A stretch of DNA of 64,000 nt, from NCBI RefSeq assembly GCF_022201045.2, contig NC_068557.1:10166501-10230500 (forward strand), read 5' to 3'. Source of the stretch: Citrus sinensis. Taxonomy: Eukaryota; Streptophyta; Magnoliopsida; Sapindales; Rutaceae. The notes beneath the pieces were generated by a model, which made no database searches, had not been told where the DNA came from, and saw only the letters and a program-made list of their open reading frames with translations. Shown here piece by piece: positions 1-64,000 of this stretch. The position numbers were made by a program, and so were the translations under genes. Position 1 is the stretch's first letter. Each line of letters opens with the position of its first letter.

Positions 1-1453
1 CCCTAAAAAGAAAATCAAACTAACAAAGATTCACATCACTAGCAAATTATCATGGGATGAGTATTTTGTGCAGTAAACTCATGCGGTACTTAAACAACTA
101 TTATCCGAAGATTACTAAATAAGCCTATTGAGTTTCTTGGTTAGTTAAGTAACGTTTCTTGTGGAAGAGCTAGAGAGAAGAGTGAACAAATAAGCCAAAG
201 AGTAAAGAGTGTGTGTTTGCGTAAAAGAGTCTTGAGAGCTTGCTTATAAGTACTTGTGTTGCTCTTAATTGTTGCTAGCTTGCTTCAAATGCCAAGTACC
301 ATACCATATTTTTAAGTAGACTTGCTTAGTTCTAGAATATTATAGGCTTAGAGAGTTTTCAAGCATTGCTTAGCAATGCCTAGAATGATCTAAAGAATCT
401 ATGTAAAAGTTATAAATAATTTAGCAAATTCTAGAGACTTCCTAACTATGCACAAGTGTGAAAGGTGCTAAAGATGGAAACTTCTAAAGACAAGCCAAGC
501 TAGCACAACTTAAACTAGCAAAGTTAGCCTCTATGGCTTGAAAACTTGGACGGTCTGCGGCAAAATGCTGACATCTTAAGTTCATAACAAATTACAAGTT
601 TATAATTCCACAACCACAAAAGAGAGTAATCCAATATTTGGCCATCTTCTTCCTCATCTTTTAATTCCTCTCGGATAAAAATTTCCTCTACAGGAACTCC
701 ACCTAATAGGAGAAAAAAATAATGTGACTATAAGTTGTTTTATTTTTTTATTTTTTTCCCTCCCACCGCGTGAACATTTTCTGCTTCTTCCTCCTCAAGG
801 ATCGAAGGTAATCAGAAAGGTTTGATATAATAATCCAACATAAAATAATAATCATTACTAAATCAACTAATTTAACATAAAATTAAAAAAATTAATAATC
901 AGCAAAAATTATCTAACTAAATTATTCTAAAAGACCTCTCAAAAAAAAATTATTCTAAAAGAACAGAAACACTTAAATGATTCACTAACTAGTAACTAAA
1001 TTAACAGTTAGCAAAAATTTATCCACACAGCTAAGCAAATCAAGAAATCAACACAAATCCTTTTTCGTGGCTCGGCGTAGTGAAATGTGGGTCGGCGCGT
1101 GTGTAAATTTAGATTTTTTTTTTTATATATTTTAGATTTTAAAATAAAATAAAAATTAAAAAGCCGGTTAGGCCCAAGCACGGTCTTTATTGCTTAAGCC
1201 CAGCTCATGATGGGCCTGTAAAAATTAGGCCTAGATCTAGGCCGTCAAATACATTGGCAAACCCACACCCTACGTTACCGTATCATCTCTAGTTCACACT
1301 CATCTAACAATTTTAGTTATTGGATCCAATGAATTTTACATTCACGAGTCAACTAAAATCAACATAGGGACTCAACGGTAGAATATGGCCTCTCAAGACT
1401 CAATATTACGGGCGGCAAGTTTTTAGCGCTGAGACAAAGCTAAGTGATTATGA
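1..1453. other. Gene-free AT-rich stretch
   Basis: I see no reading frame resembling a known protein here. There are homopolymer runs and, around 1,140-1,295, a G/C-richer patch ending in CAAACCCACACCCTA. That patch looks like the right end of an hAT-type MITE, but I could not find a matching left end. Confidence 0.4.
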
Positions 1454-1952
1454 GATAATAGAGCTTTTTTTTAATATTGTTATATAGGATTAGGACTGTC
1501 TCTACATCACCGTGGCATGTACTCATCTGAAACGTTGTTTAAATTCTTTAAACCCTATCTAATATTCGATAGATATTCATTTCACTCACATTTCGTGAGA
1601 GAGAGACTGTCTCCACATCACCGTGTCATGTACTCCTCTGAAGCGTTGTCCAGATTCTTTAAACTCTGTTTAATATTTAAGAGATGTCCACTTCACTTAC
1701 ATTTCGTGAGAGGGATATCCATTTCACTCACATTTCATAAGAGACGTTCGAGAAATATCCACTTCACTCACATTTCATAAGAGACATTTCGTGAGAGAGA
1801 GACTGTCTCCACTCAATTATTTAATAATTGTAGGAGGACTGGAACTAACCCTATAATGCTTTTTTGGAAGCTCGAAACCTTATTTTTAACATTATAAGTG
1901 TAAGGGCTCTTCCACTGTGCCAAAAACCCATTGGTATACGATAATAGAGCTT
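1454..1952 (-). mobile_element. tRNA-derived SINE with 13-bp TSD and internal tandem repeats
   Basis: The 13-bp direct repeat GATAATAGAGCTT occurs at 1454-1466 and again at 1940-1952, bounding a 473-bp insert. Read on the minus strand, the insert starts with a tRNA-like head. An A box (TGGCACAGTGGAAGAGC) lies near 1,905-1,921 and a B box (GGTTTCGAGCTTCC) near 1,870-1,885. The insert ends in an A-rich tail, seen as a T run at 1467-1472. RNA polymerase III internal promoter, A tail and TSD together define a SINE. At about 470 bp it is longer than a usual plant SINE, because the body holds tandem copies of a unit containing CACTTCACTCACATTTC. Family not identified. Confidence 0.75.
1495..1813. 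repeat. Tandem repeats inside the SINE body
   Basis: Two copies of a roughly 115-bp unit beginning GACTGTCTC(T/C)ACATCACCGT lie at about 1495 and 1606. They are followed by shorter repeats of TTCACTCACATTTC(G/A)T(G/A)AGAG, and the opening motif GAGAGAGACTGTCTCCAC returns near 1,793. The short reading frame across this area is a by-product of the repeat and not a gene. Confidence 0.7.
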
Positions 1953-3292
1953 GAATCAACATCAAATTTATTTATTTTAAATGAGATGTTAATTTCTATC
2001 AAAAAACCAAATGAGTTGTTGGTTACTTCATACAACGTCAGTTAGTTAAATAAAGACAACAACAATTAACAGTAAAATGTAAAAAATCAAGTGAATATAT
2101 AATACTTTGTCTATGTAATTTTTTTTTTTGGAATCTTTTGCAAAATTCTACTACTTATATGCAAAATTAAATTCTCAAATAAATAATGTCGTGCAAAAAT
2201 TATGGCTATATAGTTTCTTCTTCATATATAAATATTTTCTTCACTCTTCACATTACTGTTTTAATTTTTATACGTTCTAAATGTTGAAGTCGCACATTCT
2301 TAACTTAAAAAGGCTTTTATTAGTTATTACTCATCCATCATCTAATTCCAATAGATCTTCTTACGAATTTAAATCACCACTCATATTAGTGAAAAGGATG
2401 TGATAAAGAACAATTTAACTGCCCTATGGGCTTGATCTAGTCGTTTTTTATTATTATTTTAATTAATCACTTGAATTGAATCACTAAAAAGACTAAAAGT
2501 TGAATTGTTTTTCCCCAATCCTACTTTCTTTTTAATTAAAATGAGAAAGGACAATTTGATACGTAGCATATTATCATAACATTGCCATGCATGTGTGTGC
2601 AAGGACAGAATATATGGGATTGAACATATAAGTAAATGTTAAATTGAAATTTTGCTCATTTATTTGTAAGTTTAATTTTTTTGGGCCCTCCAAAATAATT
2701 CACAATTTTTACTATTATTAGCTCCATCAAACCAAATATTGATCCAATTGCCACTGCATAATATAAATAAGCCATATTATAGAGTTAGAATAAATAAGCA
2801 TAACATTATTGAGTTTAACTACTGTTTATTAGTTATTTATTTGCTTTTATATACAGTACAAAAGTATTAAAAGATCAATGACATAATAAAATAAATATTA
2901 AAAGCAATTAAATAAAATTTTTATACTCAAAATAGACACAAATGTGGGGTTCAAAATATTTCAACGTCCACACAAGGACCACAACTCACAGTCCTCTCCC
3001 CCGTCTCAGTCGGTCGAAAGAAGTACAGAGAAATTGTTGCTATTGCTTTAGTCATTTCTACCCAACATCACTCGCAAGCTAAAATTTTTCCTTTCTAATT
3101 TTTCTAATATTCAATTTTCAGGATTTTAATTCCCCGACGAAGGATTTGTAGACTTGCATGCATTGCTTCACACTCAAAAATTAACTCCTATCTAATTAAT
3201 CACTTGAATTACTTGCACTCTTTCGACGAAGCCCTCATCGGAATTTTGTTTCACAAAATATCAAATGCGTCATTACATTTAGAATAAAGATT
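1953..3292. other. Intergenic, upstream of a DUF247 gene
   Basis: AT-rich noncoding DNA. The last 350 bp, from about 2,940, is less AT-rich and probably holds the promoter and 5' leader of the gene starting at 3293. I see no convincing TATA box at a fixed distance. Confidence 0.4.
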
Positions 3293-4660
3293 ATGGATAA
3301 TCAAGAGAATCCAACGGAGATTGTTAACAAGAATACTGCATCGGAAGATGATCGTCATTTCGCCATTTCAATCAAATCATTGGTATCATCACTAGAACAT
3401 ATGATGGCTGATGATAACATATCAATATCTTCCAATTGTTGCATTTTCAGAAACCCAGTAATACTCTCGTGTCACAACCAAAAAGCATTCGCCCCCAACG
3501 GATTTTCCGTCGGCCCATTTCACCACGGCGAAGATCATCTCAAATTGAACGAGAAAATCAAACTCAGGTACTTGCAAGGCCTCCTCCGCCGCTCGCCGAA
3601 CCCGAAAGAAAAGCTGACGGAGCTGCTGGAAGAAATAACCTCCTTGGAGGGGCTGGCCCGCGAGTGCTACGCTGAACCAATCCGATTTGACAAAGAGGAA
3701 TTCGTAAGGATCTTGGTGGTTGACGGATGCTTCATTATTGAATCAGTCCGTAAGCATTCCAACGAGGTGAGCAAAGAACCTGACGATCCCATTTTCTCAA
3801 TGGCTTGTTTAATGGAGCTTTTGAATCATGATTTGGTCTTGCTGGAGAATCAAATCCCTTGGTTTGTTCTTGAGCGTTTGTTTGTGTTGACATTGAACCA
3901 AGAAGTTCCCGGAAACATGGATCTAATTCGACTTGTGCTTCAGTTCTTTCAAGGGTTGTTTTCGTCGGATACAATACAAATAAATTCGGATCAGTACAGG
4001 AGCCATAAAATCAAACACATTCTCGACCTCTTACGATATTCTTTAATTCTACCAATACGATCCGAAAAATACACTGAGAAAAACGCCGGATGGGAACCCT
4101 TCAGCTGTGCTGCCAAGATCAACGAGGCCGGAATCGAGTTCAGTAGAAAAAGAGACTACAGCACAATCCTGGACATAAAATTCTACAATGGGACTCTTGA
4201 CATCCCACCATTGGCAATACACGAGACCACGGAGACAATCTTCCGAAACCTCATCAGCTTCGAGCAATGTTACCCGAATTGCGACCCGTTTATCACGTCT
4301 TACGCGAAGTTCATGGATAATTTGATCTACACCACGAAGGACGTTGATCTGCTCACGGAGAAGGGCATTCTGAACAATTGGTTGGATCCTGACGATGCGA
4401 CGTTGTATTTTAACAAGCTGTATAATGATACACATGTGAAGAAGTTTTATTATGATGATCTTTGCAAGCAAGTGAATGAGTATTGCAGAAGCTGGTGGAA
4501 CAAAACGAGGTATTTTTATATGCATAATTATTTTGGTACGCCCTGGGCTATTGTTTCTCAAATTGCTGCTACTTTCCTGCTGTTGTTTACGTTCTTGCAA
4601 ACTTATTACACCATTGTTGGTGGGGTGCAAAAACCAATTAGAGGATCAACTTACTCCTGA
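3293..4660 (+). CDS. DUF247 (UPF0481) family protein
   Basis: An intact single-exon frame of 455 residues, the usual length for the plant DUF247 family (type member UPF0481 protein At3g47200). Family hallmarks are visible: an FSVGPFHHG motif near residue 80, a VVDGCFIIE block near 145, the core HDLVLLENQIPWFVLE near 180, NLISFEQC near 325, and a C-terminal hydrophobic helix (about 425-445, starting WAIVSQIAA) that should anchor the protein in a membrane. The molecular function of the family is not established. Some grass members sit at self-incompatibility loci, but nothing here indicates that role. It differs clearly from the two related genes at 44.2 and 61.4 kb, which resemble each other much more. 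The first ATG of the frame fits the family N terminus. Confidence 0.93.
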   Translation: MDNQENPTEIVNKNTASEDDRHFAISIKSLVSSLEHMMADDNISISSNCCIFRNPVILSCHNQKAFAPNGFSVGPFHHGEDHLKLNEKIKLRYLQGLLRRSPNPKEKLTELLEEITSLEGLARECYAEPIRFDKEEFVRILVVDGCFIIESVRKHSNEVSKEPDDPIFSMACLMELLNHDLVLLENQIPWFVLERLFVLTLNQEVPGNMDLIRLVLQFFQGLFSSDTIQINSDQYRSHKIKHILDLLRYSLILPIRSEKYTEKNAGWEPFSCAAKINEAGIEFSRKRDYSTILDIKFYNGTLDIPPLAIHETTETIFRNLISFEQCYPNCDPFITSYAKFMDNLIYTTKDVDLLTEKGILNNWLDPDDATLYFNKLYNDTHVKKFYYDDLCKQVNEYCRSWWNKTRYFYMHNYFGTPWAIVSQIAATFLLLFTFLQTYYTIVGGVQKPIRGSTYS

Positions 4661-6031
4661 TTTGTTTCAGATTTTAGCTAGCTAACATCTAAAATTACCT
4701 GAATTTTGAGGTTCTCTGTGTTTGAAATACTATCAATTGTAAAACAAATTAATTAACAACTTTCTTTTCTTTTTTTTTAAATATTTAGTTAGTTTTAGAT
4801 GTGACACTGTTACCTTGGTTGATCCTAATGCTATGTCCTTTTCTAAAGTTATATATTGGAAATTGAAATTGTATAAAAAGAACTAGTCTCTCATGTCTCA
4901 TATATAATCTCTCATTTGGTCCTGGTTGGATTTCGTTTTTGCGAACAGAAGTAATTAATTAAAGTCTAAACAGTACTACTACATAACATGTATCTTAATT
5001 ATGTGATTCTTCGGTAACTGTTTAATCTGATTAGAAACTTAGGGGGCTGTTTTTTTTTTTTACTTAATTATTTAATTGAGTTAATTTTATCAGTTAAGTT
5101 ATTAACTCAATTTGTCCTTTTTATTTAATAAAAATTTTCAGTCATTAAGGACCTATTTGGGGCAGCTGCCCCAAACGCACTATAAGTCAATAAGTTATTA
5201 AACTAATTTATTTAGCTTTTTTGTTTAATCTAAAAAGTCTAAATGACACCATTAAAATATGTTCTCCAAAATATTCCTATCCAATTTATTAATTTTCATC
5301 CTTACCTAAATCAAATATACTTTTTAGCAGTATTACCCATCTCTATAACTTATGATAATACGATGGTAGAATATTATTACTTATATCTTTTTATTTTCTT
5401 CAAATTAGCACTAATTATCTTTATAATTTTTTTATGAATATTTTTCATATAAAAACTATAATAAAACTAATACATATTAAAGGGTTACATCCAATTGAAC
5501 AAAAATTATATCATGATAATATATTATCTCATTATGTTCTTTAATAAGTTTGTTATTTGTAATATTTATAATTTGTAAGGGCACAAATGAAAATATATTG
5601 GTTTTCATATATTTTAAATTAAAATAATAACTTAATACTTATTTTTAGCTATTTAAATAAGAAAACAAACATGTCATTTAAATTCAAACATTCAGTTTTA
5701 TTTAGAATTTATACTAATTCAAGTCTATTCAATTTTTTTTTTTTAAAAAAAGGCCACCGCATATATTTGCTTACATCAATTTTCAAAAGAAATAAATTTA
5801 ATATTCTTGCATGAAATTAATTGATTTGAGGCTCACGATTAAGAAGTAAAGATGTCAAAAGGGAAAGTGCTTACAAAATTAATTAACCAAGCCAATTTTA
5901 TTTCACTCTTCTTTCAATCAAGAAGAAAGAATATTAGATGTAAATTCAATTATGACTATAATTTATCCCCTCAAATAACCAAACAAAATAATACGCCCGT
6001 ACTAGAACCAATAGACTCAAATTTAACATAC
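4661..6031. other. Intergenic AT-rich DNA
   Basis: Noncoding DNA between two convergent genes, so it must contain both 3' ends. A segment starting TTAGGGGGCTG at about 5,039 resembles the left end of a Tourist-type MITE, but no matching right end is clear. GGGGCAGCTGCCCC near 5,160 is a short perfect palindrome. Confidence 0.4.
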
Positions 6032-6656
6032 TCAAACCATATAAGCCAAACTGCTGGCCAATAATGCAACAACAAGTGGAACAGAGGAAGCGAAGGAATT
6101 GAAAGCCGAAGATGAAGCCCCGGAAGTTGAAGCCGGTGATGATGATGATGCTGGAGTCGAAGGCGCGGTGCCGGAAAAGGTGGTGATCTTGACCTTCATG
6201 CCTTGCTCACAGTGGCCTGATGTACCGCAAGCAAAGTAACGTGTCCCAGGCTTGACCAGTTTTACGACGTCGTTTCCACTGTTCATTGAGTCTTTTGCTG
6301 TTCCCAGGTCGCAGCTCTTGTAGGCACTCTCACTTGGGAGCTCTACCACGCTGTGGAGCCCTGGTGTGTACTTGAAAACTGCACACAATGTGTGTTAACT
6401 TGGTCATTTAATTAATTAATGGATCATAATTTTCTTTTGATCTGAACTTCATTGCATCAGACAAGAGGGATAAAGCAAACGTACCTATTTGATCGCCAAC
6501 CTTGAATGTTTGGCCAGAAGCCCATGAATTGAGGTCAGCTGATTCAACCCAGCCTTGGCTACCACCTACAGTATGTTGTGCTGCTGAGGCCTCTTTAGCT
6601 GTCAATGCACTAATGATCAACACTAAGAAAGCTCTTTTGATATTCATTCTCTCCAT
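6032..6656 (-). CDS. Phytocyanin (plantacyanin/uclacyanin-like blue copper protein), GPI-anchored
   Basis: Two exons: 6656-6485 and 6378-6032, with a GT-AG intron at 6484-6379; the join forms codon GTT and yields 172 residues. Order: signal peptide (1 to about 25), one plastocyanin-like domain beginning HTVGGSQGW, a Ser/Pro/Ala-rich linker (about 128-150), and a hydrophobic C-terminal tail typical of GPI-anchor addition. The type I copper ligands are all present: His66, Cys108, His113 and Met118 in the C-x4-H-x4-M pattern. Cys80 and Cys114 can form the family's disulfide. Met as the axial ligand points to uclacyanin or plantacyanin rather than stellacyanin, which has Gln. The protein should sit outside the plasma membrane and carry electrons; partners are unknown. 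A second in-frame ATG lies nine bases downstream. Confidence 0.93.
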
Positions 6657-6728
6657 TGCCTTAATTTCCCTTGATCAATATTTCACTTTTGACTTGTTGC
6701 AACTTCTCTATCTATTTGTATTTTGTAC

Positions 6729-6742
6729 TTATATATATATAA
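6729..6742 (-). promoter_or_regulatory. Probable TATA box of the phytocyanin gene
   Basis: On the minus strand this reads as an alternating TA tract preceded by TTT, about 75-85 bases before the phytocyanin ATG. That distance allows a short leader. It could also be a plain microsatellite. Confidence 0.45.
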
Positions 6743-6756
6743 AACGAAAGGCCCTA

Positions 6757-7481
6757 TCTGTCATTTTTCATTAAATTTATATTCTTCCTTGTCTTATGAT
6801 TTTACTATAATCCAGAACGTTGATTACTAACGATAGCCTTCAAAAGATGAATCCTGCAGTTACCATTTTGCCCCGGAACAACAATTATTTTATATTACAC
6901 TACTTGACTGATTCTTCCTTATGATAGGGGCATTTTTGTGGAAAACTATGTTCAATATAAGGTTTGCCCGCAAAGCAAAATTTATTTGGTTAAAAGGTCA
7001 TTGAAGCTTGGCGTTGAAACAAAGCCATCACAGCAATCATTTTCAGTTGAGGGCTAACTTGGAAACTTAATGATTTAGACATTACACAGATCAGATTTAG
7101 ACTTTCTCCAGATTTGGAGAACAGCTTGCACAAGTAAAGCAAGTATTGGGTGAGCTGTTGTGATCATTATGTACATATGGTTAATTATCAGCTTTACAAG
7201 GTATGCATTGTCTCATTAATGTTCCTTTTTTTGATTTCTTATACCATCCTAGCAAAATGAATGAAGCCAGTAGGGTTTCAGGATCATAGCATGTAATTGC
7301 TTGCAGCTAATTAATACTGAAACATTTAAAAGATTTTGGTGAAATGATTCATATCATATCATAAAAGTTCAATTTTCTAGTGGATAATGATTAATTACCT
7401 ATCCAGTAATTAATTAATTAAAGGGTAAAAGGAAAATTCATCGGGCCTAGCTCTTTTAAGGACATTAATTGTAATTATTGA
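6757..7481. other. Intergenic, between phytocyanin and lipase genes
   Basis: Upstream DNA of the phytocyanin gene and 3' flank of the lipase gene; both are on the minus strand. No gene seen. Confidence 0.4.
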
Positions 7482-10400
7482 TTAGTTTTGACGTTTAAAG
7501 AAAGCTACAACTTGGTTATACACAATATCCTTGGCATTGATGCCCATGATGAAATCTGCATGTCCATAGCTTTTGATGAATTGAACACCAAGCTTGTCCC
7601 CGTCGTGAAACTTGAAACTGTCGAGCAAATTCTCGACATCGCTAACATCAGCCAGTGCATCGTTGCCTCCATAGCTGACGAAGAGAGGCAGGTCATGGGG
7701 AATGTTGGAGATATTGTATATGGGTGGTCTAAATTCCCCGTAATGCATTAGATTGTAGTCAGGTCTCCCATAGTTGAACTTTGCAATTACTCCATCTCGA
7801 ACAGCTGAATCCAGAATTAAGTGTTATTAATATTTAGTACCTCCCAAATATTTTGTTGCACTATTGCATTCTCACCAACTTTTTTAAGGGCCAGAAAAAA
7901 AAAATTCGAGACACGTGTGGAGCTACCCGTAAGATGCTTGATTTTTACCAATTATTAGGACTTACTTTGAGCCAAGTGCACCATGTTTTTGGTTGATGTT
8001 GATTGAGGTTCATTTCTCAAGAAGAGATCGACTGTGGAAGAATTTAGACAGCAATTTCTCCCTGGCGAAAAGTTCATTAATTAGCCCGAAAATTCAATAT
8101 GACCGTAAAACATTTTCCCAAGTAAAAAAATTTAAAATCCCTCTCAAAATGCATTGCAGAATAGTAACACAAATATCTTTATTGAGCTAAAAAATATTAC
8201 CAGTAAGTGATGTTAATAAATCGTAGCAGTTAACCACAGGATTAGTGCAAAGGCTCTTGAGAAAGTCAGCTACGGGTTTCCTATTATCAGGGGAACAAAT
8301 TGTTAAAGAAAATTAATTATTCATTTAGTTCTTGGTAATTAATTCTTACCCTTTTGGATTGAACTCAGCCAAACCTAACAGTGTAGTAATCTGTCAGAAA
8401 AAAACCAGAACTTAATTGATTAGGAAATGTTGTTACACTTACGTGCTTTGTTGGAATTAATAATCTATAATGAAATTCATTAAACTCAGTTACCTCCCCA
8501 ACAAAAGATTTGGCAGCAATAACGCCAAGAGCAGTTCTCATGTAGCTCAAGTAAGCAATGGGGCTCAACAAGGCAGCTGATTTGAGCTTGTCCACTTGTA
8601 ATCCTTCTGAGAATGATGCCAATGCTATAAGAGTTCCCTGTTAATTAATAGGTTTACTTATTGCCCAGTTTATCAGCTTGATCAATTAATTAAAAGAAAT
8701 TTATGCTAATTATTAATTTATTAGATTTAATTTGTACTCAGCAAACCACTCGCCCTTTGGCTAAGTGGCAGTTACAGACCCTACAAAGTATTAGCGGGTT
8801 TAATTCTTTTTTCAATTATAGAAAATAATTAAGTGAAAGCGGTTTTTTTTTTTTTTCAAATGTGAGTAGAGAAATATTTCTAAAATATTATAGCAAATTT
8901 TTTTTTTCAAAATGTGAATAGATTAAACAACATTTAAATATTAGAGAGGATAGACAAAATTGAACTCACCAATGAATGGCCCACGTAATGAATCTTCTGC
9001 CCAGTTTGTTTGTAAACATGGTCAAAAACAGCTGGTAGATCATATGCCACAAGTTCATCCCATGACCAATTCCAAAATTCCTGCCGGTCACTGATTTTGA
9101 TTAATAGCGTGCAAATTTAATGTTCATGTGGTAAAAATAAATAAATAAATAATAAAATTTAAAGAAGAAAGAAAACCATTTGACTGGGGTCAAGGGAGGT
9201 GTGACGTCGGCTAAATCTGGTCCCTCTAGTGTTAGCAATCCATACATCAAACCCATGATCAGCTAAAATCAACGGTAGATTTTGTTCAGGTGGATTAAGC
9301 AGCCATGTCAGTCCATCCTGCACGCCAACAAACAAAATCGACCTCTCGATCAAACAAATCAGAACTCTTAGCACAAACACAGACGAAATTAGCAGCCAAA
9401 ATAAATATATCGGTCTGCTGCCATAACACTCCGAAGCGGTGGCCTTTGCCCACGTAAGTAAACCGACAAATAAAAAAGAGACGTCCATGCAGCGCATGTG
9501 AATGTGATCTGGCCTCGCAGCAAAGCTAACATTGAGATCTTGATTCCTGGGCCCTTTTTTTTTTTAATTGGAGCCTCAAAGGGTGCATGTTTTTTAGCGC
9601 CATCAGAAGATTTAGCCAGTAATACTGAAAGAATACAACGAAGTAACAGGGACAAAGAATCACAAGAGTTTTGCCTAGGAAATCAAAATATGCCGAACAA
9701 AAATCCTTAGCTCATGTCTATCTATTACTATTAGCCTGGCTCAAATTACTCTTGTTTTGCTTCTTCACTTGGTGAATGACAAAAGTGATTGTTAACATAG
9801 ATCATCTTCTTACTTTTTCGAAAAAGAAGCTTTGCCTTACTTTCAGTAAGCCGTTTACATTATCCCTTCACTTTACCAAGAGGCGGAAAATTTTCTCTCT
9901 ACTTCTTGACCCACGAGTAATTTTTAGAGGATAGCAAGCATGGGGCAAGCACGGGTGGTGATTCAATTCCAAAAGGGTATGCTCAAACTTGGACGCTTTG
10001 GTCAAACAATAGTAGACTTGACTTTAAAAGATGCACTAACCAGGCTGGCCATATAAAAAGCAACTTATTATCTTTTTCTTTCCTAACGAACCTTGATTAC
10101 ATGTTGAGGCATGAGAGACTAAATTTGAAATTTGATGGCGTAAATCAAGCCACCTTCTATTGAAAAACACCTTTGTTATTGGAGCCTTTAGCTGATTTCA
10201 ACTGCATGATGCTCATGAGTGAGAGAATTCGACTTGCAAAGTTTACTTTAGGACAAAGAAATTATTATTAATAATGACACTTTCGGCAACATGCGTTGAT
10301 GGCACATGTTAATTATTTAATGTCATTATTTTGATCAGAATCATTGCAATTTCAAATCACCATAATCTCGCTTGGACTGTTAGACAGGGTACTTGGACTC

Positions 10401-10970
10401 TGTATTTGTCATGTTGTTAAACCCAGAATCAGGTTTCACACTCAGTACAGAGTGATCACAGAAGCAGGCACCAGCCCAGTGTCACCTTGTGCCGCATGAG
10501 GCAGCTGACTAAAGACACATTTATTAACGCATGCGGCGTGACTAAGATATTAAGTCAATTAACTTACCACTAAGACCCCATGTTGTATTAACACCGGCGG
10601 TCGCTTAATCTGGACTCCACCAGCAGCACGGCCTTCCGGTATCCTCTGCAAGTTAAGTATGTACCCATCTTTGGTTGTCACCTGAAAACAAACATGCCCC
10701 ACGTTAATTAAAATCATTTTCATATACAAAAATTCAGTCAGTCAATTGTATTATAAAACTGTACATTTAAGATCTGTGTGCTCTTACATCAATTTCCTGG
10801 CACTTGTAGCCATGTATGATCACAGAGGAAGCGCATATACCAATCTCCTGTGCAGCCGTAGCATCCCCGGCTCGACCCAACCAACCCCGACTCGACCCAT
10901 ATGCTGAACGGGACTCGAACACCAAAAGGACCAACACACGGAAGATCAAGAACTGGCCACGGAGAGCCAT
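7482..10970 (-). CDS. Acid-lipase-family triacylglycerol lipase (triacylglycerol lipase 2 / MPL1-like)
   Basis: Nine exons, all with GT-AG borders and consistent phase: 10970-10788, 10681-10568, 9317-9177, 9080-8970, 8637-8494, 8390-8350, 8280-8201, 8061-7966 and 7804-7482. They encode 410 residues. A signal peptide (about 1-25) is followed by the AB-hydrolase-associated lipase region (TTKDGYILNLQRIPEG at exon 2) and the alpha/beta-hydrolase fold. The catalytic triad is intact: Ser182 in GHSLG (split by the exon 4/5 border), Asp352 in YGGNDA and His385 in YGHADF. The family hydrolyses acylglycerols or sterol esters. Its plant members include Arabidopsis MPL1, implicated in aphid resistance, but the substrate here is inferred. 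Intron 2 (10567-9318) is the longest. No frameshift or stop interrupts the gene. Confidence 0.93.
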
Positions 10971-11035
10971 ATCTTGTCTTGTTTTGCTTATTGCTTGGCA
11001 GCTTGGCTGTGAAGATGTGACAATGAAACTTGTCC

Positions 11036-11043
11036 TTTATATA
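11036..11043 (-). promoter_or_regulatory. Probable TATA box of the lipase gene
   Basis: TATATAAA on the minus strand, 66 bases upstream of the lipase ATG. This gives a predicted start site near 11,008 and a leader of about 40 bases. Confidence 0.6.
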
Positions 11044-11099
11044 TGTGATGCTGAGGAGGTATATAGAGTGGGAAAGCAATTTTTGTTTAGTTTATCTTT

Positions 11100-12310
11100 G
11101 TTGGCTTGCACAACTGATTGCTAAAGCATTTTTGGAATGGGGTCGCGGGGCCCAGCTTTTGCTTTTGCTTCTTATCGCCAACAAACCGGATATTTGTGTA
11201 CATACGTATATGCATAACAGCTACGTACGCGCATATGCAATCCAAATCCATGAATCATGATTGATACAAAGCTGAAATCAAAATGTGAAATGATAATTTC
11301 GATTCTGAAAGCTAAACAGATTGCAGTTGACAGAGACAGCTTCTGGAGTCTGGTGACTGGATGGATATTGGAGGTTACAGGGGAAATGGGGCATTCGCCT
11401 TTACGTGTATAAGAATAATAAGTAAAGATTCATTGGGTCCAATCCAATAAACGGCCACAACAAATTTTAGATTCAGTTTGTGTTTCAATAACTGATGATG
11501 AATTCGTTTCATGTGGAATTGCAAGTAACTTCGTGTTACTCTTCATTCTAATAAGTAAAATCGTGTCATTCATTGAACATAATACTTGTACCATAGCTTG
11601 TATAGAAATCTTGGAATGTCTGGAGTTACTATGAACAACATACGCAACAGGTCAACTTATGTATTTGCCCATTTCCAGATGTACTTCACACAAGGTCAAG
11701 CCCCAAGTCAACACTCATTACTATAATTTGTGCCAAAGGAAAATTCATACACACAGCGTCAGTGACAACATATGCTGCTTTAGAACCTTTTGCAGTACTC
11801 CGAGTCAGTGCTACCAGTTTCAAATGGTCTTGAAATGTGTGGGAAGAGCATCAGAAGCTACGGGCACAGTTAACGGAGTGTGTGATGGATAAAGGAGTAG
11901 AGAGATAAAGAAATAATCGGAACAAGGCATGTGCCAAAAGATGCCCACCCACCCATCAATTTCATTATCAGTGTCTTTTGACTTTGCAAGCGCCTATGCC
12001 TTTTCAGTTTTCACATTGGTGTCCCATAATCAGATGCAGTGGAATAAATGTTAACTTTCCAAAAGTGCTCGGTTTTTCACTCTCTAATTTCTATCTTTAT
12101 GCCTCCATCACCCACTGTCCGGAAAAAGCTACTAATTAACATCTTAAATTCGTGACTCTCATGTGATGTGAGCATGGTTTGTAAATTGCAATTGATGCAC
12201 TTTGGTCCTTGTTGGCTTTTCGGGAGGGCCAGTGTCCACAATATTTTTGCTCATTCATTGGGCTAAAACAAAGTGGGCAAAAGTAAAATCAGGGCATGGC
12301 TCATAGGTTT
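11100..12310. other. Intergenic, upstream of the lipase gene
   Basis: No protein-like frame or repeat recognised. It likely contains the lipase upstream regulatory DNA. Confidence 0.4.
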
Positions 12311-13646
12311 TTGTATAAATTGCAGTGAAAAGGACTGTTAGCCCTTAACGTATGTGGTAGGAGGACATAAAACTCTTGTACATCGGGAAATTCTGTTAAT
12401 TACTAGTTTATTTTAATTAAGAAAAGGATAATATTGTATATCTTTAAAAAAAAAAAAAACACTTGCATTTACAAGAAATGACATAGAATTTTCAAAAGGA
12501 AAATGCTATTTTTTCCGGGTCAAACCCCGAGTTAGTTCAAAACGGCGTCGTTTTGGCCTTTGTTTTTTTTTGTCTTTTTGGTTGCATGAAACGTAGTCGT
12601 TTCATCTTGTAAAAAGAAAACAAACTAAACGACGAGGAAGGCAGAGGAACGAAGACGCTGTGCAGAGAAACAGCAACAAAGACGATTTTTCAGCAACGGT
12701 AGTGTTCATATTTGTGCTGCGTTTTGATTTGCACATGGGATTGTGTGTTTTTCGAGATTGATTGAATCGGTAGAGATTATTTTGTGCATTAAATTGAGCA
12801 CTAATAGTTTTTTTTTTTTGGGTTTTTAATTTTGTTGTTGTTGTTGTTGTTGTTGTGAAGAATCTGATGACTTGGAGCCTTGCAGTCTGGTCTTTGTCAT
12901 CAGAGCTCACATAGTTCTTGTCTGTTTGGTGAGTTTAAGAAAAGCAAATTTAGAAGAAAAGCAAATTTATTCTTCAACAAATATGGGTATAATATTGCTC
13001 TTCAAACTAACCACCAAGAGCTGCTTATTTGAACAAAGAAACTTAGGCAAGTCAGCACCTGAAATACCCACTGATTCAAAGTAGTCAATCTTAGGTCTAA
13101 GGCTCTTCTCAGGATCAGCAAGAAGTAAAGTAGGGTTCTTGGAGATTAAAGTAGCAATTTGGGATTTTTCGAACCCACGAGAAGTTAATAATTGAAGGGT
13201 TTCACTGTGTTGTGAACGTTAATCACCTTAGCGACGGAAATAGCTTTTTCTAAAGACAACCCACATGAATTTGTGAGGAAAGAGGAGGGGAAGACGAAAA
13301 CGAAGAGGACAAAACGAATGCGAATTTCTTTGGTGAAACGAAGAGGGGAAGATAAAATCGAAGAACGAAGAGGGGAAAACGTAATCGAAGAACGAAGAGG
13401 GGAAAATGAAGAGGAGAGATTTTGCTAGGGTGAAACGGTCGTTTTACTTTAGTTTTCGGGGTTTGACCCGAGACAAATAGCAGAACTCTTTTTAAAATCA
13501 TTTTCTTAATTAAAATTGCGGCTGCTACTGCTCTAAAAATAACAGGATTTAGGGATTATATCTCTTTTCTAAAATATTAGAGAGTTTTATATCTTTTATC
13601 TAAACCTTGGGGAGCTAACAGTCCTTTTATGTAAATTGTATTGCAA
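12311..13646. mobile_element. Mutator-like (Pack-MULE-like) element with long TIRs
   Basis: The two ends are imperfect inverted copies over roughly 200 bp (about 12,311-12,560 and 13,430-13,646). Matching blocks in the same order include AAAAGGACTGTTAGC (12,329 and 13,615), ATAAAACTCT, TTTTAATTAAGAAAA and CGGGTCAAACCCCGA (12,518 and 13,454). Such long TIRs are characteristic of Mutator-like elements. There is no transposase. The interior instead carries a piece of a host mTERF gene, listed separately, plus a GTT microsatellite at 12,832-12,856. I could not fix a 9-bp TSD by eye, so the exact ends are uncertain by some 10 bp. Confidence 0.65.
12967..13285 (-). pseudogene. mTERF gene fragment captured in the Mutator-like element
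   Basis: On the minus strand, one frame from about 13,285 reads LTNSCGLSLEKAISVAKV, the typical start of a plant mTERF repeat region. Reading then shifts frame near 13,190-13,205. It continues with LLTSRGFEKSQIATLISKN, DPEKSLRPKIDYFESVGISG and ADLPKFLCSNKQLLVVSLK, and ends at a stop at 12967-12969. These match consecutive mTERF motifs of the organellar transcription-termination-factor family. About 105 residues remain, against roughly 380 in an intact protein. Both targeting sequence and C terminus are missing, so this is a gene fragment. It may still be transcribed from the element. Confidence 0.85.
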
Positions 13647-14500
13647 CCGGATATGGAAAGAAGCTGGCCGGCTCTTTGCCGCTCAAGATAACTAGCACAC
13701 AAACTGTTCAACTATTTCAATAATGGTCATTCTTTACAGCATAAATTAGCAAAGAAAAAAATTCCAAACGAATTATAAATCCACACAGCAACAGCAATAT
13801 ACTTATCCAGACAATAATACTGCACCTCCCCAGCAGCATATCCTGAAATTCACATTGTTTCGCAATACCATTGGAGAAGAGTCCCACCTAACCTGGCAAA
13901 AGCCTACTAGCATTTTTACAGCTAACTGGTTTCACTAAACCTAGCACTATCTGGCAAGCTAGAGGTTGACTGGCCACAGCTATAAGTACAACCATATGTA
14001 GCAGAGACAATCCAGTGGCACAAAGTAGTCGTGTATACTGACAATGTTACGACACTAAATTGACAGCAAAATGAGAAAGCAATAAACCAACGTGTGAATC
14101 ATGCACTTTTATGAAACTTAGTAAAATTCAATAAATATGGTGGACATGCAGGCTAAAAATTTTTATAGCAAACTGAAATTTAAAAGTAGCAAAAACATAT
14201 GAACACTATGTATATACATAGCCCCGGCTTCTTTAACACGTCTGTGTTCATTACTGGGTCATTTACTGATTCTGCTTGTAAAACTCTTATTATAGTACTT
14301 ACCTATCACATCCTCATGAAGTCCTTTGATATCAAACATATCCTTGGCTGCATTTTACATATCCTTTACTCCGAAAATCCCATGAGGGCTAAAAAGTGTA
14401 ATATAAACTTTACATGACTGTGACGATGAGTAAATTAGAATTCGTCATCTGAGCTCACTTCTCTTCCATCTACATAGTCCTTGTGTGCCAAAATATAAGG
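13647..14500. other. Intergenic, 3' flank of the At3g27210-like gene
   Basis: No gene recognised. The stretch adjoining 14,500 should be 3' UTR of the minus-strand gene. Confidence 0.35.
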
Positions 14501-17500
14501 TTAACCATTTACAGCTATGGCAGGACTCATCTTCTTCTTCCTGTCAGTAGAATTACGACATGATACAAAGCTTGGAAGGCAACATTGTGCCGATCTCATT
14601 GGCTTGTCCTCCATCATAGAATCTCCATTAGGAGTCCTTTCACTACTACACACAGAGTTAACTCCAGAAACATATGGGGTACCATTTGCTGATGGAAGTA
14701 CATCAAGTATAGTTGTCCTAATTTCTGTCTTCCCATTGGCCATGTTTTGGCTACCTTGGGTGTTTTGTTCATCAACATGTTGGTCTTCTGAACCTTCTTT
14801 AGAAATTTGCCGGAACAGTTCAGCTAGTTTCGGTTTCTTTCCTGTTGGGGATGGTTCAGAAATGGAACCGGGAGTTTTGTCCGGAAGAGAAGTGCTGTTG
14901 ACTTGAGGAGCCCCTGCAAAGTTGTGATGGACTGGAGTATTGCCACGAGATGGGGTAAAATCTGCATAAATAGTCAAAATAATGAGAAAAGGAAAAAGGA
15001 ATATCAACACTTCAAAATGAATAATAGATGCTCAGCATTAAGTTTCTTCAACACAGCAAAGTTACTACTGTAAAAAGACTCTAATTATCAGAAGACAGGA
15101 ACACTGGCTTCTTCAGTTTATTCAGTCCATTATTCTGACTTCTGAAAATGAAATGGCGGGCTATGAGCGTACATATTTTCACAGAATAACTCTAGAAAGG
15201 GGAAAAAAAGAAAAAAAGAAAAAATGAAAACGGAAACTAAAGTAAGCTTACAAGACAAAACAGCTCAGACATTCTTACCTCCATTGACACTGTAAAAATC
15301 ATCTTCGCAGTCAGAATCTAGCCATGGTTGAGAATCGAAAAAGGTTTCCTCTTTACTACCTGCATAGAAATCAACATGTGTTTCAAATTTAAGCAAAAAA
15401 AAGGGCTACCACAGACAGGAAGAAAAGAGCTGAGTCAATAAATTAATTGTAAATTGTATTTGATAGGAATGGCTCTAGACATACATTAGTACATTCGCAA
15501 AACAAAATACAGCTATTAGATTTATCAAGAAGATTTTTCTCTCAGATTCTTTATTCATTTCTCATGCATTGTATCAAAATTCTGGTCAACATAAACTACT
15601 CCTAAAACCCAGAAGCAACCAACCTTGTCATCCAATAGGGTCCTAGGTAGAAAGAGTTAAGTGTCAATCGGAAAACAGTTTATAAGTAGCCAGTTTGAGA
15701 ATCAGCAAAGCCATAACAATTTTAGATTGCAATATCTTAGTCCTCATTATGCTCAGATTGAAGTGAACGGACTCACTAATTGGTCAATCTCCATATGTAT
15801 CCTAGATTCAATCTTTTTTTTTTTTTAATTTTTGATAACCCAAACTCCTGCGCGGTCAGTAGGGTGCCCCAACCCCATGACTCATGAGACAAGAAAGGGT
15901 GGAATTTTAAGCTCACCGAAAGGATCAGATCTGAGACCTCAATGCAACCAAGCACCAGATCCCAAGCCCTCAACCAACTGGGCTGTAATAAGATTCAATT
16001 TTGGTGGGGCTATTCCAAAGAATCATCCAAGGAGTTTTAGAGACCCCAATATAACTAGTATCTTCATCTATCTTAGGTGTTTCTGTCAAGGTCCGAAATC
16101 CTCCACAAGTTCTCACGAAAATCTATCATCTCATTTAGCTGTCACATTCAATACCCCACAGTGTGGTCCATCCATCTCTCCGCCTTCCTCAAGGATAATA
16201 ACTATCACCTCCAACATGATTTATTATCACCAATGGAACAATAACTAAGGCCCCAACCCGGGGAGCGGGGGGGGTGTGGTTGGGAGTATTGCCAAAGGCT
16301 AAGGCAACACTCACAACACTGCTATCCACATTAAATGCAGGGAGAAGCCAGAAGATAAGCTACAGCATGTTACACATCAAAGTTCTACAGGCACAGGGCA
16401 CCTGGATTTGAATAATTTAGAAACTGCCATGTAAGAAAAAGCTTCCTATCAGCTCTGCTGAGTGCTCACTCCTTGTATCATCCGTCCAAATAGCGAAAAT
16501 CAACAAGTACATTCTAAAATCTGTCTTTTATCTCCACTACATTTAGTATGGCTTCCTGATAACTGTCAAAAGGCTATCATCTAGCTATGATCACAACAAG
16601 AGTTTATATGAACATTGTCTAAACCTTCCATGAAGTTATCGTGAACGAGTAAAACCTTTTCTGCTCTCAAAAGCCTGGAATAATAGTCCTTAGCCGAAAA
16701 GCAGAACTACCTTAAATAGAGTTCTTTATGCTATTAGCAATCCAAAAATAAAATACAATTACAGAAAGGGACATTTGATTATATATTCAAGTATGCTATT
16801 AAGCAAATAATAATAACCCTTCAATCTCAAATATAAGCTACCTGATCAGCAGGCACAACAACCTGTCATCAATTCTTTCCTCAAGAAGTGATTAAAAAAA
16901 AAGGACAGGGCACCCAATGTCAACTGACAAAACCAAATCATACTCTATTGGCAAAAGTAAAATACCCAAAGAAAACTAAAGCAACAAAATGATGAAACGA
17001 CCAACACAGGGGACAAAAAGATGATTACATAATTAAGCTCAAATAGAAAGCCATGTTGTACGTAGTCAGTGATACTCACTATACTAGTGGAGGATGTACA
17101 AGATCATTTAGTTCATAACAACTTTTATGGATGAAAAGTAACTAATAATTTTAAGAGCAAGAAGAGGAAAAAGAAAAGATTATATAAACAAAAGTAATTA
17201 AGATAACCAAAAAAAAAAATGACAGGTAAACAAAAACAACACACAAATAAAAAAAAGTAATAATAATAAATTAAAACTCCATCAATCACTACAATACAAC
17301 AAAAAGATAAACAAAACAAAACCACCGAAAGGGCATAATTATTTCATATGCACATCAGTGCCATGCAAATAAAAAAATTTTCAAAAAATTATTTGAAAAA
17401 AACCATAACAACAATAATTGACATCATCATATTCATATATTTTTCTTTTAAAACCGAAAAATAAATTAAAATAAAGAGATTAATCAGTTGCTATCTACCA

Positions 17501-17839
17501 CACTCATCGATTGACATAAGATAAAAACTTCCACAACCCAGTTCAGATCATCATCAAAACATCACCAAACAAACATTAAAAACAAAAACAAGATGATCAT
17601 TTGATTGCTTTGACTCCCAATCAATATAACAAAAGAGAAAAGAGAAAAAAAACAAGAGATTGAAACTTTGAAAGAATACCAAGGCCTCTAAACGCGTTGA
17701 CTGTCGCCGCTTGTTTCACGGGGGAAGGTGGAATCGCAAGCTTCTCACTATTGGACCCAAATGGTGATGATAAGTCCATTTTCATGGCAGCGGCTGAGTC
17801 TGCTGTTCTCTTGTGTGCTGATGATACGCACGAACCCAT
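14501..17839 (-). CDS. Uncharacterised At3g27210-family protein, N-terminally acylated
   Basis: Three exons: 17839-17680, 15359-15279 and 14961-14501. Junctions are GT-AG and complete codons GGT and GAT, yielding 233 residues. It matches the plant family typified by 'uncharacterized protein At3g27210'. The N terminus MGSC is a classic N-myristoylation plus palmitoylation signal, so plasma-membrane attachment is likely. Next come a phosphosite-like Ser/Pro stretch (IPPSPVKQ near 37), the conserved core KEETFFDSQPWLDSDCEDDF (exon 2), GDFTPSRGNTPVHH (start of exon 3), a KKPKLAELFR helix, and a basic C terminus with two Cys residues (AQCCLPSFVSC). Most of the protein looks disordered. The function of the family is unknown. 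Intron 1 is 2.3 kb and contains a SINE. Confidence 0.9.
15804..15999 (-). mobile_element. SINE in intron 1 of the At3g27210-like gene
   Basis: A TSD, AGATTCAAT, lies at 15804-15812 and 15991-15999. Between them the minus strand starts with a tRNA-like head (A box in AGCCCAGTTGGTTGAGGGC, B-box-like GGTCTCAGATCTGATCC). It then has a unique body of about 110 bp and ends in TTATCAAAAATT followed by an A run, seen as T at 15814-15826. The structure is that of a full-length plant SINE of about 178 bp. It is in the same orientation as the host gene, within the intron and away from splice sites. Confidence 0.8.
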
Positions 17840-17940
17840 GTCTCTAAATTCTCTTTATTTAAATTGACAAAAGGTATAATAAAACTAAGAAGCCAGCGAC
17901 GCTCTTAGCATCAGAAAATCTTCTTCTGTAGAGACACCAG

Positions 17941-17960
17941 AAGAGAGAGAGAGAGAGAGC
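17941..17960. repeat. GA microsatellite in the 5' leader region
   Basis: A run of AG dinucleotides about 100 bases upstream of the At3g27210-like ATG. CT/GA repeats are common in plant 5' leaders. Confidence 0.7.
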
Positions 17961-18720
17961 GAAAGTGAATTATACAAAACAAGACCCAGTATCAGTATGG
18001 AGTCGTTTTTGGCGTTGTGTTAAAGGAGAGTGCAAATTAAAAAAATATGGGGAGACAAAAAAAAAAAAAAAAAATGGAACACAGAGTGAGGGCCTTGAAA
18101 GCGAAGTTGATGGCTTTTAAAAGTACTGCAATTGTATAAAATTTCTTTTTATCTAAAAAAATATTGTAACTTCACTGTTTCTTTATTTATGTTCTCTGAA
18201 GATAATTATGATAAGTTTAAATTGATTTTTAAGACTTAAATGGCAAGCAAAAAGCTTTAAAAGCAGTTTGAGACCGAAGAAACTCTAAAGTATATCAAAA
18301 GTATTATATTTAATTAATACATATACGATATATAGAGTTTAATTAAATATAATTATTAATTAAATAGTAATTTTTTTTTTAAACAAATACACACACATAT
18401 ACATATATTAATTGGATGGAATATTTTTAATGTACTCTAAAATATTTCTGATTTAGCGGAATGGGTATATCCCTCTAATATTGATAAAATTAAATATAAT
18501 AAACTCTAATTATAATATATCAGTAATAAAAAAATAAATAAATAAAACACATAATTAATTCCCAAAAGTAATTATAATATTCTATTATTATAATCGCCAA
18601 AACAATGAATCTTGCTAGGCAAAATATTAGGCCAATAAATTATTTTTTTTATAGTTAATTCGGGAAACGAATTTTGTCTACATAATTAGGTAATTAGCTT
18701 CTAATTTTACTTATATATGG

Positions 18721-19444
18721 GAGGGGTGGCAAAACGAATAAACGAATAATAAATGAATCGAATTCATATCGAATCGTAAATGAATTAGGTCAAAATTCTA
18801 CTGATTCGGATTCGATTCATTTATAAAACGAATTAAAATCTCAAGATTCAGATTCGATTCGTTTACTAAATGAATATTTGGTTCGATTCGTTTAATTCGT
18901 TTAGTAGAATTAATAAACAAATCAAATCGAATTCGGATTCGTTTATTATTCGTTTATCTTATTACGAATTCAGAACGAATCGAATCAAATCATGATTTAT
19001 TTACAATTCGTTTAAAAAATTATAATTAATAAACAAAATTATGCAAAATAAAATATAAAAAAGCCACAAATTTAATATCTTACAACAAAATACAACCAAA
19101 CCATATTTTAGCATTAAATATACAGTCATTCAAATTACAATATTAACCTTCAAATTTAAAAAAAATTCAAATAAATTTAAGGACAAAAAGTAATTTAATT
19201 AAATGAATAATAGATTAATTTTAAACGAATCGACTTGTATTCGATTCGTTTATGACCCGTTTATTAAACGAATCATAAATGAATAAATGAATCAATATCT
19301 TTAAACCCAGATTCGATTCGTTTAATTAACGAATCGAATAGAATTCACCCATTTAGTAAACGAATCAATTTTTTTAAACCCAAACTTATTTAATTTGTAT
19401 CGAATCAAATTAAATAAATGAATCTTGACCCATATCGCCACCTA
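18721..19444. mobile_element. hAT-like MITE, copy 1
   Basis: A 724-bp non-coding element. It opens GAGGGGTGGCAAAACG and closes TATCGCCACCTA, an imperfect inverted pair of the GGTGGC type seen at hAT element ends. The interior is dense in CGAATCGAATTCG-type subterminal repeats in both orientations. I could not identify a TSD, so the left boundary is approximate. A related, shortened copy lies at about 22,135-22,529. Confidence 0.6.
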
Positions 19445-22081
19445 TAAATTAAGGCATGATTAGATAGCGAGGGTTAGGGATCACATGGGTTGTTGTGACG
19501 GACACATTTGATTAGATAGTCAATAGTTAATACCCCCACAATGATATTTTTGTTTGCAAAGTACAAAAGTTTGATCAACTGTTGGATTAGATTCAACCAC
19601 ATAATTTAGTTTTTTACAACATATTTCAGGAAAATAAGTCAAATATTTAAGTCAGAAGGTTTAAACTTTAAAGTCTCCGAGTTAATCAATAATCTGATGA
19701 TCACCTCGCTAATCATGCTTTTAGTTTAGGCAATGATGCAAGATTCTTCTTCAAAATCTTTAATCTTCCTCGCTTCATTTGCCCCAAAAAGATCAAAGTG
19801 ATGAATTTAATTTTACAATTTTATGGGAATTCCCAATTTTTTAGATTTTATAGCTCACGAACGGCCTTTGGAGTTTTGGGAACGGCGTGGATCATCATGT
19901 AGTTACCTCTTTGTATGAAGCTAATTAAATATGTTTATATATATATATATATTATTTCTTAGAAATAATAAATACAAACAAATCGGTCGCATCAATGCCC
20001 ATTTATTGTATTTAAATAAAGGGCTTATCGTAGCATGATCAAAATTAATCAATGGAGAATCAATTTCACCAAGTATTATTCTAGCCACACAAGCTTGACC
20101 CAATCTTATTCAAAGCACGAGGTATTGAAATTACCCATGTGTAAATAACGTGGCGTTCTGTTTTTCTCTTGATTTGAAGCTGCGTGGAGGTTTGAGAATT
20201 GAAACATAATAAATGGATATTCCCATTAAATTTTTCGGAGACAAGACCAAATATTACTTTGAACTCATCCTTTCACTTTGAATCTCATTCCTCATCAACT
20301 TTCAAATTGGGTGGATAATTCTCAGTGTTGTGGTTTGAAAATTGACATAACACCAAAAAAAAAAAAAAAATGAAGCAAAAGAAACATAAAGTGAGGGCCT
20401 TAAATTTTGCATATGGTGACTTTTGCCAACTAGCAAGAATATAATTCTCATAGATGTTAATTTTTTTTTATGGCCACTTAAGCTTGAGTTTGCCTGATGA
20501 CTTTAAACAAGAATATATGTGATATCCCAAAAAAAAAAAGTAATAATAAAGAATAAAGAATCATGCATTTAATTTTATAAATGGTGAAAACTAGAGTCAA
20601 TTGAATGGTAGCTAAGGTTTTACATAAACATTGTAATAATCCTTAATAGAACAATTCAATTTGTTAGACGTCTCAATGAAGAAATTAAAAATAGGTCTAG
20701 GAATTAATTCTTGATAGTGTCATTCAAATATTTTTTTTTCCCTCTGTTTTAAGTTTCAAGATATGACAAAAAGATATTAAAAAAAAGAAAAAAGAAAAAC
20801 AAGACAAGGCAAGCTTTAGGACTCATCGGATAGGTGAAATTAACAAAGACATTAAAAGTCACACTCACTCTTCAATTTATGGCCTACGAATCTCGTTAAA
20901 GACAAAACTCTAAATGTGGTCGATAATTTTAGTTAAGAGTAAGCTTGAAAATGATGGCAATTACCGACATCTAAACGAACATAATTTGTGTCGTTATTAA
21001 ATAAAATAGTGTAAGCTTTAACATTTACCACCAAAGTAGTCATACAATTTATGCCATGCAATAAATAACCTTAAGCATAAGTTTTGAATGTCACAATGAA
21101 AATGACATCGGTAACTTGAAGTGATCTTATTGTTTGTTGATTAACTAAATTATTCTATTTAATGGGAACTTCGTTTAGTGTAAAGTCGGGAGAGGAGCTT
21201 TCAGTTTCTCTATTCAAGGGTTTGGTATATATCTTTTTGGCAATTTCTTTTTCTATTCGCATATTTGTTTTGCTTTTTTTGGGATTCTTGTCCTTTAAGA
21301 GTCGTTTGGTGATCGTTTCCTTTAGTCGAAAGCGTAAAAATAATGAAATTGCGACGACAAGAAATCATCAAAAAGAAAATGGGACTTTATTTATGGAAAT
21401 TTTATCTTATCCGTGTGAATAATGAAAATTGTAAGAAGATAGAGAAATGAATTTATATAGTGTTCAAGAAAAAGTACTTGATATTTTTATCAGTCTATTC
21501 TATCAGATTTTCATATTTCTTAAAACGTTGTCCTTCACAAAACCATTACCACCACGAAAAACTTAATCACAAATGTAATCATGATTCATTTCATGGTCCT
21601 TTCCAGAAACCATGGCTTTCCGATTTTGAAAAATTGACCATTTGTTGTCATTACTTGGATCGTGAAAGTGTGTTTATAATTTATTTTTTTTTTCTTGAAA
21701 ATTATTTCGGACAGAATTTCGTGCATAGAATAGAACCCGACCAAAAGTAGTGGAATCTCTTAGCAGTTCAGTTACAGTAAGAAAGAGTGAGTTTAAAGTT
21801 TAACACGTACACATACGTATCGAGGGTTGAATTAGTTTGCGAAGTCCGGTAATGTAAGGTGTGCGAACCCCGCACAGTTGATCGATATATATATATATAA
21901 AGATGATTTAATCATATTCTGATTAAATAATTTAAATATTGATTGATAATTAATAAAAAAAATTAAATTTTACCCATACACTACTACTAAAAGACATACG
22001 ATAGAAGATCTTTAAAAACTCAATAGAGCTTAGATCATGAGATGATCATATTCCATATATAATCTGTGTGTGACTGTGTGC

Positions 22082-22112
<31 letters not shown>

Positions 22113-22134
22113 GGAAGGAACTAGAACATAAGAA
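19445..22134. other. Gene-poor AT-rich stretch
   Basis: No convincing gene. It contains AT dinucleotide runs (about 19,937-19,952 and 21,884-21,898) and several A or T homopolymers. Reading frames of 60-96 codons here show no family resemblance. Confidence 0.4.
22085..22113. repeat. AT microsatellite
   Basis: About 14 AT units in a row, uninterrupted. Confidence 0.9.
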
Positions 22135-22529
22135 AACAAAAATTAATATAATTAGTAAACAAAAATTAATATAAAATAAAAATTAGTAAACAAAAATTAA
22201 GTAAAATAAAATATAAAAAAATCACAAATTTAACATCCTATAGAATACAAACTTATTATCATTTGTGATTACTATATTAACCTTCAAAGTTTAAAATTTT
22301 TTCATACATATTTATGGATAAATAAGTAATTTAATTAAACAAAATTTAAACGAATGGATTGTATTCGATTCGTTTATGACACATTTATTAAATAAATTCT
22401 AAATGAATCAATGTCCTGAAACTCATATTCGATTAGTTTAATTACTGAATCGAATTGAATTCACCTATCTAAATCCATTTAATTCGCATCGAATCGAATA
22501 AACAAATACGACTTAGATTTCCACCACTA
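22135..22529. mobile_element. hAT-like MITE, copy 2 (5'-shortened)
   Basis: This stretch parallels 19,020-19,444 block by block: ACAAATTTAA, ATATTAACCTTCAAA, TATTCGATTCGTTTATGAC and GAATTCACC, ending in TCCACCACTA. The CGAATCG-rich left half of copy 1 is missing. A short tandem of AGTAAACAAAAATTAA marks the degraded left edge. Confidence 0.55.
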
Positions 22530-22535
22530 ATTGCA

Positions 22536-24130
22536 AATTACTAATTTTAATTTCAAGAATTACAATGCAGCTTAGATGTTAATATTTATGTGTAGTGAAG
22601 TTCGCATCTAAGTTTGGATAAAATATACTCTTATGCGAAAGGGAAACGTTATTGAGACTCGATCTCAAAACTTTACTACACTAAATTATAGGTCCAATTA
22701 TTCGATTACTTTCACGTTAGCGAATTGAGATAAATTATATGTTAAAATACTATTTATATATTCAATTAAGATAAAGTTGGAAAGCTAGCAATGATGCGAG
22801 AGAAGAATTTCATGGTGAGTGAATATAGCACGTTTGTTGGGGTGGGCCAAATTTTCCATGAAAATCCAAAGAAAGATGTGGAAGATTTTTGTGAACCGAC
22901 CGACCCCTACTTTTTCTTAATGCCAATTTGCCAAGGAAACAAAAAGTTAATTCAATAAATGGCATCATCAGCAATTCTCATTAATCAAAGAACAAAAACA
23001 ATTTGTCGTAGCTTGACGTTTCACACTTTCACGCACCTACCGCTTGCAATTAATTATACGTCGTTTTCTCGAATATTTATCAATATCTTATATTGTACGC
23101 ATTTGGATATTTGGCATTGCGTGCGACATGATTAATTAATTAATTCAAATCAATCAATCAAGTTTCTGAATAGAGAGAGAATTAATTTCCTTTTCCTTTT
23201 TTTTTTAAATTTTTCATGCAAGATGCGCCACCCAGGTGGCCTCACTTTCTCTCATATGCTCTACCAAAATTTTCGAGATGAGATAATGTTTCAACTGTTT
23301 CGTTATTATTATTTTTTTTTGGTTTGAGTAAAATTGTGCTTAAAATATTAGTTGTTTAACGAAATAATGCAACTGCCAAATCAGCATTTTGGCTAGTGCG
23401 GATCTCTGCCTCCATGATCCATGGCCCATGTACCATCAATCTGCCGTTGACAAATGCCATCACAGCCCATCACGATGGCCCATGATTATCTGTCTCGTGA
23501 CTCATTACAAATTCAATCGACAAACGGTCAAAGATCCCGAGCCTCCATCTAAAAGTCCAAGTCCAACAGCCACCTTAGACAGTTGGCCAAGTGGCAAATT
23601 TAAGGTAAATTTTAAGCGTAGGTTTTTTTTTTTTTTGTTTGGAGGGGAAATTTGAAGCGTGGTTAGAATTATAATATTCCACATACAAGCTATGCAAAGC
23701 ACAAACACAATATCTCAGTCATTTTCACTATTGGAGATTTAGAATAGATGATTTGCGTGAACTCATTAGGTCTTTATTATTAGCAAGGACTAAGGAGGCA
23801 TTTTCCTTAAACATCACCCATAGTAAAATAATAAGAAAATAACCTAAAATTTTGGAATTAGCAACACGAGAGTGTGACTTTTTTGAAAAATAACTCATCG
23901 TAATTCGTACAACAAATTTAAAAAATAAGAGAATGGATAGTTTTAAAAATTTATCGAAATGGTGCGACTATTTGAACCTACCAATTTACTCTCTATACAT
24001 TCTTTTTAATAAAGAAATCTTATTATATAATAATTTTTTAAAAATAACTTAATTAGTCCTATATTCTATTTCTCTTACCAATTTCACAACTCATTCAGAT
24101 ATATGTTTTTTTATCTACAAATTATTGATA
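22536..24130. other. Intergenic, no gene recognised
   Basis: AT-rich DNA with a slightly less AT-rich patch at 23,385-23,600 that shows no protein family resemblance in any frame. Confidence 0.35.
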
Positions 24131-25050
24131 TCGCTAAATAGGGATGGCAATTGTACCCGCAAACCCGCCCAAACCCACCCGCCAAAATCCGCCCGTTGCG
24201 GGTAATTTTATCCGTTGCGGGCGGATTTAGTATTATAAATTAAAACCCGCATATGGATGCGGGTGAGTTTGGTATTAACCTTATACCCGGTGGATACCCG
24301 CATGGATATCCACCAAACCCGCAATAATTTTTTCAAATATTTTTAATTTAATTTAAATATAAAAATATATAAAGAAAATAATGTAATTAATCAAATTACC
24401 AAATAGCAAAAGGCTCAAAGTTGTGTATGTGTGTATATGGCTCATCTCTTATTCTAAAGTCATAACCTAAAGAAAACTAAAGGCATTTCCCTTTGAATTA
24501 GTATTTGAAAATATTAATCTTAATTATTATTTTAGGCATTGTGTTAGATGGGTGCTTATGGTGGTGAATAAAATAAATATATTCTCTTTGATCTTGTTTT
24601 AAATGATAATATGAAATGTAATTATTATTTTTAGATATTAGTTTGTGTTTTTTAAATAGATTTGTATAATTTATACTTAAATTTGAGAATTTGTGTTGAA
24701 TTGATGTGGAAATTTTAATTTTTCATTTACACTGTTTAAATATAAAATTGAATATGTTATATGGAACTTGAGGTTATTATTATAAATTTATATATTAAAT
24801 ATTTGTGATTTTAAATACGGAAACCCGCAAAAAATCCGCCGGATACCATTGCGGGTTTGGTAATTGTTAAAACCCACTGCGGGTGGGTTTTTTAAAAAAA
24901 ATTAAAACCCGCTGCGGGTGGGTTTTTTAAAAAAAATTAAAACCCGCTGCGGGTTGTGGGTGGGTTTGGTAATTTAAATTTTGTGCGGGTTTGGGTTTAG
25001 TAATGGCAAACCCGCTGCGGGCGGTGCCCATTGCCATCCCTATCGCTAAA
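24131..25050. mobile_element. Non-autonomous hAT element with perfect 8-bp TSD
   Basis: The element runs 24139-25042 (904 bp). It starts TAGGGATGGCAA and ends with the exact reverse complement TTGCCATCCCTA. The 8-bp direct repeat TCGCTAAA flanks both ends (24131-24138 and 25043-25050). An 8-bp TSD with short TIRs is diagnostic of the hAT superfamily. The subterminal regions carry many copies of CCCGC and GCGGGT motifs, which hAT transposases typically bind. The middle is AT-rich and noncoding. Confidence 0.92.
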
Positions 25051-27432
25051 CAAGAGAAACAAAACCCACAACATCAACAAATTTTTATCAATCATAAACA
25101 GTTAATAAATATAAAAATTATTTTTTACTAAACATAAAAGCTAATAAAAATCAAGAAAAAATTTCTTATGTATAGAGAGCTCGAAAGAGAGATCATGATG
25201 TACTAAAAAGGATTAAAAAAAAACGAATTAAAAAAAAAAGTGAAATTGAGTATGTAGTTTGCAAAATATAAGAGAAAAGAGATATTACATAATTGTAAGG
25301 TTAAAAAGAGAAAGAGATTATTAGAGGGTAATCCTGATATTTTTAAATTTTAAATTTTTAATAGTTAATTAAGACAGTTTGATATTTTTAAAGGCTTATT
25401 TTCATTTTTATTTGGAGGATACAGATGTAATACATGTTAAGTAGATGAATTCAAAAAAAAAAAAAAAACAAATTATAAAAAAGATAATTCAGATTTTACT
25501 AAACACGTTCTCAGTGAATCAGAAACCAAATTACAAAATAACTTTTAAAAACAAACTTAATTCAACCACAATTCACTCTCTTAATTCCAGATCTAAATTT
25601 ACAGCCATTTCCCCTTGTGGGATACTATTCTTCTTCAACAGCCTCTCTCTCTCCATCTTAGTTCTTTAAGCAAAATCGACTGTTGCTGCTGTGTCTCAGC
25701 TCCGTCTCAACTGCTAGTGGTGGTGGTGGTGGTGGTGGTGCTGCTGCTGTATCTCTACTCTGTTTCAGCTGGTGGCAAATTGATTGCTGAGGATCGATGT
25801 TGCTGCTTCTGCTGGTGGTGGAGCGACTACTCCTGCTGCTCAAGTGCAACAGGAGTCCATGACAAGTGCAGCCAAGATTGATGAAGTTAAAGCCAAATAA
25901 TTCAATGAGGAGATGAAGAGCAAGTATGGGCAGTGATCAAAACTGATTTTTTTTAATTACTTTTATATGTACTTTTGTTCTGTTTGGTCACTGCAGTGAT
26001 GCCCAGTTAGCTATGAAACAATGAATGAATGAATGAAATATTTCATGTTCTATATTAATTAAACTTGGAATATTTCGTGTCTTATATTAATTAAACTTAT
26101 TTTTTTGGATTCTAAAAAATCTATTAGTTAAATCATTGGTTTTTAGTTGTAAGTATGGCTTAAATGTTTAGTAAAAAATATTTTTAAAAATAGTACCACC
26201 GAACACATATTTATTATTTTTATTCTTGTTAATTATGAATGCCGAACATATATTATTACTTTTAATAATACAGGATACAAAACATGATACTAAACCCATA
26301 CTTAAATTCAAAATGGAGCAACTGTAAAATGACATTTTTATTCTTAATTTTGTTTTTAGAAAATACTAATTCAGAAACAATATTAAACAGGTCCTTAGTT
26401 TTTTAAAATGGGTGTGGGGAGGAATTTAGTGTGTTCAAATAACCCTATACATTTGAGAATTAATTTTATACTTAAAATAATTTCATATATATCCTTACAT
26501 ATATTATAAAATTATAAAATTATCTTTATTCAATTAAGAAATAAAAGAGATTGTTATTTCTCTTAGATGACGTTTGATCAGCAGGAGAGGAGGGTGGAAA
26601 GGAGATGAATTCTGATTCTTTTATGAATTCTTTTGTTCGTTGGTCCAAGTTGATTGGAAATCAATTTCTAAAGTAATTTCAATCTACAAAACTGAGGCAT
26701 ATTAAGTCTGCACCAATGGGTAAGGAGTTTAAATTCCTAACCAATTTTAAAACAACAGTTTTAATATTATCGTTTAAATAAGTTAAAATATCATATTAAC
26801 TAGTTTAATAGAAATAACAAATATCTATTATTTAATTAATTTGAAAATATTAATATTGAACAACAGCAATAGTCATCGGCGAACCACTGCCAATTTTATT
26901 TCTCAGTCACTAGATCGTTAGATTTTGAACATTTTGATGTAATTTTAGGGACGAAAAGCTCTATTCCGACAATGATCCAACTGCGACGGTGCGGCGGCTC
27001 TTTGACAGTTTTTCCAGCGATGTTAAATTGATTATCTTGATTAAATAATAATTTATTCAGAAAATAATTTATATTATTTAATTAGTTATGCAGTGTTACT
27101 TAATTGATTTTAAATTATATTAATTAATCGTAAGTACACTGTTCAACTTATTTTATCTATTAGTTGTTTAATTTTTAAATTAAATTATTCATAGTTTAAT
27201 TTTTTTAATTATATTTATAACAAACGTTGAAAGTTTAGTATGTAAGATAAAGGATAAACTAGTCTAAGATTTTTTTTTTTGTAATATTCTTTACTTTTAA
27301 AATTTTATGTTAAACTAAACAATCAAATTTAATTTCACCATCTCCTTATTTATTTTCTTATTCTCTTCTCCTCTCTTGTTTCTTCAAACCGGACACCACT
27401 TTAATAGTTAATTATTTTTACAGAATGAATGA
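25051..27432. other. Gene-poor stretch
   Basis: No gene recognised. A trinucleotide tract lies at 25,708-25,750, and low-complexity Ser/Cys-like reading frames arise from it. The remainder is AT-rich. Confidence 0.35.
25708..25750. repeat. GGT/GCT microsatellite
   Basis: About nine GGT units followed by GCT units. The poly-Cys/Val or poly-Pro frames across it are repeat translation. Confidence 0.85.
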
Positions 27433-27651
27433 TAATAATTAGAGTAATGATATATGTATAAATTTTTATATAAATTTATTTTGTACAAACTGATATGACG
27501 TTAATTTATTAGTTAAATTAAATATATCCTGGTCCATATGATTTATTTTTATTATTTTATATTTTCATTCAATCAATAGATTAATGTCATGTCAGTTTGT
27601 ACAAGATAAGTTATATAAGAATTTATAATTATATCATCACTCTAATAATTA
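27433..27651. mobile_element. Mutator-type MITE with 9-bp TSD
   Basis: A 201-bp element at 27442-27642 with about 75-bp imperfect TIRs: GAGTAATGATAT at the left, and a right end that reads GAGTGATGATAT on the other strand. The arms share TTGTACAAACTGA(T/C)ATGAC. The 9-mer TAATAATTA flanks both sides. Nine bases is the Mutator TSD length, but the 9-mer is AT-only and palindromic, so chance identity is possible. Confidence 0.65.
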
Positions 27652-28109
27652 TTTTAAAAGACACAACATTATTAAACTGGCACTTTAAACTGTATTATAC
27701 GAAAGTGTAGAAATTTAAATTCTTACCGTGAGTGTAATAAAAAATAAGAAGATTACCAAACCCCCCAACGCTAACAAAATTTACTTTCTTTATAAAAAAA
27801 AAAAATCGTGAAAATAGGATTAGGCGTAGTCTACTCTGCCGCGTAATCCTCCGTTAATTTTTCACTTTCCGTTGTCAGAGCCGCGGAAGTTTTGTTAGGT
27901 ACTGAACAGAGTTAGGTCAGAGCGGGTCTTGGTAGTAATTAGAAAAACAAAAACGAAAATCTCAAAAAAATAATATTTAGCTTGCAACAAAAAAAAAAAG
28001 AATCTTCTTGTCTCTCCGATTTCTCTTCTCCGACAAAAAGAGTCCAAACCCGTGCGCATCTGAATCGGGTCGCGTCGTGTCGTAAATCCAACCAAAACAA
28101 AAAAAAAAA

Positions 28110-30930
28110 ATGGGCGTAACGGCAAAAATAGCACCGTCAATGTTGTCGTCGGACTTCGCCAACTTAGCATCCGAGGCCGAGCGCATACTCAACTGTGGGG
28201 CCGATTGGCTTCACATGGACATCATGGTATGCTGCCTTAACTTTACGCTGTAAGAATTAATCGCCATTATGACGTAATAATTTGGTTAGCTTATTGTATT
28301 TTTAGTTTTATTTACGCCCTGTTTGGCAAATCCTTTTTATATATAAATTCAAATTCCAGATTGATGACAGATACGAGTAATGAAACGAACAACAACAAGA
28401 TCATTATTTTTATTTTTCTTTATCTAATGTACTGTTTGACTTGCGTTGACTGCATCATACATTGCTATTGTGAAATGTTCTTCTAATTAACGTGTTTTTC
28501 TTATTGTTTGTGTGCAGGATGGGTAGGTTTGATGCGCATTCTCTCCATTGAATTAATATCGTAACCATTCGATTCGTAATTGTTGTTCCTTTTACACTTC
28601 GACAGATTCTATTCTGTAATTCTGTTTAAGAGTTCCGTTCATGGACTGTTTATTTACCCTTCTCTAAAAATTTTAGAAAATTAAGGTCTACTATCATCAA
28701 ATAATAAAAATGCTACAATATTTTGGATTTTGATAGTTTTATTTGGTGTAAAACAAGGAAATGAAGTTTCTGCGATGTTATTAAACAGGACGAGGACAGT
28801 TTTACATTGAAGCCTTGAAAGTGATTCTTGTAATTTGTATGTGGGATGCTGCTGATGCTATAAGCAAGTGGGAATTGAAAATAATGTTATGTAAAATTTA
28901 ACTAAACTGAATGACATTGTGTACCTACTAGTTCTGTTGTCATTCTTAGGCCATCGTTATTTGCTAGTAAATTCTAGGAGTTGGGTTTACTAAATAATCG
29001 ATACTTTGTTTGAATGTTTATTTATAAACAAAAGAAAGAATCGTGGTTGTCAATGAGGATATTGATACTTGAAAGGTAGAGCAACTAAGACCGGCTTCTC
29101 TGTTCGGTGAGTCACACTAAATCATATTGTGATTCTGAGAGTAAGAAACTGTTAAATTCTATGTGTTTTGCTTTTTAATCTGGATGGTTTATGTCCTTCA
29201 ATATTCACATGACCTTCGCTTTGCTGCTTGTGATAGTTGGATCAGTGCTGATCAAGTATTGCACATTGTTTTTTTTTTTTGGGTTATTCTTATTTTTTAT
29301 TTTTTAAACGCTTGCCTTCTTTGTTTTGTAGGCACTTTGTTCCAAATCTAACTATTGGTGCTCCAGTGATTGAAAGTTTGAGAAAGCATACAAAGTAACA
29401 TCTTTTGCCTATCATTTCAAAATTTTTAGTTCTTGTGGGAGTGGCATGTTTAGAATGGTTATTAGATAAACAATCATCGTTAATCTGTCACAGGGCATAT
29501 CTTGATTGTCACCTAATGGTAACAAATCCTCTTGATTATGTTGAACCTCTGGGTAAAGCAGGTGCTTCAGGTTTTACCTTTCATGTGGAGATATCCAAAG
29601 GTGGGCTATGATGTTGTCTTCTTTTCCCTTTTCATTTCTATTCTTTTTCTCTTCGATATTATTCTCAATCTCTTGTCATCTCCTTCTTATCATCTTATGA
29701 AGAGGTATCCTGGTTCATTTTGCAGATAACTGGCAAGAACTTGTCCAAAGAATTAAGTCTAAGGGCATGAGGCCTGGTGTGGCATTGAAGCCTGGTACAT
29801 CCGTTGAAGAAGTTTATCCCCTGGTATAAATTCTTTCCTCCTTCGATTTTGAGTTTTTGAAAAAGAATACTCAAAGAGAATAATCTGAATTAGCAATATG
29901 AAACTCAATTAAGTTTAATTTGTTGTGGCTTATCATTCAGTAAACTGATAGGATTGTTTTTTAAAAGAATCCAGACATTAAAAGTTTTGACCTTGTTATA
30001 ATTTCAAAAAATTTATAGGTTGAAGGTGCAAATCCTGTGGAAATGGTTCTTGTAATGACTGTAGAACCTGGATTTGGTGGTCAAAAGTTCATGCCAGAAA
30101 TGATGGATAAGGTGCCATTACTTTCATCTTCCCTTCTTTCTCTTTGTTATTATGCTCGTTATTACTGATATGATGATTATTTTGTCTTCTTACTTGTGGT
30201 AACCTTTCCTAATCTCTTTATTCTGGTGGATGATTCAGGTGCGTACATTGAGAAATAGGTATCCATCTCTTGATATAGAGGTAAGTCCATCTCTTATTTC
30301 ATTCTGTAACTTTTCTTGTAAGAAGCTCCAGTGTAGATCAATTCATTGAATTTGATGTAAATGTTAATACTTCTGTTGATTTAATCATGTTTATTTTCAT
30401 ATTAATCTTGATCATTTCTTAACCATTGCTAGAAGTAATCCCGTAAGTAAGAGAATTACAAGAAATTAATGTTGATCCTACACCTTTCAAAACTACTTGT
30501 CTGTGCCAAAATCCCCATTTTCTGTGGTTTTGATATTCACTTTGCATCTAGGGGCTCTTTGGGATGGAATAGCTGGTATAGGATTGGGAGAAGTCTGTAC
30601 TAAGGTTAAGAAATGAAAAAGTAAACGAAGAAGTGGTCTTTTTCTCTCCCACTCACCCCAAAACCTGCATATACAAGTTTAAGTTTGTGAGGTTTAGAAT
30701 GATCATATGTTTTTTTTGGAATACTCGAGAGTGGAACATGCACATGAATATATTTTTTCCTGTTTGGTTTTCAGGTCGATGGTGGTTTAGGACCTTCAAC
30801 CATTGCCGAGGCAGCCTCTGCAGGTGCGAACTGCATTGTTGCTGGAAGTTCAGTGTTCGGGGCTCCTGAGCCAGCCCATGTTATATCACTCATGAGAAAG
30901 AGTGTTGAAGATGCCCAGAAAAACAGTTGA
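28110..30930 (+). CDS. RPE: Ribulose-phosphate 3-epimerase, cytosolic form
   Basis: Interconverts D-ribulose 5-phosphate and D-xylulose 5-phosphate in the pentose phosphate pathway. Eight exons: 28110-28226, 28518-28522, 29332-29394, 29494-29600, 29726-29823, 30019-30111, 30239-30280 and 30775-30930. They total 681 nt and encode 226 residues. There is no transit peptide; the protein starts directly at the barrel ([16 protein letters not shown]), marking the cytosolic isoform. The TIM-barrel metal ligands are all present: His35 and Asp37 (LHMDIMDG), His68 (DCHLMV) and Asp177 (VDGG). The phosphate-binding loop VAGSSVFG is intact. Exon 2 is only 5 nt (GATGG); skipping it would break the frame and lose the invariant MDGHFVPN motif. 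All introns are GT-AG. Confidence 0.97.
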
Positions 30931-32298
30931 TGTTTTTGCGGGTAAGATAACACCATGGCTATACTCTGTTCAATGTATGTTTGCAATTCGTGTACCTCGT
31001 CACTTGTCAAAATTTTTCTTTTTCTTTTTCTTCTCTTTTTTCTAATAAGAAACAAGAAAATTTGTTACTAATAAGTAAACTGTATGTATAAGATACTTTC
31101 ATATGCATATATATTCTTTTGGAAGATAGTGCATGCATACTTACATTTGCAATTAAAAAGATTGTTAATAAATTTTGGACACAATATGCTTAAGAAATGC
31201 ATCCCTGATGTCACGGGCCACTCAAATTGGACATACTTATGCCATGACACTGAGCTGAGAACTTAGGTGCAATTAGCCAAATGCACAACTCTGTAGAATC
31301 TAGTCAAAAGTCAGAATGCCGGCAAATACCTCGCACCTGGGAAATTTTTTTGTGAAAAATATTATCTCTAGTTGTTTGCTTGGTGGATTAAATCCTTGTT
31401 TTAATAAAGTGCAGTGTAAAATGCTTAGTAAAACTTAATTAAAAGATATCATGATATATCCATCCATATATCTTTCGAATCACTCATCTTAGCAGCTAAT
31501 GCTATTTAACACATTACTTCATCATTAAGTAACATCTTTCCTTTATAGGCAAGTTGTAGGGGTTGCTTTGTTTCTGAGTTCTAATGGATCCAAGTCCAAG
31601 TGGCTTTTAAACTCACGAGATGGCTTCAGTTGTAGTAGCACACGAGTGCACACTATTATATAATTTGTAATCTTCGATCAAAGATAAAAAAAAAGTCCTT
31701 TCATGTCCCGGATGCTTGTTGAGTGGTCATCACGTGTTCTCACGTGCAGTTAATTCTCTAGTCTCAGCTCTCTCAATAGGGTCCTTTTTCTTCGTTCTAT
31801 TGGTGTTGGTACTTGGGATCATAAAAGCACTTATTCCCTTTGTTTTTAAGAAAAGTACTTTTTCTTCTTCTTTGTGCTTGCAGTCGTGGAATGTTCCTGT
31901 GTGTCACTCAAATCTCCCTATTCTGAAGACACTCGCGTGCTTAAACTTCATGCATTCAGCACTAATTACTTGGGGATTAGACACAAGCCACATTAGACAC
32001 AAGCCACATTAAACACTCTTCTTATAATTAAAGTTTATATTTTAATAAAATTTAATTTCTCCATATGCAAATTTTACTAACTCAAATACGTTTTTGTTGG
32101 ATGATCCTCAACTTTCTTCTCCAATTTTGTGAGAAGGGGTTGAAATCCTCCAACTGTACATATGACAAATAAATTTCTCCATAATTTGTTATGAATATAT
32201 TTTGTTTTCTCTTTTAAAGTTAATTTTCAAGCTTCTTAGCTCATTATTATTGCGCTAATGAAAATCAGTCCTAATAAATTTGTAATGTAATATATATA
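30931..32298. other. 3' flank of the epimerase gene and intergenic DNA
   Basis: The first few hundred bases should include the epimerase 3' UTR. No other gene recognised. Confidence 0.4.
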
Positions 32299-32914
32299 GG
32301 GTAAAAGCTCATTTAGTCTCTATATGATGAGATTAGTATCCATTTAGTTCATATATTTTTTAAAATACTTCAAAACATCCTTACTGATAAATTATTGACA
32401 CAATGCCATTACTTTTTGTTTCTTTTAACTTGCTTTTACAATATTACCCTCTTACAATAATGTTTCTTTTTTTAACTTTAATAAAAAGAAAAAATTAAAT
32501 TACCAATTTTACCCCAAAATAAAATAGAAATAAAAAATATAATTATAATTTTTGTGGAACACTTTGCAAAGGAGTTAATATATTAATTTTTTATTAATAT
32601 CCAAGAAAATTGATAGTTTAATTTTTTTTATAATATTAATTTTTGGACATACGTGAGCTTTCACAAAAATTAATATATATTATTTTTATTTTATTTTATT
32701 TTTTGGAATTATTTTAATTTTTTCTTTTATTATTGTCCCACAAAAAAGAAACATTATTTAAGAGGATAATATTATAAAAGCAAGCCAAAATGAATAAAAA
32801 GTAATGGCATGGATGTCAATAGTTTAACGGTAGGGATGTGTTAAGATATTTTTAAAAATACTGGGACTAAATAAGCACTAACCTCATAATATAGGGACTA
32901 AACGAACTTTTACT
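32299..32914. mobile_element. Fold-back (full-length inverted repeat) element
   Basis: The left half (32,299 to about 32,600) is matched by the reverse complement of the right half (about 32,605 to 32,914) almost throughout. Outer arms: GTAAAAGCTCATTTAGTC against AGTAAAAGTTCGTTTAGTCC. Mid arms: TGCCATTACTTTTTGTTTC against TGCCATTACTTTTTATTCA, and ACAATAATGTTTCTTTTT against AATAATGTTTCTTTTTTG. Inner arms: ACACTTTGCAAAGGAG aligns near the centre. A transcript would fold into a hairpin of about 280 bp. It is a non-coding MITE with no clear TSD. Confidence 0.75.
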
Positions 32915-34563
32915 CTCCCTCTCTTTCCATCTCTCTCTATATATAATCATTCTTTAATGTAGATATTTATTTACAATATTTTAAAACACCGAATTAGGTC
33001 TTTTCAGTTGCGAGCGCCATTGAATATTAACTTTATTAAACTATATGATTTAATAATGTGTCAGCTTGAACAAAATGAAGACACTTGTACATGAAAATCT
33101 CTCACTTTCTCTACACACACACATACATACATATATAAAGAAAAAATTTATGCCTTTGTTCTTTTGGGTTATCATTGGAAGAGAGAAAATGCTATTGAAT
33201 GATAGAGATACCTAGTGGCCTATGATATGGTGTGATGATTTACCATAGTGGGTACATTTTACTTTTGGAACGTTGGTGCTTGCTTGTCAACTTAGGAATT
33301 TCATGGCCAAATTGACCTATCAATCGCTAGTCTCACTTTACTGCCTCAGCTTTACCATGCATGGACGTCTCCTCGATATCGATCATCAATATTCATCAAC
33401 CTCTAATAACGTCTTTCAAAACCCACATCATTCCTATCCTCGCTGCTTTACAAAACTTGTCTCCATTTCATTTTCAATCCTCAGAAATGCATGCACGAGT
33501 ATTCTACACCATTATCATTCGTATATGCAATTTAGAGTTTAATTTTCATCCTTCGAGGTCCATGCATAGAAAGGCTACCTCTCTCACAATTTTTTTTTTA
33601 AATGCCCATGTTGCAAACAACCGCAATTCACGTGACCTGTTTTAAAATTCTTCTTTAAATGAAAGAACTTTGGTCATCAGTGACGTGATATACGTGAAGA
33701 AAAGCCAGAAGGATCATCAATTCAGTTAACAAACGAAAGCAAATCTTCTTATACATTTTGTCTGAGAGAGTCCGAATTACACTTGATATACAGACGGATA
33801 TCATAATTTTGTCGACAAATTCTTATCATGTCTATTACCTTTTTCTCCCTCTCTTCTATTATAATTGGTATTCGTCAAAGTTTTAATGGATTAGGTTTAA
33901 GATTTTTCTTTAACTTGTTCGATGCATCAATTGACATGCACTTGTGCCACGAATTACAAGAATGTATGCACATGCATATAAATCAGCATTTGTATTTTGA
34001 TGCATGTACAATTTAAATTAATTTGTTCATATATGTATCCATGAACTATGTGACAAATCGTAAAATACTTCACATTTTCCTTTTATCTAGATAAGGCAGA
34101 AACCAGAGCATTGTCTTATCTTATTAAGACATGTATGGTGTATGGATGGATTTATCTGCATAATTTGGCTTATAAAAAAGCAGTTTTAAAACCCAAGAAA
34201 GATAATTATGAAAGTAGTTAAACTCAGGATACTGATGGTGGTTATTATGGATTCACCGGCCATTGATTTTCTTTTTTCTTTTTTAGATTTTTGAAACAAA
34301 CAGCCACACCCCCGGCTTTTAGCGAATGGTATGAAGCCCAATGTTAGTTATAAGTGCTTAACCCCAAACAGCTGGAGTCAGTGAAAAAGAGAAGAAGAAA
34401 AAAACAATTCCTTTGCATCCCCAAGAATTCTGTCCCTCTACAGCTTTGCTAAATACTCTTATTTAACCCCTTTTTTTTGTGTATGGATCCAAAATATTCA
34501 CTCTTAACTTATAAAATCTCTTTTGTTTTTAATAACCCACCTGCTTCGTTGAATTGAGTGACA
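32915..34563. other. Intergenic, upstream of the LysM receptor gene
   Basis: AT-rich; reading frames here show no family resemblance. CTTATAAAATC at about 34,508 is a weak TATA candidate lying close to the ATG. Confidence 0.35.
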
Positions 34564-36651
34564 ATGGCAACAACTCTCATCACTCATCAGCTCTACTGTC
34601 GAGCTGCTTCTGCTGCTTTGTTCTTATTCATTTGTTCACTTGTGTCTTATTCATTTGGACAGAACAACAACTTGCCTAACTGCGATACAAATTCATCTGC
34701 AGATGTTTCAGGTTATCGATGCAGTGGCTCACAGTATCAGTGTGGCACATTTGCAATTCTCCGGACAAATTCTTACTACTCATCTCTTTTCAATCTCAGC
34801 TTTTACTTGGGATTAAACCGCTTTGTGATTGCTCGAGCCAATGGATTCTCTGCTGACACAGAGTTCCTTCCCAAAGATCAGCCTCTGTTGATCCCTATTG
34901 ATTGTAAATGCAATAACAATGGTGGCTTCTTTCAAGCTGATTTAACCAAAACTACAATCAAAGGCGAGAGCTTTTATAGCATAGCTCAATCACTTGAGGG
35001 CTTGACAACTTGTGGAGCTATTAAAGAAAGGAACCCAAGTGTGTCTCCTTGGGATCTTGATGATAAGGCTCGGTTACAAGTTCCCTTAAGATGTGCCTGT
35101 CCATCTTCATCCGAGAATCTGCCGGAGACAAGAATCCTTGTTTCTTATCCGGTAGGCGAGGGTGATACTGTATCTGGCTTGGCTGCTAAGTTTAACACAA
35201 CCCCAGAAGCTATAATTGCTGCTAATAACAAATCTTTGGAGGGTTTTAAGCCTGAGGATTTACTAGCTTTTACTTCTATTTTGATTCCTCTTAATGGTGA
35301 GCCCGTTCTTGCTCCTCTTGCAAAACTCCATGACCCCAATTTGCATGTTCCTGAAACAAATTACAGCATCCCGGATATTACTCCACCCAAGAAAAAGTCC
35401 AAGATGTTGAAAGTGGGAGCTTATATTGCTCTCAGTGGAGCTGTTGTTGGAGGCTGCATTGCTATTGCTGCAGTTGTTATTGTGATCCTATTGAAGAAGA
35501 AGAAGCAGCAGAGTCCAATGATTAGCCATAAGGATTGTAGAGATGTGGAGCTGCAACAGCTTAGTGCAAGCGTAAGAACAACAAGTGACAAGAAGGTGTC
35601 ATTTGAAGGATCTCAGAGCACCATTGAAGGCCAAATCATTGACACTGCAGAGCAGCATAAGCTGCTATTAGAATCCTATTCTATTGAGGATCTGAGAAGG
35701 GCAACTGAAAACTTCAATTCTAGTAATCTTATTGAGGGAGCTGTCTACCATGGCCGGCTCAATGGGAAAAACTTGGCAATAAAGCGCACAGAGCATGAAG
35801 TTATCACGAAACTTGAGATGCAGCTTGTGCAACAAGCAACTCATCATCACCCCAACATAGTCAGGCTTCTGGGGACTTGTTTAACAGATGGCCATCACTC
35901 ATTTCTAGTCTTTGAGTATGCAAAAAACGGATCATTAAAGGATTGGCTTCATGGCGGGTTAGCAATGAAGAACCAATTCATTGCCTCTTGCTATTGTTTC
36001 TTGACATGGAGCCAGAGGTTAAGAATCTGTCTTGATGTAGCCATGGCGCTGCAATACATGCACCATTTCATGAACCCCAGTTATGTTCACAGGAACATAA
36101 AGAGCAGGAACATTTTCTTAGATGAAGAATTTAATGCCAGAGTTGGCAATTTTGGAATGGCAAGTTGTGTTAATGATGACAACGAGAGCCCACAATTTTA
36201 TTCAACAAATCCTGCTTCTTGGAGCATGGGATACTTGGCTCCTGAGTACATTCATGAGCGGGTGATTGCTCCAAGCATTGACATTTTTGCATATGGGATT
36301 GTCTTGCTTGAGGTGTTATCAGGGCAAACGCCAATAAACAGGCCAAGGAAGAAAGATGAAGGCAGTGTCTGGCTTTCAGAGAAAATCAAGTCCATATTGC
36401 AAGCAGAGACGTCAGATGAGCTTAGAGAATGGATGGATAGTGCATTGGGTGAGAATTACTCATTTGATGCTGCTGTCACAGTGGCCAATCTTGCAAGAGC
36501 TTGTGTTGAGGAAGATCCCGAAATGAGACCAAGTGCTGGAGAAATTGTTGAGAAGTTGTCAAGACTAGTGGAAGAATTGCCACAAGGGGAACATATTTCA
36601 ATTTGTGAGAGCTCTTCAAAACCTCTAGTAAAAGCATCTGCTACAAAGTAA
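34564..36651 (+). CDS. LysM receptor-like kinase, LYK4/LYK5 type (predicted pseudokinase)
   Basis: A single-exon gene of 695 residues from the first ATG; the open frame begins two codons earlier at a GTG. Order: signal peptide (1 to about 32), an ectodomain with three LysM motifs and the paired CxC spacers (CKC at 114-116, CAC at 177-179; the third LysM starts YPVGEGDTVSG near 195), a transmembrane helix (about 284-310), a juxtamembrane segment and a kinase-like domain (about 388-665). The family senses chitin oligomers at the plasma membrane with a CERK1-type partner. The kinase fold lacks key residues. The Gly-rich loop is replaced by IEGAVYHG, the HRD Asp is Asn511 (VHRNIKSRN) and DFG is NFG (529-531). 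Lys407 is kept. This is expected for LYK4/5, which signal through an active co-receptor. Confidence 0.94.
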   Translation: MATTLITHQLYCRAASAALFLFICSLVSYSFGQNNNLPNCDTNSSADVSGYRCSGSQYQCGTFAILRTNSYYSSLFNLSFYLGLNRFVIARANGFSADTEFLPKDQPLLIPIDCKCNNNGGFFQADLTKTTIKGESFYSIAQSLEGLTTCGAIKERNPSVSPWDLDDKARLQVPLRCACPSSSENLPETRILVSYPVGEGDTVSGLAAKFNTTPEAIIAANNKSLEGFKPEDLLAFTSILIPLNGEPVLAPLAKLHDPNLHVPETNYSIPDITPPKKKSKMLKVGAYIALSGAVVGGCIAIAAVVIVILLKKKKQQSPMISHKDCRDVELQQLSASVRTTSDKKVSFEGSQSTIEGQIIDTAEQHKLLLESYSIEDLRRATENFNSSNLIEGAVYHGRLNGKNLAIKRTEHEVITKLEMQLVQQATHHHPNIVRLLGTCLTDGHHSFLVFEYAKNGSLKDWLHGGLAMKNQFIASCYCFLTWSQRLRICLDVAMALQYMHHFMNPSYVHRNIKSRNIFLDEEFNARVGNFGMASCVNDDNESPQFYSTNPASWSMGYLAPEYIHERVIAPSIDIFAYGIVLLEVLSGQTPINRPRKKDEGSVWLSEKIKSILQAETSDELREWMDSALGENYSFDAAVTVANLARACVEEDPEMRPSAGEIVEKLSRLVEELPQGEHISICESSSKPLVKASATK

Positions 36652-37126
36652 TCAATCAACAGCAAATCAGTGAAGCAGTAAATGTAGTTCTAGTTCTTCT
36701 TTTAAATAATTGTGTTTTTGAGAAGTGGCTTTTTTGATAAGGGTGGTGGGATCCAGTATATATGTAATTAGCAAAGTATTATTGGATATGATGAGGTGCA
36801 GGATTCTACTTTTGTATTCTACTCTCTATGTTTTCTGAAATAATATGTTACATGTAATGATACCAGGTTCTAGAGTTTCTTTATCACATTTCTGACCCCG
36901 GTAATCTGACTGCACCAGTAAATTAAAAAGAATTATAAAATAACAATTTATTGATCAGAAACTATGTTCTTGCCTCATTATTGAGGTTGAAGATTTAAGA
37001 CTTTCCGCGTGTCGTGAGTGTAAGTTTTTCCTGTTTAAGAATTGATTTCAAACTGAGTTTTTGATACATTGAAGCAGGTTTAATTAAAAAAAATTCGATA
37101 TAATACAATTTACACATCAATTTATA
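36652..37126. other. 3' flank of the LysM receptor gene
   Basis: Contains the probable 3' UTR; nothing else recognised. Confidence 0.4.
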
Positions 37127-37268
37127 GGGCAAAACTATGTTGCAACAGTAGTACCGTACCACTATTACAACCAGCCATTTGATCTATAGTTGTACAATTG
37201 TATTAGTTAGATCAAATTGCTGAAAGCAACCGTGGTACCGTACCACTGTTGCAACATAGCTGGACCCC
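37127..37268. mobile_element. Short palindromic MITE
   Basis: The element is 142 bp. The left arm (CTATGTTGCAACAGTAGTAC) pairs with the right arm, whose reverse complement reads CTATGTTGCAACAGTGGTAC. The pairing extends inward through CATTTGATCTA against AATTTGATCTA. The ends read GGGCAAAAC and, on the other strand, GGGGTCCAG. No TSD fixed. Confidence 0.65.
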
Positions 37269-37522
37269 TTAGATTGTACTTGTAATAATTAATCTCCAAT
37301 TGTTATACATGAGATGAGATTTATTATGGTGTGAAAAGCCCTAAAAAAAAGTTAAATATTTATCTTGAAAATACAATATCTTATAATTTATGTTCCATTT
37401 TTGAATCCTATAAACTATAACCCCGCAAATTAAACTCCTAGATATTAAAAATACTTTGATAATTTTATTAATTTGAGTTTAATATTAAGTATTTGATTGA
37501 ATTATTTGTTGTGAATTGAGTG

Positions 37523-38602
37523 GATTGAATTAGAGATGGCCAATGGGCCGTGTAACACGTGGCACGGCACGGTCTCGGGCACGGGCATGTACGGCACGAG
37601 CACATTTTGGTGGGGCACGAGGCACGGCACGACACGCATGTAGGCCGTGTCGGGCCTAGAATTTTGAGCACGCGAGCCTTAAAAGCACGACACGATTAGA
37701 GATGGGCCAAAACACGGCACATGAAAAAGCACGGTTCATTGGTGGGCTAGCACGCGGCCCGTGGGCAATCAATAGCACGTGAGCCAAAATATATTTAAGT
37801 AATTTTTTTTAATAAAAAGTAAATATAAAATGTTATGAAATTAAAGAAAAATATCTTGAAATTAATTGTTTTAATATATTTTTTAGCATAGACTTTTAAA
37901 AATTAATTTAAATAATCAAATCTTAGTTTAAATAAATATTCTAATTTTTTTATATTTATAATTTTTAAATGAATAAGTAAATAACATGATTTTAATAAAT
38001 AAAATTATAAATATCATAGTTTTATTTATGATATTTATTAAATGAATAATATTATTTATGATATTTATTTATTTAATTATTTATGTTTATAATTTATTAA
38101 ATGAATAAGTAAATAACTAAATATCATGATTTTAATAAATAAAATTATAAATATCATAAATTTATAGATGATAAATAAAAAATAAAAGATTTTACAACAT
38201 TAATAATAAAATATTTTTTATATGAAATATTTTTCATATTAATATTAAATCATAACTTAGTTAATATTTAATAGAGATATGTTTCATTTGTGAATGAAAT
38301 ATTTTTCATATTTATTATTGGTAGGCTTAAAAAAGCATACCAGACATGTGGGCTTGAATAAAGCACGTCAGACGTGAAGGCGTTTTTAAGCACGCTAAAA
38401 TAAAAAATTGGTGATTTTTTTTTTTGCACAGCCCACAGCGCGGCACGAGGCTCGTGGTGTGGGTCATGCTGAGCTCAACTAAAAAAAAAGATGGGCACGG
38501 CACGGCCCACCAAATTAATAGGCCGTGCCATGCCAGCCCACGAGCCCTTGTGGGCTGCTAATTGATGGCCAGCACGGCCCATTGGGCAGAGTTAGATTGA
38601 AT
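37523..38602. mobile_element. Non-autonomous hAT element, GCACGG-rich, with 8-bp TSD
   Basis: The element spans 37531-38594 (1,064 bp). It opens TAGAGATGGCCAATGGGCCG and, read inward from the other end, TAACTCTGCCCAATGGGCCG. The 8-mer GATTGAAT flanks it exactly at 37523-37530 and 38595-38602. Both subterminal regions carry many GGCACGGCACG-type repeats, and the middle is AT-rich and noncoding. A second internal start-like motif (TTAGAGATGGGCCAAAACACGG) near 37,696 suggests an internal duplication. Confidence 0.9.
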
Positions 38603-40309
38603 CACTAGTGCATCAGCATGGCTATATATAATATTAAAGCAGCCGCAGGCAGCAGCAGCCCACCTCCTTTAATTTTGACAATTAATTTGTCAAAGTCACA
38701 AAAAGGCAGAACCTGCCTCGTTAACAAACTTTGACAAAATATTTTAATTTTCTATGGAGTAAATTGGAGTCAATCCAATACTGTCGGACCGCGCTTTTAC
38801 AAATCGCATCACGCTTGGCATAAGGAGTAATTAATATGTTAGCCCACATTTTATGCATTATTTATATAGTAGATGGTGAATCTAATAATTTTATAAAATT
38901 ATTTATCTATTTAATAAATGAAGGTTATATGGTATTTGAGATATTAGTTGAGAAGTGTAATATTAAAGCATTATCAGCACACTCTTTAAATAATTTTTTA
39001 TTACTTATTTAAAAAGGTATAATAACAAAAAGGGTTTTGAAATTGAGGAGAGAGAAAAACACTCATTCATTTGAAGAATTTTATTTTGAAGTCTTTAATA
39101 TAGTATCATATTATTTTAGTATAGGAAAATGTTTGATTAAAATAATAAAATTTATTTTATTTGAAGAGCTTTTCGGAGATGACTTATTTGTGCTATCTGA
39201 CAAATAGAAGAATGACTGATAAAAAAGAAAACATGTTAGTAACTAAACCCCCACTCCAATCCTATAAGCGAGTTTCAAACTTCAGCATTGGCGGTCCAAT
39301 AATTTTATAGTCAAGTTTCGTGTTTTTTTTTTTAATTATGCTAGATCACACGTTTCTCTAACTAAAGCACACGATCCCTCTTCCTTTCATGATGAGTTGG
39401 CTTTCTATGACTATTCTAAATAGATGGATATTTTACTTCAAATAGATTATTACTCAAATTACAACTCATAGTACATGAGATTAATATTGATATATTTACA
39501 ATCAGATAATTATTGGAACTAATTTTATATCAAATCTTATATAATATTGCCCAAATTCTAACTTTATCTAATATTAAATAAACGTCTAATCCACTCACAT
39601 ATCAAAAGAAAGAAGACTATTAGATAATTATTGAAACTAATTTTATATTAAATCTTATATAGTATTGTCCAGATTCTAACTTTTTCTAATATTAAAAAAA
39701 CGTCTAATCCACTCACATATAAAAAAGAAAGAAGACTATTAACATGATATTAAGAAAACTAGAAGCAAGATAGCACAAGGAATGATAAAGGAGCCCAATA
39801 ATTCTAGAAAAAATGAAGATAAGATGATGCTATTATTTAAGATGACCTACATTTTTGAGATAATTAAAATTTCAACATAACATTCCTATCAAGGGGATAA
39901 AGGGAAAAGTTATACTTTTTCAATAATTACCTAAAACAATAATAAGTCATCACTATTTATAATATAATTAACCTGGCTCCCTAAATTAACTGAAACCAAA
40001 AAAAAAAAAAAATGAATTACAGTCGCACTATGATTAAAGAATCCTAAGAACACACTTAGTTTAACTCTAATTAAAAAAAATATAAAAAAAAAACTGAAAC
40101 GAACAAATTCTAAAATTTTCCTTACATCAATGGGATCACAACAATTCACACCATAATGATATTCTAAATTCATAAAAAATATACATGAATAGTGAGTGGA
40201 CCCACATCATTCACTATTCATGTGAGAGGGGTGTAAGATACATGTATGTAACTTAGCATTAGCCAAAATATAATAATCAATATACAAATGTACAAAACGA
40301 TCTATGAAG
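38603..40309. other. Intergenic AT-rich DNA
   Basis: No gene recognised. It contains a two-copy 118-bp tandem repeat (separate entry) and the probable 3' UTR of the calmodulin-like gene next to 40,310. Confidence 0.4.
39504..39739. repeat. 118-bp tandem repeat, two copies
   Basis: Unit 1 is 39504-39621 and unit 2 is 39622-39739. Both begin AGATAATTATTG(G/A)AACTAA and share ACGTCTAATCCACTCACATAT and AGAAAGAAGACTATTA. They differ at roughly ten positions. Confidence 0.85.
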
Positions 40310-40735
40310 TCACGACATCATGATCCTAAACTCATCAAAATTTAGGACTCCATCACCATTGAGATCAAAATAAGCAATCATCGACTTACATTCATCATCA
40401 CTTTTGGACTGCCCTAGCCTACTAAGCATCCTCTTTAAACTCTTAGGCGTAATACACCCACAACCATCCATCTCATACATCTTAAAAGCCTCCTTCAAGT
40501 CATTCATTTTCTCTTCCTCACCACTGCCTTCAACTAACCTAACAAAGTCATCAAACCCTAGCAGCCCATCTCCATCTGCGTCCAAGAACTCGACCGCTGC
40601 CTCCGCCTCAGCCAATGAGAGCTCCCCTCCAATTGCTTCAACACACTGTTGTATCTCCGAGGGAGATATTTTTCTATCTCCATTGCTGTCAAAGTGATTG
40701 AATACACGCTCATATTGTTGGTACTTCTCCTTCAT
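40310..40735 (-). CDS. Calmodulin-like calcium sensor (CML)
   Basis: A single-exon gene of 141 residues with four EF-hand positions, resembling the plant CML37/38/39 and rice CML31 group. EF1 loop Asp16-Glu27 (DSNGDRKISPSE) and EF4 loop Asp124-Glu135 (DLNGDGVLNFDE) are canonical. EF2 (52-63, DADGDGLLGFDD) has Asp instead of Glu at position 12. EF3 (88-99, EMDGCGCITPKS) has Cys at position 5 and Ser at position 12, so it probably does not bind calcium. Such proteins are stress- and wound-responsive calcium sensors; the target is unknown. There is no N-terminal extension or acylation site, so it is likely soluble. The start chosen is the only ATG consistent with the family N terminus. Confidence 0.93.
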   Translation of the reverse strand: MKEKYQQYERVFNHFDSNGDRKISPSEIQQCVEAIGGELSLAEAEAAVEFLDADGDGLLGFDDFVRLVEGSGEEEKMNDLKEAFKMYEMDGCGCITPKSLKRMLSRLGQSKSDDECKSMIAYFDLNGDGVLNFDEFRIMMS

Positions 40736-40884
40736 TTCCCGATAAGAAATATAATGCAGCTTGGTTGGTGATGAAGCAGCTAGTTTGCGTGTGTGTACAT
40801 ATAGATATAGATATAGATTCAGATGTAAAATGCAAGAGCAAGCGAAGAACTTGAAAACCCTAAGGATTTGGCAAGGAGCTTATC

Positions 40885-40892
40885 TTTATATA
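40885..40892 (-). promoter_or_regulatory. Probable TATA box of the CML gene
   Basis: TATATAAA on the minus strand, 150 bases before the ATG. This implies a leader of about 115-120 bases. Confidence 0.6.
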
Positions 40893-42130
40893 CGGAGACC
40901 AGTCGGTGACAGGAAGTCTGAGGAGGAAAAGTAGAAGTTTCCGATTGAGAAACCCCACGCGTGGCGTGAGTTGACTGGTTTGCTTGTGATTTGGGGTGTC
41001 CTGCAATTTGTACAGTGAAGAAGGAAGACCGTTGACTTTTATTTTTTAACAAAAGAAAATTTAACTGGTCATGCCTGCCATATCGTCATGCATTAGGAAA
41101 TTAATGATGCGGTGATGGTAATTTGTGAAAGGAATCATACCATATCAAAGTGGGAATTAATTGAAATTATTGCGAGCTAGCTTTCTTTTTTTATAAAGAC
41201 CTTTTGGACGGTACAGCAATACCGACTTAATATCCTAGAAGATTTTCCACAACCGTCAAAACTTCCATACCCACCAAATACCCAAAAAAAAAAAAAAAAA
41301 AAAAAAGAACAAGGACTTGAGGAAAGAGGTGGGAATTAATAGGGAGAGCTTTATAATTTCTTTTCATAGCCATTCTTCGTTGACTGAATTTCATTCTTAA
41401 AGGAGGTGCAAGGAAATTGAGGTGTCCCAGAAATATGGAAAGGGAAGAAGATTCGTGCATGGATATTAGAGGGAAAAAGTAAATTAAAAATTTGTAAAAA
41501 CACTTGCGATTCTACTTTTTTTTTTAGATTATCTTTCAATTGAATGATAACAACAATAACCTTTTGTAAAAGCTGTACATATAAATTAAATTTATATTTT
41601 CGTTGATATGACAAGAATTCTTTTTCCCAAAGATTAAATAGACAAAAAGAGAGGGCTAAGAAATCTTATTTGAAAGTAGATGCTTTATTACTTTAATTAT
41701 TACTTAACTCCACAATATGTAAGATAGAGCACACTCCTAACACTTGATCATTAATCAACTTATAAAATAAACCATAATGCCATTGGACCCCTAGCCCGAT
41801 GTTGAGAATTCACACGCACAGCATGAGTTCAAGTTTTAAAGGGACAATTTCTCTTATATAGGATGTATATATTTCTCGCATGAGTTCAAATCACCACAGG
41901 AAGATTTTTTTTTTTTTTTTCAAGAATAGATTTTTCTCCAATAATTGTGGAAATAGATTTCGAGTTATATTGCTCGGCATCCTTTTTGTGAGGTTATGTA
42001 TATTAAAAAAAAAAACACATAACAATTAAAAAAATAATTATGTAAATCAGAACGCAATTATGTAGTTTGCGGAATTGTACGAGAAACATATAAAAAGACA
42101 TATTTTACGATGGACAATCTTCCTAAATCA
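40893..42130. other. Intergenic, upstream of the CML gene
   Basis: No gene. A-rich runs occur (41,283-41,306). Around 41,770-41,920 the motif GCATGAGTTCAA occurs twice, reminiscent of tRNA-type B boxes from decayed SINEs, but no complete element can be drawn. Confidence 0.35.
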
Positions 42131-42203
42131 GCCCGTCTAGCTCAGTCGGTAGAGCGCAAGGCTCTTAACCTTGTGGTCGTGGGTTCGAGCCCCACGGTGG
42201 GCG
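42131..42203 (+). tRNA. tRNA-Lys (anticodon CUU)
   Basis: 73 nt that fold into a complete cloverleaf. Acceptor stem GCCCGTC pairs with GGTGGGC (one G-T wobble at each of two positions) and the discriminator is G. The D arm is GCTCAGTCGGTAGAGC. The anticodon stem CAAGG/CCTTG encloses loop CTCTTAA with anticodon CTT. The T stem GTGGG/CCCAC encloses TTCGAGC. A and B boxes (TAGCTCAGTCGG, GGTTCGAGCCC) are intact and there is no intron. A T-rich stretch follows (TTTATTGTTTT), which could serve as a Pol III terminator. It decodes AAG codons in cytosolic translation. Confidence 0.97.
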
Positions 42204-43092
42204 CATTTATTGTTTTACTGCGGGATCTCAAGGATGCCATTGCTAAATGTTCTGTCCAAGATGATATAAAGGCTGCTGCCAACTAGGGGTGGGTAAAAAA
42301 ATCGTGCATTAGAGAAAATCGATCTGAAATATTTTGTTTGGATCGGTTTTAATTTTTTAAAAAATTGAAATATATGGTTAGTAAAAAAAACCGAAATGCA
42401 GGTTCGGTATTTGGTTCACTCAACTGAACCGAAAAATCGGGTTATTCTTAAAATTTTATTTAAATAAACACGTGTTAAATTTTAATTGGTGCGTAAGATA
42501 ACTAAAATAGGCATGCACACACACGATTACAGGTATATATATATATTTAAAAATTGTTGTTGGTGTTTGTTTTTAAATTTTTTTTTTATTTTGTGTTGTA
42601 AGTTTTAATTGTTGTTATTTTTATTTATCTTTACAACATTATATTTATGTAGATGGAGTATTGGAGTTTGATTATGTATTTTGAAATCTTAATATTTCAT
42701 ATTTTGTAAGTACCTTATTAGTAGTTAGTAAGATATTAGTGATAAAATGTGTTTTGAATACTTTGTTTTTATTGTTAATATTTATAATGAAATTAGGATA
42801 AATTAATTCTTAAAAAAAATTATTACATTTATGAGGTCTAATGGGCTAAAAATTTAGAAATTCAAAATAGGCCCAATAGGCCCAAAACCGAAAAAACCGA
42901 ACCGAACTGAACTGATCCAAAAAGATCCGTTTATATTCGGTTTTTATTGAGTTCGGTTCTTATTTATTTCTTTTTATAAAATAACCGATTTAAATCGGTT
43001 CTGCTTAATTTCGATCCGAACTGAACCGGATCGAGCCGTACCCACCCTACTGCCAACCCAAACGCATTCCATCGGATTCGTCTCGTCCGAAA
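42204..43092 (+). pseudogene. Unidentified exon-like remnant interrupted by an hAT MITE
   Basis: Immediately after the tRNA an open frame reads FIVLLRDLKDAIAKC then SVQDDIKAAAN. It stops being coding at the hAT element (42284-43049). It resumes after the TSD as NPNAFHRIRLVRK and is followed by a good splice donor (AAAG then GTAAGAG at about 43,093). Removing the element and one TSD copy restores one continuous frame of about 38 codons. I do not recognise the protein. No acceptor site or upstream exon is visible, so this looks like an orphan exon left by a rearrangement. It could also be a chance frame. Confidence 0.4.
42276..43057. mobile_element. Non-autonomous hAT element with perfect 8-bp TSD
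   Basis: The element is 42284-43049 (766 bp). Its left end is TAGGGGTGGGTA and its right end CCGTACCCACCCTA, an inverted match. The 8-mer CTGCCAAC is repeated at 42276-42283 and 43050-43057. Subterminal regions carry GAACCGAAC and CGGTTC motifs in both orientations. It does not encode a transposase. Confidence 0.92.
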
Positions 43093-43124
43093 GGTAAGAG
43101 TATTGAGAGCCTTAACTGGTCAAG

Positions 43125-43447
43125 ACTCAAGAGTATGCTTGATGTCTTGGTTCCTGAATTGTTCAGGATTTATATTATAGAAGGTTTATCGGCTGAGAAT
43201 ATGTTGGTAACTTGCCTCGGGGAACCATTGTCAAGCTAAACAAAACGATCAAGCACAAGCAAGGAACTTGGTTTTCAAGCAAAATGAGGTCATGGTTTAA
43301 GAACCCTAGCAAACAGGACATGGAGATGCATGAGCATGCGTGTATGCTTTCTCATTCTGCCTGCAGAGAATTTTTGGGGCTCTGAAGATGCTAGCATTGA
43401 GTGACATGCTGAGCCTACCAGTCATGACTATGTTATCCAATTCCTTA
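43125..43447 (-). pseudogene. DUF247 relic 1, internally deleted
   Basis: The plus strand parallels the intact gene at 44.2-45.5 kb: GGTCAAGA(..)TATGCTTGATGT, AACCATTGTCAAGCT and GGTTTTCAAGCAAAATGAG. It then jumps after AAACAGGACATGG directly to the segment coding for the N-terminal part (TGCTAGCATTGAGTGACATG). The central part of the N-terminal half is therefore missing, and further indels disrupt the frame. It cannot encode a functional DUF247 protein. Confidence 0.8.
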
Positions 43448-44236
43448 GGGTAAAGTGAAAAAGAAAAGAAAGAAGAAGAAAAAGAAGATTCCCATGACAA
43501 TATCCATTTCTTCTATAGCCAGCATTTGCCAGTCATTGGCTAGCAAGAGATTATGTGACAAGCTTACTGGTCCACCAACCGCATCAATCTTTTTGGACAA
43601 AAGATAACTCTCTTATAACTCACAACTTCAATGGCTTCACCATTGTCTGAAAATTGACAAGTAGATGCATATTACTCAAGTCACAAGACAATACCAGGCT
43701 GTGGGAATCTTGCGGGTCTACTTCTCAGGTCTTTTCTTTTTTGTTATAGTAAACCATCCGGTATCCCAAGATCACATCTCACGTCTTTTCTCTTAACCTC
43801 TTTTGCAAGCAAGATATGTTAGTTATAAAGGTTCAATTTTCTTTTTAATACGTAGAGAAGTAAGGTTACTTGTATATTTAATCAAAGTTAATTTATGCTT
43901 CACATTCACCAACAACTTGAGCAATCTGGTTTTTCCATGCCACATTGAATTCACAGAGAAAGAAAAGAAACTAGATTTGGTATTTACAAGGTTAATAGTA
44001 TCTTTTTGATAGGAAAAAAAAAAAAGAAAAAAAGAAAATGGGTATAGCAAAATGAAACCACCATCCCTTACTGCACAAACAAACAAGAGTATCTCACTCC
44101 AATATGAACTATAAAATACATTTATTTCATACCTGGACTTGCCCAACTTGTATCACAATCTAAGCAAAAGCAGATTCTTGGCTTATACAAGATTCAACCA
44201 AATTAAATTTGGTTTACACAGCATTCAACAATTTGA

Positions 44237-45526
44237 TCATTTAAAAGGAGGACTGGAAAACAAAGTCTGAAGGATAGCCAGAATCAAAAGGATAGTACCA
44301 ACAACTTGAGAAACAATGGCCCAAGGGGAGCCACAATACCTGTGCGTGTATGCATATCTCAAACGAGATCTCCAATGCCTGCAGTACAGGTTCACTTCCT
44401 GGCAAACAGGAAGATAATAAAAATTTTTGACACGAGCATCATAGTACAGCTTTTTGAAAAACTGAGTTACATCCCCGATATTCAGCCAGTTATCGATAAG
44501 GTGATACTCGAAGAGTAACTTTACATCTTTATTGGTGTCAATGAGACTATCCATGAGCTTGGCATAAGAAGTGACTATTGGTTCATAATTCGGACAACAT
44601 TGCTCAAAGCTGATGAGGTTCCTGAAAAGAGTTTCTGTTGTTTCCTGGATAAGCAAAGGTGGGATTTCAAGAACACCATTACTTCTGAATTTTATATCGA
44701 GGATACTAGCTGAATTTACTCTCTGTAACTTGATTCCGGACTCCTGCAACGTCATGGCAGAAGGGCAAATATCCCATTCCCTTTTTCGATTACTGCATTT
44801 GTATCCTTTTTCCAAAGGCAAAACCAATGAATGCCGCAGTAGGTCAAGAATATGCTTGATGTTACGGACTTCGAATTGCTCTGGCTTTGTTTCATCAGGT
44901 TTTTTAGATGAGAAGATGTTAGCGAAGTATTCGAGAGTAACCATAATCAAAGACTTTCGTTCAGAATCAGGAGCCATTGTCAAGCTGAACAACCGCTCAA
45001 GAACCAGCCAAGGAATTTGGTTTTCAAGCAAAATGAGATCATGGTTTAAATATTCTAGAAAACAAGACATGGCAAATATAGGATCATCAGGCTCTTTTGG
45101 TAAAATATCACAGTCTTTGCGGAATAGCTCAATAATAAAGCAACCATCAAGCACTAAAACTTCTATAAATTCTCGATCATCCAAATCAATAGAACCTGCG
45201 TAGCACTGTCGAGCAGGATCTTTGAGAGAAGCGATGGCATCGACGAGCTCCCTCCATTTGAGATGTGGATCCGGTGATCTTCGGAGGATGCCTTGCATGT
45301 ACTTCCATTTGATTCTTTGTGTAAGTTTGAGTTGTTCATTTTTACAGTGGAAAGGGCCAAATGAAAATGCATGAGGGATGTATGCGCTTTCATTATGCCT
45401 CAAGAGAATTTTCGGGGTCTTGAAGATGCTAGCATTAAGTGCCATGGCGAGTGGTTCTGCCATCATATCTTCAAAGGAGGATCCCAATAGTTTTACATCA
45501 ACCACGATCTGATCCCTTTCTGCCAT
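44237..45526 (-). CDS. DUF247 (UPF0481) family protein, duplicate A
   Basis: An intact single-exon frame of 429 residues. It has the DUF247 hallmarks FSFGPFH (near 55), VLVLDGCFIIE (near 122), HDLILLENQIPWLVLERLF (near 160), NLISFEQCCPN (near 320) and a C-terminal membrane helix after SPWAIVSQVVG. Function unknown. The duplicate at 61,379-62,665 differs at about one residue in six. Over the first 160 codons I count about 39 base differences, of which about 26 codons change the amino acid. Two broken relatives lie nearby (43.1 and 52.6 kb), so this is an actively rearranging small cluster. The start codon is shared with duplicate B. Confidence 0.93.
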   Translation of the reverse strand: MAERDQIVVDVKLLGSSFEDMMAEPLAMALNASIFKTPKILLRHNESAYIPHAFSFGPFHCKNEQLKLTQRIKWKYMQGILRRSPDPHLKWRELVDAIASLKDPARQCYAGSIDLDDREFIEVLVLDGCFIIELFRKDCDILPKEPDDPIFAMSCFLEYLNHDLILLENQIPWLVLERLFSLTMAPDSERKSLIMVTLEYFANIFSSKKPDETKPEQFEVRNIKHILDLLRHSLVLPLEKGYKCSNRKREWDICPSAMTLQESGIKLQRVNSASILDIKFRSNGVLEIPPLLIQETTETLFRNLISFEQCCPNYEPIVTSYAKLMDSLIDTNKDVKLLFEYHLIDNWLNIGDVTQFFKKLYYDARVKNFYYLPVCQEVNLYCRHWRSRLRYAYTHRYCGSPWAIVSQVVGTILLILAILQTLFSSPPFK

Positions 45527-45595
45527 AGCAGTGTTCTTCTACTTCTGCTTGGGTTCAACAAGAATCAGAGTGAGAACTTGAAAAGCTGAACATTC

Positions 45596-45602
45596 ATATA
45601 TA
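45596..45602 (-). promoter_or_regulatory. Possible TATA box of DUF247 duplicate A
   Basis: TATATAT on the minus strand, about 70 bases before the ATG. The matching place in copy B (about 62,731-62,740) lacks four of these bases, which removes the TATA-like run. Confidence 0.4.
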
Positions 45603-45846
45603 CTTCGGTATACTAAAAATGCAAATGAAACAGTTGCTGATTTAAATTGCGCATACTTACAACTTACAAATTTGATTCCTGTTCTGATTTATGAATCAAA
45701 TCTTCATGAGTTCTCACTCTATTCTTGAGCAACCTGCAGAATGTACTTTTTTGAAAAAAAAAAAAAAAAAAGTTTAAGGGCGTTAGCAAGAAAATGCAAT
45801 GAACCTTGACCATGCATGAAGTATTGAAGCAACAAATGATCTTTAT

Positions 45847-46062
45847 ATGCATGGTAAAGGATACAAAAGAAGACGCAGGAGAAAGGATTTATCTATTGTT
45901 GCAGGTATGCAATGCCTTTCGCTGATTAAAGATATTAAAGACAAAGCGCATATGAAGAATATGTGGGATTTTGTATCGAACAAGTTTACTAAAGTGGGTA
46001 AAGTTCACATGTACAATGTGAAATCATCCTTAATCCCTTTTAATTTGGAGCCAATCATATAA
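45847..46062 (+). CDS. 71-codon open frame inside a perfectly duplicated block, copy A (function unknown)
   Basis: A frame of 71 codons beginning MHGKGYKRRRRRKDLS with a strongly basic N terminus. The rest contains MQCLSLIKDIKDKAHMKN and ends NLEPII. I do not recognise the family. It lies divergently upstream of the DUF247 gene. It is identical base for base to 62,982-63,197, inside a stretch of about 348 nt (45,771-46,118) without any difference, whereas surrounding duplicated DNA differs at a few percent. TTGTTGCAG followed by GTATGCAATGCC could be an intron end, so this may be a decayed exon rather than a gene. Confidence 0.3.
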   Translation: MHGKGYKRRRRRKDLSIVAGMQCLSLIKDIKDKAHMKNMWDFVSNKFTKVGKVHMYNVKSSLIPFNLEPII

Positions 46063-46803
46063 TGTGAGCTAGCAGAAATTTTAGAATACAGTGGAGATAA
46101 TATAATCGACTAATATGTGTAATTATATTTAATATAATCATCACTTGTATGATAATTTTTTTAAAATAAATATACATGTTATAATATGATCTACTTATTA
46201 TATGACTAATATGATACTTCTAATTTATTTTAGAATTTCTCGTAAGCTAAAGAGGAAAAGTAAAAATCATTATTAAAAATACCAGTCCTGGAGAATTTAT
46301 ACTTTGCTTCGGCTAATAAAAAGATATTGAAAATGCCATTCTTCTTCTTTTATTCTTTTTTTTTCCCTTTTCCGGAATTTGGGAATTCAAATACTTAGAC
46401 ACATTGAGGCATTGATTGGTTTTGCCATCGGAAGTCGGAAGTCTATCGAGACTCGGTCGAAAATTTTAACCCCATCGAGGAATATTTAATTATCTACGAC
46501 CACCATCCATATTTGTGGAAAAAGGATTATATTGAGTCCTTATATAGATTTTAACTTGTAATCTGCTTTGTCCAGAGAACAAGTCTACTATTAGATTAAG
46601 GATTTACAGGCTCAGTTTGCCATATTTTTCAATTAGAATTTATTTAAGTAGTACTTTTTCTTAATAAAATTTTTACCAATAAAATTTAATTGTTTATTTG
46701 TCGACAAAAAAATTTAAAGTTATATTATTAAAAGAAATAAATAAGGTGGTGAAATAAATGAATTATGTTTTAGGTAGTTCAACATTTTAAAAAAAATTTC
46801 TAA

Positions 46804-48376
46804 CCATTACTTCCAAAAACCCATAAAAGAGCCCATAATTAAAATTTTTAGTAATAGAAGTAAAATAATTTATTTAATCATTTACTTAAAATGTTGAAAA
46901 TGCAACCAAACAACATAAAAAATTATAAAAAGAACTTTTAAAATTAAATAAATATTTTTAGTCATTAGATTAGTCATACCAAACATGCAATTACGGGGTT
47001 CTAAGACAAGGACAAATATAAAGTAAGATACGCATTAATAATTAAAAAATATGTAATATGTAATAACCTTTTTGGTCTTTGTCAACATAAAATGGGTGGG
47101 CTATTTTTTTTTTAAATCGATTCTTAAAAGTAGGAACTAAATATTAATTTCCATTAATTGTTATAAAATTAAAGCGTGCTAATGATGGTAATGGCCAATG
47201 GGCTTTCTTTCATTTGCGATGCTTTTGTGACCTTTGGATGTGATTCTAAAGTTCACGGTTTTGCTGTACATGATGACAGCAAAAAGTTAAACAAAGATAA
47301 AGTAAAGATCATTGGATTCAATCCAACAGCTCCTATCCGTTTCCAAAATAATATTATAATCTAAAAAAATCTCAAATCAGATGATTTTCCCTATTACTGA
47401 AACTGAGCTCCAGCCAGCTTGCAACCGTGATTTGATGTCCTTTTTTTTTTTTTTATTTGTGATCCAACCATTAGATTCAACTAAAGAGTTACAAAATTAT
47501 TCGAACGGCGATGATGCAATTACTTGGTTACTAATGTTGCAGCCCCTGCTTCATAAAAAAAATAAGAAGAGGGTAGGTTTTAAAATTTTGACACATAGGT
47601 CCATTAAAATATTTTATGATCTTTATATGGGTCAAGGGTAATTTGGTGAGATGAATATATTTAGGTATTAAAAATATAGATGGATTATTTTAACTTGCTA
47701 AAATACTTTCCACACCCATTTTATCTAAAATATCAATTACAAATTTTTTTCCATTTTTTAGTATATTTTTTTAAAAATAAAAAACGCATTTAAATGTTTT
47801 ACCATTTAAGATAGTATTACTTATAATGATAAACAATTATTTTAATTAGATAAATCAAACTTAACTTTTATTTCTATATACTTGCTCAACATCAAATAAC
47901 CTTATAACTCTCATCTCTTTCATACTTTTTTATTGAAAATTTTTAAGACCTTAATCCACTTAATCCTCCATAAAATTAAGGTAGTATGGTACCAACTAAT
48001 AATTTCAGCAGAATATATAATAGTTTATTTGAATAAATTTACCTCTTATCCTTGGTTAATGGTTATACATTTGATCGATAGTCATGTTTATCATTTATGG
48101 CATCTGCGTTTTTACATTTACGTGATTAATTTGTGTAATATTCACATAAAAAAATGAAAATATTCTGGTGGTGATTGATGAATCTGTAAATCAAAATTTT
48201 TTTTCCCTAAATATGAATTTTAAAACAAATGTTGAACTTCCATGAATTTTATGAGCTTATGTTTTTTCTTATACTAGAAAGATTAGTTAATAAGAACATG
48301 AAGATGGAGGGAAAAAAAGGGGAAATTTATGGATCTAACCACTTAAAAAATAAAAAAAAGAATACTATTTGGTGGG
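46804..48376. other. Gene-free AT-rich stretch
   Basis: No protein-like frame recognised; only homopolymer runs and AT-rich DNA. Confidence 0.4.
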
Positions 48377-48545
48377 TGTGTAGAGGAAATTAAAATCTAT
48401 AGACATTTTTGAATAGAACATCCCTTTAGAATTCTTATCATAAATGTGAAAACAGGTGTGTAGAAAAAATTAAAATCTATAGACATTTTTTAATAGAACA
48501 TCACTTTAGAATTCTTATCATAAATCTAAAAGCTTGTGTAGAAAG
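48377..48545. repeat. 80-bp tandem repeat, two copies plus a remnant
   Basis: Unit 1 starts at 48,377 and unit 2 at 48,457; both open TGTGTAGA(G/A)(G/A)AAATTAAAA and contain AGAATTCTTATCATAAAT. A third start (TGTGTAGAAA) at 48,535 is cut short near the LTR element. Confidence 0.8.
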
Positions 48546-48559
48546 CTTCTTTTCGCTCT

Positions 48560-49027
48560 TGATAAGGAGCAATCATAGTCACTGGAGCCACGCAAGTCCA
48601 GCAGAGGGCATAAGCCAAATCCCAAGTACATGACGTGAAGACTTGAGCTTTGTCCTTGCATGGTTCATGCATGCATGAGTTCATGAATCAAAGTTGTTAG
48701 AGCAAGAATCAAGGGATTTGATAGCTTCAACAATCGTGCAAGGATTGTGGATAAGATCAAATCCTTAGGATTGAGGATAAGATCAAATTCTTAGTAGTTG
48801 TTGTTTAGCCTTGTGTTTCGTAAAAGTAGCAAGGGTATTATTTCAGTTTACGTATCTTGATTACAACTGAGATTGTGGGCTGAGTTTATTATGTTAGTAT
48901 TATAAATAAAGGCTCCGGCATAATAAAAGGGCATTCAGTTAATTAAATCAATTTATCTTGGTTTTTTTTCTCGCCATAACCAGAAAAACTCTTGTGATTG
49001 TTAGCTAACTTTGGTTGGGACATATCA
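48560..49027 (+). repeat. Left LTR of the gag-only element
   Basis: 468 bp, TG...CA borders. It is slightly longer than the right LTR because of a local duplication (GCATGCATGAGTTCATGA). Confidence 0.92.
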
Positions 49028-49051
49028 TTTGGTATCAGAGCTAGGCTATCA

Positions 49052-50101
49052 ATGACGACTAACAAGGAACGCATGGAACGAATTGAAGTTGATCTTGGGA
49101 GCTTGCAGGACATAATGTAATGGATGGAGGTGGGAATCAATGACAAGTTGCAGCGTCTTGAGGAGTCAATAAGCAAACTTGTGGAATCAAACAATACAAC
49201 CAAGGGCACCACCAGTCATGACTCAGTTGAAAATTTAGATTCTACAAAACTTGTTCGTGAGGAAAGAGATGCAGGGCGGCACATGCTTCCAACATGGATT
49301 ACCAAGCTAGAATTTCCCCATTTCGCCGGCGATGATCCAACAGAATAGTACAACATGGTGTCTCAGAACTTTGAATATAAGGAAATTATGGATGAACACA
49401 AGGTAACTTTAGCTGCATATCACTTGGAGGGAAAGGCAAATCAGTGGTGGCAATGGATGCGAAGGACTTGTGAAGAAGAAAAGCCACCAGTTACGTGGAA
49501 AATATTCGTTGAGGAACTATGAGCACGTTTTGGGCCGACAGAGTGTGAGTATTTTGATGAAGCTTTATCTCGGGTCATGCAGACGAGATCGCTGCGTGAA
49601 TATCAGAAGGAGTTCAAAAGGCTTGGGAACCGAGTTCATGGGTGGTCTTAAAAAGCATTGGTGGGAACATTTATGGTGGGCTTGAAACCAGAGATTGCAG
49701 AAGACATCCGTATGTTTAGACCCCGCACATTGAAGGAAGCCATTAGTCTAGCACATATGAAGGATGATCAAATATTACGACAGAAGAGAATGATCATATC
49801 ACCAATTCCTATTTGTTCCCCATTTGCTTCGAATCGAGCCACACCAACAACACCTTATAAGAGGCTATCATAGGAAGAGATGCAGAGGAGGCGAGCCCAA
49901 GAATTGTGCTTCAATTGTAATGACAAATTCACCGTTGGCCACAAGTGTACCAAGGCACATTTATTGATCCTGAAATGCGAAACAACACCGGAAGAGGGTT
50001 TGTATGAAGAATTTGTGGTAGAGGAACTACATGGAGAAGAAAACAAAGGAGAACAACATGGAAAGACACGACATTGCTACAACAATAATTTCCTCACATG
50101 A
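49052..50101 (+). pseudogene. Retrotransposon gag, one frame with five internal stops
   Basis: The first ATG after the primer-binding site is at 49052. One frame stays in register for 349 codons to a TGA at 50099-50101. Within it five stops occur at 49118, 49346, 49520, 49649 and 49871, and no frameshift is needed. Typical Ty3/gypsy Gag features are seen: LPTWITKLEFPHFAG and, later, EGKANQWWQWM; the region EYQKEFKRLGNRV; and a zinc knuckle of the LCFNCNDKFTVGHKC form. Each stop is one transition away from a common Gln, Arg or Trp codon, a decay pattern expected from deamination of methylated cytosines. Confidence 0.88.
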
Positions 50102-50125
50102 CCCTTGAGGACAAGGGTGCTCTCC

Positions 50126-50134
50126 GGGGAGGGG
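50126..50134 (+). other. Polypurine tract of the gag-only element
   Basis: GGGGAGGGG five bases before the right LTR; the plus-strand priming site of the element. Confidence 0.8.
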
Positions 50135-50138
50135 CTAA

Positions 50139-50589
50139 TGATAAGGAGCAATCACAGTCATTGGAGCCACGCAAGTCCAGCAGAGGGCATAAGCCAAATC
50201 CCAAGTACATGACGTGAAGACTTGAGCTTTGTCCTTGCATGGTTCATGAATCAAAGTTGTTAGAGCAAGAATCAAGGGATTTGATAGCTTTAACAATCGT
50301 GCAAGGATTGTGGATAAGATCAAATCCTTAGGATTGAGGATAAGATCAAATTCTTAGTAGTTGTTGTTTAGCTTTGTGTTTCGTAAAAGTAGCAAGGGTG
50401 TTATTTCAGTTTACGTATCTTGATTACAGCCGAGATTGTGGGCTGAGTTTGTTATGTTAGTATTATAAATAAAGGCTCCAGCATAATAAAAGGGCATTCA
50501 GTCAATTAAATCAATTCATCTTGGTTTTTTTCTTGCCATAAGCAGAAAAACTCTTGTGATTGTTAGCTAACTTTGGTTGGGACCTATCA
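50139..50589 (+). repeat. Right LTR of the gag-only element
   Basis: 451 bp, nearly identical to the left LTR with a handful of substitutions and one indel of about 14-16 bp. Confidence 0.92.
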
Positions 50590-50810
50590 GCTCTCAATCA
50601 CATCAATCAAATAAGCCATGCACTATGATCGGAATGCAAAATTTGATGATTGGATTTTGCCGTAACTCGCCAAGGAATTTATTGATCATATTTAGAATAT
50701 AGAAAGTAAACTGCAAATATTACAAATATAAGTTTTTTAAGGGATTAACTAGATTAGTGAAATGGCAGTTAGTGAAATGGCAGTTCTTCTATATGTTGAC
50801 AAGAGTACAC

Positions 50811-51534
50811 TAAGGGCATGCTTTGTGTGCCGGATAAGATATAATAGGATAGGATGAAATAGGATATGTTTATATTTAATATTATTTCATATTTTGTGAT
50901 AAATTAAATTAGATTACAATAATATCGTTTGTGTTTAGTGTAACGTAGGATGGATAAGGTTTAATGTAAATTTCAACACTATTAAAATCAAAAAATAAAT
51001 ATTAAATAAATGTTTGGATAGTAATTTAAATTTCATTATAGAGTTTATAAATAATATTTTCAAAATAATAAATTTATATATTTAAATTTAAAATTATGTA
51101 AAATTACTTATTCCTTATCACATATATGGAGTTAAGATAATATTTGAGAAAGTGTTATCTCAATTATTTATTTAATGTGAAAAAATAAATTGTATAACAT
51201 TTATTCTATTACTTACATTTAAAATACAAAGAATCAATAATAACTTAAATTAATAGATTAGAGAGAATCATCTTTCAAAAAAAAATTAAGATTAACTAAT
51301 TTTTGGGGTGTCCAACATAGTCCTTTTATCTCATGTTGTTAGCATAAGATATAGTCTAGAAAACTTATTCGAAGGGTCCCCTTAGGGAAAAAAATATTAT
51401 TATTATATGAGAATTTAGTTGGCACAAGCTGTATTATTTTTAATTTACTTATTCACACTAAACACTATATTGGGATTAAATTTTAGTAAAATAATCCTAT
51501 TTCACCATCTTTAACCGCACTCATTATGCCCTAA
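50811..51534. mobile_element. Tourist-like (PIF/Harbinger) MITE
   Basis: The element is 50814-51531 (718 bp). Ends are GGGCATGCTTTGTGTG and, from the other strand, GGGCATAATGAGTGCG, with further inverted similarity around GAAATAGGAT. The 3-bp TAA flanks both sides (50811-50813 and 51532-51534), which fits the TWA target of PIF/Harbinger elements. There is no coding capacity. Confidence 0.6.
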
Positions 51535-52564
51535 TTGTTTGGATCTTATTATAGAAAGAAAGATATACTTCTTTTCTTATTTTAGTAGTTAAAAAAAAAA
51601 ACAATAGATTTCTTTTGAGAGAATGCAAGCATCATTTTTATGAGATTTAAGAATTAATCTAGTTATGTGGTTAGAAGACTCTCTATTTTTTTTTTTTATA
51701 TTTTAGAAGAATTATAAGTTTGATAATGAATACATTAAGATTAAAGTAGAACATAATGATTGAGGGAAAATATTCTTTTAGAATTTTAAAATCATCACAT
51801 TTTAATTGGGACTTATTATGTAAAATTATTGAAATTTATAGCTTTTAATGTTAGAGAAAAAATAGAAACTTGCTGAAGAAAATACCAAATGTATTTTCTA
51901 GAATTCGAAAATTATTATATTTTAATTAGAGCTTGTTGTGTAAATTTTTTTAAATTTTTAGTTTTTATTATTTACGAAAACAATGGGGACTGTTAAAAAA
52001 AAAAGAAGCCAAAATTAGGTGTCTGGTACAAATGTAACGTACTCCCAACTAAATCAAGTGCAAGGCTTCCGTCTCCGCAATATCAACAACATCAGAATAA
52101 ACTACCATAATATCAGCACATGCTAACATATCCAACCCTTCATGATTTTATATCGCAGCTGCTAAACTAAACATACCATGATGAACGTCCACACCCGCTA
52201 AACTAATCACAGTAAAAAATAAATTAAATGAAGTTTCAGTGAGAGTGAAGGTTGAGGTCTCCACTAGGGGCATCAATATCTTATCATTAAGACAACTATA
52301 AGTGCAAATAGATTTGTACCTTTATTGAAGCAAAATTTCAAATTCCGCCCTTTTTGGATTTACCTTTAAAAAAAAAAATTCTGCAGGTTGAGCTACCGGA
52401 ACTTTTGTTTGGATTTGGAAATCTAAATAAAATAGATGCTGTCCACAAGTCCATATAACTTCAATAAGATCGGTTAAATTTGTAAATAGAGAAAGGCGTG
52501 TTATTAGACTTTTGGGGGGTGTCTTTAGTAAAGCCCACCCTCGAATCCTACACGTGGCAGAACG
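51535..52564. other. Gene-free AT-rich stretch
   Basis: Nothing recognised apart from A/T runs. Confidence 0.4.
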
Positions 52565-52790
52565 TCAGGCACGTAGAACCCTAGCAAACGGGACATGTAG
52601 ATGGATGAGCATGAGTGTATGCTTTCTCATGCTCGGGAGATGCTAGCATTAAGTGACATGCTGAGCCTATCAGTCATGATATCTTCAAAGGAATGTCCGA
52701 ATCAATCGCAATCTCATCTCTTTTTGCCATAGCAATCATCTTCTAGCTCTGCTTGGATTTAACAAGAAATAGAGAAGGAAAAGCAGTAGT
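52565..52790 (-). pseudogene. DUF247 relic 2, sharing relic 1's deletion
   Basis: The plus strand AACCCTAGCAAACGGGACATG leads directly into GGATGAGCATGAGTGTATGC. It continues through AAGTGACATGCTGAGCCTATC to the region of the start codon (TTTTTGCCATAGCAATCATC) and the 5' leader (TCTGCTTGGATTTAACAAGAA). The same internal deletion and most of the same private bases occur in relic 1 at 43.3 kb, so both derive from one already broken ancestor. Only the 5' part is present here. Confidence 0.75.
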
Positions 52791-53184
52791 AGTGAGAGCG
52801 TGAAAAATGAATAAAAAGCTATAAACTAAACGGCGCCGGCCAGCAATAATGTTTGGCATTTAGGAAGTACTTTTACTTGTGTTTGGAAGCAAATCCTAAC
52901 TGATTAACAAAAAGCTGAACATTAATTCACATTACAAGTACTTTTAAACTGCTAATGAAACATGTGCTTCTTAGTTCCCAATCTATTCATAACCAACCTA
53001 CAAATTGTACATTGAATTTAATAGTTTAATAAATATTTTTGAGTATGAAGCAGTAAATTCATTGAAACCTAAACTCTTTTAGACCACTGAAGCTATAAAT
53101 TTTCAGCTTCTTCAGCTGTCAATTTGCACCACCATAGAGTGCACTTGGCGTTTAGAACCAAAATAAAAAGGAGAAAACATTATA

Positions 53185-53815
53185 TGTAAGAGAGATTGTA
53201 ATATTTTTCAATTTTGGTTTGACATTTTGGAATAAAACGGCTTGCCGTTTTTGGATAAAACGGCTAACCGTTTAATTCCAGAGAGCATGCTTTCTGTTCT
53301 ACAGAAAACGATTAGCCGTTTGGAGAAAACGGCTAACATTTTATTTCCAGTGAGCAACTTATTTTTATATTCTGGAATAAAACGGCTCGCCGTTATTGAG
53401 AAAACAGTTCTTCCAGAGAGCGTGTTTTCGCGTCAACTGGAAAAACGGTTAGCATGCTTGAAAATTTCAATTGTGAATGGATGCAAATTTCAAACAAAAA
53501 AGAGTGTATTTGAAGAAGTACCATTTCTAATGGTTGTATTCTTTCAAATAAACATCTTCTTCATTAAAATAGACATACACATTACATTAATATCAGATTT
53601 TTATAGATTTCTTAAGTGTTCTAGAATACAATCTTATTTGCTAGAGATTGTATTCTAGATTTGTTATATCTTGGGGGTAATTTACCATTAAACTCTATAG
53701 CAAACCAAGAGTGGTGAGAACAAATAAAACCTTAAAGGAAAGTGTGCAAACACGTCTCAAATCCTATCAAATTCTCTTGCTGTTATTTGCCTCCATATCC
53801 GAAAATCCACCAACA
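53185..53815 (+). repeat. Left LTR of the copia element
   Basis: 631 bp. The first third carries repeated AAACGGCT(A/T)(A/G)CCGTTT-type motifs; see the findings. Confidence 0.92.
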
Positions 53816-53835
53816 ATCTTTAAGGTTTTAATTTT

Positions 53836-54654
53836 TTGCATATTGAGGCTGAGAAGAATCTGACTTCATTTCTTAATCCTAGTGTTCATCTCGATTGTTT
53901 TGATGGCAATAATTTTATTCGTTGGAAGGGAAAATTGTTCTTCATTCTCACTGTTCTGAAAATTGCATATGTTCTTGATCCAAAATTGGAACCATTTCCA
54001 GAGCCAAAAGAAGATGATACCGAAGTTGTTAAGGCTGGAAGGAAAAAGCGTGAAGATGATGAATTGATTTGTCGGGGTCACATACTCAATACACTTTCTG
54101 ACAGGCTCTATGATCTTTACAATTCTATGACTTCTTCGGTGGAAATTTGGAAGGCTCTTGAGTACAAATATAAAACGGAGAAGGAGTATACTGACAAATT
54201 CCTTGTCTTTAAATATTTTGAATTTATTATGGTAGACACAAAATCCATTCTTGATCAAATACATGAATTACAAATTATAGTTACTAAGCTTCGGGATTTG
54301 AAAGTTGAAATTTCTGAATCATTTTAAGTTGGGGTTATTATTGCTAAATTGCCTCAAAGTTGGAATGATTATAGAAATAAACTTCTTCATAGTAGAGAGA
54401 ACATAAATTTAGAAGAGTTACAGAAACACTTGGTAATCAAAGAAGAGACAAGGTCTCAAGATTCTAAGTATAAGCATGATTCTACTAAGGTTAATGTTGT
54501 TGAAGCTAGTAAATTATCAAAAATTTCAAGGTCAAGAATGACAAGAAATTCAAGAAGTCCAACACACAAAAGTTTTCTGGAAATTGTTTCTTTTGTGGCA
54601 AGAAAGTTCATCGCCAATGTGATTGTAGATTCAAGAAGAAAAATAAAGAAATGA
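53836..54654 (+). pseudogene. Copia gag, broken
   Basis: The frame from 53836 has the copia Gag signature: FDGNNFIRWKGKL near the start, then SSVEIWKALEYKYKTEKEY and IVTKLRDLKVEISESF. It meets a TAA at about 54,325 and resumes as AKLPQSWNDYRNKLLHSREN. A frameshift between about 54,480 and 54,560 moves the zinc knuckle (CFFCGKKVHRQCDC, CX2CX4HX4C, about 54,585-54,630) into another frame. No ATG is visible at the N terminus. Confidence 0.85.
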
Positions 54655-54659
54655 ATTCT

Positions 54660-55103
54660 TATAAGGCCAATGTTGTTGAAGACAAATCTGAAGAGATTTG
54701 TTCTATGATTTCTGAGATGCAAATTGGCATGATTACTGAAACTAATATGGCTGATACTAACTAAGTCCTACGATTGGTGGCTCGATTCGGTGCAACCATT
54801 CATGTTTGTAATGATAAGAAATTTTTCTTATCGTACAAAGAAGAAACAAAAGGACAAAAGGTCCTCATGGGGAACAATAATGCAGCCATAGTAGCAGGGA
54901 AATGAGTAATTGAGATCAAATTTACTTCTGGAAAGAAAGTTACATTGTATAATATCTTTCATGTACCTTCCGTTAGGAAAAATCTTGTTTTTGCTAGTTG
55001 TATGTGTAAGCATGGGCTTAAGATTGTGCTTGAGGATAATAATTGTATTATCTCAAAGAATGGAATATTTGTTGGGAAATGGTATTCTTGTGATGGAATG
55101 TAC
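54660..55103 (+). pseudogene. Copia protease and pre-integrase region, first half
   Basis: Reading here gives the segment around VTLYNIFHVPSVRKNLVFAS, a typical block between protease and integrase in copia Pol. The region has in-frame stops (about 54,763 and 54,903). The protease active-site motif is not recognisable. It ends abruptly at DGMY where the foreign segment begins. Confidence 0.75.
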
Positions 55104-56370
55104 TGTTGTGCAAATTTTATTGAACTCGCAAGTGCACGAATCTATTGTAGAATAGATTAATGGTGACGAGTGTCGATCCCGCGAGGATGTGGATTTTAAT
55201 TATATCTAGAATTAATTTTGTATGAGGGTGGTTGGATTTGTAGTGAAAGTGACTTAAATTATCCTAAAATTGGAATTGAAATGACGAGAATAAATTGAAG
55301 AGAAGTCTATTGAAATGACGTACTTGGGTATCTGGATCCGTATCAACATGCACCATGGGCTAAATATTCCTTATTAATGCCAATTAAATCATGAGGGGGG
55401 TTTCCACACCTCATGAACCACGCTCTAATCAATATGGTGCTAAGGGCTTATCGTGCCAAATAATAATAACCTTGTACTAGAGAGCCGGTGTAACTAAGGC
55501 GGTATCTAGACAAGATTATTATTATTTGTCGACGAAAAGTCAAATCATCCACAAAAATTAGAGGGGAAAAGAAAATAAATTTACCAAATAAAGCCCATGA
55601 CATATGTTGAGACTTCACCTTCAACCCAAGCTGGAAAGAAAATTAGCTACTCATAATTGAACTAGGAGCAAAATAGAAATGTATTAAAATACATAGAAAA
55701 TACAAGATGGAGAAGGAATTACAGAAAATGGATCCCAAAAATGGATTCAGAGCTATTAAATTAGGGGGGGAGGCCCCCTTTTTATAAATACATGGAGTAA
55801 ATCATAGCCATCGGATTAAAAACAGTTTGGACGCTCAGGATTGCGCCACGTCATCAATCAACAGTACGCGGTTCGACCACGCGGATGAACAGTAACACGG
55901 TTTGACCCGGCTTTGAACAGTAACGCGGTTTGGTTGAAAATAATTCTGTGTAATGCATATACCGTACGCGTAAGTTTTGGTCCACTAATATGCTGCCACG
56001 TCACCATCAACAGTTCATAAGAATTTTAGACCAACAGGATCATGACACCTCATCAGTCAATGCCACATCATCGGTCAATGCCACGTCATCGATCCGTCTA
56101 TGTGAACAGTGTCGTGAACAGTAACGTAGACAGTACCGTACATATGAATAGTACCATACATGTGAACAGTGCCATTTTTCTTTTTATGCTCCTCCTAAGG
56201 TTTTCGACCGTTCTGAGTTCAAAAGTGATGTCCGTTTTGCCGTTTGATCTCTCGTTTATTGTGAAATGACTATGGTGCCCTTAATATATACAAAATACTT
56301 AATTAAAATAAAACACACATTATTAAATTACAAGAACCTTAAATACATAAAAGTAAGGGTTGTTAGTAAG
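55104..56370. mobile_element. Foreign segment inserted in the copia pol region (unidentified)
   Basis: The pol reading DGMY stops at about 55,103 and resumes as LKCKM at about 56,373. The intervening 1.27 kb is unlike the host element: it is richer in G/C, opens TGTTGTGCAAATTTTATTG and has ACTCGCAAGTGCACGAATC shortly after. It also contains several GAACAGTA motifs (55,880-56,165) and three copies of GTCAATGCCAC-type repeats (56,055-56,090). It has no coding capacity. A solo LTR is possible, since it begins with TG, but I could not find a matching CA end or a TSD. Confidence 0.55.
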
Positions 56371-56372
56371 AC

Positions 56373-57606
56373 TTGAAATGTAAAATGACGGTTTTCTCCT
56401 TTATAAATATATATTTTCTAACACTCAACATGTACAAACTCAGCATTAATAATAATGATATCAATTTAGCTTATATTGTTGAGTCTTGTGATGTTTGGCA
56501 TGCTAGATTAGCACATTTGAATTTTAGATCTTTGAAATACATGTCTAAGCATGGTTTGATTAATTGCAATGATGTTAAAAGTCATAAGCGTGAAATCTGC
56601 ATCCAAGCTTAATTAGCTAAAAAAACCTTTTCCTAAAGCCGAACGAAATACTTAAATATTGGATTTAATACATACCGATATTTATGAGTATAATGACATT
56701 TTAACAAGAGGTAAGAGGTACTTTATCACTTTTATTGATGATTGTTCTAGATACACGTATGTGTATTTACTTAGAACAAAAGATGAAACTTTTGATAAAT
56801 TTAAAATTTTCAAAGCTGAAGTTGAGAACCAAAAGGATAAGAAAATCAAGATGGTTCGAAGTGATAGAGGTAGTGAATATTTCTCAATTGAGTTTGATAA
56901 TTATTGTGAAGAATTCGGAATTATTCACCAAAGATCAGCTCCATTTACTCGTCAACAAAATGGTTTAGCTGAAAGGAAGAATAAGATCTTTACGGATATG
57001 ATAAATTTCATGTTTCTTAATACAAAACTATCAAACAATTTGTGGGGGGAAGCATTACTCACTGCATGTCATATTCATAATAGAATCACATCTTTGAAAA
57101 CACATGTATCTCCTTATGAAATTTGGAAAGGAAGAAAACCAAACTTGATGTATTTAAGGGTCTGGGGTTGTTTAGCTTTTTATAAAATGCATGATCCTAA
57201 ATCATCAAAGTTAGGTGCTAGAGGTATGAAAAGTGTTTTTGTAGGATATGCTGAAAATTCTAAGGCTTATAGATTGTTAAATTTAGATTATAATGTGATT
57301 GTGGAATCTAAAGATGTTGAATTTATTGAAAGTAAATTTCAACATGATTCAAATATTGAATTAGAATCAATCATTGATCAACCATGTGATAATATACCTA
57401 GTACCTCCGTTAATAATAATAAAAGGAAAGAGACTATAACATCTTTCGAACCAAAGAGGAGTCAACGCGAAAAGAAAGAAAAGAGTTTAGCTCCGGATTT
57501 TATTTCATCACAAGCATTACTCTTCTTAGTTGAAAGGGATAGAAAGAATGTACTTAACAAAGTACCATTGTTGTTAAATATTGAAAAAGGAACCAAAGAC
57601 ATTTAG
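56373..57606 (+). pseudogene. Copia GAG-pre-integrase and integrase
   Basis: The pre-integrase zinc region (VWHARLAHLNFRSLKYM) runs to a TAA at about 56,610. The integrase core follows in the frame from 56,659, with the catalytic D-D-E set: Asp in LIHTDIY, Asp in MVRSDRGSEY and Glu in NGLAERKN. The GKR-type block VWGCLAFYKMHDPKSSKLG follows. The frame ends at a TAG at 57,604-57,606. Confidence 0.88.
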
Positions 57607-58164
57607 TGAAGCTATGTCTTCTAGAGACACTTCCTTTTAGAGAGAGGCGGTAAATGATGAAATGGATTCGATCATGTCAAATCGAACATGGGTCTTAGTT
57701 GATCTTCCTTCAGGATTTAAACCAATTAGCAACAAATGGGTCTTTAGAAAAAAGTACAATGGTGATGGTTCTTTGCAAACTTTTAAGGCTAGATTAGTAG
57801 CCAAAGGGTTTAAGCAAAGAAATGATATTGATTATTTCGATACATATGCTTTGGTGGCAAGATTAACATCTATAAAAGTGTTATTTGCAATTACTTCATT
57901 GAACAATTTATATGTGCATCAAATGAATGTTAAAACCGCTTTTCTTAATTGTGATCTTGATGAAGAAATCTATATGGAAAAACTTGAATGATTTGTTTTG
58001 CCTGGAAATGAGAAAAATGATGCAAGTTAGTTAAGTCACTTTATGGTTTAAAGCAAGCACCAAAACAATGGCATGATAAGTTTGATTCGGTAATCTTATC
58101 TCATGGTTTTAAGCATAATAATGCTGATAAATGTATATATTTTAAATTTACGAATGATTTTGGT
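57607..58164 (+). pseudogene. Copia reverse transcriptase, N-terminal part
   Basis: WVLVDLPSGFKPISNKWVFR and FKARLVAKGFKQR (57,690-57,830) are the standard opening of copia reverse transcriptase. MNVKTAFLNCDLDEEIYME follows, then a TGA at about 57,989 and a further stop near 58,027, after which LKQAPKQWHDKFD continues. Confidence 0.88.
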
Positions 58165-58974
58165 GTGATTATATGCTTGTATGTTGATGACTTACTTATC
58201 TTTGGAACAAATATGCAAGGAGTATATGATACAAAGAAGTATTTAACTTTACAATTTAAGATGAAAGATCTTGGTGAAGTAGATATTATCTTAGGTGTCA
58301 AAGTGAAGAAACATAGTGGGGGTTATTTGTTGTGTCAATCTCATTACATAGAGAAAGTGCTTCTTAAATTCAATTATTTAAAATTTAAAAAAGCTAATAC
58401 CTCATATGATTCTAGTATTAAATTACTAGAGAATTCAGGCCGAACAGTAGCACAACTAGAATATGCTAGTGCTATTGGTAGCTTGATGTATGCTATGCAT
58501 TGTACGAGGCCTGATATAGCTTTTGCGGTTTGTAAAATGTCAAGATTCACGAGTAACCCTAGTGTTGAATACTGGAAAGCAATTAGTAGGATACTTGGTT
58601 ATCTTAAAAGGACCATTAATTTGGGTTTGTTTTATAATGATCATCCTGAAGTACTAGAAGGATATTCAGATGCTAGTTGGATAACCAATACAAGTGATAA
58701 TAAACCTACTTCTGGTTGGATTTTTACAATTGTTGGAGGAGCTGTTTCTTGGGCTTCAAAGAAACAAATGTACATTACTCATTCAATAATGGAAAGTGAG
58801 TTTATAGCACTTGCAACTGCAGGCAAGGAAGCAGAATGGCTGAGAAATTTATTGTTTGACATGTGTTGTGGCCACAACCGATGCCATCTATTTCTTTGTA
58901 CTGCGATAGTGAAGCTACATTGTCTCGAGCTTATAATAAAGTGTATAATGGAAAGTCTAGACATATTAGCTTGA
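58165..58974 (+). pseudogene. Copia reverse transcriptase C-terminal part and RNase H
   Basis: The YVDD catalytic box (CLYVDDLLIFGT) is intact near residue 6 of this segment. Next come FKMKDLGEVDIILGVKV, the ARPD-like block CTRPDIAFAVCKMSRF, and the RNase H domain with YSDASWITN, GGAVSWASKKQ and SIMESEFIAL. After about 58,860 the frame shifts, and the conserved LYCDSEA block continues in another frame to about 59,048. Confidence 0.88.
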
Positions 58975-59664
58975 GACATGAATATGTGAAACAATTAATA
59001 ACATATGGTGTTATTAATTTGTTTATGTTAGGACTAATAAGAACCTAGCGGATCCTTTAACAAAAGGTCTTTCAAGAGACTTAGTTAAGGATATATCTTT
59101 TGGAATGGGACTAAAACCTTTCATTAATAAAGTCACCAACAACAGTAACCTAACTATGTAATAGTTATACCGCTATTCCATATTTAAATGGGTAATAACA
59201 AGTTATTGTTATGTGACTGGTTTGGCACCGAAATTAAATAATCCCATTTGAGATGTTCGGTGCAAATAACTATGAGGTTGAGGTTGAGTATTTACTCTTA
59301 ATGAAGTTCAAGTCTTATAGTAGCTAAAGACATGATTTAAAGCTTCACTTAAATGAACATAAGAAATTGTGTTGTTTCTAACAAGATCATGGTTTAATCT
59401 TGTAAATGTTCATGAATCCAAGATAGAGCACAAGGCCGGAATAGTGCTAAATATTGAAACATAACTTTGAAATCTGGGATAGCTTATATGTGATGTATTT
59501 TCGGTATTTACTTAAGAGACAAAGTTTAATGCTTAGCACATTATTGTCTTGTAAATGCTTTGAAATACATTCACTAATTAAAGGTTAAAATCGAAAGATA
59601 CCTTTTTGCATGTATAAGTTTATCATTAATAAATTTGAAAAAATATTACAATCTAGTGGGGGAT

Positions 59665-60303
59665 TGTAAAAGAGATTGTAACATTTTTCAATTTTGGTTT
59701 GACATTCTGGAATAAAACGGCTTGTCGTTCTGGATAAAACGATTAACCGTTTAATTCCAGAGAGCACGTTTTCTGTTCTATAGAAAACGATTAACCGTTT
59801 GGAGAAAATGGTTAACCGTTTATTTCCAGTGAGCAACTTATTTTTACATTCTGGAATAAAATGGCTCGCCGTTATTAAGAAAACGGCTAACTGTTTTTTT
59901 CCAGAGAACGTGTTTTCGCGTCAACTGGAAAAACGGTTAGCACGCTTGCAAATTTCAATTGTGAATGGATGCAAATTTCAAACAAAAAAGAGTGTCTTTG
60001 AAGAAGTACTATTTCTAATGGTTGTATTTTTTCAAATAAACACCTTTTTCGTTAAAATAGAAATACACATTAGATTAATATCATATTTTTACAGATGTCT
60101 TGAGTGTTCTGGAATATAATCTTATTTGTTAGAGATTGTATTCAGGATTTGTTATATCTTGGGGGTAATTTTTCATTAAACTCTATAGCAAACCAAGAGT
60201 AGTGAGGGCAAATAAAACCTTAAAGAAAAGTGTACAAACACGTCTCAAATCCTATCAAATTCTCTTGCTGTTATTTGCCTCCATATTCGAAAATCCACCA
60301 ACA
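59665..60303 (+). repeat. Right LTR of the copia element
   Basis: 639 bp; the same layout as the left LTR with numerous substitutions and small indels. Confidence 0.92.
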
Positions 60304-61378
60304 TTATAAGCACTTTTTTCCTACATCAAAATCAGTACGTTTTAAACAATGTTTAGGTTAATGTTACTACTTGAAGCACTCGTAAGTCTTGCGTCATGTG
60401 GGTAATTTACAACGCCGCACATCAAGTGCATGTTCCTCATTGGCCAACCTGCAGCAAGGCATTAGTATAAAACAGTCCATTTTCAGTGAAATGAAAAGAA
60501 AATTGCGCGAATCTTTAGCTATCATTCATTGAAGAAACAAAGAAGTTTGTCCTTAACAAGAAATCTGATCTAATGATGCCTTATGGTTATACAAATCCTA
60601 CAGGGGCAAAATTGTTCAGTAAAGGTTCTAAAGAGTAAAGTGAAAAAGAAAAGAAAGAAGAAGAAGAAAAAGAAGATTCCCATGCGAATTATCCATTTCT
60701 TCTATAGCTAGCATTTGTCAGTCATTGGCTAGCAAGGATTATGTGACAACTTGTCAACCGACTGCATCAATCTTTTTGGACAAAAGATAAATCTCTTATA
60801 ACTCAGAGCTTCACTGGCTTCACCATTCTCTGACAAGTGACAAGTAGATGCGTATTACTCAAGCCACAAGATAATACCAGGCTGTAGGAATCAAATTAAA
60901 TCAGAGTGTACTTGTGGGTGTTAAATCTCACGTCTTTTCTCTTAACCTCTTTTGCAAGCAAGATATGTTACTTATAAAAGTTCAATTTTCTTTTTAATAT
61001 GTAGAGAAGAAAAGCTACTTGTATATTTAATCAAAATTAATTTATGCTTCACATTCACCAACAACTGAGTAATTTGGTTCGTCCATGCCACATTCAATTC
61101 ACAGAAAAAAGAAAAGAAACTAGATTTGGTATTTACAAGGCTAATAGTATCTTTTTGACAGAAAAACAAAAAGAAAGAAAGAAAAGAAAATGGGTATAGA
61201 TGAACCTAGCAAACTAAACCATCATCCCTGACTGCCCAAACAAACATGAGTACCTCGCTCCAATATGAACTAAAATACATTTATTTCATACCTGGACTTG
61301 CCCAACTTGTATCACAAACAAAGCAAAAACAAGATTCAACTAAATTACATTTGGCTCACACAGTGTTCAAGAATTTGA

Positions 61379-62665
61379 TCATTTAAAATAAGGACTGGAA
61401 AACAAAGTCTGAAGGAAAGTCAGAATCAAAAGGATAGTACCAACAACTTGAGAAACAACAGCCCAAGGGGAGCCACAATACCTGTGCATGTATTCATATC
61501 TCAAACGGGAACTCCAATGCCCGCAGTACATCTTCACTTCCTGGAGAAGAGCTTGATAATAAAAATTCGTGAGATGAGCATCATTGTACAGGATTTTGAA
61601 GAAATGAGTTACATCCCCAGGATTCAGACAGTTTTCGATAAGTAAATATTCAGAGAGTAACTCTACATCTTCTTTGTTGTGAATGACACTAGCCATGAGG
61701 TTGGCATAAGAAGTGACTATTGGTTCGTAATTCGGACAACATTGCTCGAAGCTGATGAGGTTCCTGAAGAGAGTTTCTGTTGTTTTGTGGATAATCAAAG
61801 GTGGCATTTCAAGAGCACCATTACTTCTGAATTTTATATCGAGGATACTAGCTGAATTTACTCTCTGTAACTTGATTCCGGACTGCTGCATCTTCATGAC
61901 AGAAGGGCAATTTTCCCATCCACCTTGTCGATAACTGCATTTGTATCCTTTTTCCAAAGGCAAAACCAATGAATGCCGCAGTAGGTCAAGAATATGCTTG
62001 ATGTTACGGACTTCGAATTGCTCTGGCTTTGTTTCAGGTTTTCTAGATGAGAAGATGTTAGCGAAGTATTCGAGAGTAAGTGTGATCAAAGACTCTCGTT
62101 CAGAATCAGAAGCCTTTGTCAAGCTGAACAACCGCTCAAGAACTAGCCAAGGAATTTGGTTTTCAAGCAAAATGAGATCATGGTTTAAATATTCTAGAAA
62201 ACAAGACATGGCAAATGTAGGATCATCAGGCTGTTTTGGAAAAATGCCAGAGTCTTTGCGGAATAGCTCAATAATGAAGCAACCATCAAGCACTAAAACT
62301 TCTATAAATTCATGATCATCCAAGTCAATAGAACCTGCATAGCACAGTCGAGCATGATCTTTGAGAGGAGCGACGGCATCGACGATCTCCCTCCATTTGA
62401 GATGTGGATCCCGTGATCTTCGGAGGAGATCTTGCATGCACTTCCATTTCATTGTTTGTGTAAGTTTGAGTTGTTCATCTTTCCAGTGAAAAGGCCCAAA
62501 TGAAAATGCCCTAGGGATGTATGCGTTTTCATTATGCCTGAAGAGAACTTTCGGGGTCTTGAAGATGCTAGCATTAAGTGCCATGGCGAGCTTTTCTGCC
62601 ATCATATCTTCAAAGGAGGATCCCAATAGTTTCACATCAACCACTATCTGATCACTTTCTGCCAT
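61379..62665 (-). CDS. DUF247 (UPF0481) family protein, duplicate B
   Basis: An intact single-exon frame of 428 residues, one shorter than duplicate A, caused by loss of an Asp/Glu-type codon in the KKPDETKPEQ region. All family blocks are kept: FSFGPFHW, VLVLDGCFIIE, HDLILLENQIPWLVLERLF, NLISFEQCCPN and the membrane helix after SPWAVVSQVVG. No stops or frameshifts. Differences from duplicate A are concentrated in amino-acid-changing positions. The region immediately upstream of the ATG is almost identical to that of A, except for a 4-base loss that removes a TATA-like run. Both copies look functional as proteins. Confidence 0.93.
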   Translation of the reverse strand: MAESDQIVVDVKLLGSSFEDMMAEKLAMALNASIFKTPKVLFRHNENAYIPRAFSFGPFHWKDEQLKLTQTMKWKCMQDLLRRSRDPHLKWREIVDAVAPLKDHARLCYAGSIDLDDHEFIEVLVLDGCFIIELFRKDSGIFPKQPDDPTFAMSCFLEYLNHDLILLENQIPWLVLERLFSLTKASDSERESLITLTLEYFANIFSSRKPETKPEQFEVRNIKHILDLLRHSLVLPLEKGYKCSYRQGGWENCPSVMKMQQSGIKLQRVNSASILDIKFRSNGALEMPPLIIHKTTETLFRNLISFEQCCPNYEPIVTSYANLMASVIHNKEDVELLSEYLLIENCLNPGDVTHFFKILYNDAHLTNFYYQALLQEVKMYCGHWSSRLRYEYMHRYCGSPWAVVSQVVGTILLILTFLQTLFSSPYFK

Positions 62666-62981
62666 AGCAGTGTTCTTCTACTTCTGCTTGGGTTCAACAA
62701 GAATCAGAGTGAGAACTTGAAAAGCTGAACATTCATACTTCAGTATACTAAAAATGCTAATGAAACAGTTGCTGATTTAAATTGCACATACTTACAACTT
62801 ACAAATTGGATTCCTGTTCTGATTTATGAATCAAATCTTCATGAGTTCTCACTCTATTCTTGAGCAACCTGCAGAATGTACTTTAAAAAAAAAAAATAGT
62901 AAACAAGTTTAAGGGCGTTAGCAAGAAAATGCAATGAACCTTGACCATGCATGAAGTATTGAAGCAACAAATGATCTTTAT

Positions 62982-63197
62982 ATGCATGGTAAAGGATACA
63001 AAAGAAGACGCAGGAGAAAGGATTTATCTATTGTTGCAGGTATGCAATGCCTTTCGCTGATTAAAGATATTAAAGACAAAGCGCATATGAAGAATATGTG
63101 GGATTTTGTATCGAACAAGTTTACTAAAGTGGGTAAAGTTCACATGTACAATGTGAAATCATCCTTAATCCCTTTTAATTTGGAGCCAATCATATAA
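62982..63197 (+). CDS. 71-codon open frame inside a perfectly duplicated block, copy B (function unknown)
   Basis: Base-for-base identical to the frame at 45,847-46,062. See that entry. Identity of noncoding flanks in the same block means conservation alone does not prove that it is translated. Confidence 0.3.
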   Translation: MHGKGYKRRRRRKDLSIVAGMQCLSLIKDIKDKAHMKNMWDFVSNKFTKVGKVHMYNVKSSLIPFNLEPII

Positions 63198-64000
63198 TGT
63201 GAGCTAGCAGAAATTTTAGAATACAGTGGAGATAATATAATCGACTAATATGTGTATAATATGTGTAATTATATTTAATATAATCACCACTTGCATGATA
63301 ATTTTTTAAAATAAATATACATGTTATAATATGATCTACTTATTGTATGACTGATATGATACCTCTAATTTATTTTAAAATTTCTCGTGAGCTAAAGAGG
63401 AAAAGTGAAAAGCATTATTAAAAATACTAGGAGAATTTGTACTTTGCTTCGGCTAATAAAAAGATATTGAAAATGCCATTCTTCTTCTTTTATTCTTTTT
63501 TTTCCCTTTTCCGGAATTTGGGAATTCAAATACTTAGACACATTGAGGCATTGATTGGTTTTGCCATCGGAAGTCGGAAGTCTATCGAGACTCGGTCGAA
63601 AATTTTAACCCCATCGAGGAATATTTAATTATCTACGACCACCATCCATATTTGTGGAAAAAGGATTATATTGAGTCCTTATATAGATTTTAACTTGTAA
63701 TCTACTTTGTCCAGAGAACAAGTCTACTATTAGATTAAGGGTTTACAGGCTCAGTTTGCCATATTTTTCAATTAGAATTTATATTTTTCAATTAGAATTT
63801 ATTTAAGTAGTACTTTCTATTAATCAAATTTTTACCAACAAAATTGAATTGTTTATTTGTCGACGAAAGCTTTTATAAAAAATTATAAAATTATTTTATT
63901 AGACAAAAAATTTTAAAGTTATATTAATAAAAGGAATAAATAAGGTGGTGAAATAAATTAATTATGTTTTAGATAATTCAACATTTAAAAAAAAATTCTA

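Follow-up and report, generated by a model that had tools for sequence, protein, structure and literature searches.

Recent patchy gene conversion probably homogenised the 5′ region of tandem DUF247 duplicates in Citrus sinensis

The window analysed here is a 64-kb stretch of the Citrus sinensis genome (C2:10166501-10230500; genome of 299.7 Mb in 11 contigs), which contains three full DUF247 genes, referred to as D3, A, and B. Gene D3 is located on the plus strand (3293-4660), and genes A (44237..45526) and B (61379..62665) are located on the minus strand, where each forms a single open frame of 429 and 428 aa, respectively. All three are members of the DUF247 family (PF03140), with full-length domain matches of 369 bits for D3, 356 bits for A (residues 34-416), and 334 bits for B at a curated cut-off of 24.8 bits. 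The strongest hydrophobic segment of the protein lies at the C-terminus (residues 404-422), and a sequence search of the PDB for a solved DUF247 structure gave 0 matches. Proteins A and B share 81% identity. Identity to D3 amounts to 50% for A and 47% for B, and outside this trio the closest relative of A in the set of 43 compared genes reaches 36%. The family is large in this genome, with at least 109 PF03140 matches (103 of 186 candidates scored); its larger clusters lie elsewhere, and A, B, and D3 make up a small locus of their own on C2. Searching the whole genome (300 Mb) at the DNA level, with 40 of 569 candidates scored, yielded no close copy beyond A and B; the remaining matches were to a dispersed repeat, to short pieces of DUF247 genes, and to D3 (67% identity over 455 bp).

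Genes A and B each reside in one copy of a duplicated block, which was delimited by self-BLAST, alignment, and junction letters after sequence beyond the window had been added. Copy A extends from 43447 to about 52578. Copy B occupies 60632 to about 77134 and crosses the window edge at 64000; both are read on the minus strand. Block A contains a 2.0-kb LTR-type insertion that is absent from B (48561-50589; LTR identity 93.4%, GCTCT on both flanks), and block B contains a 9.5-kb LTR-type element that is absent from A (67357-76862; LTR identity 94.0%, with less clear target-site copies). Both of these insertions look younger than the ~10% divergence of the block, as is expected if they were inserted after the duplication. 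Between the blocks lies a Copia-type LTR element (53185-60303) with an LTR identity of 90.9% and TTATA target duplications, which has an RVT_2 match in one open frame and an SH3_retrovirus match in another. Two minus-strand DUF247 fragments (43038-43440 and 52575-52774), which are 76% identical to each other over 128 bp, mark both ends of block A, and block B yielded no counterparts at its own ends.

Alignment of the two blocks revealed a strongly uneven divergence profile. The copies differ at 321 of 3462 aligned sites in the distal 5′ flank (46601-52250; 9.3%), at 114 of 1287 sites in the coding sequence (8.9%), and at 77 of 730 sites in the 3′ flank (10.5%), while the 1.07 kb directly upstream of the ATG (45527-46600) differs at only 24 of 1063 sites (2.3%), or 16 of 1035 when a poly-T slippage stretch (A 45750-45769) is left out. 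The upstream kilobase is thus the outlier, and the coding sequence matches the background divergence of the block. Since the synonymous divergence (dS 0.100) agrees with both the distal 5′ and the 3′ flanks, the coding part is at background level and the upstream part young. A changepoint scan from 46655 to the gene end, with the poly-T stretch excluded, placed the best single step at 45515, where the rate rises from 1.5% to 8.9%; its support interval (45539-45454) contains the ATG (45526), and none of 300 permutations gave a step as large (2dlnL 70.3). These values agree closely with the original prediction, which had estimated about 39 differences in the first 486 coding bases (exactly 39, with no gaps), about 26 codons changed in meaning among the first 160 (25 of 32 changed codons), a 3′ flank about 10% different, and a shift at or near the start codon. 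It had also put about five differences plus small indels into the last 300 bp before the ATG, and we count 12 differences at 296 sites, 8 of them within the poly-T stretch, which leaves 4 and a 4-bp indel. Even divergence across gene and flanks, which would have spoken against a mosaic, was not found; instead, equal synonymous and flank divergence is combined with a sharp breakpoint.

The low-divergence tract covers 45527..46655 before gene A and 62666..63814 before gene B in the segment table of the alignment (minus strand in both cases), ends at the start codon, and contains 25 differences at 1118 aligned sites and 6 indels. The indels correspond to about half the background indel rate and are a point against conversion. 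The tract is not uniform. A three-state hidden Markov model with rates of 0.7%, 8.1%, and 55% had the lowest BIC (3644.7, vs 3649.5 for two states and 3717.6 for one rate) and resolved the region into three tracts (46655-46307, 46140-45778, and 45749-45525), with intervening patches at or above the background rate; the two-state model was discarded because it chopped the alignment into short pieces. The patch at 46141..46306 (minus strand) differs at 11 of 160 sites in addition to indels, and it overlaps a dispersed AT-rich repeat. On either side of it lie two gap-free identical runs on the minus strand, one of 352 bp (A 45770..46121, B 62905-63256), in which a TATA-like TATAAA was seen by eye about 320 bp before the ATG, and one of 200 bp (A 46365..46564, B 63504-63703). 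In 5000 permutations, the longest run did not exceed 149 bp (mean 73), the second 113, and the third 111, so that the third-longest observed run, 103 bp within the coding sequence, falls in the permuted range. Identical tracts longer than expected within a more diverged alignment are a criterion of interlocus gene conversion, and the 352- and 200-bp runs are tracts of this kind. Divergence is lumpy outside the tract as well, with a variance-to-mean ratio of 3.66 over 43 windows and further low-divergence windows at 47068-47368, 51024-51324, and 44799-45101. Smaller conversions may therefore have occurred elsewhere in the block.

An assembly or polishing artefact might in principle have homogenised the upstream region, since reads can be assigned to the wrong one of two similar copies during polishing. 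This is very unlikely, as the tract retains scattered substitutions and six copy-specific indels (20, 11, 5, and 4 bp, and 1 bp twice).

Purifying selection offers another explanation, according to which the promoter and 5′ UTR were held nearly unchanged while the rest drifted at about 10%. The position of the tract, which stops at the ATG, does match that of the likely promoter and 5′ UTR, and the two identical stretches have a GC content of 32-34%, as opposed to 21% in the diverged, repeat-overlapping patch between them. However, an unchanged run of 352 bp far exceeds constraint on the scale of binding sites. Moreover, the identical stretch, which spans 371 sites when one internal 11-bp indel is included, itself contains sequence of the dispersed repeat. 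This repeat lies upstream of both A and B (46068-46250) and has at least 39 other matches in the genome at 74-84% identity, three of them close together on C5. One boundary of the identical stretch falls inside it, with 0 differences at 73 sites on one side and 7 at 109 on the other, and four loci on other chromosomes match 62 to 86 bp of the stretch at 75-77%. A boundary internal to a repeat and matches elsewhere in the genome are hard to square with functional constraint on a promoter, and we consider constraint an unlikely explanation. Apart from part of the dispersed repeat, the genome DNA search (40 of 569 candidates scored) returned no homologous upstream region outside A and B that could serve as an outgroup, so that the conversion is neither polarised nor formally separable from strong constraint.

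Comparison with other DUF247 pairs showed how far the pattern extends within the family. The 43 genes compared comprised A, B, D3, and 40 genes from 41 of the 109 family matches, in 40 loci (L052, with no ORF of at least 300 aa, was left out). Of the 30 pairs with more than 70% amino acid identity over more than 250 residues, 14 were kept (dS below 0.2 and less than 25% divergence in the upstream 500 bp) and 16 were dropped, and near-identical copies were collapsed into independent comparisons. Upstream divergence was significantly below coding divergence in A/B and in L051 against L049 and L053, and significantly above it in L048 against L050 and L054, in L026/L030, in L038/L039, and in L042/L046. 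The difference was not significant in L005 against L049, L051, and L053 or in L050/L054, and both regions were identical in L056/L057 and L049/L053. A family-wide rule that upstream regions are less diverged than coding sequences is thus rejected: with two independent comparisons lower and four higher, mosaics occur in both directions. The four higher comparisons also speak against general constraint on the upstream region.

The second pair with a conserved upstream region resembles A/B in part. L051 (C9:19807052-19810884) and L053 (C9:19913067-19916896) differ at 58 of 1380 coding sites and at 4 of 500 sites in the first upstream 500 bp, their least diverged part, which can be read in favour of constraint. 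Divergence is 1.4% in their downstream 500 bp and about 3% in their farther flanks, so that the coding sequence exceeds the 500-bp flanks on both sides. A search for a donor of the coding differences showed that neither copy consistently matches L005 or L055.

The coding sequences of A and B have accumulated many amino acid changes. The Nei–Gojobori method (NG86) gave dN 0.093 and dS 0.100, hence a dN/dS of 0.93 (bootstrap 0.63-1.52), and maximum likelihood gave 1.13 (2dlnL 0.22 against a ratio of 1). The original prediction had proposed that a ratio above 1 would support selection; over the whole gene neither estimate is distinguishable from 1, and the first 160 codons have a lower ratio (0.65) than the remainder (1.16). 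With D3 as third sequence, the A and B branches have a common ratio of about 1.14, in contrast to about 0.16 on the long D3 branch, and a single common ratio fits clearly worse than two (2dlnL 43.5, P 4e-11). Allowing A (1.63) and B (0.96) their own ratios gave no better fit than a common one. Furthermore, the frames are better preserved than expected under neutral decay. From 49 indel events at 4137 non-coding background sites, 15.2 indels would be expected in a neutral coding sequence, 12.4 of them frameshifting, whereas a single indel of 3 bp was observed. Neutrality also predicts 4.2 stops, yet both frames are intact, and when 114 neutral substitutions were simulated, both copies stayed free of stops in only 1.3% of 5000 runs. 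The contrast between branch ratios and the intact frames show that the A/B protein is not simply decaying.

Replacements are unevenly distributed, with 22 of 79 falling into residues 326-375 (44402..44551 in gene A, minus strand; permutation P 0.0002), a cluster that precedes the hydrophobic segment. Since dS is high here too (dS 0.20, dN 0.24, ratio 1.19 in codons 321-380), this peak partly reflects general divergence and is not purely a protein-level signal. Across tertiles of conservation, the nominal dN/dS is 0.86 in the least conserved, 1.44 in the middle, and 0.58 in the most conserved third. At the residues that differ, D3 shares the state of A in 27 cases and that of B in 14, and differs from both in 37 (P 0.06). 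Across the alignment columns of 37 family members, A is favoured at 42 positions and B at 25 (P 0.05); synonymous sites show no asymmetry (6 against 7). These counts give a weak hint that B may have changed more than A.

Positive selection for amino acid change in A and B, which is compatible with upstream conversion, would account for the raised branch ratio, the intact frames, and the clustered replacements. Against it stand the overall ratio and the tertile values, the raised dS around the cluster, and the behaviour of the family. Among the young pair rows (dS between 0.046 and 0.126, 12 in all), 11 have a dN/dS of 0.55 to 0.93 and one of 1.68, whereas 9 rows with dS above 0.29 range from 0.27 to 0.46. 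A raised ratio is therefore common in young DUF247 pairs of this genome, and the value of 0.93 for A/B is the second highest of the 12 young rows. In addition, selection on the coding sequence cannot push upstream divergence below that of the distal flank, and relaxed amino acid constraint together with selection against truncation fits the coding data equally well. Positive selection therefore seems doubtful. A fair reading is that the duplication was followed by relaxed amino acid constraint with maintenance of the frame; selection for change may have acted on some sites, given that frames are maintained and replacements cluster. The highest ratio of the young rows belongs to L042/L046 (C6:21051164-21054927 and C6:21131502-21135268; dN 0.077, dS 0.046, nominal ratio 1.68).

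A last way to produce a divergent coding sequence is conversion with a further DUF247 paralogue as donor. Between distant family members, ectopic conversion would stay within the coding sequence, because their flanks can no longer be aligned. However, the next copy after A and B in the genome DNA search (40 of 569 candidates scored) is D3, at 67% identity over 455 bp, and the 3′ and distal 5′ flanks of A and B are as diverged as the coding sequence. On this search a third donor was rejected, and we regard this origin as very improbable.

Taken together, these results favour recent, patchy gene conversion over the 5′ region of tandem DUF247 duplicates, with coding and 3′ parts that keep the original divergence, a reading to which we assign a probability of about 0.78. 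The original prediction had offered conversion or selection as alternatives: the sharp boundaries, the exact runs, the equal background in dS and in the 3′ and distal 5′ flanks, and the failure to find a third close copy support the former as the probable cause, and selection for coding change is not demonstrated. Under this model, a block of ~7 kb (its size before the later insertions) with one DUF247 gene would have been duplicated in tandem, and copies A and B would then have diverged by roughly 10%. Later, one or a few non-crossover conversion events between them would have overwritten ~1.1 kb in patches, stopping at or near the start codon and leaving the coding and 3′ parts mostly unconverted. 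Such events may have been initiated by a break in the promoter. The tract would correspond to the promoter and 5′ UTR, so that A and B would now have near-identical regulation. In Arabidopsis and maize, hotspots of meiotic breaks are frequently found in nucleosome-depleted promoter regions of genes, according to a review (PMC6237102), which makes promoter-centred conversion plausible. A study on 5′ UTR introns in Citrus sinensis includes one DUF247 gene.

The feature is real, well localised, and of an ordinary kind, namely tandem paralogues with a 5′ region that was probably converted recently and with coding sequence at background level whose amino acid constraint dropped once it was duplicated. 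In the red/green opsins, gene conversion between tandem paralogues homogenises the flanks while the coding parts stay diverged. The same was reportedly described by Petronella and Drouin in 2014 for folate receptors, with homogenised flanks and diverged coding parts. The A/B pair is similar in that its paralogues are recent and carry near-identical tracts next to coding sequence that has diverged to the background level; it differs in representing one locus in one assembly, with no sign of selection against conversion of the coding sequence. A literature search of limited coverage found no published account of gene conversion in tandem DUF247 genes. The divergence profiles of tandem DUF247 genes can be mosaic, and age and selection estimates from flanks and coding sequences should not be mixed.

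A more specific possibility is that the promoter stays shared through conversion, with selection acting against conversions that reach into the coding sequence, so that A and B would be co-expressed and recognise different partners. The L051/L053 pair on chromosome 9, likewise near-identical beside both ends of a more diverged coding sequence, provides a parallel, and we consider this scenario improbable. If this combination of a shared promoter and diverging proteins is maintained, A and B would offer a compact case for asking whether DUF247 duplicates of non-grass plants diversify as recognition proteins. The S and Z loci of grasses comprise two DUF247 genes and a small secreted peptide (PMC13033167, PMC9623065). 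As described there, the grass loci resemble A/B in having two neighbouring genes, each with one open frame and much protein change. In contrast, A and B are shorter (428-429 aa vs 508-559 aa in the grass proteins) and are set apart by the C-terminal position of their strongest hydrophobic segment. A simple filter on unspliced ORFs, applied up to position 80000, detected no gene for a small secreted peptide in either block; the sole ORF that passed (78623-78784) lies beyond block B and has no partner at A. A role of A and B in self-incompatibility is not supported.

DUF247 arrays in other plants offer further comparisons. In valley oak, DUF247 genes form large tandem blocks for which a role in reproductive recognition is only suggested (PMC9018854). 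As in that account, many genes and fragments occur in clusters in the genome analysed here, although A, B, and D3 belong to a small locus away from the larger clusters. For Arabidopsis SR3G (AT3G50160), part of a DUF247 array on chromosome 3, three sites are reported to be under positive selection (PMC11952752). That array shares tandem duplicates and raised protein change with A/B; the authors of that study expect promoter divergence between copies, whereas the promoter sides of A and B are near-identical. Among duplicated DUF247 pairs in rice, Ka/Ks is mostly below 1, with three above (PMC11184719).

Outside the DUF247 genes, the window encodes a LYK4/5-type LysM receptor-like kinase within a single open frame of 695 aa (34564-36651). 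Two imperfect palindromes are located at 32298-32916 (644 alignment columns, 75% self-complementary) and 27432-27652 (223 columns, 77%) and are possibly foldback or MITE-type elements.
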